DNA of 51,485 bases, taken from the NCBI GenBank assembly GCA_003169735.1, contig PNAP01000086.1:1-51485 (forward strand), read 5' to 3'. The position numbers and the translations under genes were made by a program. Of the stretch, positions 1 through 51,485 are shown piece after piece. Source of the DNA: Chloroflexota bacterium (GTDB lineage Bacteria > Chloroflexota > Limnocylindria > Limnocylindrales > CSP1-4). Below the pieces are notes generated by a model that saw nothing but the letters and a program-made list of their open reading frames with translations, had not been told where the DNA came from and ran no database searches. Numbering within the stretch: position 1 is the stretch's first letter; every line of letters starts with the position of its first letter.

Positions 1-660
1 ATCACGCCGTACATGCAGTTCTACCTCCAGTCGGCCGTGGCCGAGAAGGGCATCGACGAAGAGGAACTCGGTCTCGAGCAGGCCGACGCCATCGTCGGGT
101 CGGTGTGGACCAACGTCATCGCCGTCTTCGTGGTCGTGGCGACGGCGGCCGCGCTCTTCGGGAGCGGCATCACGCTCCAGACCGCCGGCCAGGCGGCGGA
201 GGCGCTCAGGCCGGTAGCCGGCCAGTTCTCCGAGACGCTCTTCGCTATCGGACTGTTCGGTGCCAGCGTGCTCGCGGCGACGATCATGCCCATCAGCACC
301 GCCTACGTCATCTGCGAGGCGTTCGGCTGGGAGTCCGGCGTCGGCAAACCGTTCCGCCAGGCACCCGCGTTCTTCGGGATCTACACCTTCGTGCTGTTCG
401 TCGGCGCGGCCATCCTCTTGCTGCCGGGTCTCGACCTGATCGGCATGATCGTGGCCAGCCAGTATCTCCAGGGCCTGCTGCTGCCGGTCATCCTGATCTT
501 CCTGTACCTGCTCGTGAACGACAAGCGGCTGCTGGGCGAGCACGTCAACGGACGTTGGAAGAACATCCTGGCCGCCGTCTCGATCATCCTGGTCGTGCTG
601 CTCGACGGTGCCCTCATCGGCGTCGGGCTCCTCGGGCTGGTGGGGGTTCACGTCGCATGA
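1..660 (+). CDS. NRAMP-family divalent metal transporter, 3' part
   Basis: Partial gene: the frame is open from base 1 and ends at TGA 658-660. The visible 219 residues are the C-terminal half of an NRAMP (MntH-type) Mn2+/Fe2+ proton-coupled importer of the inner membrane. It begins with the motif ITPYMQFYLQSAVAEKG, which matches the conserved loop before a transmembrane helix in this family. Five or six hydrophobic segments follow, including one around LFAIGLFGASVLAATIMPIS. The 5' end lies outside the window, so start and regulation cannot be judged. Its last 47 nt overlap the convergent gene on the minus strand, leaving no room for a terminator between them. It is unrelated in function to the polysaccharide genes that follow. 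Confidence 0.85.
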   Translation: MTPYMQFYLQSAVAEKGIDEEELGLEQADAIVGSVWTNVIAVFVVVATAAALFGSGITLQTAGQAAEALRPVAGQFSETLFAIGLFGASVLAATIMPISTAYVICEAFGWESGVGKPFRQAPAFFGIYTFVLFVGAAILLLPGLDLIGMIVASQYLQGLLLPVILIFLYLLVNDKRLLGEHVNGRWKNILAAVSIILVVLLDGALIGVGLLGLVGVHVA

Positions 661-2107
661 GCGGGGCGACCGACGGGCGGAGCGCGATCTCCTGGAGCCG
701 GGCATGTGCCTCGCTCTCGAGTGGCCCTTCGAGTACGGTGCCATCGATATCGACCCAGGCGTGGCCGCGCAGGACGCCACCCGGCCGGTCGAACCACTCC
801 GCGCCGACGCGCAGCTGCACATCGTGGCTGCCGCCGTCGACGAACCGATAGAGCGTCAGCGCCCGGATGTAGCACGTGTCGCGCCGGCGGAAGTGTGGCA
901 GGCGAAGCCACGGCGCTCGCAGGCGGGCGATCCGGTCGCGGCTCGACCACGGGTCGCTCGCCCTGGGCCGAGCAGCCGCTGCCAGCCCGTCAAGGAACGC
1001 GTCGAGATGGAGGCGTTCCATGTCCGATGGAACGCGCACCACGAACCAGCCGATGCGCAGCAGCAGCGGCAGGTCGCTCGGGGTCCGGATGACCCGCGCC
1101 AGGCGGGCCGTCGCTCCCCACGGCGTCCACCACGGCGACAGGCGTGCGACCAGCCCCTTCCGCGCCAAAGCGCCGCCCGGCGTGCCCGGCGTGCCCAGGG
1201 TGCCCGCGCCACGCCATCGCCGCCGATCCCGCGGTGACCAATACGTCGCCACGAACCCGATGCGCTGCGCCGATCGCTTGATGAACGATCCGCGCGCCAG
1301 CAGGCCACCGTCTCCCCTCGGCGCCAGCGCGGCGTGCGCCGCCACCGGGATCAGTGCCGCCCACGCGCCGGCCTCCCGGCCGACCGACCAGGGTGCGACG
1401 TCGGCGTGGGCTCGCAGGAACTGCGCATAACCCTTGCCGTAGCCGATCTGTTGTTCGGTATAGGCGCGCCAGCCGACCCGATGGCGGTGCATGACCACCG
1501 CCCGTGGCTCGTAGACCATCCGCCCGCCGGCGCCGGCCACCAGCCGGGTGTAGAGGTCGCATCCTTCGTAGGTGACGTAGCGGCCGTCGAAGCCACCCAC
1601 CGCGATGAGCGCCGCGCGCGCGTACAGCACGTTGCCAGGCGGCGCCCACGGGTACCGCGGGTGTGACAGGTGTCGCTCGGCACTGAGGCCGCCGGACCGA
1701 TCGACGAAACGAGCCGCCGCCGTTTCCGAGCGATACCCGATCGTCCGGCCCGCCGCGCCAAGGACCGCCTCGCCGGACGTCCCGGCCGTCTCGACAGCCG
1801 CGAGCAGCGATGCGAGCCAGCTCCGCGTGGGCAGGCAATCCGCGTCGGTGAACGCCACCCACGGCGCGCTTGCCGCCCGGATGCCGGCATTGCGCACGCG
1901 GCCGACCCCATGATCGGTCAGGCGCAGCACGGTCACGCCCGCCCGGAGGGCGATCGCCTCCGAATCGTCGCGAGTCGCCTCGTCGACGCAGACGATGACC
2001 TCGTATTCGGATTTCGCGAGCGACTGGCTGCCGAGCGCCACGAGGCAATCGCCGAGCGTCGCTCGGCCGTCCAGCACCGGGATCACGACCGACACCCGGA
2101 GCGTCAT
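614..2107 (-). CDS. GT2 glycosyltransferase fused to a transglutaminase-like (lasso B2-type) domain
   Basis: A 497-residue two-domain protein. Residues 1-230 are a GT-A family 2 glycosyltransferase: VSVVIPVLDGRATLGDCL, an acidic FTDADCLP motif (DxD-like), and CDLYTRL. A linker (about 230-380) contains a hydrophobic segment near LLLRIGWFVV. Residues 380-470 match the transglutaminase-like protease superfamily typified by lasso-peptide B2 proteins: Cys412 in DTCYIRALTLYRF, His449 in GHAWVDIDG and Asp455 in the same motif form a plausible Cys-His-Asp triad. B2 proteins are leader peptidases; a covalent link to a sugar transferase is not something I know from standard pathways. ATG 2107 overlaps the stop of the upstream GT2 as ATGA, so translation is coupled. 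It is the last gene of a four-gene operon starting near 4410. Substrate unknown. Confidence 0.85.
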   Translation of the reverse strand: MTLRVSVVIPVLDGRATLGDCLVALGSQSLAKSEYEVIVCVDEATRDDSEAIALRAGVTVLRLTDHGVGRVRNAGIRAASAPWVAFTDADCLPTRSWLASLLAAVETAGTSGEAVLGAAGRTIGYRSETAAARFVDRSGGLSAERHLSHPRYPWAPPGNVLYARAALIAVGGFDGRYVTYEGCDLYTRLVAGAGGRMVYEPRAVVMHRHRVGWRAYTEQQIGYGKGYAQFLRAHADVAPWSVGREAGAWAALIPVAAHAALAPRGDGGLLARGSFIKRSAQRIGFVATYWSPRDRRRWRGAGTLGTPGTPGGALARKGLVARLSPWWTPWGATARLARVIRTPSDLPLLLRIGWFVVRVPSDMERLHLDAFLDGLAAAARPRASDPWSSRDRIARLRAPWLRLPHFRRRDTCYIRALTLYRFVDGGSHDVQLRVGAEWFDRPGGVLRGHAWVDIDGTVLEGPLESEAHARLQEIALRPSVAPLMRREPPPARGARRR

Positions 2108-3003
2108 CGGTCGGTCTCAGGCCGCCGCCGGCCCTGCCAGAAGCCCTGCCAGAACCACCAGTTCCAGCGGCGCGCGTAGTGGGCGAACTCGACGTCGTCC
2201 GCGGACCGCCGGCCAAGCCGGCCCTGGATGGCGACGACCCACTCAAGGCCGACGCGTCGTCCGATCCGTCGAACGACGGCGACGCGCTGGCGGCGGCCCC
2301 ACGGAAGGAGATCGGGGTAGCGCCGATACATCAGCGCCATTCCCCGACCATATCCGAGCGCCTGAAGGCGCAGCTCCTCATCCGTTTCGCGGTCGTGGTG
2401 AAGCACCACCGCGCGCGGCCGATGGACGATGGTGCATTTGGTCATGCGGATGAGGCGCACCGAGAAGTCGACATCCTCCAGCGTCGACATCGACTCATCG
2501 AAACCCCCGATGGCCAGCGCCGCATCGCGACGGACGGCCATGTTGCGCGTGTTGGCGTAGGGGATGGGACCGCGCAGGATCTCCGATCCGGGGTCGTGCA
2601 GGCCGTAGCGGACCGTGAACCGCTGAGCCGGCGTGCGCGCCGGATAGGTCGACATGCCACCCATGGCGATTATCGTCGTCGGCTCATCGAATGCGGCTGT
2701 GAGCTCGGCCAACCAGCGGCGGCTCGGCACAGCGTCGGCATCGAGGAACGCGACGATGGCCCCCCGCGCCTCGCGCAAACCGCGGTTGCGAGCGATGGCC
2801 GCACCGCGTCGAGGTTCCCTGAGCACTGTCACGTCCGGTGCCGTGACCATGGCCAGCGTCCCGTCCGTTGAGCCGTTGTCGGCCACGATGATCTCGAACG
2901 GCGGCGCTCCAGCCTGCGCGCGCAGCGCGGTCAAGACGCTCTCGATGGTCCTCGCGCCGTCCAACACCGGGATCACGACGCTGACGAGCGGTGGAGCGCT
3001 CAC
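2104..3003 (-). CDS. GT2 family glycosyltransferase
   Basis: 299 residues. The start is GTG 3003, in a GTGA overlap with the kinase stop. A longer open frame upstream is only the kinase read in another frame. The N-terminus PPLVSVVIPVLDGARTIE, the IIVADNGSTDGT loop, the AFLDADAVPSR acidic motif and EDVDFSVRL are classic GT2 features for transfer from a nucleotide sugar, probably at the cytoplasmic membrane face. The C-terminal 60 residues are basic and Trp-rich, without a clear membrane helix. It resembles the glycosyltransferase half of the next gene (shared VVIPVLDG), so the two may be duplicates, only one of which carries the peptidase-like domain. Acceptor unknown. Confidence 0.85.
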   Translation of the reverse strand: MSAPPLVSVVIPVLDGARTIESVLTALRAQAGAPPFEIIVADNGSTDGTLAMVTAPDVTVLREPRRGAAIARNRGLREARGAIVAFLDADAVPSRRWLAELTAAFDEPTTIIAMGGMSTYPARTPAQRFTVRYGLHDPGSEILRGPIPYANTRNMAVRRDAALAIGGFDESMSTLEDVDFSVRLIRMTKCTIVHRPRAVVLHHDRETDEELRLQALGYGRGMALMYRRYPDLLPWGRRQRVAVVRRIGRRVGLEWVVAIQGRLGRRSADDVEFAHYARRWNWWFWQGFWQGRRRPETDR

Positions 3004-4022
3004 AAGAGGACGGCGTCGACGGCGTCGAGCGCATCGGCAGCGAGGTAAGCGTCGTGGCCAACGTCGACCTGCCATCCTCGGCAGCGGGCCGAGACGCGCC
3101 ACAGGCAGCCGATGATGTCGCGCGCCAGCGCTCGATCGTTGGGGATGACCGTCTGTCGGAGCAGGAGCGAGCTCGACTCGACCTGCGTCAGCGGTCGGAT
3201 GGTGATACCGCGATGGCCGACCGGCCGGTCGAGGAAGACGAGGTCGGTCGGGCATGCCTGTGAAGCCACCCGACCCGGCCACATCCGTTCGATGCTCACG
3301 CGCCGTTTCTCGGTGAACGACGAGTAGGCCGCCTGTGCCGACAGGTCGCCGATCTCCGGGAACCACGCGCCGGCGCCCGGATCGAGGTTGAGCGTCTGGG
3401 CGAGACCGACCATGACCGGCGTTCCGGACATCGCTCCGAGCAGCAACTTGTCGTCGCCAAGCGCGCGCCAGCCGCGACGGACCATCGCCACCGTGAAGCT
3501 GGTCTTCCCGCCGCCGCTCTGGGCACAGGCGATGAGGCCGCGGTCGCCGCGCAGGAGTCCCGCGCCGTGGAGCGGCACCCAGCCGGAGCGTCGCCAGCCC
3601 GTGGTCAGGACCAGGCTCAGGAGATCCTCGAGCTCGATCCATCGGTCGCCTTCGACCATCGCCCGCGGCAGTGACAGTTTCCATCGCTCGCCGCTGTCAA
3701 GGAACCGGCCGACGCCCTCGGCGCCCACGGCAGTGGTCGCGCGGACGCCGTCGACCGTAGCATCGACGCGCATCTGGGCGGCAGCCAGATATCGACCCTC
3801 GGCCGGCTCGCCGGGCGCTTCGGGGACGAGGCGGGTCGAGACCTCGACGCGCCAGGCTGGGCCGGCGATCGGCCAGGCGACGTCGTACAGCGCGAGCGTG
3901 CGATCGATCAGCTCGAGCGCGGGACGGCCGACCCCCGTAACGCTAAGCTCGAGCGGTCCGGCCCGATACCGGGCGGGACCCGCATGGTCACTCGGCGAGC
4001 GGGATGCTGGGATCGAACGCAC
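3000..4022 (-). CDS. HprK-like (HPr kinase-related) P-loop kinase
   Basis: 340 residues. The C-terminal half carries the HPr-kinase signature: His152 in VPLHGAGLL, then AQSGGGKTSFTVAMV (about residues 167-181), a variant Walker A with Ala for the first Gly, and a GDDKLLL segment where HprK has its second acidic motif. The N-terminal 130 residues are unlike HprK. HprK-related kinases of this sort accompany PqqD-like proteins, lasso-type B2 proteins and nucleotidyltransferases; in the paeninodin lasso pathway such a kinase phosphorylates the precursor peptide. HPr itself is not encoded nearby, so the target is probably a peptide or a sugar rather than HPr. ATG 4022 lies inside the PqqD-like gene (35-nt overlap), and the stop overlaps the GT2 start. 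Confidence 0.8.
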   Translation of the reverse strand: MRSIPASRSPSDHAGPARYRAGPLELSVTGVGRPALELIDRTLALYDVAWPIAGPAWRVEVSTRLVPEAPGEPAEGRYLAAAQMRVDATVDGVRATTAVGAEGVGRFLDSGERWKLSLPRAMVEGDRWIELEDLLSLVLTTGWRRSGWVPLHGAGLLRGDRGLIACAQSGGGKTSFTVAMVRRGWRALGDDKLLLGAMSGTPVMVGLAQTLNLDPGAGAWFPEIGDLSAQAAYSSFTEKRRVSIERMWPGRVASQACPTDLVFLDRPVGHRGITIRPLTQVESSSLLLRQTVIPNDRALARDIIGCLWRVSARCRGWQVDVGHDAYLAADALDAVDAVLL

Positions 4023-4410
4023 TCATGATCACGCGCTGAAGCGGTTGGGGCTGACGCTCGATGGTTGGCGTCTGCCAGCCGGCCGGTACCTCGCCCGTTG
4101 GTGCGGCGTCGGCTTCCACCTCTTCGACCAGGCCGAAGTCGATGAGCGCGCCGACCAACTGGCGAACCGCCGCCTCGTCCTCGCTCGGCGCGCCCCAGGC
4201 ACGCGATCGGGCCACCGCGGTGTCCGCTGACGTCCCGGATTCGAAGAGCTGGGTCACCGCCCAACCCGTTGAGTTGAGCTGGAAGAAGTACTTGCTCTCG
4301 AGGTCGAGCAGCAGCGCGCCGTGGTCCAGCACGGTGGCGACCACGTCGGGCCGCAGCACGTAGCAACGGCCATCCGGGACCGGTCCGTCCATCGCGAGCG
4401 TGTCTCCCAT
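3988..4410 (-). CDS. PqqD-like peptide-binding (RRE-type) protein
   Basis: About 140 residues, matching the PqqD/lasso B1 fold, which binds leader peptides of RiPP precursors and presents them to partner enzymes. The characteristic pattern is present: YVLRPDVVATVLDHGALLLD, then KYFFQLNSTGWAVTQLF (conserved LN-S/T-G), then a helical tail ending ALIDFGLVEE. A further 40 Pro/Glu-rich residues follow. The start is uncertain: ATG 4410 or ATG 4392, the latter 11 nt after GGGAG. It is the first gene of the PqqD-HprK-GT2-GT2/B2 operon, transcribed from the palindrome at 4446-4463. No short precursor-like gene with a leader was found beside it, so its peptide partner, if any, is elsewhere or is not a standard RiPP. 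Confidence 0.8.
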   Translation of the reverse strand: MGDTLAMDGPVPDGRCYVLRPDVVATVLDHGALLLDLESKYFFQLNSTGWAVTQLFESGTSADTAVARSRAWGAPSEDEAAVRQLVGALIDFGLVEEVEADAAPTGEVPAGWQTPTIERQPQPLQRVIMSAFDPSIPLAE

Positions 4411-4445
4411 CCACTGCGTCGTCGCAGCCGTGTGCGCACCGCCAG

Positions 4446-4463
4446 GGCCGTAGTCTAACGGCC
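4446..4463. promoter_or_regulatory. Divergent promoter palindrome
   Basis: The 18-bp sequence ggccgtagtctaacggcc has 6-bp perfect arms (ggccgt/acggcc). Its centre reads TAGTCT on the plus strand and TAGACT on the minus strand, so each strand has a TANNNT -10-like hexamer. The plus-strand box lies 9 nt before ATG 4466; the minus-strand box faces the PqqD-like operon. Inferred only from sequence; no -35 element is obvious. Confidence 0.45.
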
Positions 4464-4465
4464 TC

Positions 4466-5326
4466 ATGAAGCTCGATATCGTCACCGTCGCGTGGAACGC
4501 CGGTCCGGAGCTCATCGACGCGGTGCGCTCCGCACGCGCCTTCGGCGGCCATCCCATCGTCGTAGATAACGGCTCGGATCAGGGCACGTTCGAGGATGCT
4601 GTGACCGGGGAGGGAGTGACGGCCGTTCGCCTGCCCGAGAACCGGGGATTCGCAGCTGGCTGCAACGCCGGTGCGGCGGCTGGAGACGCCGATCTCATCT
4701 TGTTCCTGAATCCCGACGCCGAGATCATCGGTGGCCGAGCCGAGGACCTGACGGCCGCCTTTGCCGACCCAGCCCCGGTCATCCTCGGCTTCGACCTGGT
4801 GGATGGCGCAGGCCGACCCATCCCAGCCTGGCGCCCGGCACCAAGCGGGGTCGGGATCGTGGGCGATGTCCTGCGGATCGACGCGGTGCGACGGGCGATG
4901 CGGCGGCCGAAACACGATGCGGACGAGCCTGGCACGTTCCAGAGCGATGGCGGGTTCGTCGTCGGATCGGCGTTCGCGATCCGCCGGGTCGACTGGGCGG
5001 CGCTCGGTGGCCTGGACGATCGATTCTTTCTCTGGTACGAGGAGGTCGACCTCTGCCAGCGCTTCCTCGCGATCGGCGGGCGCTTCCGCCTCTGCGCGGC
5101 GGTGACCGTCCGGCATCACGGAGCGATGAGCTGGCGTCGCATTCCGCGCGTCCGCCGCGCCCGGATCCGAGCCGCGAGTGCCCGACGCTACGCCGCGCGC
5201 CACCTGGGTCGGGGAACCGCTGCCCTCGTGGCGGCGGTCACTCCCGGCGCGCTGTTCATCGGGCTGTGCCTCGACCTTCGCGCCGCGCTCAGTCGGCATC
5301 TCCGACGAAGCGCCGACCGTACTTGA
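4466..5326 (+). CDS. GT2 glycosyltransferase, rhamnosyltransferase (WbbL)-like
   Basis: 286 residues. The motifs NRGFAAGCNAG, ILFLNPDAEI (metal-binding acidic site) and FFLWYEEVDLCQR are the signature of the WbbL/RfbF rhamnosyltransferase-type GT2 group, which moves a deoxyhexose from a dTDP or GDP donor to a lipid-linked glycan. A hydrophobic C-terminal stretch (LVAAVTPGALFIGLCL) probably touches the membrane. Rhamnose donors could come from the rml and gmd/rmd genes further along. It is divergent from the PqqD-like gene, and the start codon is 9 nt after a TAGTCT box. Its 3' end overlaps the convergent nucleotidyltransferase gene by 38 nt. Donor and acceptor are inferred from the family only. 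Confidence 0.85.
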   Translation: MKLDIVTVAWNAGPELIDAVRSARAFGGHPIVVDNGSDQGTFEDAVTGEGVTAVRLPENRGFAAGCNAGAAAGDADLILFLNPDAEIIGGRAEDLTAAFADPAPVILGFDLVDGAGRPIPAWRPAPSGVGIVGDVLRIDAVRRAMRRPKHDADEPGTFQSDGGFVVGSAFAIRRVDWAALGGLDDRFFLWYEEVDLCQRFLAIGGRFRLCAAVTVRHHGAMSWRRIPRVRRARIRAASARRYAARHLGRGTAALVAAVTPGALFIGLCLDLRAALSRHLRRSADRT

Positions 5327-6449
5327 CCGCGAGACGGAACGGCCGCGCTACCGAGTAGAGCGGGAAGAGCGCCGGCGGCAGGGTCGCGCCCCCCCAATCG
5401 GCGCCGCTCGGCGTAAAGAGAGCACTCAGCGCGTAGCGGGCACGGTCGCGACCGCGCTCCAACATGCGGGCGTGGAACAGGAACGCGTCCAACCGTCCCG
5501 CGCGCGGCGCGAACAGCGCCCGCGACACCTCGGCGTGGAGGGTCATCGCCCCGCGATCGCCCCGCGCCTCACTGAGCACCCTGGCCGGGATGGGTCCACC
5601 CGCCATCGAGCGCGCCAGCAGCAGGCCCAATCGGACCATCCGCAGCGTACCGTTCGCTCTCGCCCGAGAGAGCAGCCCGTCCCAGTCAAGGCCCGGCTCG
5701 GCGCGTGCGAGCATCGCGATGTCGGTGATCCAGAGAAGGCGATCCCAGCGGTGCTTCGAGCCGTGCACGCAGAGCGCTTCGAGATCGTCCTCGACGGCGA
5801 GCGCCAAGACCGATGAACGAAGCAAGGCCAGCCGGACCAGCCGCGCCCACGGGTCCCCCGCCGTACGCGCCCCGGCGTAGTAGTTGGGAACCACGGCCCA
5901 GTGCAGCTCGAGCCATAGCCCATCGGTCTCCCGCACGAGCTCGAGTTCGCCCTGGTGGTCGATGTAGGTTTCCTGTTGGCGCGCGGTCATCGGCTTCTCC
6001 GGGCGAAATCCTTCGGCCAGCAGGAGGTCTCGCGCGCGAGGCAGGTCGACGCGCGTCACGAGCACGTCGAGATCGAAGAACGACCGCAGGCTGACGTCGC
6101 CGTAAGCGCGTTGGGCGAGGAGCGGCCCTTTCCATGCCACGGCGCGGATCCCCGCGCGGTCGAGACGGCGAATGACCGCGAGCAGCTCCGCCGTCAAGTG
6201 GAGGTTGTGGCGCTGGTTCTGCGCCGCGCCGCGAGCGAGATCCTCTCGGATGAGCGCCGGCACGTCGTCGCGTCCGGCAAGTGCCCGATCCAGCAGCGGC
6301 AGGAGATTGTGGTCGACGCTCGCGCGGAGGATCCGCGACCATGTCTCCGCGTCGATAGCGGCGAAGCGCGGGGCGGATCTCCCCGGCGCGACGGTTTCGC
6401 GGACCGCCCACAGAAGCGTCGACACGACCGGGTCGTCGCTGCGCGGCAC
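5289..6449 (-). CDS. Nucleotidyltransferase-family protein (NTP_transf_5 type)
   Basis: 386 residues. The central segment AVAWKGPLLAQRAYGDVSLR followed by FFDLDVLV matches the uncharacterised nucleotidyltransferase family PF14907: a conserved Lys-Gly, then a D-x-D that would bind metal and NTP. HLTAELLAVIRRLDRAGI before it and LELHWAVVPNYY after it are also typical. Members of this family sit in lasso-peptide clusters next to HprK-like kinases and in exopolysaccharide clusters with PqqD-like proteins, which is the context here. The start is GTG 6449, 5 nt after the stop of the metallo-beta-lactamase gene, with GGAGG upstream, so it is probably co-transcribed with that gene. The 3' end overlaps the convergent GT2. 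Substrate unknown; a role with the kinase/PqqD operon is inference. Confidence 0.8.
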   Translation of the reverse strand: MPRSDDPVVSTLLWAVRETVAPGRSAPRFAAIDAETWSRILRASVDHNLLPLLDRALAGRDDVPALIREDLARGAAQNQRHNLHLTAELLAVIRRLDRAGIRAVAWKGPLLAQRAYGDVSLRSFFDLDVLVTRVDLPRARDLLLAEGFRPEKPMTARQQETYIDHQGELELVRETDGLWLELHWAVVPNYYAGARTAGDPWARLVRLALLRSSVLALAVEDDLEALCVHGSKHRWDRLLWITDIAMLARAEPGLDWDGLLSRARANGTLRMVRLGLLLARSMAGGPIPARVLSEARGDRGAMTLHAEVSRALFAPRAGRLDAFLFHARMLERGRDRARYALSALFTPSGADWGGATLPPALFPLYSVARPFRLAVKYGRRFVGDAD

Positions 6450-6454
6450 TCGAC

Positions 6455-7846
6455 TCAGCCGCCTCCACGCTCGACGGGGTAGCCGGCCGCATCCCAGTCA
6501 GGCACTCCGCCGCGCACCGCCCGGACATCCTGGAAGCCGGCCCGGCGCAGGAGTCCTGCGGCGACCGAGCTGCGGTAGCCGCTCGCGCAGATGGTGGCGA
6601 TGGGGCGGTCGCGCGGCAGCTCGGAGAGTCGCGCGGGCAGGTCGCCGGCGTTGAGATGCACGGCGCCGGGGACGTGGCCCTCGGCGTACTCGCTTGGCTG
6701 GCGGACGTCGATGAGCAGCAGGTCCGGCTCGCTCGACATCGCCCGGCGAAGGCCCTCGACGCTGATGGCGGCGCCCGATTCGATGGGCAGGCCCGCGTCA
6801 CGCCATGCCGCGAAACCGCCCGCAACGAAGCCGACGATCTCCTCGAAGCCGATGCGCAGCGCCTGGCGGATCTGGGCGTCCCAATCAGCCTCGGCGTCGA
6901 GCAGCAGGACGAGCGGGCGGTCGGGCGGCGCCACCCAGCCGAGCCACGTCCCGAAGGACGAGCCGGCCGGGATGGAGAGCGAGCCGGGGACATGCGAGGT
7001 GGCGTACGCCTCCGGCGCCCGCGCATCGATGAGCAGCGCGTCTGCACTGAGCAGCTCCTCGACCCGGGCGACCGGCAGCGGCACCAGCGCCGGGATCGAG
7101 CCGAGCGGCGCCGGCCCGGCCTGGTTGATCGGCCGCATCCGGGCGAAGTAGCGCGGAAACGCCGGCTGGTCGGCAAGCAGCGCGCGCACGAACGTCTCGA
7201 CATCCTCGATGCCGAGCAGCGGATCGTGGCGCCGCTCATAACCGATGGTGCTCCACGGCGTCGATGCGATGGACTTGGAGCAGAGCGAGCCACCGCCATG
7301 GGTCGGCAGCACCGACACGAAGTCCTCGTGGGTCAGGAGCGCGCCGTGCAGCGAGGCATGCATCGCCCGCGCGAACGGCTCGGCGTTCTCCGCGCCGAGC
7401 AGGTCGGTTCGCCCGACCGCGCCGACCAGCAGCGAGCCACCCGTGAAGAGGAGGATCGGCTCATCGGCGCGCGACCGATCCGCCACCGAGTAGCTGAGGT
7501 GCTCCGGCGTGTGGCCGGGCGTCTCGATGACGCGGAAGTGGAGCGACCCGACATCGAACGCATCGCCGCCGGTGACCTGCCGGTAGGGGTATCGCAACTC
7601 CGCCCGGGCCGCGTGGACGTGCTCCGCGCCGACCGCCGCCGCCAACTCCTTGGCGCCCGAGACATAGTCGTTGTGGAGATGCGTCTCGACGATGTGCGTG
7701 ATGCGTACGCCGTGCAGGCGCGCCTCGTCCAGGTACAGGTCGATGTCCCGGCGCGGATCGACGATCGCCGCCACGCCCCGGCTCTCGTCAGCGATGAGGG
7801 CACTGATGTGCCCGAGGCCGGGGATCAGGTACTGGTGGAGCTCCAT
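6455..7846 (-). CDS. Metallo-beta-lactamase fold / rhodanese protein (persulfide dioxygenase type)
   Basis: 463 residues. Residues 1-230 form an ETHE1-like metallo-beta-lactamase domain: THLHNDYVSGAKEL supplies the H-x-H-x-D metal ligands and TPGHTPEHLSY a further His. Two rhodanese modules follow. The first (about 255-350) has LLLDAEADWD where the active-site Cys loop should be, so it is probably non-catalytic. The second (about 360-463) has ICASGYRSS with the catalytic Cys. The family oxidises glutathione or other thiol persulfides to sulfite and transfers sulfur, in the cytoplasm. ATG 7846 is chosen over an upstream in-frame alternative because it begins the conserved fold and follows a TATCCT box by 8 nt. 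The gene sits between the flippase and nucleotidyltransferase genes; its tie to glycan synthesis is unclear. Confidence 0.9.
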   Translation of the reverse strand: MELHQYLIPGLGHISALIADESRGVAAIVDPRRDIDLYLDEARLHGVRITHIVETHLHNDYVSGAKELAAAVGAEHVHAARAELRYPYRQVTGGDAFDVGSLHFRVIETPGHTPEHLSYSVADRSRADEPILLFTGGSLLVGAVGRTDLLGAENAEPFARAMHASLHGALLTHEDFVSVLPTHGGGSLCSKSIASTPWSTIGYERRHDPLLGIEDVETFVRALLADQPAFPRYFARMRPINQAGPAPLGSIPALVPLPVARVEELLSADALLIDARAPEAYATSHVPGSLSIPAGSSFGTWLGWVAPPDRPLVLLLDAEADWDAQIRQALRIGFEEIVGFVAGGFAAWRDAGLPIESGAAISVEGLRRAMSSEPDLLLIDVRQPSEYAEGHVPGAVHLNAGDLPARLSELPRDRPIATICASGYRSSVAAGLLRRAGFQDVRAVRGGVPDWDAAGYPVERGGG

Positions 7847-7854
7847 CCGGCCCG

Positions 7855-7860
7855 AGGATA
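7855..7860 (-). promoter_or_regulatory. -10-like box TATCCT, leaderless start
   Basis: TATCCT on the minus strand lies 8 nt before ATG 7846, so the transcript would begin at or near the start codon of the metallo-beta-lactamase/rhodanese gene. The box lies between the flippase stop and that ATG. Confidence 0.4.
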
Positions 7861-7868
7861 GCACCGAG

Positions 7869-9368
7869 TCACGGGCTGACCGGGGCCGTTCCCGAGGCAC
7901 CGCGACGCCGGATGAGGCTCAGTATCAGCTCCACGTACCGCCGGGCGAACAGCCACGCCAGCGCCGCATCCAGGGCCACGAAGACCAGCCCGGAGGCGAT
8001 CAGCCCGACCCTGCCGCCGAGCGTCGCCGCCACCAGCCACGCGGCCACACCGGCCAAGGCGGCCAGGACGTAGACGCGTCCGAGCTCGAACCAGGGGAAG
8101 GGCGCCACGGCACGCACCGCACGCGCGCTGACGGCCAGCGCGAGGAGCGCCGAGCCGACGAATGCCAGGCCGCCGCCGGCGATCCCGAACAACACGACGA
8201 GCGGCGGGAAGAGCACGACCATCGTGACCGTGCTGGCAAGGGCCAGCCCGAGCGCCGCTCGGGAGCGGCGCTGGCCGAGCACGAGCGATCGAAGCAGTCC
8301 CGTGGGCACCGTGGCGAGCGTCCCGAGACAGACCAGCTGCATCGCCGGCACAGCCGGGATCCATTTGGCTCCGAACACCTCCGGCACGAGGTACGGCGCC
8401 GAGGCGATGAGCCAGACCTGGACGCCCGCCACCACGAGTCCGCCCACCACGACGAGGTCGGACGCCACCTTGGCGATCCGTCGCGCATCGCCCTGGAGGC
8501 GGCTGAAGGCCGGGAACGTGACCCGCGCCAGGATGTCGTCGACCGTCGCCGCTGCCTGGCCGATGTCGAAGCCGAAGCCGATGCGGCCGATGGCGGTCGC
8601 CGGATCGCCCCCCGCGAGCGCTCCGAACACGGGCACGACCGCGTCGCGTGACGAGGCGATGATGTTCGAGGCCTGGTAGGCGGCGCCGAATCCGAGCTGC
8701 CGTCGAGCGATCCCTCGATCGAAGTGGAGTGGCGGGCGGCGACCCCACCGGAGATTGACGAGCACGGCACCAACTGCGGTCTGACCCACGACCGCGATCA
8801 CGAAACTCCAGACCCCGGCGCCCGAGATGGCAAGGCCGATGGACGTGCCGTAGAACGTGAAGTGCTGGATCACCTCGATCGTCGCCAGCGCCCGGAATCG
8901 GAGGTCGCGCGACAGCATCGCAGCCGGCACCGAGCGGAGGATGATGAGCGGGATGATCAGCGCCGTGACCCGCAGCTGCCATTCGAAGTCAGGCCCGAGC
9001 GTCGGGTAGAACGAATGGATGACCGGCGTCAACAGCCAGACGATGGCGAGGCCGGGGACCCAGATGAACTGCTGGCTGACCCACGCGGTGCCGAGTTCCG
9101 ATGGCGTCGGTTCGTGGTGTTGCTGGACGAGGCCGGCGGCCATGCCCGCCTCACCGACCATGACCAGGACCTGCGAGAACAACAGGATCACGGCGAAGAC
9201 ACCGAAATCGGACGGCAGCAGCAGCCGCGCGAGGACGACGGTGCCGACGATGGTCACGCCACGCATCACGATGGTGCGCAGCAGGAGTTGCACGATGGCA
9301 TCGCGGCCGCGCTGGCCGACGTCGATGGGCACCGGGTCGCCGGTCGGCAGCTCCTCGACCTCGATCAC
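7869..9368 (-). CDS. Polysaccharide flippase (Wzx/MOP superfamily)
   Basis: 499 residues with about 12 hydrophobic segments, matching the polysaccharide-exporter branch of the MOP flippases (Wzx, RfbX, MATE-like). The N-terminal LRTIVMRGVTIVGTVVLARLL followed by LPSDFGVFAVILLFSQVL is diagnostic. Such proteins flip undecaprenyl-diphosphate-linked repeat units from the cytoplasmic to the outer face of the inner membrane. The start is GTG 9368, in a GTGA overlap with the stop of a 20-codon leader frame. The 50-residue frame upstream of GTG 9368 is open and Pro-rich but has no start codon. Its neighbours fit: a polymerase-type protein is divergent at 9469. Transport substrate unknown. Confidence 0.9.
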   Translation of the reverse strand: MIEVEELPTGDPVPIDVGQRGRDAIVQLLLRTIVMRGVTIVGTVVLARLLLPSDFGVFAVILLFSQVLVMVGEAGMAAGLVQQHHEPTPSELGTAWVSQQFIWVPGLAIVWLLTPVIHSFYPTLGPDFEWQLRVTALIIPLIILRSVPAAMLSRDLRFRALATIEVIQHFTFYGTSIGLAISGAGVWSFVIAVVGQTAVGAVLVNLRWGRRPPLHFDRGIARRQLGFGAAYQASNIIASSRDAVVPVFGALAGGDPATAIGRIGFGFDIGQAAATVDDILARVTFPAFSRLQGDARRIAKVASDLVVVGGLVVAGVQVWLIASAPYLVPEVFGAKWIPAVPAMQLVCLGTLATVPTGLLRSLVLGQRRSRAALGLALASTVTMVVLFPPLVVLFGIAGGGLAFVGSALLALAVSARAVRAVAPFPWFELGRVYVLAALAGVAAWLVAATLGGRVGLIASGLVFVALDAALAWLFARRYVELILSLIRRRGASGTAPVSP

Positions 9369-9427
9369 CGCGCGGTCCCAGATGCGTGGCCGCGGGATCG
9401 GCGCGGGCGGGCCGGGGCCGTGATCAC
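9365..9427 (-). CDS. Possible 20-residue leader peptide before the flippase
   Basis: GTG 9427 lies 6 nt after a TATCAT box on the minus strand, so a transcript from that box would start at or next to this codon. The frame runs 20 codons, is Arg/Pro-rich (ITAPARPRRSRGHASGTAR) and ends in a TGA that overlaps the flippase GTG start. This geometry would allow re-initiation at the flippase. It may equally be chance in a GC-rich leader. Confidence 0.25.
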   Translation of the reverse strand: MITAPARPRRSRGHASGTAR

Positions 9428-9433
9428 GCGACG

Positions 9434-9439
9434 ATGATA
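9434..9439 (-). promoter_or_regulatory. -10-like box TATCAT for the flippase transcript
   Basis: TATCAT on the minus strand lies 6 nt before GTG 9427 and about 65 nt before the flippase GTG 9368. It is the only TANNNT hexamer in the divergent gap with the spacing seen at other genes of the window. Confidence 0.35.
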
Positions 9440-9456
9440 CGTGCGGCGCCCGCTGC

Positions 9457-9462
9457 TACCCT
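9457..9462 (+). promoter_or_regulatory. -10-like box TACCCT, leaderless start
   Basis: TACCCT lies 6 nt before GTG 9469, the first codon of the polymerase-type gene, and supports GTG 9469 (or the adjacent GTG 9472) over the later ATG 9478. Confidence 0.4.
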
Positions 9463-9468
9463 GCCGCC

Positions 9469-11040
9469 GTGGTGGCGATGAGCCTCGGTGATCGGGTCCG
9501 GCGCGCGTGGCCGGCGTCGCTCGTGGCGATGGCCGTGGTCGCGACCATCGTGGCGTGGCTGGCATCCGATCGCGGGTTCTCCACGTTCCTCGCCATCGGC
9601 ATCGCCTTCGGCGGCGCCGCCGTGGCCGGCCTGCTGGCCCCGAAATGGCCCGTCGCCGCGTTCGGCGTCCTCTTCGTCCTTGCGTCGCTGACGCGCTTCG
9701 ACGTGGAGCTGCCCATCGGCGCGATGCGCCTCGAGCAACCCGCCATCGCGGTCGTCGTGGCGACACTGTTCGTCTTCCGGGTCAGGATGTCGCTGCCGTC
9801 CATTCGGCCCATCGTGCCCATCTGCGTCGCCGCGGCCGTCTACCTCGCCGCGCTCGCGGCGTCGTCGCTGCTGAACGCCCCCGATCGGGGTGTCAGCCTG
9901 CGCATCGTGGCGTGGACCGGGGTGTCGATGGTCGCCGGAGTCGCGGCCTACCTGCTCACCGCCGGCGCTGCGCTGCGGGCCCGGGCGGTGGAACGACCGA
10001 CGGCATGGATGGTCGGCGCCGGCGCGGCGACGGCACTCGGCGGCATCGCCGCGGCGGTGTTGTTCTACCTCGTCGGACCCTACATCGCGGGCGTCGACGG
10101 TCCGGATTCGATCATCCCACGGGTCCAGCTCTGGGCGTGGGAGGTGAACCTGTATGCCATCTATGTGGCGGCCATCGTGCCGTTGGCACTGGAGGAGTAT
10201 CGGCGCCGACCGAGGCCGCCCATGGCCGCGCTCGTCGCCGCGCTGGTGGCGGGCATGGCGTTGGGCATCACCCGTGGCGCATGGCTCGGACTGGCAGCCG
10301 GCGTAACGCTGTACGCGCTGGTGTTGTTCCGGCAGCGCGTGCCACGCCTCGATCTCGGGCGGGCCGTGGCGGTGACGGTCGGCGGCGCGCTGGTCGGCCT
10401 CGTGCTGGCGTCTGTCCTGCTCGACTCGTCCGTGCAGCTCGACCATCTCATCGCGGCGCTCCCCCCGGTACCGACGGCCACACCCGCGGCATCCGTCTCG
10501 CCGGGATCATCGACGCCGCGGCCGCTGTCGGGATCGCCCACGCCGCGGCCGCTGCCGACGCCGCGGCCGCTGCCGACGCTCCGGCCGGCGGTCGGCTCCA
10601 CCGATTCGACCGTGGCCTTCCGGTTGGACCGCATCAAGCCCGCGCTCGACGACTGGATGACCAGCCCGTTCATCGGGCTCGGCGCCGAGTCGTACGGGCA
10701 GCGCCATGCCGATCCCAGCCAGGGCGGGGCGCCGGACCACATCGCGATCATGGGCCTGGACGTCCTCTATGACTCGGGGCTGGTCGGCGTGGCCGGCCTC
10801 TTGGCCGTGATGCTCCTCGCGGCGCAGGCGTTGTGGCGGTCGGCGCGGCGGGCCGGGTCGACGGGCACGGCGGCGGCCTATCTCGGGGCGCTGACCGTGC
10901 TCGTGGTTGCCTATCAGGCCACCAACGCGCTGCATTTCGCGCTGAATTGGCTGCTCCTCGGAGCGGCGCTCGGGTTCGCCTTCGGCACCGCGCGACGGCA
11001 ACCGAACGAGGACCTTCCGGTGCGAGCGGCCGCGGTCTGA
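9469..11040 (+). CDS. O-antigen polymerase/ligase-type membrane protein (Wzy/WaaL-like)
   Basis: 523 residues and about 11 hydrophobic helices, with a large extracytoplasmic region between residues 325 and 400 near the C-terminus, the layout of O-antigen ligases and polymerases. The segment SPFIGLGAESYGQRHAD followed by HIAIMGLDVLYDSGLVGV corresponds to the conserved G-x-G-x-x and (H)N-x-x-L-x-x-x-x-E/D-x-G region of this family. The loop contains a low-complexity run built on TPRPLP (DNA repeat at 10513-10586). It would join flipped repeat units into a chain or attach glycan to an acceptor outside the membrane. It is divergent from the flippase and followed 5 nt later by a GT4 gene. Polymerase versus ligase cannot be told from sequence. 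Confidence 0.75.
   Translation: MVAMSLGDRVRRAWPASLVAMAVVATIVAWLASDRGFSTFLAIGIAFGGAAVAGLLAPKWPVAAFGVLFVLASLTRFDVELPIGAMRLEQPAIAVVVATLFVFRVRMSLPSIRPIVPICVAAAVYLAALAASSLLNAPDRGVSLRIVAWTGVSMVAGVAAYLLTAGAALRARAVERPTAWMVGAGAATALGGIAAAVLFYLVGPYIAGVDGPDSIIPRVQLWAWEVNLYAIYVAAIVPLALEEYRRRPRPPMAALVAALVAGMALGITRGAWLGLAAGVTLYALVLFRQRVPRLDLGRAVAVTVGGALVGLVLASVLLDSSVQLDHLIAALPPVPTATPAASVSPGSSTPRPLSGSPTPRPLPTPRPLPTLRPAVGSTDSTVAFRLDRIKPALDDWMTSPFIGLGAESYGQRHADPSQGGAPDHIAIMGLDVLYDSGLVGVAGLLAVMLLAAQALWRSARRAGSTGTAAAYLGALTVLVVAYQATNALHFALNWLLLGAALGFAFGTARRQPNEDLPVRAAAV
10513..10586 (+). repeat. In-frame repeat encoding TPRPLP in the polymerase loop
   Basis: Three copies of acgccgcggccgctg start at 10513, 10540 and 10558, and a degenerate fourth starts near 10576. 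They encode Thr-Pro-Arg-Pro-Leu units in the predicted outer loop. The spacing is irregular (27 and 18 nt) but in frame, so slippage would change loop length without breaking the gene. Confidence 0.7.
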
Positions 11041-11045
11041 GCCGG

Positions 11046-12116
11046 ATGCGCCTCAGCTACGACCTGTCCATCCTTCGACATCCGACAGCCGGGACGACTC
11101 GATACGCCGTGGAGCTGTTGCGCGCGATGCAGGCCCAGGTCGGCGCCGACGAGATCGCCACGACCGATGGCTGGCCACGCCTGGCGCGCGGGAGCCGCGC
11201 GCGTCGGGGGCTCAATCTCGCGTCGGACCTCGGCTGGCTGACGCTCGGCGCGGCGGCGGTGGTGGCTCGTCAGAAGAGCGACGCGTGGTTCTCGCCCGCC
11301 AACGTCCTCCCCTTCGCCCTGCCGCGGCCGAAGATCGTGACCATCCTTGACGCGAACGTCGTGGCGGTGGGCGACGACTACGATCGAGCGTATGCGGCGT
11401 ACGCGAGGTGGATGTTTCGCGCGGCGGGCCAGCGAGCGGATGCCATCCTGGCGCTGTCGGAAGACGCTCGGCAGCGCCTCGTCGCCGACCTCCAGGTCCC
11501 GGCGGAGCGGATCGTGGTGACCTACCCGGGTCTCGATCATGCGCTGCGTGTGGCGCCGGGTGACAGACCACCGGGCCTGCCGGCGGCGTATGCCCTGTTC
11601 GTCGGCCAGACCGAACCGCACAAGAACGTCGGCCGACTCGTCGAGGCCTGGTCGCTCGGCGTCCCGGCAGGCGTCGCCCTCGTCATCGCCGGTCCGCCCG
11701 GCCGAGACGAGCCCAGGATCGCCGGACTGATCGACGCCTCGCCGGCTCGAACCAGCATCTGGCGGCTCGGTCGCGTGCCGGAGCAGACGCTGGCCCGCCT
11801 CTACACGGACGCGACCTGTTTCGTGTTCCCGTCGCTGGCCGAAGGCTTCGGACTGCCGCCGCTCGAAGCGATGGCGCGTGGCGTCCCGACGGCGGTCGCC
11901 GACGCGGGAGCGCTGCCGGAGGTCACGGCCGGAGGCGCCATCGTCTTCGACCCATCCTCGCCCGAGGCCATCGCCGCCGCCGTCACCCGCCTCGTGGAGG
12001 ACAGTTCGCTCCGGGCTCGTCTCGCGGTCGATGGCCCGGCGATCACCCGCCGCTATCAGTGGGCAGACACCGCTCGGGCATCCTGGCGGGTCATCCGGGC
12101 GGTCGCCCGTGCCTGA
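11046..12116 (+). CDS. GT4 family glycosyltransferase
   Basis: 356 residues with a GT-B fold. The C-terminal donor domain shows LFVGQTEPHKNVGRLVEAW and the strong FPSLAEGFGLPPLEAMARG motif (E-x7-E of GT4 retaining enzymes). The N-terminal MRLSYDLSILRHPTAGTTRY is the acceptor domain. It would transfer a sugar, often mannose or another hexose, from a nucleotide donor to the growing lipid-linked glycan in the cytoplasm. ATG 11046 is chosen because the fold begins there; the longer frame upstream runs inside the polymerase gene. The stop overlaps the GTG start of the following methyltransferase, so the three genes 9469-12783 form an operon. Confidence 0.9.
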   Translation: MRLSYDLSILRHPTAGTTRYAVELLRAMQAQVGADEIATTDGWPRLARGSRARRGLNLASDLGWLTLGAAAVVARQKSDAWFSPANVLPFALPRPKIVTILDANVVAVGDDYDRAYAAYARWMFRAAGQRADAILALSEDARQRLVADLQVPAERIVVTYPGLDHALRVAPGDRPPGLPAAYALFVGQTEPHKNVGRLVEAWSLGVPAGVALVIAGPPGRDEPRIAGLIDASPARTSIWRLGRVPEQTLARLYTDATCFVFPSLAEGFGLPPLEAMARGVPTAVADAGALPEVTAGGAIVFDPSSPEAIAAAVTRLVEDSSLRARLAVDGPAITRRYQWADTARASWRVIRAVARA

Positions 12117-12783
12117 ACCGCCGGGTCGGGCAGCTCGCCCGTCGGGACGATCGTGGCGCTGGACGACGCGCTTCACCAGCCGCTCTCGATCCGAGCGGGC
12201 GCGGCTCTTCATGACCACCATGGCGCCGATCGCGCAGGACCGCGTCCTGGATGTCGGCGTTGACGACGGCGACTGGCGCGCCAGCAACTTCCTCGAAGCC
12301 ACGTATCCATGGCCCGACCGGATCACTGCCGTCGCGCCATCGGCGATGCCCGGCTTCCAGGCGCGCTTCCCGGCGGTGAGTTTCGTGGTCGGCGACGGCC
12401 GCGCGCTGCCGTTCGCGGACCGGTCCTTCGAGATCGGCTTCTCCAACGCGGTGATCGAGCACGTCGGCGGCCGCGAGGATCAGCGTCGCCTTGTCGCCGA
12501 GATGCTCCGCACCTGCCGCCGCGTCTTCATCTGCACGCCCAACGCCGGGTTCCCGATCGACCCGCACACGCTGCTGCCGTTCGTCCATTGGCTGCCGCGC
12601 GGCCTGCGCCATCCGATCCTCAGGGCCACCGGCAACGGTCGATGGGCGAGCGTTTCGACGCTGGAGCCGCTGACGGCCGGCCATCTGCTGGCGCTCTTCC
12701 CGGCCGCGAGCCGACCCCGGCTCATCCGTCAGCGCGCGGCGGGCCTCGCGACCGTGCTCATCGTGGTGGCGGGCTTACCCTGA
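12109..12783 (+). CDS. Class I SAM-dependent methyltransferase (type 11-like)
   Basis: 224 residues from GTG 12109, which overlaps the GT4 stop by 8 nt. VLDVGVDDGDW is motif I with Asp replacing the usual Gly-rich loop residues, VVGDGRALPFADRSFEIGF covers motif II, and SNAVIEHVGG is the usual post-motif. The first 30 residues are basic. It probably methylates a sugar in the glycan or a lipid-linked intermediate, in keeping with its place after a GT4. Motif I is weaker than in typical members (GVDDG instead of G-x-G-x-G), so activity should not be taken for granted. The last 55 nt overlap the convergent EAL gene. Confidence 0.75.
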   Translation: MPEPPGRAARPSGRSWRWTTRFTSRSRSERARLFMTTMAPIAQDRVLDVGVDDGDWRASNFLEATYPWPDRITAVAPSAMPGFQARFPAVSFVVGDGRALPFADRSFEIGFSNAVIEHVGGREDQRRLVAEMLRTCRRVFICTPNAGFPIDPHTLLPFVHWLPRGLRHPILRATGNGRWASVSTLEPLTAGHLLALFPAASRPRLIRQRAAGLATVLIVVAGLP

Positions 12784-15200
12784 CCGAAGCGGCGGCCGCT
12801 GACTGCTCGCGTGCCCGGGAGCGGTTCGGGCCGACCGAGCAGGAAGCCCTGACCGATGTGCACGCCGAGTTCGCTGAGCGTCTCGAGCTCCGCCACGTCC
12901 TCGATGCCCTCGGCGATGACCTCGCAGCCGACCCGCCCTGCGAAGTGGCTCAGGCCCGCGATCATCGCCTGGCGTGACAACTCGCGGTCCACGTGGCGGA
13001 CGAGACTGATGTCGAGCTTCAGGAAACGCGGCGTGAGTTCGGTCAGGTGGCGAAGGCTGGCGAAGCCGGCCCCGGCGTCATCGACGGCCAGGCTGACCAG
13101 CGGGCCGAACCCGGCCACGGCATCTCGCACGCCCTGATAGTCGTCGATGGCAGCGTGCTCCGTGACCTCGATGACGATGCGGCGGGAACGGCCGGTGATG
13201 AGCTCGGCGAGTGCCGGCGAGTGCTGGATCACATCGGGCGACGCGTTCAGGTTCAGCCACAGGTCCGGCGAGAGCGATGCCGCCGCGTCCAGCGCTGCGG
13301 AGAGGCACGCCACCTCGAGTTCTGCGCCGAGTCCGACGGTGTGCGCATCGGCGATCATGCGGTCGGGCGGCGTGCCGTCCGCGAATCGGGTCAGCGCCTC
13401 GTAGCCCACCCGTTCCCCGCCCTGAAGCGTCACGATGGGCTGGAAGACGGGGTGGTAGCCGTGTTCGGTCAGAACGCGCTGGATGCGCGCCCGGAGCTGC
13501 GTATCCCGGCGACCTCCCTCGAGCTGGCCGATGACCAGCGCGCCAGCGGCGACGGCGAACTCACCGACCGCCGGCAGGTGGTCGATGAGATGCCGGGCAT
13601 AGTCTTCATCGAGCGTTCCGGCGGCCACCAATCCGAGCAGGCGGTCGGCATCCCGGATGGGCGCATAGGCCATCGCCTGGATGCCGACATCGGACATCGC
13701 CTTGCCATAGGCGCCGTCGACGGTTCGGAGGTGCCAGTCCTGCGCCCACGGTCCCTGGGTTGCTCGCTCGTACAGGTAGGCGGCCCGCCCTGCGGGGAGC
13801 GGACGGCCCGGCACCATCGGCAGCCCGGCCGGTCCCCGCGCGGCGATGGTCACCGCGCGCCTGGGACCCTCGAAACTGACCAGCGTCGCGACGTCGATGC
13901 CGGGCAGGCCGAGCAACGCGTCGCAGATATCGGCCGCCGTCTCTGCGGCGTTCGGGCCGCGCTTCAGACGGGATAGGGCGGCAGCCACCCCGGCGCGTTC
14001 GCGGAACTCGCGGGCCAAGCTGGCTTCGGCGGCTCGCAGAGCGGTGACGTCGCGCTTGACCGCCACGTATCCGGTCACCTCGCCACCGGGCGCGCGGAGC
14101 GGCGAGATGGTCGCCTCCTCTTCGTACAGCGCGCCGTCCTTGCGCCGGTTGACGAGCGTGCCGCTCCAACTCTGGCCGCGCACGAGGCGCCGCCACAGCG
14201 CCCGATAGAACGCCGCCGACTGCCGACCGCTCTTGAGGATGCGCGGGTTCTGGCCCACTGCCTCGTCGCGTCGAAAGCCGGACGCTCGCTCGAACGCCGG
14301 GTTGACATATTGGATCGTGCCGGTCAGGTCGACGATCATCACCGAATCGGAGGTCTGTTCGACGGCCGTGGCGAGTTGTCGATCCTCGGTCTCGAGCCGG
14401 CGAAGCTTGGTGACGTCGGTGAAGAACGCGACGTTGCAGGCCGACCCATCGACCATCGCCCGGTTCGAGCGGATGTCGGCCAGCAGGACGGTACCGTCCT
14501 TGCGCACGCAGCGCACCGAATCGGATTCCCTCAGGCGACCGTCCTCGACCGTTTCGAAGCGACCGAGGACATCGGCAAGGTCACTCGCCAGATGGATATC
14601 GCGGACCGTCAAGGCGAGCAGCTCGTCGCGCTCATAGCCGAGCATCGCGCACGCCGCCGGGTTGACCCACCGGAACCGTCCCGTGTCGAGGTCGGCGATG
14701 AGGATGGCTTCGGCCGTGCCCTCGAAGATGGCTGCATACCGGAGTTCGGACCGGATGAGCGCCTCCTGGGCGGCTCGCTGATCAGTGATGTCGGCGATGG
14801 TGCCGAGCATGCGCACGGGGCGGCCCGTGTCATCCAGGTCGAGGACGCCGCGACCGTGGACCCAGCGTTCCTCGCCAGTGTCGGCGCGCGCGATGCGGTA
14901 CTCCCGATCGAACGCCTGGACGCGCCCCACGACCTCCTCGGCGAAGTAGGCGACCATCATCTCGCGGTCAGCGGGATGGATGAGCGAAGCCCAGCCGTCG
15001 ACCGAACGGTCGAAGCCCGCGTCGATACCGAAGATGGTGTCGAGGACCTTGGAGCTGGTCCAGCTCCCAGCCACCAGATCGACCGAGTACGAACCGACCC
15101 GCGAGACCGACTCGACCTGGTCGAGCAGGCGATCGGACGACGGCCGGCGCGCAGGTCGACGCACGACGTGGGGGCCGGCACTAGCCGCAGGATGCGCCAT
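12729..15200 (-). CDS. Multi-PAS / EAL cyclic-di-GMP phosphodiesterase
   Basis: 823 residues, cytoplasmic with no membrane helix. Three PAS/PAC modules occupy about residues 20-390 (for example GRFRWVNPAACAMLGYERDE and IQYVNPAFERASGFRRDEAV). A GAF-like region lies at about 400-560 and an EAL domain at about 565-800. The EAL catalytic set looks intact: YEALTRF, LNLNASP, IVIEVTEHAAI, VDDAGAGFASL (loop 6, DDFG-like), KLDISLV, AEGIE and the final GQGFLLGRP. There is no GGDEF domain, so the predicted role is hydrolysis of c-di-GMP under PAS/GAF control, possibly tuning exopolysaccharide output. ATG 15200 is preferred because GAGGGT lies 5 nt upstream; an in-frame TTG at 15254 would add 18 residues. 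The 3' end overlaps the convergent methyltransferase gene. Confidence 0.9.
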   Translation of the reverse strand: MAHPAASAGPHVVRRPARRPSSDRLLDQVESVSRVGSYSVDLVAGSWTSSKVLDTIFGIDAGFDRSVDGWASLIHPADREMMVAYFAEEVVGRVQAFDREYRIARADTGEERWVHGRGVLDLDDTGRPVRMLGTIADITDQRAAQEALIRSELRYAAIFEGTAEAILIADLDTGRFRWVNPAACAMLGYERDELLALTVRDIHLASDLADVLGRFETVEDGRLRESDSVRCVRKDGTVLLADIRSNRAMVDGSACNVAFFTDVTKLRRLETEDRQLATAVEQTSDSVMIVDLTGTIQYVNPAFERASGFRRDEAVGQNPRILKSGRQSAAFYRALWRRLVRGQSWSGTLVNRRKDGALYEEEATISPLRAPGGEVTGYVAVKRDVTALRAAEASLAREFRERAGVAAALSRLKRGPNAAETAADICDALLGLPGIDVATLVSFEGPRRAVTIAARGPAGLPMVPGRPLPAGRAAYLYERATQGPWAQDWHLRTVDGAYGKAMSDVGIQAMAYAPIRDADRLLGLVAAGTLDEDYARHLIDHLPAVGEFAVAAGALVIGQLEGGRRDTQLRARIQRVLTEHGYHPVFQPIVTLQGGERVGYEALTRFADGTPPDRMIADAHTVGLGAELEVACLSAALDAAASLSPDLWLNLNASPDVIQHSPALAELITGRSRRIVIEVTEHAAIDDYQGVRDAVAGFGPLVSLAVDDAGAGFASLRHLTELTPRFLKLDISLVRHVDRELSRQAMIAGLSHFAGRVGCEVIAEGIEDVAELETLSELGVHIGQGFLLGRPEPLPGTRAVSGRRFGQGKPATTMSTVARPAAR

Positions 15201-15323
15201 GGCGACCCTCGCTTCCTTCCTCGGAGGCGCGACCGTCCGGTGCGCATCGACCAAGATGTTCTGATGAGTGCATGAGCGTAGCAGTCGACCGGAACGAGTC
15301 TATCGCTGGAATCACCCGTACGT

Positions 15324-15344
15324 CCTGTAGGTTCTCCCTACAGG
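15324..15344. other. Stem-loop over the histidine kinase stop codon
   Basis: Perfect 8-bp arms cctgtagg/cctacagg with a 5-nt loop (ttctc). The right arm contains the TAG stop of the histidine kinase on the minus strand. There is no T-run on either side, so it is not a standard intrinsic terminator. It lies in the 137-nt gap before the EAL gene and could be an operator or an RNA processing site. Confidence 0.35.
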
Positions 15345-16468
15345 TCCGCCGATCGGACGTCGGTCGGGCGAGGGATGACGGCGCGGAAGACCGTCCCGTG
15401 GCTGTCTGAAGCGACCGAGATCGAGCCACCGTGGGCCTCCATCAGCCCGCGGGCGATGGCGAGACCGAGCCCGGAGCCGCGTGACCCGGCGCCCTTGACG
15501 AAGCGATCGAACACGTGCGGCAGGAGCGCCGCATCGATGCCCGGTCCCGTGTCACGGACGGTGAGCGTGACCGCGGCCGGCGTGCTCGATCCACCGATGG
15601 CGACCGTGCCCCCTCGCGGCGTGTGTCGCAGCGCGTTGGCGACGAGGTTCGAGAGGACCTCGCGGATGCGCACGGGGTCGATGTCCAGGATGGGCAGGTC
15701 GCCCTCGACCTCGGTGGTCAGCTGGATGCCGCCGGCTTCGGCGGTCGTGGTGAAGGCGCGGATGACCTCGCCGATCAGTACGTCCGGATCGGTCGGTTCG
15801 GGGTGGAGCGTCAGCGTCCCGGCCTCGGACAGGGCAACGGTCCGGAGGTCGTCGATGAGCCGCTCCATGACTCGCGTCTCGTCGAGGATCGGCGCGAGAT
15901 GCGCCTCGTCGGCCGCGTAGACGCCGTCGATGATGGCCTCGAGATTGCCCTTGATGACGGAGAGCGGCGTGCGCAGTTCGTGGCTGACGTCGGCGAGCAG
16001 GGTCCGGCGCTGCAGCTCGTCGGCCTCGAGTCGCGCGACCATCGTGTCGAAGCCGCGGCCGAGTTCCTGGACGGGCGCCATCCGAGAGCGGGTCTGCCCG
16101 AGCCGAGCGGTGTAATCGCCGTCCTGGACGCGTCGCGTGGCGGTCAGCAGCCGATCCAGGTCGGCGGCGGCGCGAAAGAGTCCGCGCATCAGCGTTGTGA
16201 CGATGCCGATGACCGTCAGCAGCACGATGACGACGGGGATCGGTCCCAGGCGGGAAAGCAACGTGGCGGTCGCGGCCACGACCGATGCCACGACCACGAG
16301 AACGATCAGGAAGAAGACCAATGAGAAACGGCGGCGGCCTCGGGCCGGGCCGGCTGGACCACCGGGCCGCTGCCCATGTCGAGCTCGGCGGCGCATCTCG
16401 CGACCGTAAGGCCGGCTCGGCCATTGCGGACCGCCGTCGCTGCGCGTCGATCGGCCGGGTCCGCTCAC
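15338..16468 (-). CDS. Membrane sensor histidine kinase
   Basis: 376 residues. An Arg-rich N-terminus of about 45 residues precedes two closely spaced membrane helices (FSLVFFLIVLVVVASVV and VVIVLLTVIGIVTTLM), so the extracytoplasmic part is minimal. HAMP follows (LLTATRRVQDGDYTARL), then the H-box ADVSHELRTPLSVIKGN, the N-box LSNLVANALRHTPRGG, and G-boxes DTGPGID and GSGLGLAIARG. All elements for autophosphorylation and phosphotransfer are present. With almost no sensor loop it probably senses a membrane or envelope state, or uses a partner. The start is GTG 16468, in a GTGA overlap with the response-regulator stop, so the pair is co-translated. Confidence 0.92.
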   Translation of the reverse strand: MSGPGRSTRSDGGPQWPSRPYGREMRRRARHGQRPGGPAGPARGRRRFSLVFFLIVLVVVASVVAATATLLSRLGPIPVVIVLLTVIGIVTTLMRGLFRAAADLDRLLTATRRVQDGDYTARLGQTRSRMAPVQELGRGFDTMVARLEADELQRRTLLADVSHELRTPLSVIKGNLEAIIDGVYAADEAHLAPILDETRVMERLIDDLRTVALSEAGTLTLHPEPTDPDVLIGEVIRAFTTTAEAGGIQLTTEVEGDLPILDIDPVRIREVLSNLVANALRHTPRGGTVAIGGSSTPAAVTLTVRDTGPGIDAALLPHVFDRFVKGAGSRGSGLGLAIARGLMEAHGGSISVASDSHGTVFRAVIPRPTDVRSADL

Positions 16469-17160
16469 GATCCGCTCTCGCGGTCATCCGCGAAGCGGTA
16501 GCCGACGCCATACACCGTCAGCACGTAGCGCGGCTGGCGCGGATCAGGCTCGAGCTTTCGGCGCAGGTTCTTGATGTGGGAATCGATGGCCCGCTCGTAG
16601 GACTCGAAGGCGACGCCGCGCAGGACGTCGAGGAGTTGCGACCGGGTGAAGATGCGGCCCGGACTCGCCGCCAGAGCGGCCAGCAGCCCGAATTCGGTCG
16701 CGGTCAGATCGATCGGCCGCCCGCCCACCTCGGCGCGCATGCGGGGCACGTCCAGGACGAGGTCCGAGGCTCGGATCGTGTCGCCAGGTTGAGCCGCTCG
16801 TTCCGTCCGCCGCAGCACGGCCTTGACGCGTGCCACCAACTCGCGTGGCGAGAACGGTTTGGTCAGGTAGTCGTCGGCACCCAATTCGAGCCCGAGCAGC
16901 TTGTCGAGTTCATCGTCGCGAGCGGTCAGCATCACAATCGGGATGGCCGAGTCTCGCCGGAGTTCCCGCGTCACCTCCAGGCCATCGAGGCCGGGCAGGC
17001 CGAGATCGAGCACGACCAGATCGGGGCGCCGCCGACGCACGATCTCGATCGCCGCCGCGCCTTCGGATGCCGTCAGGACGTCGAAGCCCGCGTGCTCCAG
17101 ATAGTCGCGCGCGAGCTGGACGATCTTGGGTTCATCGTCGACGACGAGGACGGTTCGCAT
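16465..17160 (-). CDS. OmpR/PhoB-family response regulator
   Basis: 231 residues. Receiver domain: acidic pocket VVDDEP, phospho-acceptor Asp in LVVLDLGLPGLDG, Thr in VMLTARDDE, and Lys in LTKPFSPREL. The C-terminal winged helix contains LTATEFGLLAAL, RSQLLDVLRG and the end YVLTVYGVGYRF. It would activate or repress target promoters on phosphorylation by the adjacent kinase. I choose ATG 17160 rather than ATG 17169: a TACGAT box ends 7 nt before it, matching the leaderless pattern of the window, and the protein then begins MRTVLVVDDE as is usual. Targets are unknown; the small membrane protein or polysaccharide genes are candidates. Confidence 0.93.
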   Translation of the reverse strand: MRTVLVVDDEPKIVQLARDYLEHAGFDVLTASEGAAAIEIVRRRRPDLVVLDLGLPGLDGLEVTRELRRDSAIPIVMLTARDDELDKLLGLELGADDYLTKPFSPRELVARVKAVLRRTERAAQPGDTIRASDLVLDVPRMRAEVGGRPIDLTATEFGLLAALAASPGRIFTRSQLLDVLRGVAFESYERAIDSHIKNLRRKLEPDPRQPRYVLTVYGVGYRFADDRESGS

Positions 17161-17167
17161 CGGAGGC

Positions 17168-17173
17168 ATCGTA
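17168..17173 (-). promoter_or_regulatory. -10-like box TACGAT, leaderless start of the two-component operon
   Basis: TACGAT on the minus strand overlaps the upstream candidate ATG 17169 and lies 7 nt before ATG 17160. It therefore argues for 17160 as the true start of the response regulator. Confidence 0.45.
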
Positions 17174-17192
17174 GCCGCGCCAGACGGGTGGA

Positions 17193-17222
17193 GGCGCCTT
17201 CGGGGTTCGTCCCGAAGGCGCC
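17193..17222 (-). terminator. Hairpin downstream of the small membrane protein gene
   Basis: Perfect 12-bp arms ggcgccttcggg/cccgaaggcgcc around a 6-nt loop (gttcgt). It starts 10 nt after the stop of the 17232-17660 gene and lies just before the response-regulator promoter. There is no T-run, so it may act as a factor-assisted terminator or an mRNA-stabilising hairpin. Confidence 0.55.
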
Positions 17223-17231
17223 TTCGCAGGT

Positions 17232-17660
17232 TCAGCTGGGTCGGTCGGTCGGCGCGGGACCAGCTGCATCGGTCGGCTTGGGAGGCTCGCCGTGGGCTCG
17301 CCGGTGCCAGTCATCGAACGTCTCGTGGGAGCCCGTCTCCCAGCGAGCCCGGTAGGCCTCGCGCATGCCCGGTCCCCATCCGTGATGGCCGCGCCGGCCG
17401 AAGCCGAAGACGACCGCGCGGATGAGCGCGAAGACGATGAACAGGAAGAAGAGCGTGCCGAGGAAGCCCAGGAAACCGAAGCCGGCACCGAACAGGTGCC
17501 AGCCGAAGCCATAGCCGGCGGCCGGCACGACGACGGTCGTGCCCGATGCGGTGGTGGTGGCGGCGGCTGAGAGGCCGGCCTGATAGGAAGTGTCGGCGAT
17601 CAGGCTGCCGCCGACGACGAGGACGACGAGCAGCAGGATGGCGGGGACGATGCGGCGCAT
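17232..17660 (-). CDS. Small membrane protein, function unknown
   Basis: 142 residues. The N-terminus MRRIVPAILLLVVLVVGGSLI is a signal anchor or membrane helix. A Thr/Ala-rich outer stretch follows, then a second long hydrophobic segment rich in Gly and Phe (LFGAGFGFLGFLGTLFFLFIVF). The C-terminal 60 residues are soluble and rich in His, Trp and Gly (HHGWGPGMREAYRARW, DDWHRRAHG). ATG 17660 has AAGGAG 9 nt upstream, one of the few clear Shine-Dalgarno sites in this half of the window. It lies directly upstream of the two-component genes on the same strand but is separated from them by a hairpin. I do not recognise the family; an envelope-stress or metal-related role is only a guess from the His-rich tail. 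Confidence 0.75.
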   Translation of the reverse strand: MRRIVPAILLLVVLVVGGSLIADTSYQAGLSAAATTTASGTTVVVPAAGYGFGWHLFGAGFGFLGFLGTLFFLFIVFALIRAVVFGFGRRGHHGWGPGMREAYRARWETGSHETFDDWHRRAHGEPPKPTDAAGPAPTDRPS

Positions 17661-17766
17661 GTGCGCGGACTCCTTGTGCGGTGGGACTCGGGGTGGGTCC
17701 CGTGTCTCTACGGTCGCGCCGCGATGTGGAGCCGGTATGGAGGCCGCGTGGCGGTCTCGCGATGAC

Positions 17767-19377
17767 CTACGAGCTGGTCGTGACGACCGGTGAGGTTCCC
17801 AGAACGGCCCCGGAGGCATCGCGCGCACGGACGGCCACGGCGCCGGGAGTGCTGGGGATGGCGATGGCCGTCTCGAAACCGGTCCGCGGCGTGGTCGCAA
17901 GCGGCGTCATGGTGTCGGCATCGCGACCGCCGAGCAACTCCCACGTGGTCACCTCGGTGGCGCCGTTCCAGCTCACATACGCGGTCACCGAGCCGGGCTG
18001 CCTGAGGTCGAGGGCGATCGCCGGGTCGTCCGCCGGGTGGCCGACCCAGGGGAAGCGCAGGGCGCGGTACGACGAGCCGCCGGCCGCCAGTTGGGCATCG
18101 AAGACGAGCGAACCGCGGGCATCGAATTCGGAGACGTTGGGCTGGCTGCCCCATCCGACCACCATGTCGCCGTTGGGCAGGATCTGGCAACTGCCCTGTG
18201 AGATCGATCGGATGCCGCCGGGATGCGGATAGGCCCGCACGAGGCTGGCCGTCATCCCGGTCTCATCGACATCGAGGACAAGGCCTCGCGATTGGTTGGG
18301 GGCGAGGTCGTCATCGAAGAGGGACAGCGTGCCGTCAGCCTCACGGCGCGCGTCGTGCTGCCACGAGAACGCCGCGTCCGCTGCCACGGCGATGTCCGTC
18401 TTCCTGCCACCGAGGCGCCACATCACCTGGCCACTGGTTCGATCGATCTTGTAGATGGTCGATGTGTGGCGGGCCGACAAGAGCAGGTTGCCATCGGTAT
18501 CGAGATCGACCGAGTTGAGGTGCAGGTAGTCGAACGCCTGGCCGGCGTTCTTCGGGTATGGCTCATACGACTCGCCGACGTCGATGTGATCGAGGCTGTG
18601 CCACTCGAACAGCACGTTCCTCGTGGCCACGTCGATCTCCTGGACGATTCCTTCCCAGACGGTCGTGACCTCGTACGGCGACGCGTTTGGCGAGAGGTTC
18701 GACGAGAGGCTGGCACCCGGCGCCGGGCTCGGCGTCGGTGGCGGCGCGACGATGATCGGCGCGGCGAGCGGGACAGCCCGGCCGGCGATGATGTATGCCG
18801 TGCCGATCGGTGTCAGCAGGAACTCGTGCAGGTCGCCATCGAAACCGTTGCCTGCGCCGAAGCGGGCGATCTCGGTGTAGGTCGCGTCGGCGATGACGAA
18901 CTGGCCGGCGCCGAGACCGACGCTCGAGACGGTGCCCTCCCACCAGATGAGGACCGGTACGTCGTGGAAGGTGCTGGCCTGGAATGCCTCGACCCTGGTC
19001 GTGCCTTTGGGCGGGTGCATCCAGACGGGCGATCCCCGATCGTCATAGATCGCGGCGCCATCGCTCGTGGCCCCGAACGTCGGGGCCAGGAACAGGTATC
19101 CCGGCGCGGCGTGGGCGGCCGGGACGGTCACCGTCAGGGGCGGCGTGACAAGGTCGCCACGCGAGCGGTAGAGCGTGCTCGGGGCCGGTGAACTCGTCGG
19201 CGAGGGCCGCGCCGACGTGGATGCGTGCCCCGAATCGAGCGCCGCCGAGTCGCTCGAGCCGTTGTCCGGAGCCGCGCGCGGGACGAGGATCTCGTCGGCG
19301 ACGGCACCGAGCGCGAACATGCCGATGGCGCCCGTGGCCATCTGGAGGAAGCGCCGCCGGGTCCATGAGGCAGGCAC
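17767..19377 (-). CDS. Arylsulfotransferase (ASST)-like protein, Tat-exported
   Basis: About 536 residues. The N-terminal TRRRFLQMATGAIGMFALG is a twin-arginine signal, so the protein is folded before export. A Ser/Thr/Pro linker precedes a beta-propeller-like domain matching the arylsulfotransferase family PF14269: DLHEFLLTPIGTAYIIAG, DYLHLNSVDLDTDGNLLLSA, RTSGQVMWRLGG and FSWQHDARREADGTLSLFD. Characterised ASST enzymes move sulfate between phenolic compounds without PAPS through a His intermediate; several conserved His are seen here, but which is catalytic cannot be told. GTG 19377 is chosen because TAACGT lies 7 nt upstream; GTG 19386 would add three residues. Substrate unknown; many PF14269 members are uncharacterised. 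Confidence 0.8.
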   Translation of the reverse strand: MPASWTRRRFLQMATGAIGMFALGAVADEILVPRAAPDNGSSDSAALDSGHASTSARPSPTSSPAPSTLYRSRGDLVTPPLTVTVPAAHAAPGYLFLAPTFGATSDGAAIYDDRGSPVWMHPPKGTTRVEAFQASTFHDVPVLIWWEGTVSSVGLGAGQFVIADATYTEIARFGAGNGFDGDLHEFLLTPIGTAYIIAGRAVPLAAPIIVAPPPTPSPAPGASLSSNLSPNASPYEVTTVWEGIVQEIDVATRNVLFEWHSLDHIDVGESYEPYPKNAGQAFDYLHLNSVDLDTDGNLLLSARHTSTIYKIDRTSGQVMWRLGGRKTDIAVAADAAFSWQHDARREADGTLSLFDDDLAPNQSRGLVLDVDETGMTASLVRAYPHPGGIRSISQGSCQILPNGDMVVGWGSQPNVSEFDARGSLVFDAQLAAGGSSYRALRFPWVGHPADDPAIALDLRQPGSVTAYVSWNGATEVTTWELLGGRDADTMTPLATTPRTGFETAIAIPSTPGAVAVRARDASGAVLGTSPVVTTSS

Positions 19378-19384
19378 GTCGCGC

Positions 19385-19390
19385 ACGTTA
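19385..19390 (-). promoter_or_regulatory. -10-like box TAACGT, leaderless start
   Basis: TAACGT on the minus strand lies 7 nt before GTG 19377 of the arylsulfotransferase-like gene and overlaps the alternative start GTG 19386. Confidence 0.35.
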
Positions 19391-19446
19391 GCATCGGTTC
19401 GGTTTGCGCGATGTCCACGGGGACGGCGCCGGGTCCGGTCCGGACG

Positions 19447-20073
19447 CTATCCGGTAACGAGTCGACCGATGAGCACGCCGACGACCGCAGCCACGCCCGC
19501 GATGGCGAGGGTCTGGACGGTCATGCGCAGCACGCTCCGATGGGCGATGCGGGCCCGCGCGACACCCAGCGCCGTCAACAGGGTGGCCGTCAGAACGAGT
19601 GAGATGACGCGCGCGGGCTCGATGGGGAAGATCGCGAACGGGATGACCGGAGTGGCCGCGGCCGCAAGATCCGCCGCGAACATCCAGAGGGCATGGACGA
19701 CCGCCGAGTCCGGTTCGCCGCGACCGATCCCCAGCTCGAAGGCCGCGACGTAGGCGAGCATCGCATCGGGGTTCCGGGCGAGGGCCGCCGTGACGGTCGC
19801 GGCCTCGTCCGGTGTGAAGCCGGCCGCCTCGAGTCGCATGGAGATGCGGCGCTCATGGGCCGCGGGATCGAGCGGCAATCGCGCCCGAGCGCGGGCGATG
19901 AGCGCGTTGGCGCGGTCGCGCGTGGAAGTGACATCGAGATAGGTGCCGGCCATCATCGAGACCGCGCCTGCCGCGGCGCCGGTCGCGCCGGCAAGCAGCA
20001 CGATGCGGCTGTCATTCGTGCTCGCGGCGACACCGAAGACGAGCCCGGCGATGGAGACCGCGCCATCCTCCAT
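19447..20073 (-). CDS. VIT1/CCC1-family transporter
   Basis: 208 residues from ATG 20073, with about five membrane helices: SIAGLVFGVAASTND, LLAGATGAAAGAVSMMAGTYL, then a cytoplasmic helical segment with R-x-x-x-L-E-x-A-G-F-T-P-D-E-A, and three C-terminal helices. The pattern matches VIT1/CCC1 Fe2+/Mn2+ transporters, which move metal out of the cytoplasm. The family's conserved opening (D-x-x-x-G-x-x-D-G) would read IGDVAFGMEDG, but IGDVAFG lies upstream of the only ATG. The open frame continues upstream with no ATG, GTG or TTG; a CTG at 20106 preceded by AGG is a possible non-standard start. Either the N-terminus is truncated or a rare start is used. Confidence 0.8.
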   Translation of the reverse strand: MEDGAVSIAGLVFGVAASTNDSRIVLLAGATGAAAGAVSMMAGTYLDVTSTRDRANALIARARARLPLDPAAHERRISMRLEAAGFTPDEAATVTAALARNPDAMLAYVAAFELGIGRGEPDSAVVHALWMFAADLAAAATPVIPFAIFPIEPARVISLVLTATLLTALGVARARIAHRSVLRMTVQTLAIAGVAAVVGVLIGRLVTG

Positions 20074-20183
20074 GCCGAACGCGACATCACCGATGGACGT
20101 ATGCAGGGATCGCCTGATGGCTCGGATAGCGGAGCGAAGGTCGATCCTTGACGTTGGATCCGGGCTCGATCCGCCGCGCGACC

Positions 20184-20978
20184 TCAGGGGAGCGCCTCGA
20201 GGATGGCCGCGGCATCGGCGACGGGTGCGGTGTCGATGTCGAACAACGTATCGCCGGTCTCGTAGTAGTAGGTGGAGTCGTCGCCGTCGCCCACCGAGAT
20301 CGACACGGTCTTGCCACCGACGGTACCGGTCGTCAGTTCGCTGCTGGCGGGCACGCCGATCATCGCGCCGACGAGGTCATTGGTGAGCAGCGTGCCGACA
20401 TCCTGCCCAGGCGTGCGGATGGCCGTGACGGACACGGTATCGCCGCCGACGGTGACATCGAAACTTCCGATGCTGGCCGTGGTCAGGTCAAAACCGAGGA
20501 TCGATCCTTCGTCGCGCAACGAATCGACCCCATCCTGGCCCTCGGACTCACACAAGGCGGAGATCCACGGTATCGCCACCGCGTCAGTGATCGGCTGGCC
20601 CGCCACCGATGTCGGGTATTCGCCGAGAAGGACGGCGTCGACCGGGAGGTCGGGCGGCGGGAAGGACGCACTCGGGTCGAAGGAAGGGATGGCAGTGCAG
20701 TCGTCGCCCACCAGGCCTGTCGGCGGCGGATTCGTGGCCCCGGACGAAGGGGTGGCTGACGGCGGAGGGGCGGACGGCGACGGCGATGGTCGTGAGGACG
20801 GCGAGAGCGACGGCGGTAGTGATGGCCGCGGCGCCAGCGTCGGGCCGGTAGTCGCGGTGGGGACTCCACTTGCACCGCCGACCGCCGACGGCACCGGGCT
20901 GCGGACGCTCGATACCGTGATGCAGCCGACGACGAGGAGACCGCTCAGCATGCAAGCCGCCTGGGCACGACGGTTCAT
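20184..20978 (-). CDS. Putative lipoprotein with Pro/Ser-rich linker, function unknown
   Basis: 264 residues. MNRRAQAACMLSGLLVVGC is a lipoprotein signal with the lipobox LVVGC, so Cys19 would be lipidated after cleavage. A long Ser/Pro/Thr-rich spacer (about residues 25-90) holds a globular domain away from the membrane. The domain has two Cys (GDDCTAIPSF and SALCESEG) that could pair, and repeated Gly/Thr/Val strands (SFDVTVGGDTVSVTAI, GTVGGKTVSISVGDGDD). ATG 20978 is chosen over TTG 20996 because the signal begins there and TAGACT lies 8 nt upstream. It follows the GT4 gene by 11 nt on the same strand. No family recognised. Confidence 0.75.
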   Translation of the reverse strand: MNRRAQAACMLSGLLVVGCITVSSVRSPVPSAVGGASGVPTATTGPTLAPRPSLPPSLSPSSRPSPSPSAPPPSATPSSGATNPPPTGLVGDDCTAIPSFDPSASFPPPDLPVDAVLLGEYPTSVAGQPITDAVAIPWISALCESEGQDGVDSLRDEGSILGFDLTTASIGSFDVTVGGDTVSVTAIRTPGQDVGTLLTNDLVGAMIGVPASSELTTGTVGGKTVSISVGDGDDSTYYYETGDTLFDIDTAPVADAAAILEALP

Positions 20979-20986
20979 GAGCGCGG

Positions 20987-20992
20987 AGTCTA
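20987..20992 (-). promoter_or_regulatory. -10-like box TAGACT, leaderless start
   Basis: TAGACT on the minus strand lies 8 nt before ATG 20978 of the lipoprotein gene. Its TAG is at the same time the stop codon of the upstream GT4 gene. Confidence 0.35.
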
Positions 20993-22141
20993 GCAAGCGA
21001 GCGCCCAGCGGTACGCCGCGACGGTCGCTTCGGCCGAGGCCGCCCAGGTGAAGCGGGCGGCGTGGATCGGGCCTGCGGATGACAGACGTTCGCGCAGTGG
21101 CTCATCCGTGGCCGCGCGGGCAAGCGTGTCGGCGATGGCGGCGGTGTCGGTCGGGTCCACGAGCAGAGCGGCATCTCCGGCAGCTTCGGGGACGGACGTC
21201 GTGGAGCTCGCCACGACGACGGCGCCACTGGCCAGCGCTTCCAGCACCGGCAATCCGAAGCCCTCGTAGAGCGACGGATAGGCGACCACCCGCGCCGCTC
21301 GATAGAGCGCGGCGAGCACCTCGTCCGAGACGTAGCCGAGCCGCCGCACCCACGCTCCGCCGTCCGCCTCGGCGATCGCGGCGTCGACCTCCCCGATCCG
21401 CCAGCCATCGGCTCCGGCCAGGACGAGCGACAGGTCCCCGGCGCCGCGCCTGCGCGCTTCGGCCACGGCGCGGATCAGTCGCGGCATGTTCTTGCGCGGA
21501 TGCAGGCCGCCGACGGCGAGGACGAACGTCGGTGGCAGCACCAGGGCGCGCAGCGCTTCGGCCGCACCCGGGGCGAGCGGCCCTGACCACACGCTGCTCA
21601 CGCCAGGCGGCGCCACGTGGACGCGCGACGGATCCACGCCGTATCGCGCGACCAGCCGGTCACGGGTGAACCGCGAGAGGACGAGGATCACGGCCGATCG
21701 TCGGACCGCGTGCCGGACCGTCAGGCGCAGGCGCATCCGCATCGGTCCCGGAAAGGCGTCTGGCAGATCCTCGAACGAAAGGTCGTGGATGGCCGTCGCC
21801 ACCGGTGTCCGCGAGTAGGGCGGGCGCACGTACTGCACGTGGAGCAGATCAGCACCATCGCGCCACGCCCGATACGGCAGCTCCACCGCGATGCGGACCT
21901 GCGGCCAGGGAAAGCGGAGCTCCCGGAGCGGCGGCGCCGCGCTCGTCGGCGCCGCGCTCGTCGGCGCCGCGCTCGTCGCCGGCCACCTCGCGCCGCGATC
22001 CACGTACGCCAGCAGGTCGACATCGGGGCGCGCCGCGAGCGCCGACGCGAGGTCCGCGGCATACCGCTCGTTGCCCGTCCGGCGGCGGCCGATGACGTGC
22101 GCGTCGAAGGCGACGCGGATGCGGTCACCAGCCTCTACCAT
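20990..22141 (-). CDS. GT4 family glycosyltransferase
   Basis: 383 residues, GT-B fold. The acceptor domain begins RVAFDAHVIGRRRTGNERYA, as in many mannosyl- and rhamnosyltransferases. The donor domain has VGGLHPRKNMPRLIRAV and YPSLYEGFGLPVLEALASG with the E-x7-E motif. It adds a hexose to a lipid-linked glycan in the cytoplasm. ATG 22141 is the first start compatible with the fold and lies 7 nt after TATCAT. A 45-nt insert of three 15-nt repeats encodes TSAAP units near residue 60, apparently a flexible surface loop. It is divergent from another GT at 22149 with only 7 nt between start codons. The lipoprotein gene follows. Confidence 0.9.
   Translation of the reverse strand: MVEAGDRIRVAFDAHVIGRRRTGNERYAADLASALAARPDVDLLAYVDRGARWPATSAAPTSAAPTSAAPPLRELRFPWPQVRIAVELPYRAWRDGADLLHVQYVRPPYSRTPVATAIHDLSFEDLPDAFPGPMRMRLRLTVRHAVRRSAVILVLSRFTRDRLVARYGVDPSRVHVAPPGVSSVWSGPLAPGAAEALRALVLPPTFVLAVGGLHPRKNMPRLIRAVAEARRRGAGDLSLVLAGADGWRIGEVDAAIAEADGGAWVRRLGYVSDEVLAALYRAARVVAYPSLYEGFGLPVLEALASGAVVVASSTTSVPEAAGDAALLVDPTDTAAIADTLARAATDEPLRERLSSAGPIHAARFTWAASAEATVAAYRWALAC
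21933..21977 (-). repeat. Three perfect 15-nt tandem repeats inside the GT4 gene
   Basis: Three copies of ggcgccgcgctcgtc in direct tandem keep the frame and encode repeated Thr-Ser-Ala-Ala-Pro in the GT4 protein. They look like a recent in-frame slippage expansion. Confidence 0.85.
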
Positions 22142-22154
22142 CGGGCCGATGATA
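22136..22154. promoter_or_regulatory. Interlocked divergent leaderless promoters
   Basis: The 19-nt sequence taccatcgggccgatgata serves both directions. TACCAT (22136-22141) lies 7 nt before ATG 22149 on the plus strand, and TATCAT (complement of 22149-22154) lies 7 nt before ATG 22141 on the minus strand. Each start codon therefore sits inside the other gene's -10-like box. Confidence 0.55.
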
Positions 22155-23276
22155 CGGGGACGGCCGACCGCGCCACCCGGCGGCGCGCTGAGCGTCGCCA
22201 TCCTGGGCATGCGCGGCATCCCGGCTCGCTACGGCGGCTTCGAGACCTTCGCCGAGGAACTGAGCGTGCGCCTCGCCCAACGCGGCCACCGCATCACGGT
22301 CTATGGCCGCGATCGATGGGTCCCCAAGGGGATGAAGCGGTACCGCGGCGTGACCATCGTGCGACTGCCGGCGCCCAGGTCGAAGTACCTCGAGACGGTC
22401 GTCCACACGCTCTTCTCGGCGTTCCACGCCATGCCCCGGCGCTACGACATCATCTACATCTGCAACTCGGCCAATCTGCCCGCGGCGACGCTGCTTCGGG
22501 CGTTTGGGCGACGCGTCGTGTTGAACGTCGATGGCCTCGAGTGGCAGCGCTCGAAGTGGGGCCCGCTCGGCAAGGCCTATTACCGCGCCTGCGCGTGGCT
22601 CGCGGCCCGCATGCCCATCGAGATCGTCACCGATGCGCGCGTCATCCAGGATTACTACCGGTCGACGTACGGCCGCGAGACCCACTTCTTTCCCTATGGA
22701 ACGGACCTCGAGCCACTCGCCGACGACGGCACACTGGCGCGGCTCGGGCTCGAGCCCGGGCGATACGTCCTCTACGTCAGCCGACTCGAGCCGGAGAACA
22801 ACGCCCACGTGGTCATCGAGGCGTATGCGGATGTGCGCACCGAGCTGACCCTTGCGGTCGTCGGTGACGCACCGTACGCGGACGACTACATCGGCCGGAT
22901 CAAGGAGACGGATGATCCACGGGTCCGATTCACCGGCGCGGTCTACGGCGACGGGTACCGCGTCCTGCGATCGCATGCGGCTGCCTACGTCCAGGCGACC
23001 GAAGTTGGCGGCACGCATCCGGCGCTGGTCGAGGCGATGGGCTACGGCAATGCCATCATCGCCAACGACGTGCCCGAGCATCGCGAGGTGCTGGGCGATG
23101 CCGGGCTCTTCTACCGGAGCGTGCCGGAACTGAGCGAAGCGCTGCAGTGCGTCCTCGACGACCTCGACCTCGCCGGGTCGCTTCGCGCGCGTGCTGCAGC
23201 TCGGGCGCGTTCGCGCTTCGGGTGGGAGATGGTGACCGACCGCTACGAAACCTGGTTCCGGGAGCTGGCGCGATGA
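22149..23276 (+). CDS. GT4 glycosyltransferase with DUF1972-type N-terminus
   Basis: 375 residues. SVAILGMRGIPARYGGFETF is the signature of the DUF1972/GT4 group found in capsule and O-antigen clusters (rhamnosyl- or N-acetylglucosaminyl-type). The donor domain shows YVLYVSRLEPENN, FTGAVYGDGY and ATEVGGTHPALVEAMGYGN, where the E-x7-E is partly preserved. Acceptor and donor are not predictable. ATG 22149 lies 7 nt after TACCAT and fits the fold; longer upstream frames run through the divergent gene. The stop is in an ATGA overlap with the deacetylase-like gene, starting a plus-strand operon that reaches RmlA. Confidence 0.9.
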   Translation: MIRGRPTAPPGGALSVAILGMRGIPARYGGFETFAEELSVRLAQRGHRITVYGRDRWVPKGMKRYRGVTIVRLPAPRSKYLETVVHTLFSAFHAMPRRYDIIYICNSANLPAATLLRAFGRRVVLNVDGLEWQRSKWGPLGKAYYRACAWLAARMPIEIVTDARVIQDYYRSTYGRETHFFPYGTDLEPLADDGTLARLGLEPGRYVLYVSRLEPENNAHVVIEAYADVRTELTLAVVGDAPYADDYIGRIKETDDPRVRFTGAVYGDGYRVLRSHAAAYVQATEVGGTHPALVEAMGYGNAIIANDVPEHREVLGDAGLFYRSVPELSEALQCVLDDLDLAGSLRARAAARARSRFGWEMVTDRYETWFRELAR

Positions 23277-24280
23277 CCGAGCCGCGAATCCCGTTCCTCC
23301 TGACCATCGACGCGGAGCCCGATCCGGCCGAGATCGAGCGGCACACCACCGAACCGTGGGTCGGATTCGAACGATGCATCGAGATCGTCGAGCGACTGCG
23401 GCCGACCCTCGAGCGCGCCACCGGCCGGCCGGCACACTTCACCTGGGCGCTGCGCATCGACGACCAGGTCGCCGAGGCCTACGGATCGATGACCTGGGTG
23501 GTCGATCGCTATGGCACGAACCTTGAGGCGTTGCGCGCGAAGGGCGATGCCCTGGGCATCCATCCCCACGCCTGGCGGTGGAGCGACGACCTCGGTCGCT
23601 GGTTCCAGGATCACGCCGACGGCGATTGGGTCGAGGGCACCATCCGCCGCTCGGCGGCAGCGTTCGAGGCGACGCTCGGGCCGTGCCGCATCCACCGCTA
23701 CGGAAGCCACTACCTCGATGCGCGCATCGTCGGCGTGCTGCGCGAGATCGGCATCGCCGTCGACCTCACGCCGGAGCCGGGTTCGGCCGCCACGAAGTCA
23801 CTCGGTGCCGAGCTGACGACCGGGCTCATCCCCGATCAGCAGGCGGCACCGGATCGCATCTATCACCCGGACCCGGCCGATCCTTTCGCAGCCCTCCCCG
23901 AACGGGATGGCACGGCACCAACCGGACCGGGCGGACCGGACGACCTGTGGATCATCCCCAACACGTCCTTCGACCCTGCCTCGCTGATGCCGGCGTGGCG
24001 GCGCGTGGCGCGCCGCGTCCGGTACCCGGGCCGCTCCCCGGTCCGACCCATCCACCTCTACTCGGGGCTGGCCGGCGACCGATACTGGCGCGTCGTCGGC
24101 GACCACGCCCGCTCGCTGGAGCGGCCGTTCCTCTCCTTCTCGTTGCGCAGCGACGCACCGCTGCGGGCGTACTGGCCCGCCGTCCAGGAGAAGCTCGACG
24201 GGCTGCTGCGCGACCCGCTCCTGCCCCAGCTCGTCTTCGCCACCCCCGCCGAGACCATCGAACAGCTCGACGGCTCCTGA
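23273..24280 (+). CDS. Polysaccharide deacetylase-like protein
   Basis: 335 residues. FLLTIDAEPDP near the N-terminus recalls the TxDxE/DD opening of NodB-type carbohydrate esterases (CE4), HFTWALRID follows at about residue 60, and LGIHPHAWRW at about 100 recalls the His-x-x-x-His metal site, but in a divergent form. If active it would remove acetyl groups from a sugar in the glycan. No signal peptide is seen, so it acts in the cytoplasm or is not a classical CE4. It starts at ATG 23273 in an ATGA overlap with the preceding GT and ends 4 nt before the next transferase. It could also be an uncharacterised glycan hydrolase; the fold assignment is tentative. Confidence 0.6.
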   Translation: MTEPRIPFLLTIDAEPDPAEIERHTTEPWVGFERCIEIVERLRPTLERATGRPAHFTWALRIDDQVAEAYGSMTWVVDRYGTNLEALRAKGDALGIHPHAWRWSDDLGRWFQDHADGDWVEGTIRRSAAAFEATLGPCRIHRYGSHYLDARIVGVLREIGIAVDLTPEPGSAATKSLGAELTTGLIPDQQAAPDRIYHPDPADPFAALPERDGTAPTGPGGPDDLWIIPNTSFDPASLMPAWRRVARRVRYPGRSPVRPIHLYSGLAGDRYWRVVGDHARSLERPFLSFSLRSDAPLRAYWPAVQEKLDGLLRDPLLPQLVFATPAETIEQLDGS

Positions 24281-24284
24281 GGCC

Positions 24285-25301
24285 ATGCGCCTGGGCATCG
24301 CCGACGAGGGCTGGGTCGGCTTCGAGCGAGACGTCGCGCTGGGCGTGGCAGCGTCGGCGAGGGCATCGGGCTGGGAGACGCGCACCGTCGCCACGGCTGC
24401 CGACGAAGCTCGGGTCGACGTCGTCCTCGCCATCGGCAACCTCGGTATCTACCCCGACCTGGTCCGGCGGCACGCTTCCGCGCGCCGGATCCTGTGGCAC
24501 ATGGAAGTGCTGTCGATCCCGCCGGTCGACCCGACCGCGATCTACCGACTGCACCGCCGCGTCCCGACCGGCCGCCTCCTCGACGGAGCCGCCCGCGCCT
24601 TGCCCCCGTTCGGGCGCAGCGGCGTCTTCGCGCGGTGGCGCGAGGAAGCTGCCATCGAGCGCGAGACCGGCGCGAACCTGCGTGGACTCCAGGCATCGCG
24701 CCGAGCCTTCGATCGCATCGTCGTCGACTCGAACGATCGCGCCTGGGGCGCGAGAGCGGCCGGCATCGATGTCGACGTCCTACCGGTCGGGTATCACGAG
24801 GCGTATGCAGGGCCTCTCGCGTCGCTCGGCGATGCCGAGCGTGACATCGAGGTGCTGCTGCTCGGAAGCCTGCCCGGGCGATATGGGCGCCGGCAGCGGG
24901 TGCTGCCGTTGGTCGAAGCCGGTCTGGCGGAGCGCGGCGTGACAGTGACGCGCCTCACGACCGCGCTGATGGGGCCGCCGCGTCGGGCCATCCTCGACCG
25001 GACCCGCGTCGTGGTCGACATCCACCGCGTGCCGGGCAACCACCCGATGCTGCGCTTCATCCTCGCGACCGCCGCCGGCGCCGCCCTCGTCGCCGAGCCG
25101 CTGCGAGATCCGAGCCCACTCGTGGCCGGCGTCCACTATCTCGAAGCGCCGACGGGCGAATTGCCCACCGTCATCGCCGAGCTGCTGGCCGACGAACCGG
25201 CGCGCCGCCGGCTGGTGACCGCCTCGCAGGCGCTCATCGCCGGCCCTGCTCATATGGACCGCATCCAGCCCCGCTTGACGGCTACCATCGTCGACACATG
25301 A
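24285..25301 (+). CDS. CgeB-like glycosyltransferase (GT1_2 type)
   Basis: 338 residues. The C-terminal region, with GNHPMLRFILATAAGAALVA followed by LVAGVHYLEAPTGELPTVI and LLADEPARRRLV, matches the donor domain of spore-protein CgeB/YkvP-like transferases (PF13524), where a conserved R-x-(F/L)-E/A-x-x-A-x-G-x-x-L motif binds the nucleotide sugar. The N-terminal half (MRLGIADEGWVGFERDVALG) is the acceptor side. It shares an operon with the deacetylase-like gene, and its last codons overlap the ATG of rmlA by 4 nt. Sugar specificity unknown. Confidence 0.75.
   Translation: MRLGIADEGWVGFERDVALGVAASARASGWETRTVATAADEARVDVVLAIGNLGIYPDLVRRHASARRILWHMEVLSIPPVDPTAIYRLHRRVPTGRLLDGAARALPPFGRSGVFARWREEAAIERETGANLRGLQASRRAFDRIVVDSNDRAWGARAAGIDVDVLPVGYHEAYAGPLASLGDAERDIEVLLLGSLPGRYGRRQRVLPLVEAGLAERGVTVTRLTTALMGPPRRAILDRTRVVVDIHRVPGNHPMLRFILATAAGAALVAEPLRDPSPLVAGVHYLEAPTGELPTVIAELLADEPARRRLVTASQALIAGPAHMDRIQPRLTATIVDT
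25283..25288 (+). promoter_or_regulatory. -10-like box TACCAT before rmlA
   Basis: TACCAT lies 9 nt before ATG 25298, inside the 3' end of the preceding gene. rmlA may therefore be transcribed separately as well as with the upstream operon. Confidence 0.35.
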
Positions 25302-26044
25302 AGGGGCTCATCCTCGCCGGCGGCAATGCGACGCGGCTCGATCCGCTGACACGCGTCACGAACAAGCACCTGTTGCCCATCTACGACCGCCCCATGATCC
25401 ACTACCCGATCGCGACGTTGCGGGGTATGGGCATCAGGGAAGTGATGGTCATCCTCGGCGGCAAGAGCATCGGCGACATCGTCGAACTGCTCGCTGACGG
25501 CGAGGAGTTCGGGCTTGATCTGACCTATCGATACCAGCGCGGCGCGCTCGGCATCGCGCACGCCATCGGTCTCGCGCGCGACTTCGTCGGTGACGACTGT
25601 TTCGCTGTCGTGCTCGGCGACAACGTCCTTCGCGGCGCGCCGCTGCGCGACGTGGCAGAGGACTTCGACAAGAGCCCCGAAGGGGCCGGGACGCTCCTCT
25701 ACCAGGTCCCTGATCCGGAGCGTTTCGGCGTCGCCGAGTTCGATGCCGGCGGCACGCTCGTCGGCTTCGAGGAGAAACCCGAGCATCCGAAGAGCGACCT
25801 GATCCCCATCGGCGTCTACTTCCTGCGCTCTGACGTATTCGGCGTCATCGATCGACTGCGCCCTTCTGCGCGCGGCGAACTCGAGATCACCGACGTACTC
25901 AACCACTACCTGGCGCGCGGCGGCCTGTTCTGGCGACGGTACGAGGGGCACTGGTCCGATGCAGGCACCATCGAGTCCCTGCTTGGAGCGGGCCGCCTGG
26001 CGGCTGAGGCATCTACGGACCCGAAGGGGCGCCCGACCGGCTGA
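25298..26044 (+). CDS. rmlA: Glucose-1-phosphate thymidylyltransferase
   Basis: 248 residues. The sugar-nucleotidyltransferase signature appears as LAGGNATRLDPLT (usual form G-G-x-G-T-R-L; here Asn-Ala in the loop), followed by NKHLLPIYDRPMIHYPI with the catalytic Lys. VVLGDNVLRG is the metal-binding Asp motif and FGVAEF plus FEEKPEHP the sugar-binding region. It makes dTDP-glucose from dTTP and glucose-1-phosphate, first step of the dTDP-rhamnose and dTDP-amino-sugar pathways. At 248 residues it is shorter than the roughly 290-residue enterobacterial enzyme, as in many Gram-positive and archaeal homologues. rmlD follows after 28 nt. Its product would also feed the amino-sugar operon at 44-48 kb. 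Confidence 0.9.
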   Translation: MKGLILAGGNATRLDPLTRVTNKHLLPIYDRPMIHYPIATLRGMGIREVMVILGGKSIGDIVELLADGEEFGLDLTYRYQRGALGIAHAIGLARDFVGDDCFAVVLGDNVLRGAPLRDVAEDFDKSPEGAGTLLYQVPDPERFGVAEFDAGGTLVGFEEKPEHPKSDLIPIGVYFLRSDVFGVIDRLRPSARGELEITDVLNHYLARGGLFWRRYEGHWSDAGTIESLLGAGRLAAEASTDPKGRPTG

Positions 26045-26059
26045 CGGTCGGGCGGTCGC

Positions 26060-26065
26060 TACCAT
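26060..26065 (+). promoter_or_regulatory. -10-like box TACCAT, leaderless start of rmlD
   Basis: TACCAT lies 7 nt before GTG 26073 in the 28-nt gap after rmlA and decides the start of rmlD. Confidence 0.4.
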
Positions 26066-26072
26066 TCGCTCG

Positions 26073-26945
26073 GTGTTGGCCATCACGGGGGCGACCGGTC
26101 GTCTCGGCTCGGCTCTCCGTCGCGCCCTGGCGGAGCAGGGCGTCGAGACACTGGCATGGTCGCGGCCCATGTTCGATCTCGATGCCCCTGGCCGAGCAGC
26201 CGAGCTCATCAGAGCCTCTCGGCCCGATGTCATCCTGCACGCGGCTGCGTGGACCGACGTCGACGGATGTGCACGCGAGCCGGACCTTGCGATGCGGCGA
26301 AACGGGACCTCGGTCGCAGTGCTGGCACAGGCGGCCGCCGAATCAGGGAGCCGCCTCCTTCTCGTCTCGACCAACGAGGTCTTCGATGGGCGGCGAGATG
26401 ACGGGCGTGGCTACCGGGAAGGGGACCCGACACGGCCGATCAACGCCTACGGCCGAAGCAAGCTTGCCGGCGAGGATGCCGCGCGGGAGGCGTTCGAGCG
26501 AGCGGGTCGTCCAGAGGCACTGTGGATCGTGCGGACGGCGTGGCTCTTCGGGCCGCCCGGAAACGACTTCCCGAGCCGGATCGTCGCCGCCGCGCGGCGC
26601 CTTCCGGACGCTGAGCCACTGCCGGTGGTCGCCGACGAGACGGGGTCACCGACGTACACCCGGGATCTCGCAGCCGCGATCCTGACCCTCGTCGCAGAGG
26701 CTCCCGGTGGCCTGTACCACCTGGTCAACGCCGGGAGCGCGACGCGCCGGGAGTGGGCCGATGCCGTGCTCGCCCGATGCGCGCCTGGTCGTGTCACGCG
26801 ACCGATCACCCAGGCTGACCACCCGAGGCCGTCCTCAGCGCCGCGGTGGGCAGTGCTGGACGCCTCGACGAGCGCCAAGCTCGGGATCGTCGTCCGCCCC
26901 TGGCAGGAGGCGCTTGCCGCTTACCTCGAGCTCGGCTGCCCCTGA
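26073..26945 (+). CDS. rmlD: dTDP-4-dehydrorhamnose reductase
   Basis: 290 residues. It is a short-chain dehydrogenase-type reductase with the nucleotide-binding ITGATGRLGSALRRAL, the VSTNEVFDG motif (family form STDYVFDG), the catalytic NAYGRSKLAGE (Y-x3-K), and VRTAWLFGPPGNDF. It reduces dTDP-4-keto-rhamnose to dTDP-L-rhamnose with NAD(P)H. GTG 26073 is chosen because it begins the Rossmann fold and follows TACCAT by 7 nt. The 3' end overlaps convergent rmlC by 25 nt. RmlB, which must act between RmlA and RmlC, is not in the window. Confidence 0.92.
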   Translation: MLAITGATGRLGSALRRALAEQGVETLAWSRPMFDLDAPGRAAELIRASRPDVILHAAAWTDVDGCAREPDLAMRRNGTSVAVLAQAAAESGSRLLLVSTNEVFDGRRDDGRGYREGDPTRPINAYGRSKLAGEDAAREAFERAGRPEALWIVRTAWLFGPPGNDFPSRIVAAARRLPDAEPLPVVADETGSPTYTRDLAAAILTLVAEAPGGLYHLVNAGSATRREWADAVLARCAPGRVTRPITQADHPRPSSAPRWAVLDASTSAKLGIVVRPWQEALAAYLELGCP

Positions 26946-27505
26946 TCGGTCGCCGCGTCCCGTCGCAGCCGGTCCAGCAACCCGCGCAGAGACGGATTCG
27001 CCTGATCCCGATCGGACAGGATGGGAGATGCATCGGGCCACGGGACGCCTACCTCCGGGTCGTCCCACGCGAAGCCGAGTTCGTCCGTGCCGTCGTATTC
27101 GCGCGTCACGAGATAGGCGAGGACGATCTCGGTGCGAGCGTAGAAGCCGTGAGCCACGTACCGAGGGATGAGCAGCTGCGAACCGGGGTGGAGCGTGATC
27201 AGCTCGGTCACCGGCGGCGCGTCGCCGTCGATCGCCGGTCGCACGTCGACGAGCGCCACGACGCCATCACCCGAAATGACGGACCACAGGTCCCACTGGC
27301 GGCGGTGCAGATGGAGCCCACGCAGGACCCGCGGTTGCGAGCGTGACAGGTTGGCCTGCACGAACGGCTCGCCGGTCAGTGGAGCAGTCCCGGCCGCCCG
27401 CCACAGCTCCGTAAAGGATCCGCGAGCATCCGCGACGGCCGTGGCGTCGCGCAGCAGGACCTCGGGCAGCGAGGTGCGGCGCCAATCGGATCGCGGGTCG
27501 GCCAT
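26921..27505 (-). CDS. rmlC: dTDP-4-dehydrorhamnose 3,5-epimerase
   Basis: 194 residues, cupin fold. The family pattern is clear: FVQANLSRSQPRVLRGLHLH (R-G-L-H with the catalytic His), LVDVRPAIDG, LLIPRYVAHGFYARTEI, and FAWDDPEVGVPWP near the C-terminus. The residues after R-G-L-H (LHRRQWDLW) differ from the usual H-Y-Q-x-P-x-x-Q-x-K-L, so the substrate pocket may be altered. ATG 27505 follows a TAGGCT box by 7 nt. It is transcribed against rmlD, an unusual arrangement for genes of one pathway, and is divergent from the GT2 at 27572. Confidence 0.88.
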   Translation of the reverse strand: MADPRSDWRRTSLPEVLLRDATAVADARGSFTELWRAAGTAPLTGEPFVQANLSRSQPRVLRGLHLHRRQWDLWSVISGDGVVALVDVRPAIDGDAPPVTELITLHPGSQLLIPRYVAHGFYARTEIVLAYLVTREYDGTDELGFAWDDPEVGVPWPDASPILSDRDQANPSLRGLLDRLRRDAATDQGQPSSR

Positions 27506-27512
27506 GGATCGA

Positions 27513-27518
27513 AGCCTA
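27513..27518 (-). promoter_or_regulatory. -10-like box TAGGCT, leaderless start of rmlC
   Basis: TAGGCT on the minus strand lies 7 nt before ATG 27505. With TATGAT at 27560-27565 on the other strand it makes a 66-nt divergent promoter region. Confidence 0.4.
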
Positions 27519-27559
27519 CCCGATGGCCGGCGCGGTGAAGGTGGCGTCTGACCGCCGAC

Positions 27560-27565
27560 TATGAT
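27560..27565 (+). promoter_or_regulatory. -10-like box TATGAT, leaderless start
   Basis: TATGAT, close to the TATAAT consensus, lies 6 nt before GTG 27572, so the mRNA probably begins at the start codon of the GT2 gene. Confidence 0.45.
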
Positions 27566-27571
27566 GGCGCC

Positions 27572-28477
27572 GTGACCGACACCGAGCCGATGCCGCCCTT
27601 GACCATCACGGTCGCCAGCCACGAAGGGTGGCCAGCGCTGCGCAACGCGTATGCGCCGATGCGCGAGCAGGCCGAGCATGCCGGTGTCGAGATCCTGTTC
27701 ATCGATGCCAGCGAGAACGACCCACCCGATCCCGACGAGCTCGGGCCGGGCGTGCGCTGGATCAAGATGCCGGGCGCGGACATCACCGAGATGCGGATGC
27801 GCGGCTATCGCGAGGCGCGCGGACCGATCGTCGCCATGACCGAGGATCACGTCGATGCCGCGCCGGACTGGGTCGAGGCCATCCTTCGAGCGCACGCTGA
27901 GCACCCCGACGCGGCGGCCATCGGCGGGACGGTCATCAACGGTTCGACCCGATACCTGGTCGACTGGGCCAGCTTCTACGCCGGCCACTCGCCGTCCATG
28001 GCGCCATTGCCGACCGTTCCCGTCCCGTACATCAATGGCGCCAACCTGTCCTACAAGCAAGCGATGCTCATCCCCGTGCTGGATGGTCTCAGCGGCCGCG
28101 CCATCGAGACGCTCATCAATGGTGAGCTCTCGCGGCGTGGCCACCCGCTCTACTCCGACCATCGCATCCGGGTCGTGCACCATCAGTCGCGCGGCTACGT
28201 CAACACGATGAAGCTCCACTACTACGCCGGCATGAGCTTCGAAGGCACGCGGCGGATGGACCATCCCGAGGACGCGAAACGCCGGGCGGTCCGCGCCGTG
28301 CTGTTACCCCTCCCGCGTGTCGCCAAGAGGCTGGTCACCTCGAGGCAGAAGGGCGAGCCGATCGGCCGATTGGCCCTGGTCACGCCATCGCTCCTCGTGC
28401 TGGAGACGGCCCAGTGCGCGGGCGAGTTCATCGGTGCTCTCCGCGGGCCGGGTCGGAGCGCCGAGAACCTCCACTGA
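27572..28477 (+). CDS. GT2-like glycosyltransferase with TEDH motif (paralogue 1)
   Basis: 301 residues. The N-terminal LTITVASHEGWPALRNAY and ILFIDASENDPP give the GT-A nucleotide-binding half. Where classical GT2 enzymes have a DxD, this protein has VAMTEDHVDAAPDW, a T-E-D-H variant seen in a branch of GT2-like proteins of polysaccharide clusters. AIGGTVINGSTRYLVDWASF and NLSYKQAML follow, then a Tyr/His-rich segment and a basic tail with a weak hydrophobic helix. It is very similar in plan to the next gene, so the pair arose by tandem duplication. GTG start 6 nt after TATGAT. Sugar unknown. Confidence 0.8.
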   Translation: MTDTEPMPPLTITVASHEGWPALRNAYAPMREQAEHAGVEILFIDASENDPPDPDELGPGVRWIKMPGADITEMRMRGYREARGPIVAMTEDHVDAAPDWVEAILRAHAEHPDAAAIGGTVINGSTRYLVDWASFYAGHSPSMAPLPTVPVPYINGANLSYKQAMLIPVLDGLSGRAIETLINGELSRRGHPLYSDHRIRVVHHQSRGYVNTMKLHYYAGMSFEGTRRMDHPEDAKRRAVRAVLLPLPRVAKRLVTSRQKGEPIGRLALVTPSLLVLETAQCAGEFIGALRGPGRSAENLH

Positions 28478-28488
28478 GTCCCGCGTCG

Positions 28489-30386
<1,898 letters not shown>

Positions 30387-30390
30387 CCCG

Positions 30391-31314
30391 ATGCGGGTCC
30401 TCATCACCGGTGCGTCCGGCTTCGTCGGGCGGTGGCTCGCCAAAGCTCTCACCGACGGCGGGCACGCGATCATCGACATCGGCACCGAGGTCGATGTGAC
30501 CGACCGGGCGGCGATCGGGAAGACGATCTCGGGCGCGGCGCCTGATGCCATCGTCCACCTCGCCGCCGTCGCCTTCGCCCCCGATGCTTCGGCCGACCCC
30601 GGTGCCGCGTACTCGGTGGCCATCGGCGGCACGGTCAACGTCCTGGAGGCCGTGCGGACGCTCCCCCGGCCATCGGTCGTGCTCGTCACCGGCTCGTCCG
30701 AGGTCTACGGTGAGCCGCATCCCGACGACCTGCCGCTGCGCGAGAGCTCGGCGCTCCGGCCCCGCAGCCCGTATTCGCTCTCCAAGGCCGCCCAGGAATC
30801 GGTGGCGCTGGCCTATGCCGCGCGATACGGCCTGTCGATCGTGGTGACGCGCTCCTTCAACCACACCGGGCCCGGCCAGCGGCCCGTCTTCGTGGTCCCG
30901 GCGCTCGCGGGGCGGGTCCGCGCCTTCGCGGCGGGCGAGGCCCCGGATATCCCGGTCGGAAACCTGGACGTGCGGCGCGACTTGATGGATGTGCGCGACG
31001 TCACCGACGCCTACCGGCGCATCCTTGAAGCCCAGGCCACGGGAGGGGTAGCGGTCGGCGGACTGGTCCTCAACGTCTGTTCCGGCCGATCGGTGGCCAT
31101 CCGCGACGTGCTTGACGAGTTGTGCCGGCTGGCGGGGGTCGAGCCCGTCATCCGCGTCGACCCTAAGCTGGTCCGTGCCAACGATCCGGCCGAGATCCGC
31201 GGCGACGCGACGGCGGTGCAGGCGCTCACGGGCTGGGCCGCCACCACGCCGCTGACGAAAACCCTGGCCGACGTCTGGGCCGCACTCCCCGGGCCGACCA
31301 CCAGAGGCGCATGA
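30391..31314 (+). CDS. rmd: GDP-6-deoxy-D-mannose reductase (GDP-rhamnose synthesis)
   Basis: 307 residues. RVLITGASGFVGRWLAKAL is the Rossmann motif, with VDVTDRAAI, VHLAAVAFAPDA, VTGSSEVYGEP, the catalytic PRSPYSLSKAAQE and RSFNHTGPGQ. The N-H-T-G-P-G-Q motif is typical of RMD, which reduces GDP-4-keto-6-deoxymannose to GDP-D-rhamnose. Fucose synthase, the alternative partner of GMD, has a different pattern, so D-rhamnose is more likely than L-fucose. ATG 30391 is 4 nt after the gmd stop. It is the last gene before the region where sequence character changes (about 31.3 kb). Confidence 0.85.
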   Translation: MRVLITGASGFVGRWLAKALTDGGHAIIDIGTEVDVTDRAAIGKTISGAAPDAIVHLAAVAFAPDASADPGAAYSVAIGGTVNVLEAVRTLPRPSVVLVTGSSEVYGEPHPDDLPLRESSALRPRSPYSLSKAAQESVALAYAARYGLSIVVTRSFNHTGPGQRPVFVVPALAGRVRAFAAGEAPDIPVGNLDVRRDLMDVRDVTDAYRRILEAQATGGVAVGGLVLNVCSGRSVAIRDVLDELCRLAGVEPVIRVDPKLVRANDPAEIRGDATAVQALTGWAATTPLTKTLADVWAALPGPTTRGA

Positions 31315-31341
31315 GCGTCACGAGTCGATGGATGTAAGGCG

Positions 31342-33333
31342 ATGATGCCCGAACTGACACCGAAGCTGTCGGTGGTGGTCGTCGTGCATGACATGGCTCG
31401 CCAGGCGCCCCGAACACTTCGAGCCCTCTCCGCGGCATATCAGAGAGGAATCGGCGCGGACGAGTACGAGGTCATCGTCGTCGATAACGGCTCGGACCCG
31501 CCCCTCGATACAAGTGCGTTCGCCGACTTGCAAGGAACGTTCCGGTTGATCCGGATCGACGATGCCCCGCCATCCCCGGCCTCAGCGATCAACCGCGGTC
31601 TGGCGGCCGCCCGGGGCGACGTGATCGGGGTGATGATCGATGGTGCGCGACTCGCCACTCCGGGCCTGGCCCATTTCGCCCTGCACGGCGCGCGACTCCA
31701 TGAACATGCGGTGGTAGCCACCCTCGGTTGGCACCTCGGCTTCGATGCGTCCCAGCGGCTTGCGATGGAATCCGGCTATGACGAGTCCCGTGAAGACCGC
31801 TTGCTGGTCGGCATCGACTGGCCGACGGATGGCTACCGCCTGTTCGAGATCGGGGCACTGGATGGGTCATCGATCGACGGCTGGTTCCGTCCGATCGGCG
31901 AGTCCAACGCCCTCTTCATGCGACGTGAGATGTGGGATGCGTTGCATGGAGTCGATGAGCGATTCGACATGCCCGGTGGGGGGTTCCTCAACCTCGATCT
32001 CCTGCGGCGCTCGCTTGAACTACCGGATGCCGAGCTGGTTGTGCTCCTGGGTGAAGGCACGTTCCACCAGCTCCACAACGGTATTGCGACCGGCGCGAGC
32101 ATGGATCAGCTGGCCGTGAGTCTCGCCACGTGGAAGGCGCAGTATCAAGAGATTCGCGGCAGGCCGTGGGCAGCGCCGTCGCCACGTGATCGAACGTATG
32201 TCGGCGTTCTTCCCCGCTCGGCCCTCTCGCACTTCGCACGCGCCGCCACGTCGCCGGTGTTCGGAGACGGGCCGCTGGGCACCGAGTTCGATCGCGATAC
32301 GTGGTCGTTGGCCACTCCTGCACTCCCAGTTTCGGCACGCGACGCAGAACTCGTCAAGCTCGCCCACCGCGAGTTTCGGGAAGGCCGCTACGCGGCAGCG
32401 GCCGCGGTAAGTCGCCTCGCTCGGGGCCTTGCGCCGGACGAGCCCGAACCCCAGCGGCTGCTCTCGCTTGCCAGTGCCTGGTTACGCGGCCCGGCATCCG
32501 CCGCCGACGGTCCTGCTGAGGTCCACTGTGCGCTTGGAGATGCGTACGGGTTGATCGGTGACCGGGCTGCAGCGGTCACGGAATACAGAGCTGCGCTTGG
32601 TCTTGATGGCGCGCTGGTCAGGGCGCACCTCGGCCTGTCGACCATGTTGTTACCGGGGGATGACTACGTAACATGGCTCACGAGGTTGCACGAACTGCTG
32701 CGACCGGCCGTCTACCTCGAAGTCGGGGTGGCCAATGGACGAACGCTGGCTTTGGCGCGGCCGCCGACCATCGCGATCGGAGTCGACCCCGTGCCATCCC
32801 TGGTCGTGCCGGTAACCGCCGAAACCCACATGTTCGCCGAGCCGAGCGATGAGTTCTTTGCTCAGGAGAAGCTCCACACCCTGCTTGGCGATCGACCGGT
32901 TGGCTTGGCCTTCATCGACGGGCTGCACGCTTTCGAGCAGGCACTCCGTGACTTCATCAACCTTGAGTCCTGTAGCGGCGAGAGGTCCGTGATCATATTT
33001 CACGACACGCTGCCGCTCGACGAAACGACCCAGCGCAGAGAGCGTGTGACCCAGTTCTGGACCGGGGACATCTGGAAGGTGGTGCTGTGCCTTCGGAGGT
33101 ACCGTCCCGACCTGGAGATCTTCACCATCGCTACTCCGCCGTCTGGGCTGACCGTCGTTTGCAACCTAGACCGAGGATCATCGGCACTGCGCGACGGCTA
33201 TGACCTTGCAGTGGGACAGTACATGAATGCCCCATTCTCGACCATCGCCGCAGCCATGGAGGCGGATCTGAGCATCGTCCCAAACGACTGGGACCTGGTG
33301 GTGGCACGGCTCCGCGCACGAGGGCTGGCGTGA
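31342..33333 (+). CDS. GT2-TPR-SAM methyltransferase fusion protein
   Basis: 663 residues in three parts. Residues 1-300 are a GT2 domain: LSVVVVVHDMARQAPRTL, VIVVDNGSDPPLDT, GVMIDGARLATPGL and ESNALFMRREMWDAL. Residues 335-435 are helical repeats of TPR type (AHREFREGRYAAAAAVSRLA, ALGDAYGLIGDRAAAVTEYR). Residues 440-640 are a class I methyltransferase: VYLEVGVANGRTLALA (motif I), GLAFIDGLHAFEQALRDF (metal-binding-type motif of sugar O-methyltransferases) and VIIFHDTLPLDE. It may add a sugar and methylate it, or cap chain growth. ATG 31342 has AAGG upstream. Its GT2 part is closely related to the separate protein at 37942-38913. Confidence 0.85.
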   Translation: MMPELTPKLSVVVVVHDMARQAPRTLRALSAAYQRGIGADEYEVIVVDNGSDPPLDTSAFADLQGTFRLIRIDDAPPSPASAINRGLAAARGDVIGVMIDGARLATPGLAHFALHGARLHEHAVVATLGWHLGFDASQRLAMESGYDESREDRLLVGIDWPTDGYRLFEIGALDGSSIDGWFRPIGESNALFMRREMWDALHGVDERFDMPGGGFLNLDLLRRSLELPDAELVVLLGEGTFHQLHNGIATGASMDQLAVSLATWKAQYQEIRGRPWAAPSPRDRTYVGVLPRSALSHFARAATSPVFGDGPLGTEFDRDTWSLATPALPVSARDAELVKLAHREFREGRYAAAAAVSRLARGLAPDEPEPQRLLSLASAWLRGPASAADGPAEVHCALGDAYGLIGDRAAAVTEYRAALGLDGALVRAHLGLSTMLLPGDDYVTWLTRLHELLRPAVYLEVGVANGRTLALARPPTIAIGVDPVPSLVVPVTAETHMFAEPSDEFFAQEKLHTLLGDRPVGLAFIDGLHAFEQALRDFINLESCSGERSVIIFHDTLPLDETTQRRERVTQFWTGDIWKVVLCLRRYRPDLEIFTIATPPSGLTVVCNLDRGSSALRDGYDLAVGQYMNAPFSTIAAAMEADLSIVPNDWDLVVARLRARGLA

Positions 33334-33361
33334 TCTGCCTTCGCCACGATCAGGCTCGGTC

Positions 33362-34057
33362 ATGACTGATCCGGAGCCTTCCGCGCCGGTCCCCGCTCCG
33401 CTCGGGGTGGACGGACGGACCTTCACCTCTGCCCTGCCTTGGGCTGTCCTTGACGGTCTCCAGGCCGGCACGATGAAGAGCGTCTACCGGGGCGTGCCCT
33501 GCTTCAAAAGTCCCTTGGACCTGGCGCTCTACCTGCAGCTTCTGTCACGCCAGAGACCGCGCACGGTGATCGAGATCGGCACGAAGTTCGGGGGTAGTGC
33601 CCTTTGGTTCGCGGACATGCTCACTGCTGACCGCGGACCGGGAGTTCGCGTCCTCTCTGTGGACATCCTGATGCAGGCAAGCTTCCGGGACGACCGCATC
33701 ACATTCATGGAGGGTGACGCCGCAAAGCTCGGGGCGACCCTGCGTCCCGAACTACTGGCAGGCCTTCCCAAGCCATGGCTCGTCGTAGAGGACAGCAGTC
33801 ACCGATTCGAGGATGCGGCCGCCGTGCTCGACTTCTTCCATCCGCATCTCTCGGCAGGCGACTACATCGTCGTGGAGGACGGGATCCTCGACCAGTTCGA
33901 GGATCCGTTGTACCTGCGCTACGCGAATGGACCCAATCGTGCGGTCGAACGTTTCCTGAAGAGCCACCCCGGCTCTTACTCGGTCGATACCGACCTTTGT
34001 GATCACTTCGGACGGAATGCCACCTGGAGCCCCAATGGCTGGCTGCGGAAGCTTTAG
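33362..34057 (+). CDS. CmcI-like (cephalosporin hydroxylase family) methyltransferase
   Basis: 231 residues. YRGVPCFKSPLDLALYLQLL, TVIEIGTKFGGSALWFADML and VRVLSVDIL match the CmcI/rhamnosyl O-methyltransferase family (PF04989), with LVVEDSSHRFEDAAAVLDFF and DYIVVEDGILDQF as the metal-binding acidic motifs. Despite the family name, members near polysaccharide genes are SAM-dependent O-methyltransferases acting on sugars such as rhamnose. That fits here, since two rhamnose routes lie just upstream. It begins 28 nt after the fusion gene and is followed directly by the sulfotransferase-like gene. Confidence 0.85.
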   Translation: MTDPEPSAPVPAPLGVDGRTFTSALPWAVLDGLQAGTMKSVYRGVPCFKSPLDLALYLQLLSRQRPRTVIEIGTKFGGSALWFADMLTADRGPGVRVLSVDILMQASFRDDRITFMEGDAAKLGATLRPELLAGLPKPWLVVEDSSHRFEDAAAVLDFFHPHLSAGDYIVVEDGILDQFEDPLYLRYANGPNRAVERFLKSHPGSYSVDTDLCDHFGRNATWSPNGWLRKL

Positions 34058-34060
34058 GTG

Positions 34061-34699
34061 ATGTACGGCGGCGTGCCGCACCAAGAGAGACGCGAGGTGC
34101 AACACCACCTGATCATTTCAGGAACGGGTCGCTCGGGTACGACGTTCCTTATGCAGCTGATGACCGCACTCGGGATGGACACCGGGTTCGCCGATCCATG
34201 GGATGACCGTTTTGCAAACTGCGACGCGGGGATGGAGTTCGACTTCCTCGGGCCATGGAATCACTACCTGGTCAAGAGCCCTCGGCTGTGTGATTACCTT
34301 GACGAGGCAATCTCTACACGACATATCGTCGTCGATCACGCGATCATTCCGGTGCGAAATCTTCATGCGGCGGCACAGAGTCGACGTGATGTCGAGGAGC
34401 GGAGTGATCGGAGAGAGCCATCCGGAGTGATCGCTGGAGGCCTCTGGCTCACCTCGGATCCCGGAGACCAAGAACGAGTCCTGGAGCGCCAGATCTACAG
34501 CTTACTGTCGGCGCTCGCCAAGCACGATATCCCGACGACCCTCCTCTGGTTTCCCAGGTTGGTTCGGGACCTTCCATATCTCTACTCGCGACTTCATCCA
34601 ATCCTCGACGGTGTCACCTACGATGCCTTTGCGGCAGCTTTTCTCTCCGTTTCCCGACCCGAGTTGGTCCACGACTTCACGAGCTCCCCAGGCGGATAG
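34061..34699 (+). CDS. Sulfotransferase-like P-loop protein
   Basis: 212 residues. LIISGTGRSGTTFLMQLM is a 5'-PAPS-type P-loop, and PVRNLHAAAQSRRDV resembles the 3'-phosphate-binding R-x7-S motif of sulfotransferases. EFDFLGPWNHYLVKSPRLCD lies between them, as in short bacterial members of the family. It would transfer sulfate from PAPS to a sugar hydroxyl, but the catalytic base is not certain and some relatives are not sulfotransferases. ATG 34061 follows GTG 34058, which sits directly after the stop of the methyltransferase gene. The convergent TylF-like gene ends 44 nt downstream. Confidence 0.75.
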   Translation: MYGGVPHQERREVQHHLIISGTGRSGTTFLMQLMTALGMDTGFADPWDDRFANCDAGMEFDFLGPWNHYLVKSPRLCDYLDEAISTRHIVVDHAIIPVRNLHAAAQSRRDVEERSDRREPSGVIAGGLWLTSDPGDQERVLERQIYSLLSALAKHDIPTTLLWFPRLVRDLPYLYSRLHPILDGVTYDAFAAAFLSVSRPELVHDFTSSPGG

Positions 34700-34743
34700 C
34701 AGCGCCGCCGAAAGGTCTCATCATGCTCCGCGGTCTGTCCGAC

Positions 34744-35526
34744 TCAGAGCTTCTGCCAATAGACGGCAGTCCAGTCAACCTCTTGCAGGTCGCCTGTGAT
34801 TCCGAACTTCGTCCGGTAGTCGGTCACGGCCCTGCGGCATGCTTCTGTGGCTCCGTAGTCGTCGACGATGATGAATCCTCCCGGTGATAGCTTCGGGTAC
34901 AGCGCGTCCAGCGCGACGTACGTGGATTCGTACATGTCACCGTCGAGCCTCATGAGCGCGAACGGGCCCGCATCCAGCGCGGGCAATGTGTCGCTGAAGT
35001 ATCCCTCCACAAAGACGACCTGGTCATCCAGCAGGTCGTACCGGTCAAAGTTCGCCTTGACCGTTTCCATCGACACGGCCAAGTCAGCTATTTGATGCAG
35101 GGTGCTTCCGGCGTCCTGTGGAAAGACCTCGACGTTGGGAACGGGCAGCCCTTCGAACGAGTCCGCCACGTAGATCTTCCGATCATCGATCTGGTTTGCC
35201 GCAAGGACACCACGCATTAGGATGCAGCAGCCGCCCCTCCACACGCCCGTCTCGATGAAATCGCCGGGAACTGACAGGTCTATCGCTCGCTGCGCCAATT
35301 CGCGCAAATTCTCGAGCCGCAATAGTCCGACCATCGTGTGAGCGGGTGAATGACGGTCCCGTCCCGGCCGAGCGTCGACGCGGAACAGTCCATCATTCCA
35401 AGGGTCGAGCGGCGGCGGACCATAGATCAGGTTCGAAACGGACTTGACCAGCAGGTCCAGATATAGGTCACTCGTGGAGCGGTTCGCGCGCATCAGGAAT
35501 TGTCCGCTCTTCCTAGCACTCAGCAT
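34744..35526 (-). CDS. TylF/MycF-like sugar O-methyltransferase
   Basis: 260 residues. LRLENLRELAQRAIDLSVPG, DFIETGVWRGGCCILMRGVL (motif I), YVADSFEGLPVPN, VVFVEGYFSDTLPAL and the metal-binding LMRLDGDMYESTYVALDALYP followed by GGFIIVDDYGATEACRRAV are the full TylF (macrocin O-methyltransferase) pattern. It methylates a hydroxyl of a deoxysugar, Mg2+-dependent. ATG 35526 overlaps, by 14 nt, the stop of a decayed frame on the same strand, as if the two were once coupled. Its closest relative in the window is 36790-37824. Confidence 0.9.
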   Translation of the reverse strand: MLSARKSGQFLMRANRSTSDLYLDLLVKSVSNLIYGPPPLDPWNDGLFRVDARPGRDRHSPAHTMVGLLRLENLRELAQRAIDLSVPGDFIETGVWRGGCCILMRGVLAANQIDDRKIYVADSFEGLPVPNVEVFPQDAGSTLHQIADLAVSMETVKANFDRYDLLDDQVVFVEGYFSDTLPALDAGPFALMRLDGDMYESTYVALDALYPKLSPGGFIIVDDYGATEACRRAVTDYRTKFGITGDLQEVDWTAVYWQKL

Positions 35527-35929
35527 CTACCAGGTCCCGCGCGAGCTCCGCGAAGGCAGCGTCGCTGACTGGCAGCCTTGCCGTTTCGGGGCTGGCCAGC
35601 AGGGGCAAGATGTTGGCGTCGTCGCCGACTCCACCCACTTCCCCGGCTGGCATGTCCAGAGGATCCCTCGTCGCACAGCGCTTGCAGACAGGAGAGTCGT
35701 TGTATACCACGGCCACCGAGTCGCCGAGGGCGACGCGTCAGAGGTCGGGATGGCTCCCGGTCGCGGAGGCATACTTGACACGGAGCCCGCGGTACGTCTC
35801 GCGTCGGTGCTCAACGCGTGGGATCGGTCAGTCGACGCGGTGGCAGGAGGGGCAGAGTTCCGTGACATCCTTCACTGCCGGTCCCGATCACCACCGGCGC
35901 CACTCCGTGGCCCACCCGGGGCGAGTGCT
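35513..35929 (-). pseudogene. Degenerate gene with two CxxC motifs and three in-frame TGA codons
   Basis: One minus-strand frame reads as a coherent protein of about 138 codons interrupted by TGA at 35888-35890, 35828-35830 and 35738-35740. The segments are PGWATEWRRW, then SGPAVKDVTELCPSCHRVD, then a 29-residue stretch with ETYRGLRVKYASATGSHPDL, then RVALGDSVAVVYNDSPVCKR and on to ARDLVDAEC. The pairs CPSC and CKRC suggest a zinc-binding protein, and codon third positions are mostly G or C. Its stop overlaps the TylF-like start. TGA is a normal stop throughout the window, so this looks like a decayed gene, but a chance antisense pattern under the next gene cannot be excluded. Family not recognised. 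Confidence 0.35.
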
Positions 35930-36683
35930 GCTGCACGTCGGAATGCACAGGACCGGCACGACCGCATTTCAGCGGTATGTCGCGGATTGGCGTGCGGAGC
36001 TGTTGCTCGAACACGGCATCCTGGTGCATCGCGGCTGCTTCCTCCCGAGCCACCTCGAGGTCCCCGCGCTCGTGATTCGCCAGGATCTGCTTACACCCGA
36101 TCGCTGGCTGCTCGACGATCACGGGTATGAGATGGGAGCCGACGCCATGCGGCAAGCGATCCGTACGACCGTCGAATCGGACGCTGGCACGGTCCTCTTC
36201 TCGACGGAAGGTCTGTCATACATGCGTACTCCGGAAGAGGTCAAGCGTGTCCAGGAACTGCTGGCGCCCCGCGAAGTCACGGCGATCGTCGTGCTGAGGA
36301 ATAAGGTCGATTACCTGGCCTCGTTTCGGGCGGCACTCCAGCGTATGGGATTCTCGGTCCCGACCCAGGACCCGGACCCGGGTACGGTCGCCTACACGGA
36401 GCCCGATTCCTGGCTGGTCGACTACTCAGCCTTGCTGAACGTGCTGCGAGATCTGACCGGACCCCGGCGATTGCACGTCATCGACTACGAACGGGAGGTA
36501 GCGGCGACGGGCTCGATCATCCCCGCGCTTGCCGAAGCGATCGGCTTACAGCGTTCCGCGCTTTACCCGGGCTGGGATCGTCGGGACAACGTCACCCCAA
36601 CCGCATCCGCCACCGGAGACGGGACACCTAGCCTGGACAGTCTTGGAGATGTAGCGACAGTCCCGACCCTGAAGCCCGGATAA
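35862..36683 (+). CDS. Sulfotransferase-like P-loop protein
   Basis: 273 residues from GTG 35862, which has GGAGG 11 nt upstream; GTG 35907 is an alternative closer to the fold. VLLHVGMHRTGTTAFQRYV is the 5'-PAPS-type P-loop, and IVVLRNKVDYLASFRAAL resembles the 3'-phosphate motif. LFSTEGLSYMRTPEEVKRV and DYSALLNVLRDLTGPRRLHV are typical of bacterial sulfotransferase-family proteins of glycan clusters. It probably sulfates the glycan or a lipid intermediate, though activity is unproven. The region 35527-35861 before it holds only the decayed antisense frame. The TylF-like gene on the other strand ends 106 nt downstream. Confidence 0.75.
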   Translation: MTSFTAGPDHHRRHSVAHPGRVLLHVGMHRTGTTAFQRYVADWRAELLLEHGILVHRGCFLPSHLEVPALVIRQDLLTPDRWLLDDHGYEMGADAMRQAIRTTVESDAGTVLFSTEGLSYMRTPEEVKRVQELLAPREVTAIVVLRNKVDYLASFRAALQRMGFSVPTQDPDPGTVAYTEPDSWLVDYSALLNVLRDLTGPRRLHVIDYEREVAATGSIIPALAEAIGLQRSALYPGWDRRDNVTPTASATGDGTPSLDSLGDVATVPTLKPG

Positions 36684-36789
36684 CGAACGGCGCCGATTCC
36701 CCATGCTTGTGGTTCCAAGCGCTCATCGGAGCGAGCAAGATGAGGCCGAGATGACGACCATGTGTCGCTATGTCTCGGGGCTGTTCAGC

Positions 36790-37824
36790 CTAACGGCTGG
36801 TTTCGCCGGCTGTAGGTACCTGCCACCAGACCGCTACGCTGTCGACCTCCTCGAGTGGAGCCTGGATCCCTTCGCGAGCACGAAAATCCGTGACCGCCTG
36901 GGCACATGATCTGACTACATGGTAGTCGTCGATGATCACGAACCCTCCCGGCGAAACCTTGGCGTAGAGAGAAACGAGAGCGTCCATGGTGCTCTCGTAC
37001 ATGTCTCCGTCCAAACGCAGGATCGCGATGCTCTTGATCGGTGCCGTGGGCAGCGTGTCGCGAAACCAACCTTCCAGGAACACGACTCGCTCATCGAGGA
37101 GCTCGTACTGCCGGAAGTTCGCTTCCACTTGCTGGCGGGATACTGCGAGCTGCGGATAGCTGTGCAGCCTGTCTCCGGCATCGGCGGGGTAGGCTGCTTC
37201 GTTGGGAGGCGGCAGACCACGAAAGCTGTCAGCTACGAAGACGCGGCGCTCCGCATCACCCGCCGCAGCGAGGATCGCTCGCATGTAGATGCAAGCACCA
37301 CCGCGCCACACCCCGGTCTCGACGAGGTCACCCTCGACTCCCTCGGCGAGCGCCCGCTGGGTGAGCATCCTCAGGTTCTGCATCCGCGCCGTGCCGATCA
37401 TCGTGAGGGACGTGGCGGGCCAGTCGCGGCCCACGGCCCGCCGAGCCCGGTCGTGATCACGGACGCCCCGCATCCCCGACTCGGCGTCTTCGTGAAGAGT
37501 GCCGGTCAGCTCGGCCTCCAGGAGATCGAGGTAGAGATCGGAACCGATCGATTCACCCGTGCCGGCGGCGAGTCGGTTGCGAAGGTCGCGGAATCCGTCG
37601 TTCTGGCGTGTGGCGAGGGCCGCGAGGTTGGCTCCGACGAGAGCCAGCATCTCGATCTCTTTCTGGCGCATGTCCACTCTTTCACGCTGCACGTTCGCGG
37701 CGGCTTCCGCAAGCTCCTTGCTGCGTTGAATCTCTGCCGCGAGCGCGGCCTCCAGTTGGGCGATCGAGTCGTTTGGGCGCCGGACGAAGGGCAACCTCCG
37801 AGCCAGCCCCCCGACGACGCTCAA
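36790..37824 (-). CDS. TylF-like methyltransferase with N-terminal coiled coil
   Basis: About 344 residues if TTG 37824 is the start; no ATG or GTG fits better, so the start is uncertain. Residues 20-90 are a likely coiled coil (IAQLEAALAAEIQRSKELAE, VQRERVDMRQKEIEMLALV). The catalytic part has MIGTARMQNLRMLTQRALAE, DLVETGVWRGGACIYMRAIL, FVADSFRGLPPPN, VVFLEGWFRDTLPTA and LRLDGDMYESTMDALVSLY with VIIDDYHVV, a complete TylF pattern. It is a sugar O-methyltransferase that may be organised by its coiled coil into an oligomer or attached to a partner. It lies divergent from the GT2 at 37942 and convergent with the sulfotransferase-like gene. Confidence 0.85.
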   Translation of the reverse strand: MSVVGGLARRLPFVRRPNDSIAQLEAALAAEIQRSKELAEAAANVQRERVDMRQKEIEMLALVGANLAALATRQNDGFRDLRNRLAAGTGESIGSDLYLDLLEAELTGTLHEDAESGMRGVRDHDRARRAVGRDWPATSLTMIGTARMQNLRMLTQRALAEGVEGDLVETGVWRGGACIYMRAILAAAGDAERRVFVADSFRGLPPPNEAAYPADAGDRLHSYPQLAVSRQQVEANFRQYELLDERVVFLEGWFRDTLPTAPIKSIAILRLDGDMYESTMDALVSLYAKVSPGGFVIIDDYHVVRSCAQAVTDFRAREGIQAPLEEVDSVAVWWQVPTAGETSR

Positions 37825-37941
37825 TCCTGCCCCGCGCCATCGCCGGTCTTGTCCTGGTCGTAACAAGGGTTCACCATTGAGCTGATGGTACCCGGCATTC
37901 AGCCACGGGTCACGTGACCCAAGCCCATCGAAGGAGTTGCC

Positions 37942-38913
37942 TTGGGAGGAATCTTGGCCGCCGACGCGGTTCAACCGATTCCGCTCGTGTCGATGGTCGT
38001 CGTCGCGTACAACATGAGACGCGAGCTGCCACGGACGCTGACGAGCCTTTCGAGGGGGATGCAGATCGGCGTCGAGGACATCCCGTATGAAGTCGTCGTC
38101 GTTGACAACGGCTCGGACCCACCCGTCGACCCGCTTACGGATCCTGAGGTCACGGTCATCCGGATCCGGGATGCTCAGCCCTCGCCCGCGCGGGCGATAA
38201 ACCAAGGGATCGCCGCATGCCGGGGAGACCTCGTCGGCGTCTTCGTGGACGGAGCGCGGTTAGCGTCTCCCGGGCTGGTCCGACACGCCATGCTCGCCTC
38301 ACGACTGTATCCGAGGGTGGTCATCTCCACGCTCGGATTCCACCTGGGCTCGGATGCTCAACAGCGGACCGTGCTCCAAGGTTACGACGTCGCGGCGGAG
38401 GATGGCCTCTTGGCATCGAGTGGCTGGGAGCAAGACGGCTACCGCCTGTTCCGTATCTCCGTCTTTGCTCAGTCGTCCGGCCAAGGATGGTTCGGGATCA
38501 TCGCCGAGAGCAATGGGCTGTTCATGCCGCGGTCGATGTGGGACGAGCTAGGGGGCTTTGACGAGCGGTTCCAATCGCCGGGCGGGGGTCTCGTCAACCT
38601 TGACACCTATGCCCGCGCCTGCGCTCTTCCCGGCGCCCAGGTCGTCGTGCTGCTCGGCGAAGGCACATTCCACCAAGTCCACGGAGGCGTTGCGACCAAC
38701 GCCGCCGTCTCTCCGTGGGACTCATTCCACGCTGAGTACGTGAGGATTCGCGGACGGGATTATCGTCGGCCGGAGCCCGATCCGCTCTACCTGGGACGTT
38801 TCCACCCCGATGCAGCGTCGACCCTGCTGACCGTCCCGAGCCAAATGGCCGGGTCGCACCTGATCGACGTCGCGCCGGTCATGGGACCGGGAGCGCACTC
38901 GATGCTGCGATAG
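37942..38913 (+). CDS. GT2 family glycosyltransferase
   Basis: 323 residues. LVSMVVVAYNMRRELPRTLT, VVVVDNGSDPPVDP, FVDGARLASPGLV, ESNGLFMPRSMWDELGGFDE and VLLGEGTFHQVHGG give a complete GT2 domain, nearly parallel to the N-terminal domain of the fusion at 31342 (DNGSDPP, DGARLA-P-GL, LLGEGTFHQ shared). The paralogue here lacks the TPR and methyltransferase parts. TTG 37942 is chosen because AAGGAG lies 5 nt upstream; a second TTG at 37954 also has GGAGGA before it. The 3' end overlaps the convergent GT32-pyruvyltransferase gene by 35 nt. Confidence 0.88.
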   Translation: MGGILAADAVQPIPLVSMVVVAYNMRRELPRTLTSLSRGMQIGVEDIPYEVVVVDNGSDPPVDPLTDPEVTVIRIRDAQPSPARAINQGIAACRGDLVGVFVDGARLASPGLVRHAMLASRLYPRVVISTLGFHLGSDAQQRTVLQGYDVAAEDGLLASSGWEQDGYRLFRISVFAQSSGQGWFGIIAESNGLFMPRSMWDELGGFDERFQSPGGGLVNLDTYARACALPGAQVVVLLGEGTFHQVHGGVATNAAVSPWDSFHAEYVRIRGRDYRRPEPDPLYLGRFHPDAASTLLTVPSQMAGSHLIDVAPVMGPGAHSMLR

Positions 38914-40567
38914 GCCCGACCGGGGGCGGCTGCGCGAGCTTCCATCGACCCGCCATTTCGCAGAAGGCATCGATGATCCGGAGTTTGAGACGGCTGAGGT
39001 CGACGGGATCCGGGTCCCAGTCCACGCCGGTGACCTCCTCGAGATGATGGACGGGCAGCAGGCCATCAAGCGACGAGAACCTCTCGAGATCGGAAGCGTG
39101 TGCGGTTCCGTCGTTGAGCGGGTAGAAGACGACCGCCGGGATGCCCATGGCCATCGCCGGCAGTGCGCAGTGCAGGAGCGTCGTGACGATGAGCTTCGCG
39201 CGCGAACGATAGGTTTCGAGCAGGTCCTCAGCCAGCGATATGTTCGCGGCGAAGTCGTGCGACCCCGAGTACTGGTTGACGAACGTGTATGGCCCGAGGG
39301 ATCCGGGCAGATGGTCCCTGATACGTTCGTCTCTGGAGACGACGAACACTTCGGTCTGTGTCGTCGGGCGGGCGATCCTGCGGGGCAATGTCAGCGAGAG
39401 GCAATTGCTCGTGAATGCCTCGACTCCCTTCGACCGCAGGAGGTTCTCCGTATAGACGTCCCTGCATCCGATCGGCTGATACCGGCGAAAGAAGTCCATC
39501 GAGGCATCCGACAGAAGCTCCGGACATTGTTGCGGTCGCATGTGGAACCCGATGATGAGAGGTGCGAGTCTCGGGTGCGGTGGCCACTCAGATCCATTCG
39601 TCTTGAACCAACCATTGAGCACGATCCCGACCGGGTCGTCTTCCTCATCCAACCCGGGCGCCAATCGGATCTCGTCGTCGCGGTCGATGAAACGCGCCGG
39701 TTCAACTCCCAATCGTGCCAGCAACCGCAGGCCGGCGATGATCTGGATGTGGTCGCCGAGGTTCTCCGTTGACACACTCAGCGAGGCGAAGCTCTTCGGA
39801 ACTGTGCGACCCGGTGTGATGTGTGCGCCATCAGGCTTGAGCTCACGTCCAACGAGCCGTTCGTCGTCGCGCGTCAGAAGATAGTCAAGCAGACTGCCGG
39901 CCTTCCAGCCGTCTTCGGGGAGGCGGTGTGTCAGCTTGAACACGGGCGTCGCCCAGTCGATCAGGTCGAAGACTTCTTCGGCTGGGCGAAACATGCGGCC
40001 GGCGGCCTGCAAGGCATGGGGCCCGTGGGCGCTCACTTTGGGGACTCGCGACCACTCCTCCGCGGCCTGCGGATCCGACTCGCAGACGTCGCGAAACAGG
40101 TTATGGAACCAGAAGTAGTCATCCGACGCCGGTCGGTCGGACCAGTAGTCGATCGTCCGCCGAGCCCAAGACGAGATGAGATAGCTGTCAGATGCCGAGC
40201 TCAAGAACCAGGATGACAGCGGCCGGTCAGGGGCGGGTGAGGCGAACGCGAAGAACCCATCTCGGTTCACGCTCGGCAGCCACTCATCGAGAGGCCGATT
40301 GCAGAAGACCGTTGCGTCCACCCAGACACCGCCGAATTCATGCAGCAGCAAGACACGCACGATGTCAGACAAGGAAGCGGCCGTCAGGGCCTGACGATCC
40401 AGATCGACGTAGTTCCCGAGGGGGACATAGCGCTCGATGGACGTGGCATCGAGGCAGCGAAAGGCCCAGGTCGGGTTCTTCCGCTCCCAGCTGGCGAGGC
40501 ACTTCTTGACCAGAGGCGGCGCAGCTTCCCGCCCTTGAAACCAGCACGTCCAGATGATCCTGTTCAT
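38879..40567 (-). CDS. GT32-like glycosyltransferase fused to polysaccharide pyruvyltransferase
   Basis: 562 residues, two enzymes in one chain. Residues 1-260 match capsular/GT32-type transferases: IIWTCWFQGREAAPPLVKKC, WAFRCLDATSIERYV and LLLHEFGGVWVDATVFC with its D-x-x acidic site. Residues 290-550 match polysaccharide pyruvyl transferases (PF04230): LGDHIQIIAGLRLLARLGVE, GFHMRPQQCPELLSDASMDF, IGCRDVYTENLLRSKG, VVSRDERIRDHLPG and AKLIVTTLLHCALPAMAMG. The enzyme could add a hexose and then place a pyruvate ketal on it from phosphoenolpyruvate. ATG 40567 begins the conserved fold; the longer frame upstream has no support. Acceptors unknown. Confidence 0.88.
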   Translation of the reverse strand: MNRIIWTCWFQGREAAPPLVKKCLASWERKNPTWAFRCLDATSIERYVPLGNYVDLDRQALTAASLSDIVRVLLLHEFGGVWVDATVFCNRPLDEWLPSVNRDGFFAFASPAPDRPLSSWFLSSASDSYLISSWARRTIDYWSDRPASDDYFWFHNLFRDVCESDPQAAEEWSRVPKVSAHGPHALQAAGRMFRPAEEVFDLIDWATPVFKLTHRLPEDGWKAGSLLDYLLTRDDERLVGRELKPDGAHITPGRTVPKSFASLSVSTENLGDHIQIIAGLRLLARLGVEPARFIDRDDEIRLAPGLDEEDDPVGIVLNGWFKTNGSEWPPHPRLAPLIIGFHMRPQQCPELLSDASMDFFRRYQPIGCRDVYTENLLRSKGVEAFTSNCLSLTLPRRIARPTTQTEVFVVSRDERIRDHLPGSLGPYTFVNQYSGSHDFAANISLAEDLLETYRSRAKLIVTTLLHCALPAMAMGIPAVVFYPLNDGTAHASDLERFSSLDGLLPVHHLEEVTGVDWDPDPVDLSRLKLRIIDAFCEMAGRWKLAQPPPVGPIAASSALPVP

Positions 40568-41032
40568 GTCTGCCCGATCGGAGCGGCCCTCGCCATGAGT
40601 CGACGACCTGCCGCTGGGGTGCAACATACCGCTTCACGACGAGCGCTTGCTCCGGGCACCGCCGCGAAGCTTGGGCGGGTTCGCGAGTGCTGTCCGGCCC
40701 GAACATCGCGCCCCGAGCCAGAGGTTGGCCGTGACGCGGCCACTCAGCTCCGGAGTTCCAGCAGGACGCGCAGCTAGCATCAAGGTGTGACAGTTTCGCC
40801 GCCTGTGCATCCGCGGCGCGCGGCTCGACCGAGTACGCAGCCTCGGCCAGGACGCAGCCGACCACCTGTTCGCCGTCGACATCACCCGGACATCTACGAG
40901 GTCGATGTGGACGGTGGGTCCGGGAGGGTGAGGTTCACCGTGGGTCCATCTACACGCCGCCTCGGTTGCCGGCGCGGTACCGTTAACCGAGGCGGCTGAC
41001 CAGAACAGCCGACTTCTGTCTGACAGCGGAGA
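40568..41032. other. 465-nt stretch without a supported gene; contains a strong inverted repeat
   Basis: No frame on either strand has a recognisable domain or a consistent codon pattern; short open frames here look random. It is the shared 5' region of the divergent GT32-pyruvyltransferase and sulfotransferase-repeat genes. The notable element is the 12-bp inverted repeat at 40956-40996. Confidence 0.6.
40956..40996. repeat. 12-bp perfect inverted repeat
   Basis: gccgcctcggtt (40956-40967) and aaccgaggcggc (40985-40996) are perfect complements around a 17-nt loop that itself contains the palindrome cggtaccg. It ends 36 nt before GTG 41033. No T-run follows, so an operator, an attenuator or a recombination remnant is as likely as a terminator. 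Confidence 0.6.
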
Positions 41033-42799
41033 GTGCGATTGGAGGCGAAGACGACCGCCGGACGTGGGAACGTGAACTTCCTGGTCACCGGCATGCACCG
41101 AAGTGGAACGTCTGCCCTGGCAGCTGCACTTCGGGCTGGTGGCATCGCCGTTGGCGATGAAGACGCTCTATTGCCTGCCACGGATGACAATCCGGACGGC
41201 TACGTAGAGCGGCGCGACGTGTACGAGCTGAATGAGCGGCTGCTCTCGTCGCTCGGCTGGATGTGGGACGCGCCTGACCCGGCTCCACTTTCCGCTCCGA
41301 GCCTACGACCGTGGTTCATCTCGGAAGCTCGGGCCCTTGTCACCAGCCAGTTGTCCGGCCTCGAATCGTGGCTGATCAAGGATCCGCGCCTCTCGATCCT
41401 GATTCCGTGGTGGCGCCGTGTGCTGATTGACCGTATCGCAGTCATCGTTCTCGTCAGATCACCAGAAGAAGTGGCCTGGTCTCTCGCCCTCCGCGACGGC
41501 ATTCCGGTGACCTGTGGCCTCGCGCTGTGGGCCGCGTACTACCGTCATCTCGCGGCCGGGCTGGAAGGCTTGCCAGCGGTGACGGTGCGTTACGAGGCGC
41601 TGACAAACGCACCGTCAGCGATCGTTCCAAAGGTCCTGGAAAGCCTGTCATCGCTCGCTGGAGGTCGGGTCTTCGATGTGGACCTGGCAATCGCGGCCGT
41701 CCGACCCGAACTTCGGCGTGCTACCCAGCCGGAGACCATGACCAGAGGTAGGGACTCGGACCGTGTCCGCGCGATGCTTGATCTGTGGCCAGCGGACGAT
41801 GTATGGAGCTCCCCGCGCTTCAGTCTCCAGGTCCCGGGGCCAGAGCCCTGGGAGATGGATACTCTCGATGAGCACCGACGCCTACGAAAGGCCTTGGTCG
41901 CCGTCGATCAGCTCGGGGCGTTGGTTGCGGAGCGGACAGCGGACGCAGAGAAACTCGAGTCCGACCTCGCCGAGCGTGGTGCGGAGGTCGGGCGGCTGGA
42001 GTCCGACCTCGCCGAGGAGCGGGCCGAGGGCGATCGGGTGGCGACGGCCCTCGAAGCGGTGGAAGCGATGCTCGTCGAGGAGGACACCGAGACCGACCGA
42101 CTAACCGTTGCGCTGTCTGCGGCCGAGCTTGAGGGGTACTCACTCCGGCGCGACCTTGCCGAGGAAGGCGCTCGGGCGGAGGAGCTGGCCACCGAGATGG
42201 CGAGGATTGCTGCACCGGTCGCATCGACACCGCAGAGTCCCGGGCCTACCCACGGACGACGCGGAGCCGCCGCCAAGGCCACCATGTTTGCCGTCGTGAC
42301 CCGGCTCCCGGTCGGTTGGCGAAACCCGCTTCTCGATCGATCGTGGTACCTGGCGATGAACCCGGACGTGCGCAACAAGGGTGCCGATCCGGGGCGCCAC
42401 TACCGCCGGCACGGTGCTCGGGAAGGACGCAACCCCAATCTCCTCTTCGACACCCTGTGGTATCTCGCACAGAACTCTGACGTGCGTGCCAAAGGCATGA
42501 ATCCGCTGGATCACTTCCTGCGATTCGGGGGCATGGAGGGGCGTGATCCACATCCGGAGTTCGACACTGCGTGGTATCTCGCACAGAACCCTGACGTGGC
42601 GGCTTCCGGCATGAATCCACTTCTGCACTACATCCGCCACGGCGCAGCGGAGGGTCGCGATCCGAACCCTCGCTTCGATACACCTCGGTTCCTCGCGGAG
42701 AACCCGCACGCGGCTGCTTCTGGCATCAACCCGCTGGCGTACGCGCTGCTCCGTGGACGTCCTGGCTTAGCAGCCCGCAACGACACCTCTACCTCTTGA
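41033..42799 (+). CDS. Sulfotransferase domain with coiled coil and four NPDV-type repeats
   Basis: 588 residues. Residues 10-270: sulfotransferase-type domain with FLVTGMHRSGTSALAAALR (5'-PAPS P-loop) and VLVRSPEEVAWSLALRDG (3'-phosphate motif). Residues 280-395: acidic coiled coil (LESDLAERGAEVGRLESDLA, ATALEAVEAMLVEEDTETDR). Residues 434-585: four 38-residue repeats of the type WYLAQNPDVAASGMNPLLHY then IRHGAAEGRDPNP, known from the ends of some bacterial glycosyltransferases and presumed to bind glycan or protein partners. The start is GTG 41033; TTG 41039 has better spacing from GGAGAG. It may act as a membrane- or chain-associated modifying enzyme. No transporter or signal peptide is visible. 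Confidence 0.8.
   Translation: MRLEAKTTAGRGNVNFLVTGMHRSGTSALAAALRAGGIAVGDEDALLPATDDNPDGYVERRDVYELNERLLSSLGWMWDAPDPAPLSAPSLRPWFISEARALVTSQLSGLESWLIKDPRLSILIPWWRRVLIDRIAVIVLVRSPEEVAWSLALRDGIPVTCGLALWAAYYRHLAAGLEGLPAVTVRYEALTNAPSAIVPKVLESLSSLAGGRVFDVDLAIAAVRPELRRATQPETMTRGRDSDRVRAMLDLWPADDVWSSPRFSLQVPGPEPWEMDTLDEHRRLRKALVAVDQLGALVAERTADAEKLESDLAERGAEVGRLESDLAEERAEGDRVATALEAVEAMLVEEDTETDRLTVALSAAELEGYSLRRDLAEEGARAEELATEMARIAAPVASTPQSPGPTHGRRGAAAKATMFAVVTRLPVGWRNPLLDRSWYLAMNPDVRNKGADPGRHYRRHGAREGRNPNLLFDTLWYLAQNSDVRAKGMNPLDHFLRFGGMEGRDPHPEFDTAWYLAQNPDVAASGMNPLLHYIRHGAAEGRDPNPRFDTPRFLAENPHAAASGINPLAYALLRGRPGLAARNDTSTS
42332..42787 (+). repeat. Four 114-nt tandem repeats (38-residue NPDV units)
   Basis: Repeat units start at 42332, 42446, 42560 and 42674, spaced exactly 114 nt. 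Units 2 and 3 share gtggtatctcgcacagaac at 42457 and 42571; units 1 and 4 have diverged more. Each encodes the core W/F-Y-L-A-x-N-x-D-V/A followed by NP and HG or RG. Confidence 0.85.
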
Positions 42800-43032
42800 G
42801 CGAGCCGACGAGCGCAGCGCCATGCCGCCCCTTGACGGTGCATACCCCATCTCGATTCGCGTATGGGAGCGGCGAGCCCATCGTGCCGCCCCGTGCGCAG
42901 GGCGCTTGAAAGCGCACGACTGGGAGCCACTGGAGCTAGGCGGCATGGCCAAATGCCAGGAGACTGAGGATGGACCTGGACAAGATACGAGCGGCCGGTG
43001 TCGCGCGTTGAGGAGCTAGATCTTGGGCACGC

Positions 43033-43342
43033 TCAAGCCCGGGCACGGAACACGAAGTGCGGGAAGACCTGTTCCGCGTTCATTCGGTCGCGCCGGATGC
43101 GAAGATCCTCAACGACCTCCCTGGCGCCGATGCAACTCGAGTACAGCGGATCATCGAAGACGACATAGCCACCGTCGGCCGCGAATGGCTTGCTCGCATC
43201 GTACGAGTACGCGACAGCCGCACGGATGTCACGGTCGATGTGACTAAGGAATGCTCCCAATCCGTGGGAGCAGGCGGGGCGCGGTATCCTCGAACAGCAC
43301 TAGCACGAAGTGCAGATTGTCAAGACCGACGCTTCGAAAGGC
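43033..43342 (-). pseudogene. Truncated, frameshifted TylF/Methyltransf_24-type methyltransferase
   Basis: The 3' remnant of a methyltransferase lies on the minus strand. One frame (about 43342-43256) reads AFRSVGLDNLHFVLVLFEDT then APRLLPRIG; the next (43258-43033) continues AFLSHIDRDIRAAVAYSYDA, SKPFAADGGYVVFDDPLYSS and MNAEQVFPHFVFR. Together they give the C-terminal half of a metal-dependent sugar O-methyltransferase, with the H-I-D-x-D-I and DDP motifs. A single inserted base near 43256 joins the frames. The 5' half is missing and the adjacent plus-strand methyltransferase begins at 43348, so the breakpoint lies there. The 233 nt before it (42800-43032) hold nothing recognisable. Confidence 0.75.
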
Positions 43343-43347
43343 CGGCG

Positions 43348-44085
43348 ATGCCTGATCTCGTTTGGAACCGCAAAGTCTGGGACGGAGATTACGATTGGTC
43401 AGCGGCCGGGGAGGAATGGAGCGCCGTTTGGGGCGGCAGCCATGCCCAGTGGTACGGATCGATCCTCCCGCGCGTGAGTCGGTTCCTGCCGGCTCGGCAC
43501 ATCCTGGAGATCGCGCCGGGTTACGGCCGGTGGACAAGATTCCTACTGCGCAGCTGCGAGCAGTACACCGGAGTCGATCTGTCTCTTGAGTGCATCGAAT
43601 ACTGTCGCTCGCGCTTTGGGGCGGTTTGGCCGACGAGCCGGTTCATCAAGAATGACGGCAGCTCGCTGGCGGAAGTCGAAGCCGCATCGGTCGACTTCGT
43701 GTTCTCGTTCGACTCCCTGGTTCACGTTGAGATCGACGTGCTCAGTGCTTACCTAAGGCAGGTCGTTCAGAAGCTCACGCCCCAGGGCGTGGCCTTCCTG
43801 CACCACTCCAACTGGGTCGGCTCCGGAAGCGTGGGGCCAAACGTGCACCACCGAGCAGAAAGCGTCTCGGCGGCGCTCGCCAGAGAGGTGATTGAGACGA
43901 GTGGCGGCAGGGTGCTCGTCCAAGAGGAAGTCAATTGGGGCGGATCAGCCTGCCAGGACTGCCTCACACTCCTCAGTAGACAGGACGCCTATCCCGATCG
44001 AGCCCCTGTGTTCCGCAGGAATCCCGATTTCATGCGGGAGGCGGAACTCATTCGCCTCAACCAGAGCCCGTACTCAACTGGCTAG
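43348..44085 (+). CDS. Class I SAM-dependent methyltransferase
   Basis: 245 residues. HILEIAPGYGRWTRFLL is motif I (E-x-x-x-G-x-G), TGVDLSLECIEYCRSRF carries the acidic residue binding the SAM ribose, and VDFVFSFDSLVHVEIDVLSA covers the post-II region. RQVVQKLTPQGVAFLHHSNW follows, as in methyltransferases of polysaccharide and lipid-sugar pathways. ATG 43348 has AAAGG about 8 nt upstream; a longer frame upstream covers the antisense remnant and is not coding. It may methylate a terminal sugar and so limit chain length, by analogy with other glycan-cluster methyltransferases. It ends 117 nt before the convergent GtrA gene. Confidence 0.82.
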   Translation: MPDLVWNRKVWDGDYDWSAAGEEWSAVWGGSHAQWYGSILPRVSRFLPARHILEIAPGYGRWTRFLLRSCEQYTGVDLSLECIEYCRSRFGAVWPTSRFIKNDGSSLAEVEAASVDFVFSFDSLVHVEIDVLSAYLRQVVQKLTPQGVAFLHHSNWVGSGSVGPNVHHRAESVSAALAREVIETSGGRVLVQEEVNWGGSACQDCLTLLSRQDAYPDRAPVFRRNPDFMREAELIRLNQSPYSTG

Positions 44086-44202
44086 GTCAATTCCTAGGAT
44101 TGGGTCCGCGGTCTGCGAAGTGGGCGCGCCGATCAATCAGTGAGGGTTCGCTACGAAACGCTCGACCCCTTAGGTCGACATCCGGCCGGTATCCGACGCG
44201 CG

Positions 44203-44595
44203 CTATCGTGGAGCGCCCGCCGACCGTCCGAGGAAGATCCGCCGGCTGAGGAGATACGTTACGGGAAGGGCGGCCGCGACTCCAGCGAGCGGCGCGAAGA
44301 CCTTGTCCCCGAGCGCCTCCACCCACGCGGCGACGACGACGATACTCACCGCGTACTGGACGACGTACACGAGCGGGAAGGCGAACATGGTGCCAACGCT
44401 GCCGTTCACCCGGAACACGAATTGGCGGTTGATGGCGTAGGAGAGGCCGATACCAAGCAGAAACGCGATGGTGTAGCTGATGGCGTATGGCAATGCCTGG
44501 AGCAGGAGCAGATAGAGTGCGTACGTGAGTCCGGTGTTGACGGCGCCGGCGACCACGAAGCGCCCGATCTGCCGAACGGTCGCGTGCCCGATCAC
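44203..44595 (-). CDS. GtrA-family membrane protein
   Basis: 130 residues with four membrane helices: RQIGRFVVAGAVNTGLTYAL, LPYAISYTIAFLLGIGLSYA followed by the conserved NRQFVF, MFAFPLVYVVQYAVSIVVVA and LAGVAAALPVTYLLSRRIFL. GtrA proteins are thought to flip undecaprenyl-phosphate-linked sugars across the inner membrane for serotype-converting decoration, working with a GtrB-type transferase (here 46333-47274) and a membrane GtrII-type transferase (here 48741-50291). GTG 44595 is in a GTGA overlap with the preceding gene, so it is the last gene of the five-gene amino-sugar operon. Confidence 0.9.
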   Translation of the reverse strand: MIGHATVRQIGRFVVAGAVNTGLTYALYLLLLQALPYAISYTIAFLLGIGLSYAINRQFVFRVNGSVGTMFAFPLVYVVQYAVSIVVVAAWVEALGDKVFAPLAGVAAALPVTYLLSRRIFLGRSAGAPR

Positions 44596-45365
44596 GTCTC
44601 ATCCCGCTGACGGCCGACAGCGCGGAGGAACTCGCTATAGTCGCGGATGTAGTCGGCTGGGTCGTAGTGGTCACTTGCAAACACGAGCAGCACCGCGTCG
44701 GCGGAGTAGCCGTACTGCACCGCCCAGGTCAGCGAGGGCAGGTATAGCCCGACATCGGGTGATCCGAGTAGGAACTCCTCTCGACGTATACCATCGTCTG
44801 CCATCACCTTGACGTTCCCGTGCACCGCCACGAGGAACTGTTGACACTGGTGATGAGCATGCGCGCCACGGGTCTCCGCAGTCGGCACGTCGTATACGAC
44901 GAAGTAGCGGCGCGGCCGGAACGGTATGTCCTGCTCGAACTCACCGGCAGCTAACCGGCCACGCAGATCGGCGACCGACCGAACCGGGATGAATTTGACG
45001 CCCCTTACCGGCGATGTTCGGCTCCGCACCGGGGGCTGCGTCTCCCCGGTCGTGGTGCTTGGCGTTCGCGGCGTGTCTGCGTAGCCGACGATTCGAGCTG
45101 GGTTCCCCTCGACGATGGCCATCGGTGGCACCGATCGGTTCACGACAGCGCCGGGTCCCACGTGCGCGCCGATGCCCACCGTGATCCCCGGCAGGATCGT
45201 GGCGTTCGCGCCAATGACGACGCCGCCCTCGATCACGGAGACCGCCGAGCCGTCCTCGGACGCTAGTACCACCGCATTCGGCCCGAGAATCACGTCGTCC
45301 GAGACCTGCGCGTGCGGAGCGATGTAGGCTCCCGGCAGCATCGTCGGCCCCAGGCGCTTGGTCAT
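44592..45365 (-). CDS. Acyltransferase fused to dTDP-4-oxo-6-deoxyhexose 3,4-ketoisomerase (WxcM-like)
   Basis: 257 residues. Residues 1-95 are a left-handed-helix acyltransferase of hexapeptide type (VVIGANATILPGITVGIGAH, GNPARIVGY). Residues 120-255 are a cupin of the FdtA/QdtA family: FRPRRYFVVYDVPTAETRGA, HAHHQCQQFLVAVHGNVKVM and VGLYLPSLTWAVQYGYSADA. FdtA/QdtA isomerise dTDP-4-keto-6-deoxyglucose to the 3-keto sugar before transamination; the attached acyltransferase would N-acylate the amino product. The fused form is known as WxcM-like. Its ATG 45365 shares one base with the GNAT stop. With the aminotransferase at 47278 it gives a route to dTDP-3-acylamino-3,6-dideoxyhexose (Fuc3NAc or Qui3NAc type). 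Confidence 0.88.
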   Translation of the reverse strand: MTKRLGPTMLPGAYIAPHAQVSDDVILGPNAVVLASEDGSAVSVIEGGVVIGANATILPGITVGIGAHVGPGAVVNRSVPPMAIVEGNPARIVGYADTPRTPSTTTGETQPPVRSRTSPVRGVKFIPVRSVADLRGRLAAGEFEQDIPFRPRRYFVVYDVPTAETRGAHAHHQCQQFLVAVHGNVKVMADDGIRREEFLLGSPDVGLYLPSLTWAVQYGYSADAVLLVFASDHYDPADYIRDYSEFLRAVGRQRDET

Positions 45366-46336
45366 CAGCGCTCAGTGGTCGGTTCTGGCGCTGCCGCCGT
45401 CGTCGCGAGGATGTGCGTAGCTCGCCCGAAGCGGTAGCCGAGCTTCTCGCTGTTGTGGATCACAGCCCGGTTGGTCGACTGGGTCGTCATGTAGGCCATG
45501 TCGAGTGCCAGCTCCCGGAAACGGTGCGTCATCTCGGCCATGAGCTGGATGTGCCACCCGCGCCGTTCCTCCCCGACTGCCACCAGCACGATGTGGCCGG
45601 CGCCGAGCCTCATCCGACAGTTGTGGGCGAGGCCGAGCGGACACTCGTCCCGGCTGGTGACGCGGCCAGTGAAGAAGGCGTTCGGCGGGCGGCCATCGCC
45701 GGGCGCCGGGACGAGAACAACGTCGGCCAATCCTTCGACCGAGCGCTGCGCATACGTCGCGAGGTATCGGTCAGCAAGCTCGTGTCCAAAGAACGGGTCA
45801 GCATGATAACGGTCGTACTGGTTCCGGGCGCGCGCCGCCACCTCGCCAAGGTGCCGCGCGTCGTCGGCGGTGGCCTCGCGGACCGGCGACCTGGGCCATG
45901 CGAAGGCGCGCAGATCATCGCGGAAGTAGGTCGCGCGAGTCTCGATGAGCACGAAGCCGGCTTTCCCGAGTCCCTGGAGGAGCGCCGTATCCTCCGACGG
46001 GACCTCGCAGAAGACGTATGAGCGCGGGTCGGACGCCGCGATCTGCGTTCGGAGGTCTGTCAGCGTCCGAGCGATCGCCAGACTTCCAGCGAGCCCGTCC
46101 GACGACTCGACCGTCTCCAGACGGAACATCGGCGAGCCGAAGAACGCCGAGTCCCAGACGAGCCGCCGGACTCGGCAACGTGCCTCCGTGCCGACCGAAA
46201 AGACCTCCGGATCCAGGTCGAGCGCGGCGGTCCGCTGCTGCACGTGATCGATCAGATCGGCTTCACGGCCCAGGAGGAAGCTCAGTGGCGAGTGGTACAG
46301 CAACCGGTTTGTGTCCGTCGCGACGGCTGGTGTCAC
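45365..46336 (-). CDS. GNAT-family N-acetyltransferase, WecD-like
   Basis: 323 residues. LVWDSAFFGSPMFRLE is the WecD-type signature, and the C-terminal half contains the acetyl-CoA-binding region around HIVLVAVGEERRGWHIQLMA and a final LGYRF. WecD acetylates a dTDP-4-amino-4,6-dideoxy sugar. Here the operon already contains a left-handed-helix acyltransferase, so this enzyme may act on another amino sugar or a later acceptor. It lies between the GtrB-like and ketoisomerase genes with GTGA (46333-46336) and TGATG (45365) overlaps, so it is translated with them. Substrate uncertain. Confidence 0.75.
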   Translation of the reverse strand: MTPAVATDTNRLLYHSPLSFLLGREADLIDHVQQRTAALDLDPEVFSVGTEARCRVRRLVWDSAFFGSPMFRLETVESSDGLAGSLAIARTLTDLRTQIAASDPRSYVFCEVPSEDTALLQGLGKAGFVLIETRATYFRDDLRAFAWPRSPVREATADDARHLGEVAARARNQYDRYHADPFFGHELADRYLATYAQRSVEGLADVVLVPAPGDGRPPNAFFTGRVTSRDECPLGLAHNCRMRLGAGHIVLVAVGEERRGWHIQLMAEMTHRFRELALDMAYMTTQSTNRAVIHNSEKLGYRFGRATHILATTAAAPEPTTER

Positions 46337-47274
46337 GTTTCGTCCCGCGGTGCGAATTCCTCGGATCGCAGGACGAGGTGCAGCGGCCGTGCCTTTGTGT
46401 TCTCATATGTGCGCCAAGCATAGGATCCGACGATGCCAAGCCCAAAGACGTTGACGGCGCCGAAGAACACGACGAGCACCACGATCGCCGCATATCCGGG
46501 GACCGCGATGAAGCCAAGCAGGCGCAGGATCGCCACGAGCACACCGAACGCGCCAGCGAAGACGGCCACCAGGCCACCGACGCGCGTCAAGAGGCGGAGC
46601 GGAAGGTCGGTGAAGGAGAAGATGCTGTCCATCAGATACTCGACCTTCTTGCCGAACGTCCACGCTGACCGCCCGTGCTGACGCTTCTGCCGGACGTAGC
46701 TCACGAAGGTGCGCCGGTAGCCCAGCCAGAAGATCTGCGCGATCAGCGAACTGTGCCGCTCCTCGAGGCGAAGTAGCTGGTCACGGAACTCTCTATTGCA
46801 GCCGAAGACATCGACCCCGCCGACTGGGATCTCGCGCACAACGAACCGCCGGTAGAACGCCCAGTAGATGCGGGCCGGGATCCGCTCGACCAGGCGCTCT
46901 GACCGCTCCACCCGGACGCCGACGACGACATCGACATTCTGCTGCTGAAGCCTCCTGTCCATCTCGAGCACGAGTTCTGGTGGTTCCTGGAGATCGGCGG
47001 CCATGATCGCGAACCGGTCACCCGTCGCAAGCTCCAGGCCCGCGCGTATGGCCGCGAACGCGCCGAAGTTCCGCGAGAGAAGCGCGAGACGCGAGTGGAA
47101 CCGACGATGCGGCAGCGCGTCCCGGAGGAGTTCATATGACCGATCGGGGCTGCCGTCGACAACGAAGACCGCCTCGAGTCCGTCCGGAACGCCACGGCTG
47201 ATCGACGTCACGGCCTCCAAGAGGTCCGGGATCGAGGCTTCGTTCCGGTAGACCGGGATGATCAGCGACAGCAA
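46333..47274 (-). CDS. GtrB/ArnC-like GT2 transferase (polyprenyl-phosphate sugar synthase)
   Basis: 313 residues. The GT2 domain has LSLIIPVYRNEASIPDLLE, AVFVVDGSPDRSYELL, LLSRNFGAFAAIRAGLELAT, IMAADLQEPPEL (the D-x-Q/D motif of the DPM1/GtrB group) and VGVRVERSE. Two C-terminal helices follow (LVAVFAGAFGVLVAILRLLG and AAIVVLVVFFGAVNVFGLGI), as in GtrB and ArnC. It would attach a sugar, perhaps the acylamino sugar made by the neighbouring enzymes, to undecaprenyl phosphate. TTG 47274 lies 3 nt after the aminotransferase stop; no better ATG or GTG fits. It forms a functional set with GtrA and the GtrII-like protein. Confidence 0.88.
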   Translation of the reverse strand: MLSLIIPVYRNEASIPDLLEAVTSISRGVPDGLEAVFVVDGSPDRSYELLRDALPHRRFHSRLALLSRNFGAFAAIRAGLELATGDRFAIMAADLQEPPELVLEMDRRLQQQNVDVVVGVRVERSERLVERIPARIYWAFYRRFVVREIPVGGVDVFGCNREFRDQLLRLEERHSSLIAQIFWLGYRRTFVSYVRQKRQHGRSAWTFGKKVEYLMDSIFSFTDLPLRLLTRVGGLVAVFAGAFGVLVAILRLLGFIAVPGYAAIVVLVVFFGAVNVFGLGIVGSYAWRTYENTKARPLHLVLRSEEFAPRDET

Positions 47275-47277
47275 AGC

Positions 47278-48399
47278 TCAGGCCCTGGCAGGCACGAGCG
47301 CACTCGCCACCGCCTCGATGACGGTATCGATGTCAGCGTCCGCGAGGCCCGGAAAGAGGGGGAGCGTCACGACGCGCTCGCACGCCCGCTCGGTGGCTGC
47401 GAGCGGGGGATGCTGCTCGGGCCCATACGCCAATTGGTGGTGGTCGGGAACGGGATAGTGGACGTCGGTCGAAACACCGCGGGCCGCCATATGCTCGCGG
47501 AACCGATCGCGGTCTTCGACTTGGATGACGAAGAGATGGGCGACGTAGTCCTCGGTCAGTGACGGTGGGCATGTCAGAGGCAGGCCTGCCAGCCCTGCGA
47601 CGTAGCGGGCGGCGATCGAGCGTCGCTCTGCGTTCCAGGCGTCCAGATGTGGGAGGCGGTCACCAAGGACGGCAGCCTGTATTTCATCGAGCCGACTGTT
47701 GCGGCCCCCGGCCGTCTTAACGTGATATTTGGCGGCCCAGCCGTATTGGCGCAAGCGACGAATCCTCGCCGCGAGAGCCGGGTCGTTCGTTACGATCCCG
47801 CCGGCATCCCCCACCGCGCCGAGATTCTTGGTCGGATAGAAGCTGAAGCAGCCGATGGTCGCGAAGCTGCCGGCGCGCTTACCGTCACGTCTTGCCCCGT
47901 GGGCCTGGGCGCAGTCCTCGATGACCGGGACACCGCCCTCCGTCGCGACGGCAACGATCGCCTCGATGTCCGAAAGCAACCCGTAGAGATGGGTGGCGAT
48001 GACAGCCGTAGGTCGGAGTCGAAGCACCTCGGAGAGGGCGGCCGGGGACATCTGAAGCGTGGCTGGGTCGATGTCTACATAGACGGGCACTGCGCCGATG
48101 GCCCGGACCGCCGTGCTGCCGTAGAACCCCGCATTCGCGACCACTGCGACCCGGTCGCCCGGTACGACGTTGAGTGCCCGTAGCGCGATCTCGAGCGCAT
48201 CCGTGCCATTCGCGACACCGATGCAGTAGCCGACGCCGCAGTACTCGGCGAACGCCGCCTCGAAACGGTCGAGTTCCGGTCCGGACAGATACCGGTGGCG
48301 CTCGATGACGCGGCTTATGGACCCGACGACGTCGACCGCTGCGTCAACGCTCGCCGGCGAATACACGGGGATCGATGCAGGGACCAGCGACTCCACCAT
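47278..48399 (-). CDS. DegT/DnrJ/EryC1 PLP-dependent sugar aminotransferase
   Basis: 373 residues. VANGTDALEIALRALNVVPG, YVDIDPATLQM, VIATHLYGLLSDIEAI, PVIEDCAQAHGARRDGKRAG, the PLP-lysine motif FSFYPTKNLGAVGDAGG and VSTDVHYPVPDHH are the full pattern of nucleotide-sugar aminotransferases (FdtB/QdtB/DesV group). With the 3,4-ketoisomerase fusion two genes downstream the predicted product is a dTDP-3-amino-3,6-dideoxyhexose. ATG 48399 has GAGG 10 nt upstream and begins the fold; GTG/ATG codons further up lack support. It is the first gene of the operon reaching to 44203. dTDP-4-keto-6-deoxyglucose would need RmlB from elsewhere. Confidence 0.92.
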   Translation of the reverse strand: MVESLVPASIPVYSPASVDAAVDVVGSISRVIERHRYLSGPELDRFEAAFAEYCGVGYCIGVANGTDALEIALRALNVVPGDRVAVVANAGFYGSTAVRAIGAVPVYVDIDPATLQMSPAALSEVLRLRPTAVIATHLYGLLSDIEAIVAVATEGGVPVIEDCAQAHGARRDGKRAGSFATIGCFSFYPTKNLGAVGDAGGIVTNDPALAARIRRLRQYGWAAKYHVKTAGGRNSRLDEIQAAVLGDRLPHLDAWNAERRSIAARYVAGLAGLPLTCPPSLTEDYVAHLFVIQVEDRDRFREHMAARGVSTDVHYPVPDHHQLAYGPEQHPPLAATERACERVVTLPLFPGLADADIDTVIEAVASALVPARA

Positions 48400-48740
48400 T
48401 ACGGCACGCCTCAGATAGGGCCTGCCCACCAGAGTACGCTAGCCGCTCGTGATGCGGCTAGTCTTCACTCAGCGGCCTGACTGTGGGTCAGCGTGGGTCC
48501 TCCGCAGCGTGGTCGTGCATCGGTCAACCATTCCTGGCAGCCGCAAAGGCACGGGAGCAGCTCGCGCATGGTGACACGGCTCGCAATCGACAGGATGCCC
48601 CGCCGACGTTCGTGCCTCCCAGCTGATCGAGTGGGAGCGTCTGCAGTGTGCAGCGGCGTCGGCGTCAGCCATCGACATCGCGCCACCGGATGGGCATGTA
48701 GGCGCGAACCCCCCACTGTCGCTTTGCACAAGGGGCAAGG
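48400..48740. other. 341-nt divergent intergenic region with a stem-loop, no supported gene
   Basis: Between the amino-sugar operon and the GtrII-like gene. Open frames on both strands overlap one another and match nothing. The minus strand has TATCTG shortly before the GAGG site of the aminotransferase gene, a possible weak promoter. A stem-loop lies at 48439-48461. Confidence 0.55.
48439..48461. promoter_or_regulatory. Stem-loop upstream of the amino-sugar operon
   Basis: Perfect 8-bp arms ctagccgc (48439-48446) and gcggctag (48454-48461) with a 7-nt loop, 40 nt before ATG 48399. Possible operator or remnant terminator; no T-run. Confidence 0.35.
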
Positions 48741-50291
48741 GTGACCTCAGCCGCTGCGCGAATCGATCGGATCAGCGACGACCACGGGCTCCTGCCGGCA
48801 TTCCGCGACTTCATCGCGGCCAATCGGGTCCTTGTGTTAGCTGTTGCTGGCGCATGCCTCCTGTCCTATGGGTTCGCCCTCACGAACTACTCGCTGTCGA
48901 TCGATGACGAGATCGCGCTCAATACCGATCAGGTCGGCGCCTGGCTGCCACAGGGACGGTTCTCCATCACCCTGCTGAAGCTGCTGCTTGGCGACCGGAT
49001 GCCCCTTCCGTTTGCGACGATGGGCATCGCGCTCGCCGTCCTGATCGCCGCAACACTCCTGTGGGCGTTCGCCTTCGATCGCAGTGCATCGGGAAGGCTC
49101 ACGGGTACGTCAGGACTGATCCTGTTCGGCGTGTTCTTCGTGAGCGTGCCGACGCAGGCGTACTACCTCACGTTCGGGACATTCAACGTTGAGGTGTCCG
49201 CCGGCTATGTCCTGGCCGGCCTCAGCGTGCTGTTGTCCTGGCGATGGTCCATCGAGCGCAGAAGCTGGGTGAATGCGCTGTTGGCGTGGGTGTGTGCGCT
49301 CTTCGCTGTCGGCACCTACCAACCGTTTGCGGTGGTCTGCGTGACAGGGGTCGCCGTGGCCCTGTTGCTGCGGATGACAGCGCAGCCCGGCGGCACGAGA
49401 ATCCCGCAGCGAAGACTGCTGCGGGAGGGGGTCCGGTGCGTTCTGCCGACCCTTGCGGGCGCGGCATCGGCCCTGGCGGTCAATGCGGTACTGATTCCGC
49501 GTGACAGCTATGTAGGCTTGTACGTGGGGTGGGGGCAGTCGAGCGCGCGGTCGATCGTCGAGTCGTTGGCTGCGTATGTTCGCGCTACGCTGACGGGGAA
49601 CGGGTTCGTTGGGGGACATGCCGTTCTCTGGGCCGAGCTTGCCGGCCTTGCTGTTGCCGCGTACTTCATCTGGAATGCCGTTCGGGACCGGGAAGCGCTC
49701 CTGCCAGTCATGTTCCTGTTCGTCCTGCTCTCACCGTTCGCGGTGTCCGTGGCCCTTGGCACGCCGATGCCGGTCAGGACACAGCAGGTTCTTCCGCTGG
49801 CTTTCGGCAGCTTCTGGCTGTTCGTGCCTCTGGCGTTCGGGGCAAGCAGCATGATTCGATGGGGCGGGGCGGCCGCCGCTGTTCTCATCGTCGTGTGGAA
49901 TGCACAGGCCAACACACAGCTGTTCATGTCCCAGTATCTGACATACCAATACGACCGCGATCGAGCAACGGCGATCGTCGGACAGCTCGTTGATGAGGGT
50001 TGGGCGGGTGATCCGCTGCCAATCGTCATCGTCGGTGCCATCGTGCCGCCGAACGAGCCCTTCCTCGTCAGATCGGAGACTTTTGGGGGCTCGTTCTTCA
50101 GTTGGAACGGCGAGCCCCGTGCTGCGCCATTCATGCGCACGCTCGGGTACCCATTCTTGGGACCGTCGCCGGAGCAGTCCTCACGCGCCGAGGAAGCCGC
50201 GTCGTCGATGCCTGTTTGGCCAGCACTAGGGTCAGTAGAGCTGGTCGACGGCATCGCGGTCGTGAAGATGGGAGAGCCGACCGCCCCTTGA
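48741..50291 (+). CDS. GtrII-like membrane glucosyltransferase
   Basis: 516 residues with about ten membrane helices, starting VLVLAVAGACLLSYGFAL followed by YSLSIDDEIAL. The Ser-x-Asp-Asp-Glu just after the first helix is the hallmark of GtrII/GT-C-like glucosyltransferases (PF14264), which use polyprenyl-phosphate sugars on the outer face. Further helices (VLIAATLLWAFAF, LILFGVFFVSVPTQAYYLTF, FAVVCVTGVAVALLLRM) and a soluble C-terminal tail of about 100 residues follow. It would move the sugar supplied by GtrB and GtrA onto the glycan. The start is GTG 48741 with AAGG adjacent and AGGGGC 6 nt up. It is divergent from the operon encoding its likely partners. The 189 nt after it (50292-50480) hold nothing recognisable. 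Confidence 0.85.
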   Translation: MTSAAARIDRISDDHGLLPAFRDFIAANRVLVLAVAGACLLSYGFALTNYSLSIDDEIALNTDQVGAWLPQGRFSITLLKLLLGDRMPLPFATMGIALAVLIAATLLWAFAFDRSASGRLTGTSGLILFGVFFVSVPTQAYYLTFGTFNVEVSAGYVLAGLSVLLSWRWSIERRSWVNALLAWVCALFAVGTYQPFAVVCVTGVAVALLLRMTAQPGGTRIPQRRLLREGVRCVLPTLAGAASALAVNAVLIPRDSYVGLYVGWGQSSARSIVESLAAYVRATLTGNGFVGGHAVLWAELAGLAVAAYFIWNAVRDREALLPVMFLFVLLSPFAVSVALGTPMPVRTQQVLPLAFGSFWLFVPLAFGASSMIRWGGAAAAVLIVVWNAQANTQLFMSQYLTYQYDRDRATAIVGQLVDEGWAGDPLPIVIVGAIVPPNEPFLVRSETFGGSFFSWNGEPRAAPFMRTLGYPFLGPSPEQSSRAEEAASSMPVWPALGSVELVDGIAVVKMGEPTAP

Positions 50292-50480
50292 CGAGCAGTT
50301 CCATAACGGCCGAGCGGCGCGGCTATCCCGGCCTCACGCATGCGAGTACCACGATCGCGATTTGACTCAACACCGCATTCGTCAAGGCAGGCGCCGTCAC
50401 GCCGGCACAGCAAGACGACGCTGACAAAGCGGTTCAGCACCGATCTCATGCGTAGAGCGAGATGAACGAGGTAGGACGAA

Positions 50481-51287
50481 ATGCAAGAAACCCGAGAGGA
50501 TGAGGTCGCTGCCCTTCTCGCCAATGCAAACTGGTACCACGCCTTCGAGGTCCTGCCAGGCATCCGGACGCCGGGTCGGTTCCAGGTGGATGCGCGTTGG
50601 GTGTTCGATGAACGCTTCAAGCTCCCGGCCGACCTGAGCGGCAAACGGGCGCTCGACATCGGCGCACTTGACGGCCCGTACACGTTCGAGCTGGAGGCGC
50701 GCGGCGCGGCTGTTACGGCGGTAGACATCCAGCACCCCGACCACACTGGCTTCAACACGGCCAAGCGGCTTCGCGGATCACAGGCGCGCTACATCCAGGG
50801 CGACGTGTACGACCTGCCGCGCCTGCTACCCGACCAGACTTTCGATCTCATCACATTCTTCGGGGTCTGGTATCACCTCAAGAACCCTGTGCTGGCGTTC
50901 GAGCGAATCAATACCGTCCTGGCGGAGGGCGGCTACCTCCTTTTCGAGGGTGAGGCGCTACTCAATCACCTCGAGCATTCCACGGTCCCGCCCGCGGAAT
51001 CAGAGGCGCTGGCTCGCCAGCTGTCGCGCTCGCCGCTGCCGTTGTCGCTCTTCTACGCCGGCCCGTACAAGGGCGACCTGTACAACTGGACGGTTCCCAA
51101 CCCGGCCTGCGTGATGGCATGGCTGGAGGCCACGGGCTTCGAGTGGATCATGGACGGTGTTTGGGACGACCCGCCGAACCAGCGCCTCTATGGCATCGCC
51201 CGCAAGGGTGGCGCAGTCCCCGTCGACAATCCCGTGTGGACGCCTGATGAGCTGGCGGCTTCTCGCGGCCGGACCACGCACCCATGA
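50481..51287 (+). CDS. CmoB/DUF1698-like SAM-dependent methyltransferase
   Basis: 268 residues. NANWYHAFEVLPGIRTPGRF, KRALDIGALDGPYTFELEAR (motif I), VTAVDIQHPD, FFGVWYHLKNPVLAFERINT and GGYLLFEGEALLNHLEH follow the plan of the tRNA U34 methyltransferase/CmoB family (DUF1698, TIGR00452), including the F-x-G-V-x-Y-H-L motif. In polysaccharide clusters this family acts on other substrates and is usually annotated only as methyltransferase; tRNA modification is less likely here, without a CmoA neighbour. ATG 50481 has AGGA 5 nt upstream. The specific substrate is unknown. Confidence 0.82.
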   Translation: MQETREDEVAALLANANWYHAFEVLPGIRTPGRFQVDARWVFDERFKLPADLSGKRALDIGALDGPYTFELEARGAAVTAVDIQHPDHTGFNTAKRLRGSQARYIQGDVYDLPRLLPDQTFDLITFFGVWYHLKNPVLAFERINTVLAEGGYLLFEGEALLNHLEHSTVPPAESEALARQLSRSPLPLSLFYAGPYKGDLYNWTVPNPACVMAWLEATGFEWIMDGVWDDPPNQRLYGIARKGGAVPVDNPVWTPDELAASRGRTTHP

Positions 51288-51485
51288 GAAGATGCGATCC
51301 GATCCTCGACGGGAAGACCGCCGGGGAATCGGCCCTCGGGCCAACGCGCGCCGTCGTGCTTGACGGCTCGCCGGTCCGCAACATGCCACCGGAGTCTTTG
51401 CGACGACGCACCAGACCGGCAGCCAGCATGGGCAGGTCGAGCCTCCCGCGCCCGTGATGCCTCGGCTCCGCCGGCGGCTCGGTGC
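51288..51485. other. Window end, no supported gene
   Basis: A 58-codon plus-strand frame starts at ATG 51284, overlapping the methyltransferase stop, and ends near 51458. It has an unremarkable sequence (CDPILDGKTAGESALGP) and no recognisable motif. I see no other feature. Confidence 0.3.

Follow-up and report, generated by a model that had tools for sequence, protein, structure and literature searches.

A cyclase-less operon pairing an RRE protein and an HprK-like kinase with glycosyltransferases: a candidate peptide maturation module in a Chloroflexota polysaccharide locus

In the stretch of DNA analysed here (the window; 51,485 nucleotides from a Chloroflexota bacterium), genes for a PqqD-like RiPP recognition element (RRE) protein, an HprK-like kinase, a GT2 glycosyltransferase and a GT2-B2 fusion form a tightly coupled operon at 614-4410 on the minus strand. 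We place about even confidence in the reading that this operon is a cyclase-less RiPP maturation module in a polysaccharide locus, akin to the systems that make Linear Polyphosphorylated Peptides (LPPs), with the C-terminal tail of the RRE protein as the most likely precursor. In such a module the RRE domain would hold WQTPTI, either in its own tail or in that of a neighbour, and the HprK-like kinase would phosphorylate a serine just past this segment, Ser130 or Ser135. The NTP_transf_5 nucleotidyltransferase (NTP5) and the GT2 enzymes would then attach a sugar or sugar-phosphate to the phosphate, and the GT2-tethered B2 domain would cut near V127/I128 to release a short glyco-phosphopeptide. 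We infer the substrate, the order of steps, the sugar transfer, the cleavage and the product; activity on peptides has been measured for the kinase, RRE and NTP families in the paeninodin, pseudomycoidin and LPP systems (PMC9266682, PMC13381572), so that a phosphorylated peptide, perhaps with a sugar attached, is the natural reading. PsmN, the NTP protein of pseudomycoidin, adds a hexose to phospho-Ser (PMC9266682).

The operon and its setting

The RRE protein is encoded at 3988..4410 (-; 140 aa from a likely ATG at 4410, in an ORF open to 4557), the kinase at 3000..4022 (-; 340 aa, GTG start) and the GT2 glycosyltransferase at 2104..3003 (-; 299 aa, GTG start; PF00535, 95.6 bits). The last gene, at 614..2107 (-), joins an N-terminal GT2 (PF00535, 68 bits) to a C-terminal B2-type transglutaminase-like peptidase (PF13471, 32.7 bits), and its GT2 part shares 38% identity with the GT2 of 2104-3003. 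The kinase gene overlaps the PqqD-like ORF by 35 nt, the GT2 gene overlaps the kinase gene by 4 nt (GTGA), and the fusion gene overlaps the GT2 gene by 4 nt (ATGA). These overlaps and the ORFs confirm the coupled four-gene operon, coordinates included, that an earlier note on this DNA had described, and the families it had named were likewise recovered by matches to PF05402, PF00535, PF13471 and PF14907 and, for the kinase, by an invariant His-Lys-Asp-Asp set.

A divergent GT2 gene (4466..5326, +; 286 aa; PF00535, 42.7 bits) and the NTP5 gene (5289..6449, -; 386 aa; PF14907, 175 bits against a cut-off of 31) lie beside the operon. NTP5 lies on the strand of the operon, but with the divergent GT2 interposed; these two genes are transcription units apart from the operon. 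Adjoining polysaccharide genes encode a Wzx-type flippase (7869-9368, -), an O-antigen ligase/Wzy-like protein (9469-11040, +) and a GT4 (11046-12116, +), which constitute the genomic setting and are candidate members of the module at most. The operon contains no exporter gene, and the annotated genes of 1-12116 include no ABC protein. A SpI/SipW-like leader peptidase is absent from 614-6449; the genome does encode an archaeal-type SpI, but on contigs other than this one. PqqD, B2 and NTP5 each occur once in the genome, in this cluster, and a search of 126 genomes from the order turned up no orthologous operon. An anti-phage system was considered and set aside, as PADLOC gave no match for the window proteins.

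No macrolactam cyclase was found by PF00733 search in the operon or in the assembled genome, which is 92.65% complete. The sole PF00733 match is GMP synthase, and the asparagine-synthetase-like cyclase is therefore absent genome-wide. This extends one half of the earlier claim that the locus has "no cyclase or precursor"; the other half stands only in that there is no separate precursor ORF in 1-12000, since the PqqD-like protein carries a precursor-like tail.

The RRE protein, its tail and the cyclase-less relatives

The PqqD-like protein scored 22.5-24.8 bits against PF05402 (cut-off 23.4) and 36 bits, under that model's cut-off, against the lasso PqqD model NF033530; its best PDB chain was TfuB1 (6jx3; phmmer, E 8.6e-4). 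The AlphaFold model has an RRE fold and, immediately past WQTP, a strand at 117-119; its best solved-structure matches are the lasso RREs TbiB1 and TfuB1 with bound leaders. The tail, W112QTPTI...V127IMS130AFDPSIPLAE (3991..4077, -), is a candidate fused precursor with a leader motif, an aliphatic residue at +15 and then a serine. Its WxxPxI, of the [Y/W]xxPx[LVIFA] type defined for leaders (PMC13381572, PMC10368454), stands about 16 residues past the domain end, whereas most other PqqD proteins examined, and every one from a lasso cluster, extend 0-7 residues beyond the domain. V127 falls at the leader(-2) spacing, with Ser130 next in line. The residue at +15 from the aromatic is Thr in all separate precursors checked and Val in the window tail; Ile or Val at leader(-2) is known for phosphorylated lasso precursors of the Bsf type (PMC10368454). 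In shuffled sequences the composite motif, which was partly chosen after the tail had been seen, seldom arises (0.0012). The final 12 tail residues coincide with the start of the kinase gene.

Cyclase-less RRE-HprK(-GT2)-NTP5 neighbourhoods are present in Bacteroidota, on a cyanobacterial plasmid, in Nitrospira and in other genomes of the window's phylum, so that the linkage is real and not peculiar to the window. The order PqqD-HprK-GT2-GT2-NTP5 recurs in unrelated genomes, followed by Amj in L160 and interrupted by an ABC gene before NTP5 in Dyadobacter bucti (L144). Variants include PqqD, an HprK::GT2 fusion and NTP5 in L159; PqqD-NTP5-HPr kinase-...-GT on the Crinalium plasmid (L145); and, in the window's phylum, PqqD-HprK-GT2 (L200) and NTP5-PqqD-HprK-GT4-GT2 (L203). 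A cyclase-less PqqD-HprK-B2-NTP5 set adjoins glycosyltransferase genes in L123, and the Nitrospira loci L130-L141, except L132 and L140, read B2-PqqD-[37 aa]-HprK-NTP5 with no cyclase in the locus. In L160 the Amj flippase gene lies 3' of NTP5, and a similar 268-269 aa gene occurs in L159 and L161.

The conserved short ORF that the earlier note had proposed to look for beside such operons does occur. Nitrospira and one Chloroflexi relative have ORFs of 37-47 aa with YxxPxL...T directly 3' of the RRE gene, and in the Nitrospira cassettes and L066 YxxPxL-(9)-T small ORFs immediately follow PqqD. In a second, glycosyltransferase-linked group, PqqD(DPIH tail)-HprK-GT2/GT4-NTP5 (L144, L145, L159-L161 and L195-L203), the PqqD C-terminus is itself a conserved tail, [FY]xxPxLExYTDMQDLLxLDPIHxxDxxxGWP. 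Nine matches to this PqqD family in 400 phylum genomes cover the tail, eight of them reaching model position 139-140 and one 127, and nearly all others stop near position 90. The DPIH-type tails lack a Ser at the expected core position, and their chemistry may therefore differ. The tail-bearing relatives examined include no B2 domain, and we found no described function for these neighbourhoods in the literature and nothing relevant on HprK-related/PqqD systems under NCBIfam names.

The window tail and the DPIH-type tails have only aromatic-xxP-x-aliphatic in common, and against the DPIH-type profile 487 of 5000 shuffled versions do as well as the window tail itself, which is not significant. 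Tail similarity, taken alone, is a weak sign of a precursor. Even so, small ORFs beside the relatives' RREs and motif tails on glycosyltransferase-linked RREs, the window's included, make "no precursor" doubtful, and for the window the claim is probably wrong.

The non-significant tail match also suits an LPP-like module whose precursor is a separate gene product from another part of the genome, with the PqqD tail a linker or remnant. Separate precursors occur in the LPP, lasso, Nitrospira and L066 systems (PMC13381572), and loose RRE specificity in some phyla would permit a distant one. We consider this unlikely, as positions 1-12000 of the window contain no precursor-like small ORF, including the YxxPxVLxHQxIxFETxxS and YxxPxL...T(-2) types, and in cyclase-less loci with a separate precursor the ORF directly adjoins the RRE gene. 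A mere linker also fits poorly with most PqqD proteins examined, and all lasso-cluster ones, lacking any tail.

The kinase, the B2 domain and the glycosyltransferases

The kinase reached none of the curated cut-offs (TIGR04352 at E 3.6e-7), and a single-protein genome scan with it gave no matches. Its H152, K173, D190 and D191 are invariant in an eight-sequence alignment and make up the His-Lys-Asp-Asp motif reported for lasso kinases (PMC9266682). The kinase tree placed it on the cyclase-less side, outside the lasso kinases (92/90, not starred), and the Nitrospira cassette HprK is among its nearest relatives (E 2e-13). HprK-like domains of the same family are also fused into large membrane proteins (L015, L018 and L020).

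Residues 370-468 of the fusion protein (704..1000, -) exceed the PF13471 cut-off of 26 with 32.7 bits; against NF033537, the lasso B2 model, they reach 24.1 bits, under its cut-off of 33. Cys412 (872-874) and His449 (761-763) are kept in all B2 proteins aligned. The acid, Glu460 (728-730), stands at His+11 as against +12 in most homologues, a shift of one position. PF13471, Cys and His agree with a B2 cysteine peptidase, whereas NF033537 and the position of the acid do not, so that the assignment is a putative one. The AlphaFold model of the fusion (mean pLDDT 45) was too poor for fold comparison, and on plasmids the relatives of the fusion matched its GT2 parts only.

The kinase tree bears directly on whether the operon is what remains of a paeninodin-type lasso cluster, decayed or rearranged, after the loss of cyclase, transporter and precursor. 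Lasso clusters occur in the same class, the B2 domain is divergent, and the nearest NTP5 homologue among the loci examined belongs to lasso cluster L112 (34% over 349 aa). We reject this reading as very improbable because of the placement of the kinase with non-lasso kinases and the absence of any cyclase or cyclase remnant from the genome. The four genes are moreover intact with tight translational overlaps, and the same cyclase-less order arises independently in other phyla. The earlier picture of a lasso set without its precursor is accordingly not supported, given also the precursor-like small ORFs or RRE tails.

Another reading assigns the operon to the polysaccharide side: the kinase would phosphorylate a sugar, a lipid carrier or a glycosyltransferase and so gate glycan assembly, the B2 domain being a structural add-on and the RRE a scaffold or regulator. 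It is at odds with what is known of the families, since studied RRE domains bind peptides, RRE-paired kinases of this type act on peptide Ser (PMC9266682, PMC13381572, PMC10368454), and the RREs of homologous loci come with conserved peptide tails or precursors. The Wzx/Wzy/GT4 genes adjoining the locus, the GT2 enzymes inside the operon, the Amj gene after NTP5 in L160 with its counterparts in L159 and L161, and the membrane-protein fusions of the HprK-like domain would all suit it; on balance it appears unlikely.

Both operon GT2 proteins resemble MftF of mycofactocin, which glycosylates a RiPP. Their scores against the MftF model TIGR03965 (134-149 bits) are far under its cut-off of 280, and the radical SAM protein MftC and other mft genes were not seen. 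A mycofactocin relative was set aside on these scores.

Comparison with described systems

LPPs (Popov et al., Nat Commun 2026), restricted to Bacillota as reported (PMC13381572), are the closest described system to the window operon. In Bacillota, RRE, HprK and NTP proteins without a cyclase yield linear, multiply phosphorylated peptides, and the cyclase-less RRE + HprK + NTP type was already described there in capsule loci (PMC13381572). Common to both are a discrete RRE, an HprK-like kinase with His-Lys-Asp-Asp, an NTP transferase, the lack of a macrolactam cyclase, a [Y/W]xxP-type motif and placement in glycosyltransferase-rich polysaccharide loci. LPP systems differ in having an MsbA-like exporter, a leader peptidase resembling SipW/SpI and a YxxPxVLxHQxIxFETxxS precursor encoded on its own. 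The window operon lacks an exporter and includes GT2 genes, one of them fused to a B2-type domain, and its WxxPxI lies on the tail of the RRE protein.

A RiPP type with RRE and precursor as one polypeptide, the tail being phosphorylated and glycosylated by the operon's own kinase and GT2s, with or without release by the GT2-tethered B2, is a serious possibility, if one we lean slightly against. If it exists, a fused RRE-precursor family would span Bacteroidota, Cyanobacteriota and the window's phylum as a non-Bacillota arm of LPPs. If our main reading is right, phosphopeptide pathways without a cyclase, so far described from Bacillota alone, would extend to several further phyla. Some pathways would then deliver the precursor by fusion to the recognition domain, and precursor-hunting programs that seek separate small ORFs would miss the whole class. 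Peptide phosphorylation would be tied directly to glycosyltransferases within one operon, where one could test what PF14907 proteins do, a role still unexplained (hexose transfer to phospho-Ser), and why these systems repeatedly lie in capsule loci.

The paeninodin, pseudomycoidin and Bsf lasso systems share with the window the B1 (RRE), B2, HprK-like kinase and nucleotidyltransferase-type proteins; the paeninodin leader has a WxxP motif, as does the window tail, and the Bsf type has Ile/Val(-2). Unlike these phosphorylated lasso systems, the window has no cyclase in the genome, no ABC transporter, no separate precursor and a kinase outside the lasso kinases. The DPIH-tail group resembles it in gene order, lack of a cyclase and a PqqD tail (43-58 aa) with an aromatic-xxP-x-aliphatic motif, but its strong DPIH/GWP consensus is missing from the window tail, and the group members examined have no B2. 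The Nitrospira cassette is alike in its B2 (with GHAW), RRE, kinase and NTP5 and in having no cyclase in the locus; it differs in its separate 37 aa YxxPxL...T ORFs, an unfused B2 and a cassette free of glycosyltransferases.

Operon architecture and domain content

Four genes lie in series on the minus strand at 614-4410, each overlapping the next: a PqqD-like gene (3988-4410), an HprK-like kinase gene overlapping its neighbours (3000-4022), a GT2 gene (2104-3003, GTGA overlap) and a gene whose product joins a GT2 to a B2-like domain (614-2107, ATGA overlap). A divergent GT2 gene (4466-5326) and a gene for an NTP_transf_5 (PF14907) protein (5289-6449) flank the operon. Domain searches agreed with the family names proposed in the earlier note, with graded strength: the PF14907 match was very strong, the PF13471 match of the B2-like domain exceeded its cut-off, the PqqD-like protein scored at the PqqD cut-off, and the kinase was recognisable as HprK-like, yet below all curated thresholds. 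The His-Lys-Asp-Asp set needed in lasso kinases (PMC9266682) is retained as H152, K173, D190 and D191, invariant across an eight-sequence alignment. As for the predicted Cys-His-Asp arrangement of the B2 domain, Cys412 and His449 are kept, but the acid is Glu460, one position early relative to most homologues; the acidic residue at the usual place is also missing in some B2 proteins of complete lasso clusters.

PqqD, B2 and PF14907 proteins each occur once in the genome, in every case inside the 614-6449 cluster, and a genome search found no cyclase, the sole PF00733 match being GMP synthase. Glycosyltransferases commonly lie near lasso clusters (PMC7533575) and RRE-GT2 fusions (RRE, RiPP recognition element) have been noted (PMC7470986, PMC12710340); a B2 fused to a glycosyltransferase, and GT2s inside the operon, are new.

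Between the NTP_transf_5 and flippase genes, 6455-7864 (minus strand) encodes a protein with a metallo-beta-lactamase fold and two rhodanese domains, likely of sulfur metabolism and unrelated to the operon. A second extended glycan region (21891-51287) holds GT4, GT2, nucleotide-sugar enzyme, TylF methyltransferase, sulfotransferase-like, FdtA/hexapeptide and DegT aminotransferase genes and a Caps_synth/pyruvyl transferase fusion (38879-40627).

Linkage and cyclase-less relatives

The proposed co-occurrence search supported conserved linkage. Across 177 genomes of the class, all five with PF13471 over the cut-off fall among the nine with PqqD (hypergeometric 9e-8), the two genes lying a few kilobases apart in each; across 126 genomes of the order, 4/5 PqqD genomes are within the eight having a strong PF14907 protein (p = 3e-5). 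The linkage of PqqD with B2 and with PF14907 is not chance. PqqD, B2, kinase and PF14907 had no match in the genus's four other genomes, all incomplete; the operon is therefore accessory.

PF13471 genes of the phylum with readable surroundings belong mostly to ordinary lasso clusters (cyclase, B1, B2, kinase, often PF14907). At L123, a locus from a different family of the phylum, PqqD-HprK-B2-PF14907 stands beside a GT2 and two GT4 genes on a contig that lacks a cyclase; the B2 of this locus scores above the lasso B2 cut-off and is the closest to the window's. In the kinase tree, the window kinase, on a long branch, sits with cyclase-less kinases (Nitrospira, GT-linked, Tat-linked) opposite lasso kinases and L123, with support of 92/90, slightly under the strict threshold.

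Cyclase-less, kinase-centred, RRE-dependent systems in capsule loci were described in May 2026 for Bacillota, as Linear Polyphosphorylated Peptides (LPPs; PMC13381572); the occurrence of this LPP-like kind in other phyla is new. In Nitrospira species the order is purF-B2-PqqD-[37 aa ORF, in single or double copy]-HprK-PF14907, and no cyclase is present. The ORFs read MERQIKPEYVKPALVKHELLRDVTAIQLSRV... and resemble a lasso/LPP leader, and this cluster next to purF is apparently an undescribed linear phosphopeptide type. At L066, another such locus, a leader-like ORF (MKYEQPLLLEHGALRDVTGTG...) likewise lies between PqqD and HprK. A short ORF of the kind to be sought near homologous operons is present in both, so cyclase-less cassettes do have precursors.

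The Nitrospira ORF (L134:8365-8478, with equivalents in L131, L133, L137, L138 and L139) has 37-40 aa, YVKPALVKHELLRDVTAIQLSRV, and lies between PqqD and the kinase gene, sometimes duplicated, with B2 upstream and PF14907 downstream. L066:8959-12939 (= L132) lines up a pair of ATP-grasp-like genes with PqqD, a precursor-like YxxPxL ORF of 47 aa and an HprK-like kinase gene. A further recurring cassette (L068:6975-8976, L069:8607-10585, L070:3894-8005, L071:3199-5545) joins a Tat-like-signal protein of roughly 190-245 aa to PqqD and an HprK-like kinase; PF14907 is usually present and a cyclase is absent, which suggests that the kinase may act on a secreted protein. In L104, L107 and L108, a lone B2-like gene is conserved next to a pair of ABC ATPase genes of the oligopeptide type, and neither PqqD nor a cyclase is present.

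A precursor-like tail on the PqqD protein

In most PqqD proteins compared, and in every one from a lasso cluster, the chain ends 0-7 residues beyond the domain. The window protein continues as W112QTPTIERQPQPLQRVIMSAFDPSIPLAE140, carrying the [Y/W]xxPx[LVIFA] motif that lasso and LPP RREs bind (PMC13381572); RREs with such a precursor-like tail are new. Fifteen residues past the aromatic, all separate precursors checked have Thr and the window tail has Val, which is allowed at leader(-2) of phosphorylated lasso peptides (PMC10368454). Three residues further is a Ser, close to the position of the Ser3 phosphorylated by LppK and BsfK. The first motif alone arose in 5% of shuffles and the composite pattern in 0.12%, its later parts having been picked after the tail was seen. 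AlphaFold, with eleven sequences, modelled the RRE with confidence (blocks near 83), and a tail strand (117-119) and helix (122-132) with moderate confidence; the closest solved structures were TbiB1 and TfuB1 with leader peptides.

In LPP systems, RRE, HprK and NTP act without a cyclase to give linear peptides in which a single Ser carries several phosphates and which an RRE-assisted peptidase cuts (PMC13381572), and in pseudomycoidin a nucleotidyltransferase-type protein adds hexose to phospho-Ser (PMC9266682). Combining these chemistries with the window's anatomy, the most likely course is that the RRE would hold its own tail, the kinase would phosphorylate Ser130 (or Ser135), NTP_transf_5/GT2 would extend the phosphate with sugars, and the GT2-tethered B2 would cleave near residue 127. 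The gene set and motifs are directly observed, and the chemical steps are all predicted.

Glycosyltransferase-linked relatives

Nearest in gene order is PqqD-HprK-GT2-GT2-PF14907, found with minor variations in a Dyadobacter genome and three more genomes of its family. In L160 the order is exact, with an Amj flippase gene after it; in L161 the GT2s come behind PqqD; and L159:6084-7931 encodes kinase and GT2 as one 615 aa fusion protein, evidence that the two work together. Crinalium plasmid pCRI9333.04 has PqqD-PF14907-HPr kinase-FkbM-GT; the window's phylum contributes PqqD-HprK-GT2 within a polysaccharide locus (L200) and PF14907-PqqD-HprK-GT4-GT2 (L203).

In all these loci the PqqD protein bears a 43-58 residue C-terminal tail with [FY]xxPxLExYTDMQDLLxLDPIHxxDxxxGWP; L203 departs slightly from this consensus, and Dyadobacter (L144) has YIPGRF in the first motif's place. 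The window tail did not match this consensus in a profile test. Against 400 phylum genomes, nine matches to the tailed profile extend through the tail region, and nearly all the rest end at about position 90. In the window's own family, L015:5279-8872, L018 and L020 encode membrane proteins of about 1200 aa whose N-terminal third contains an HprK-like P-loop domain flanked by apparent membrane spans (GtrA-like and mannosyltransferase-like by eye).
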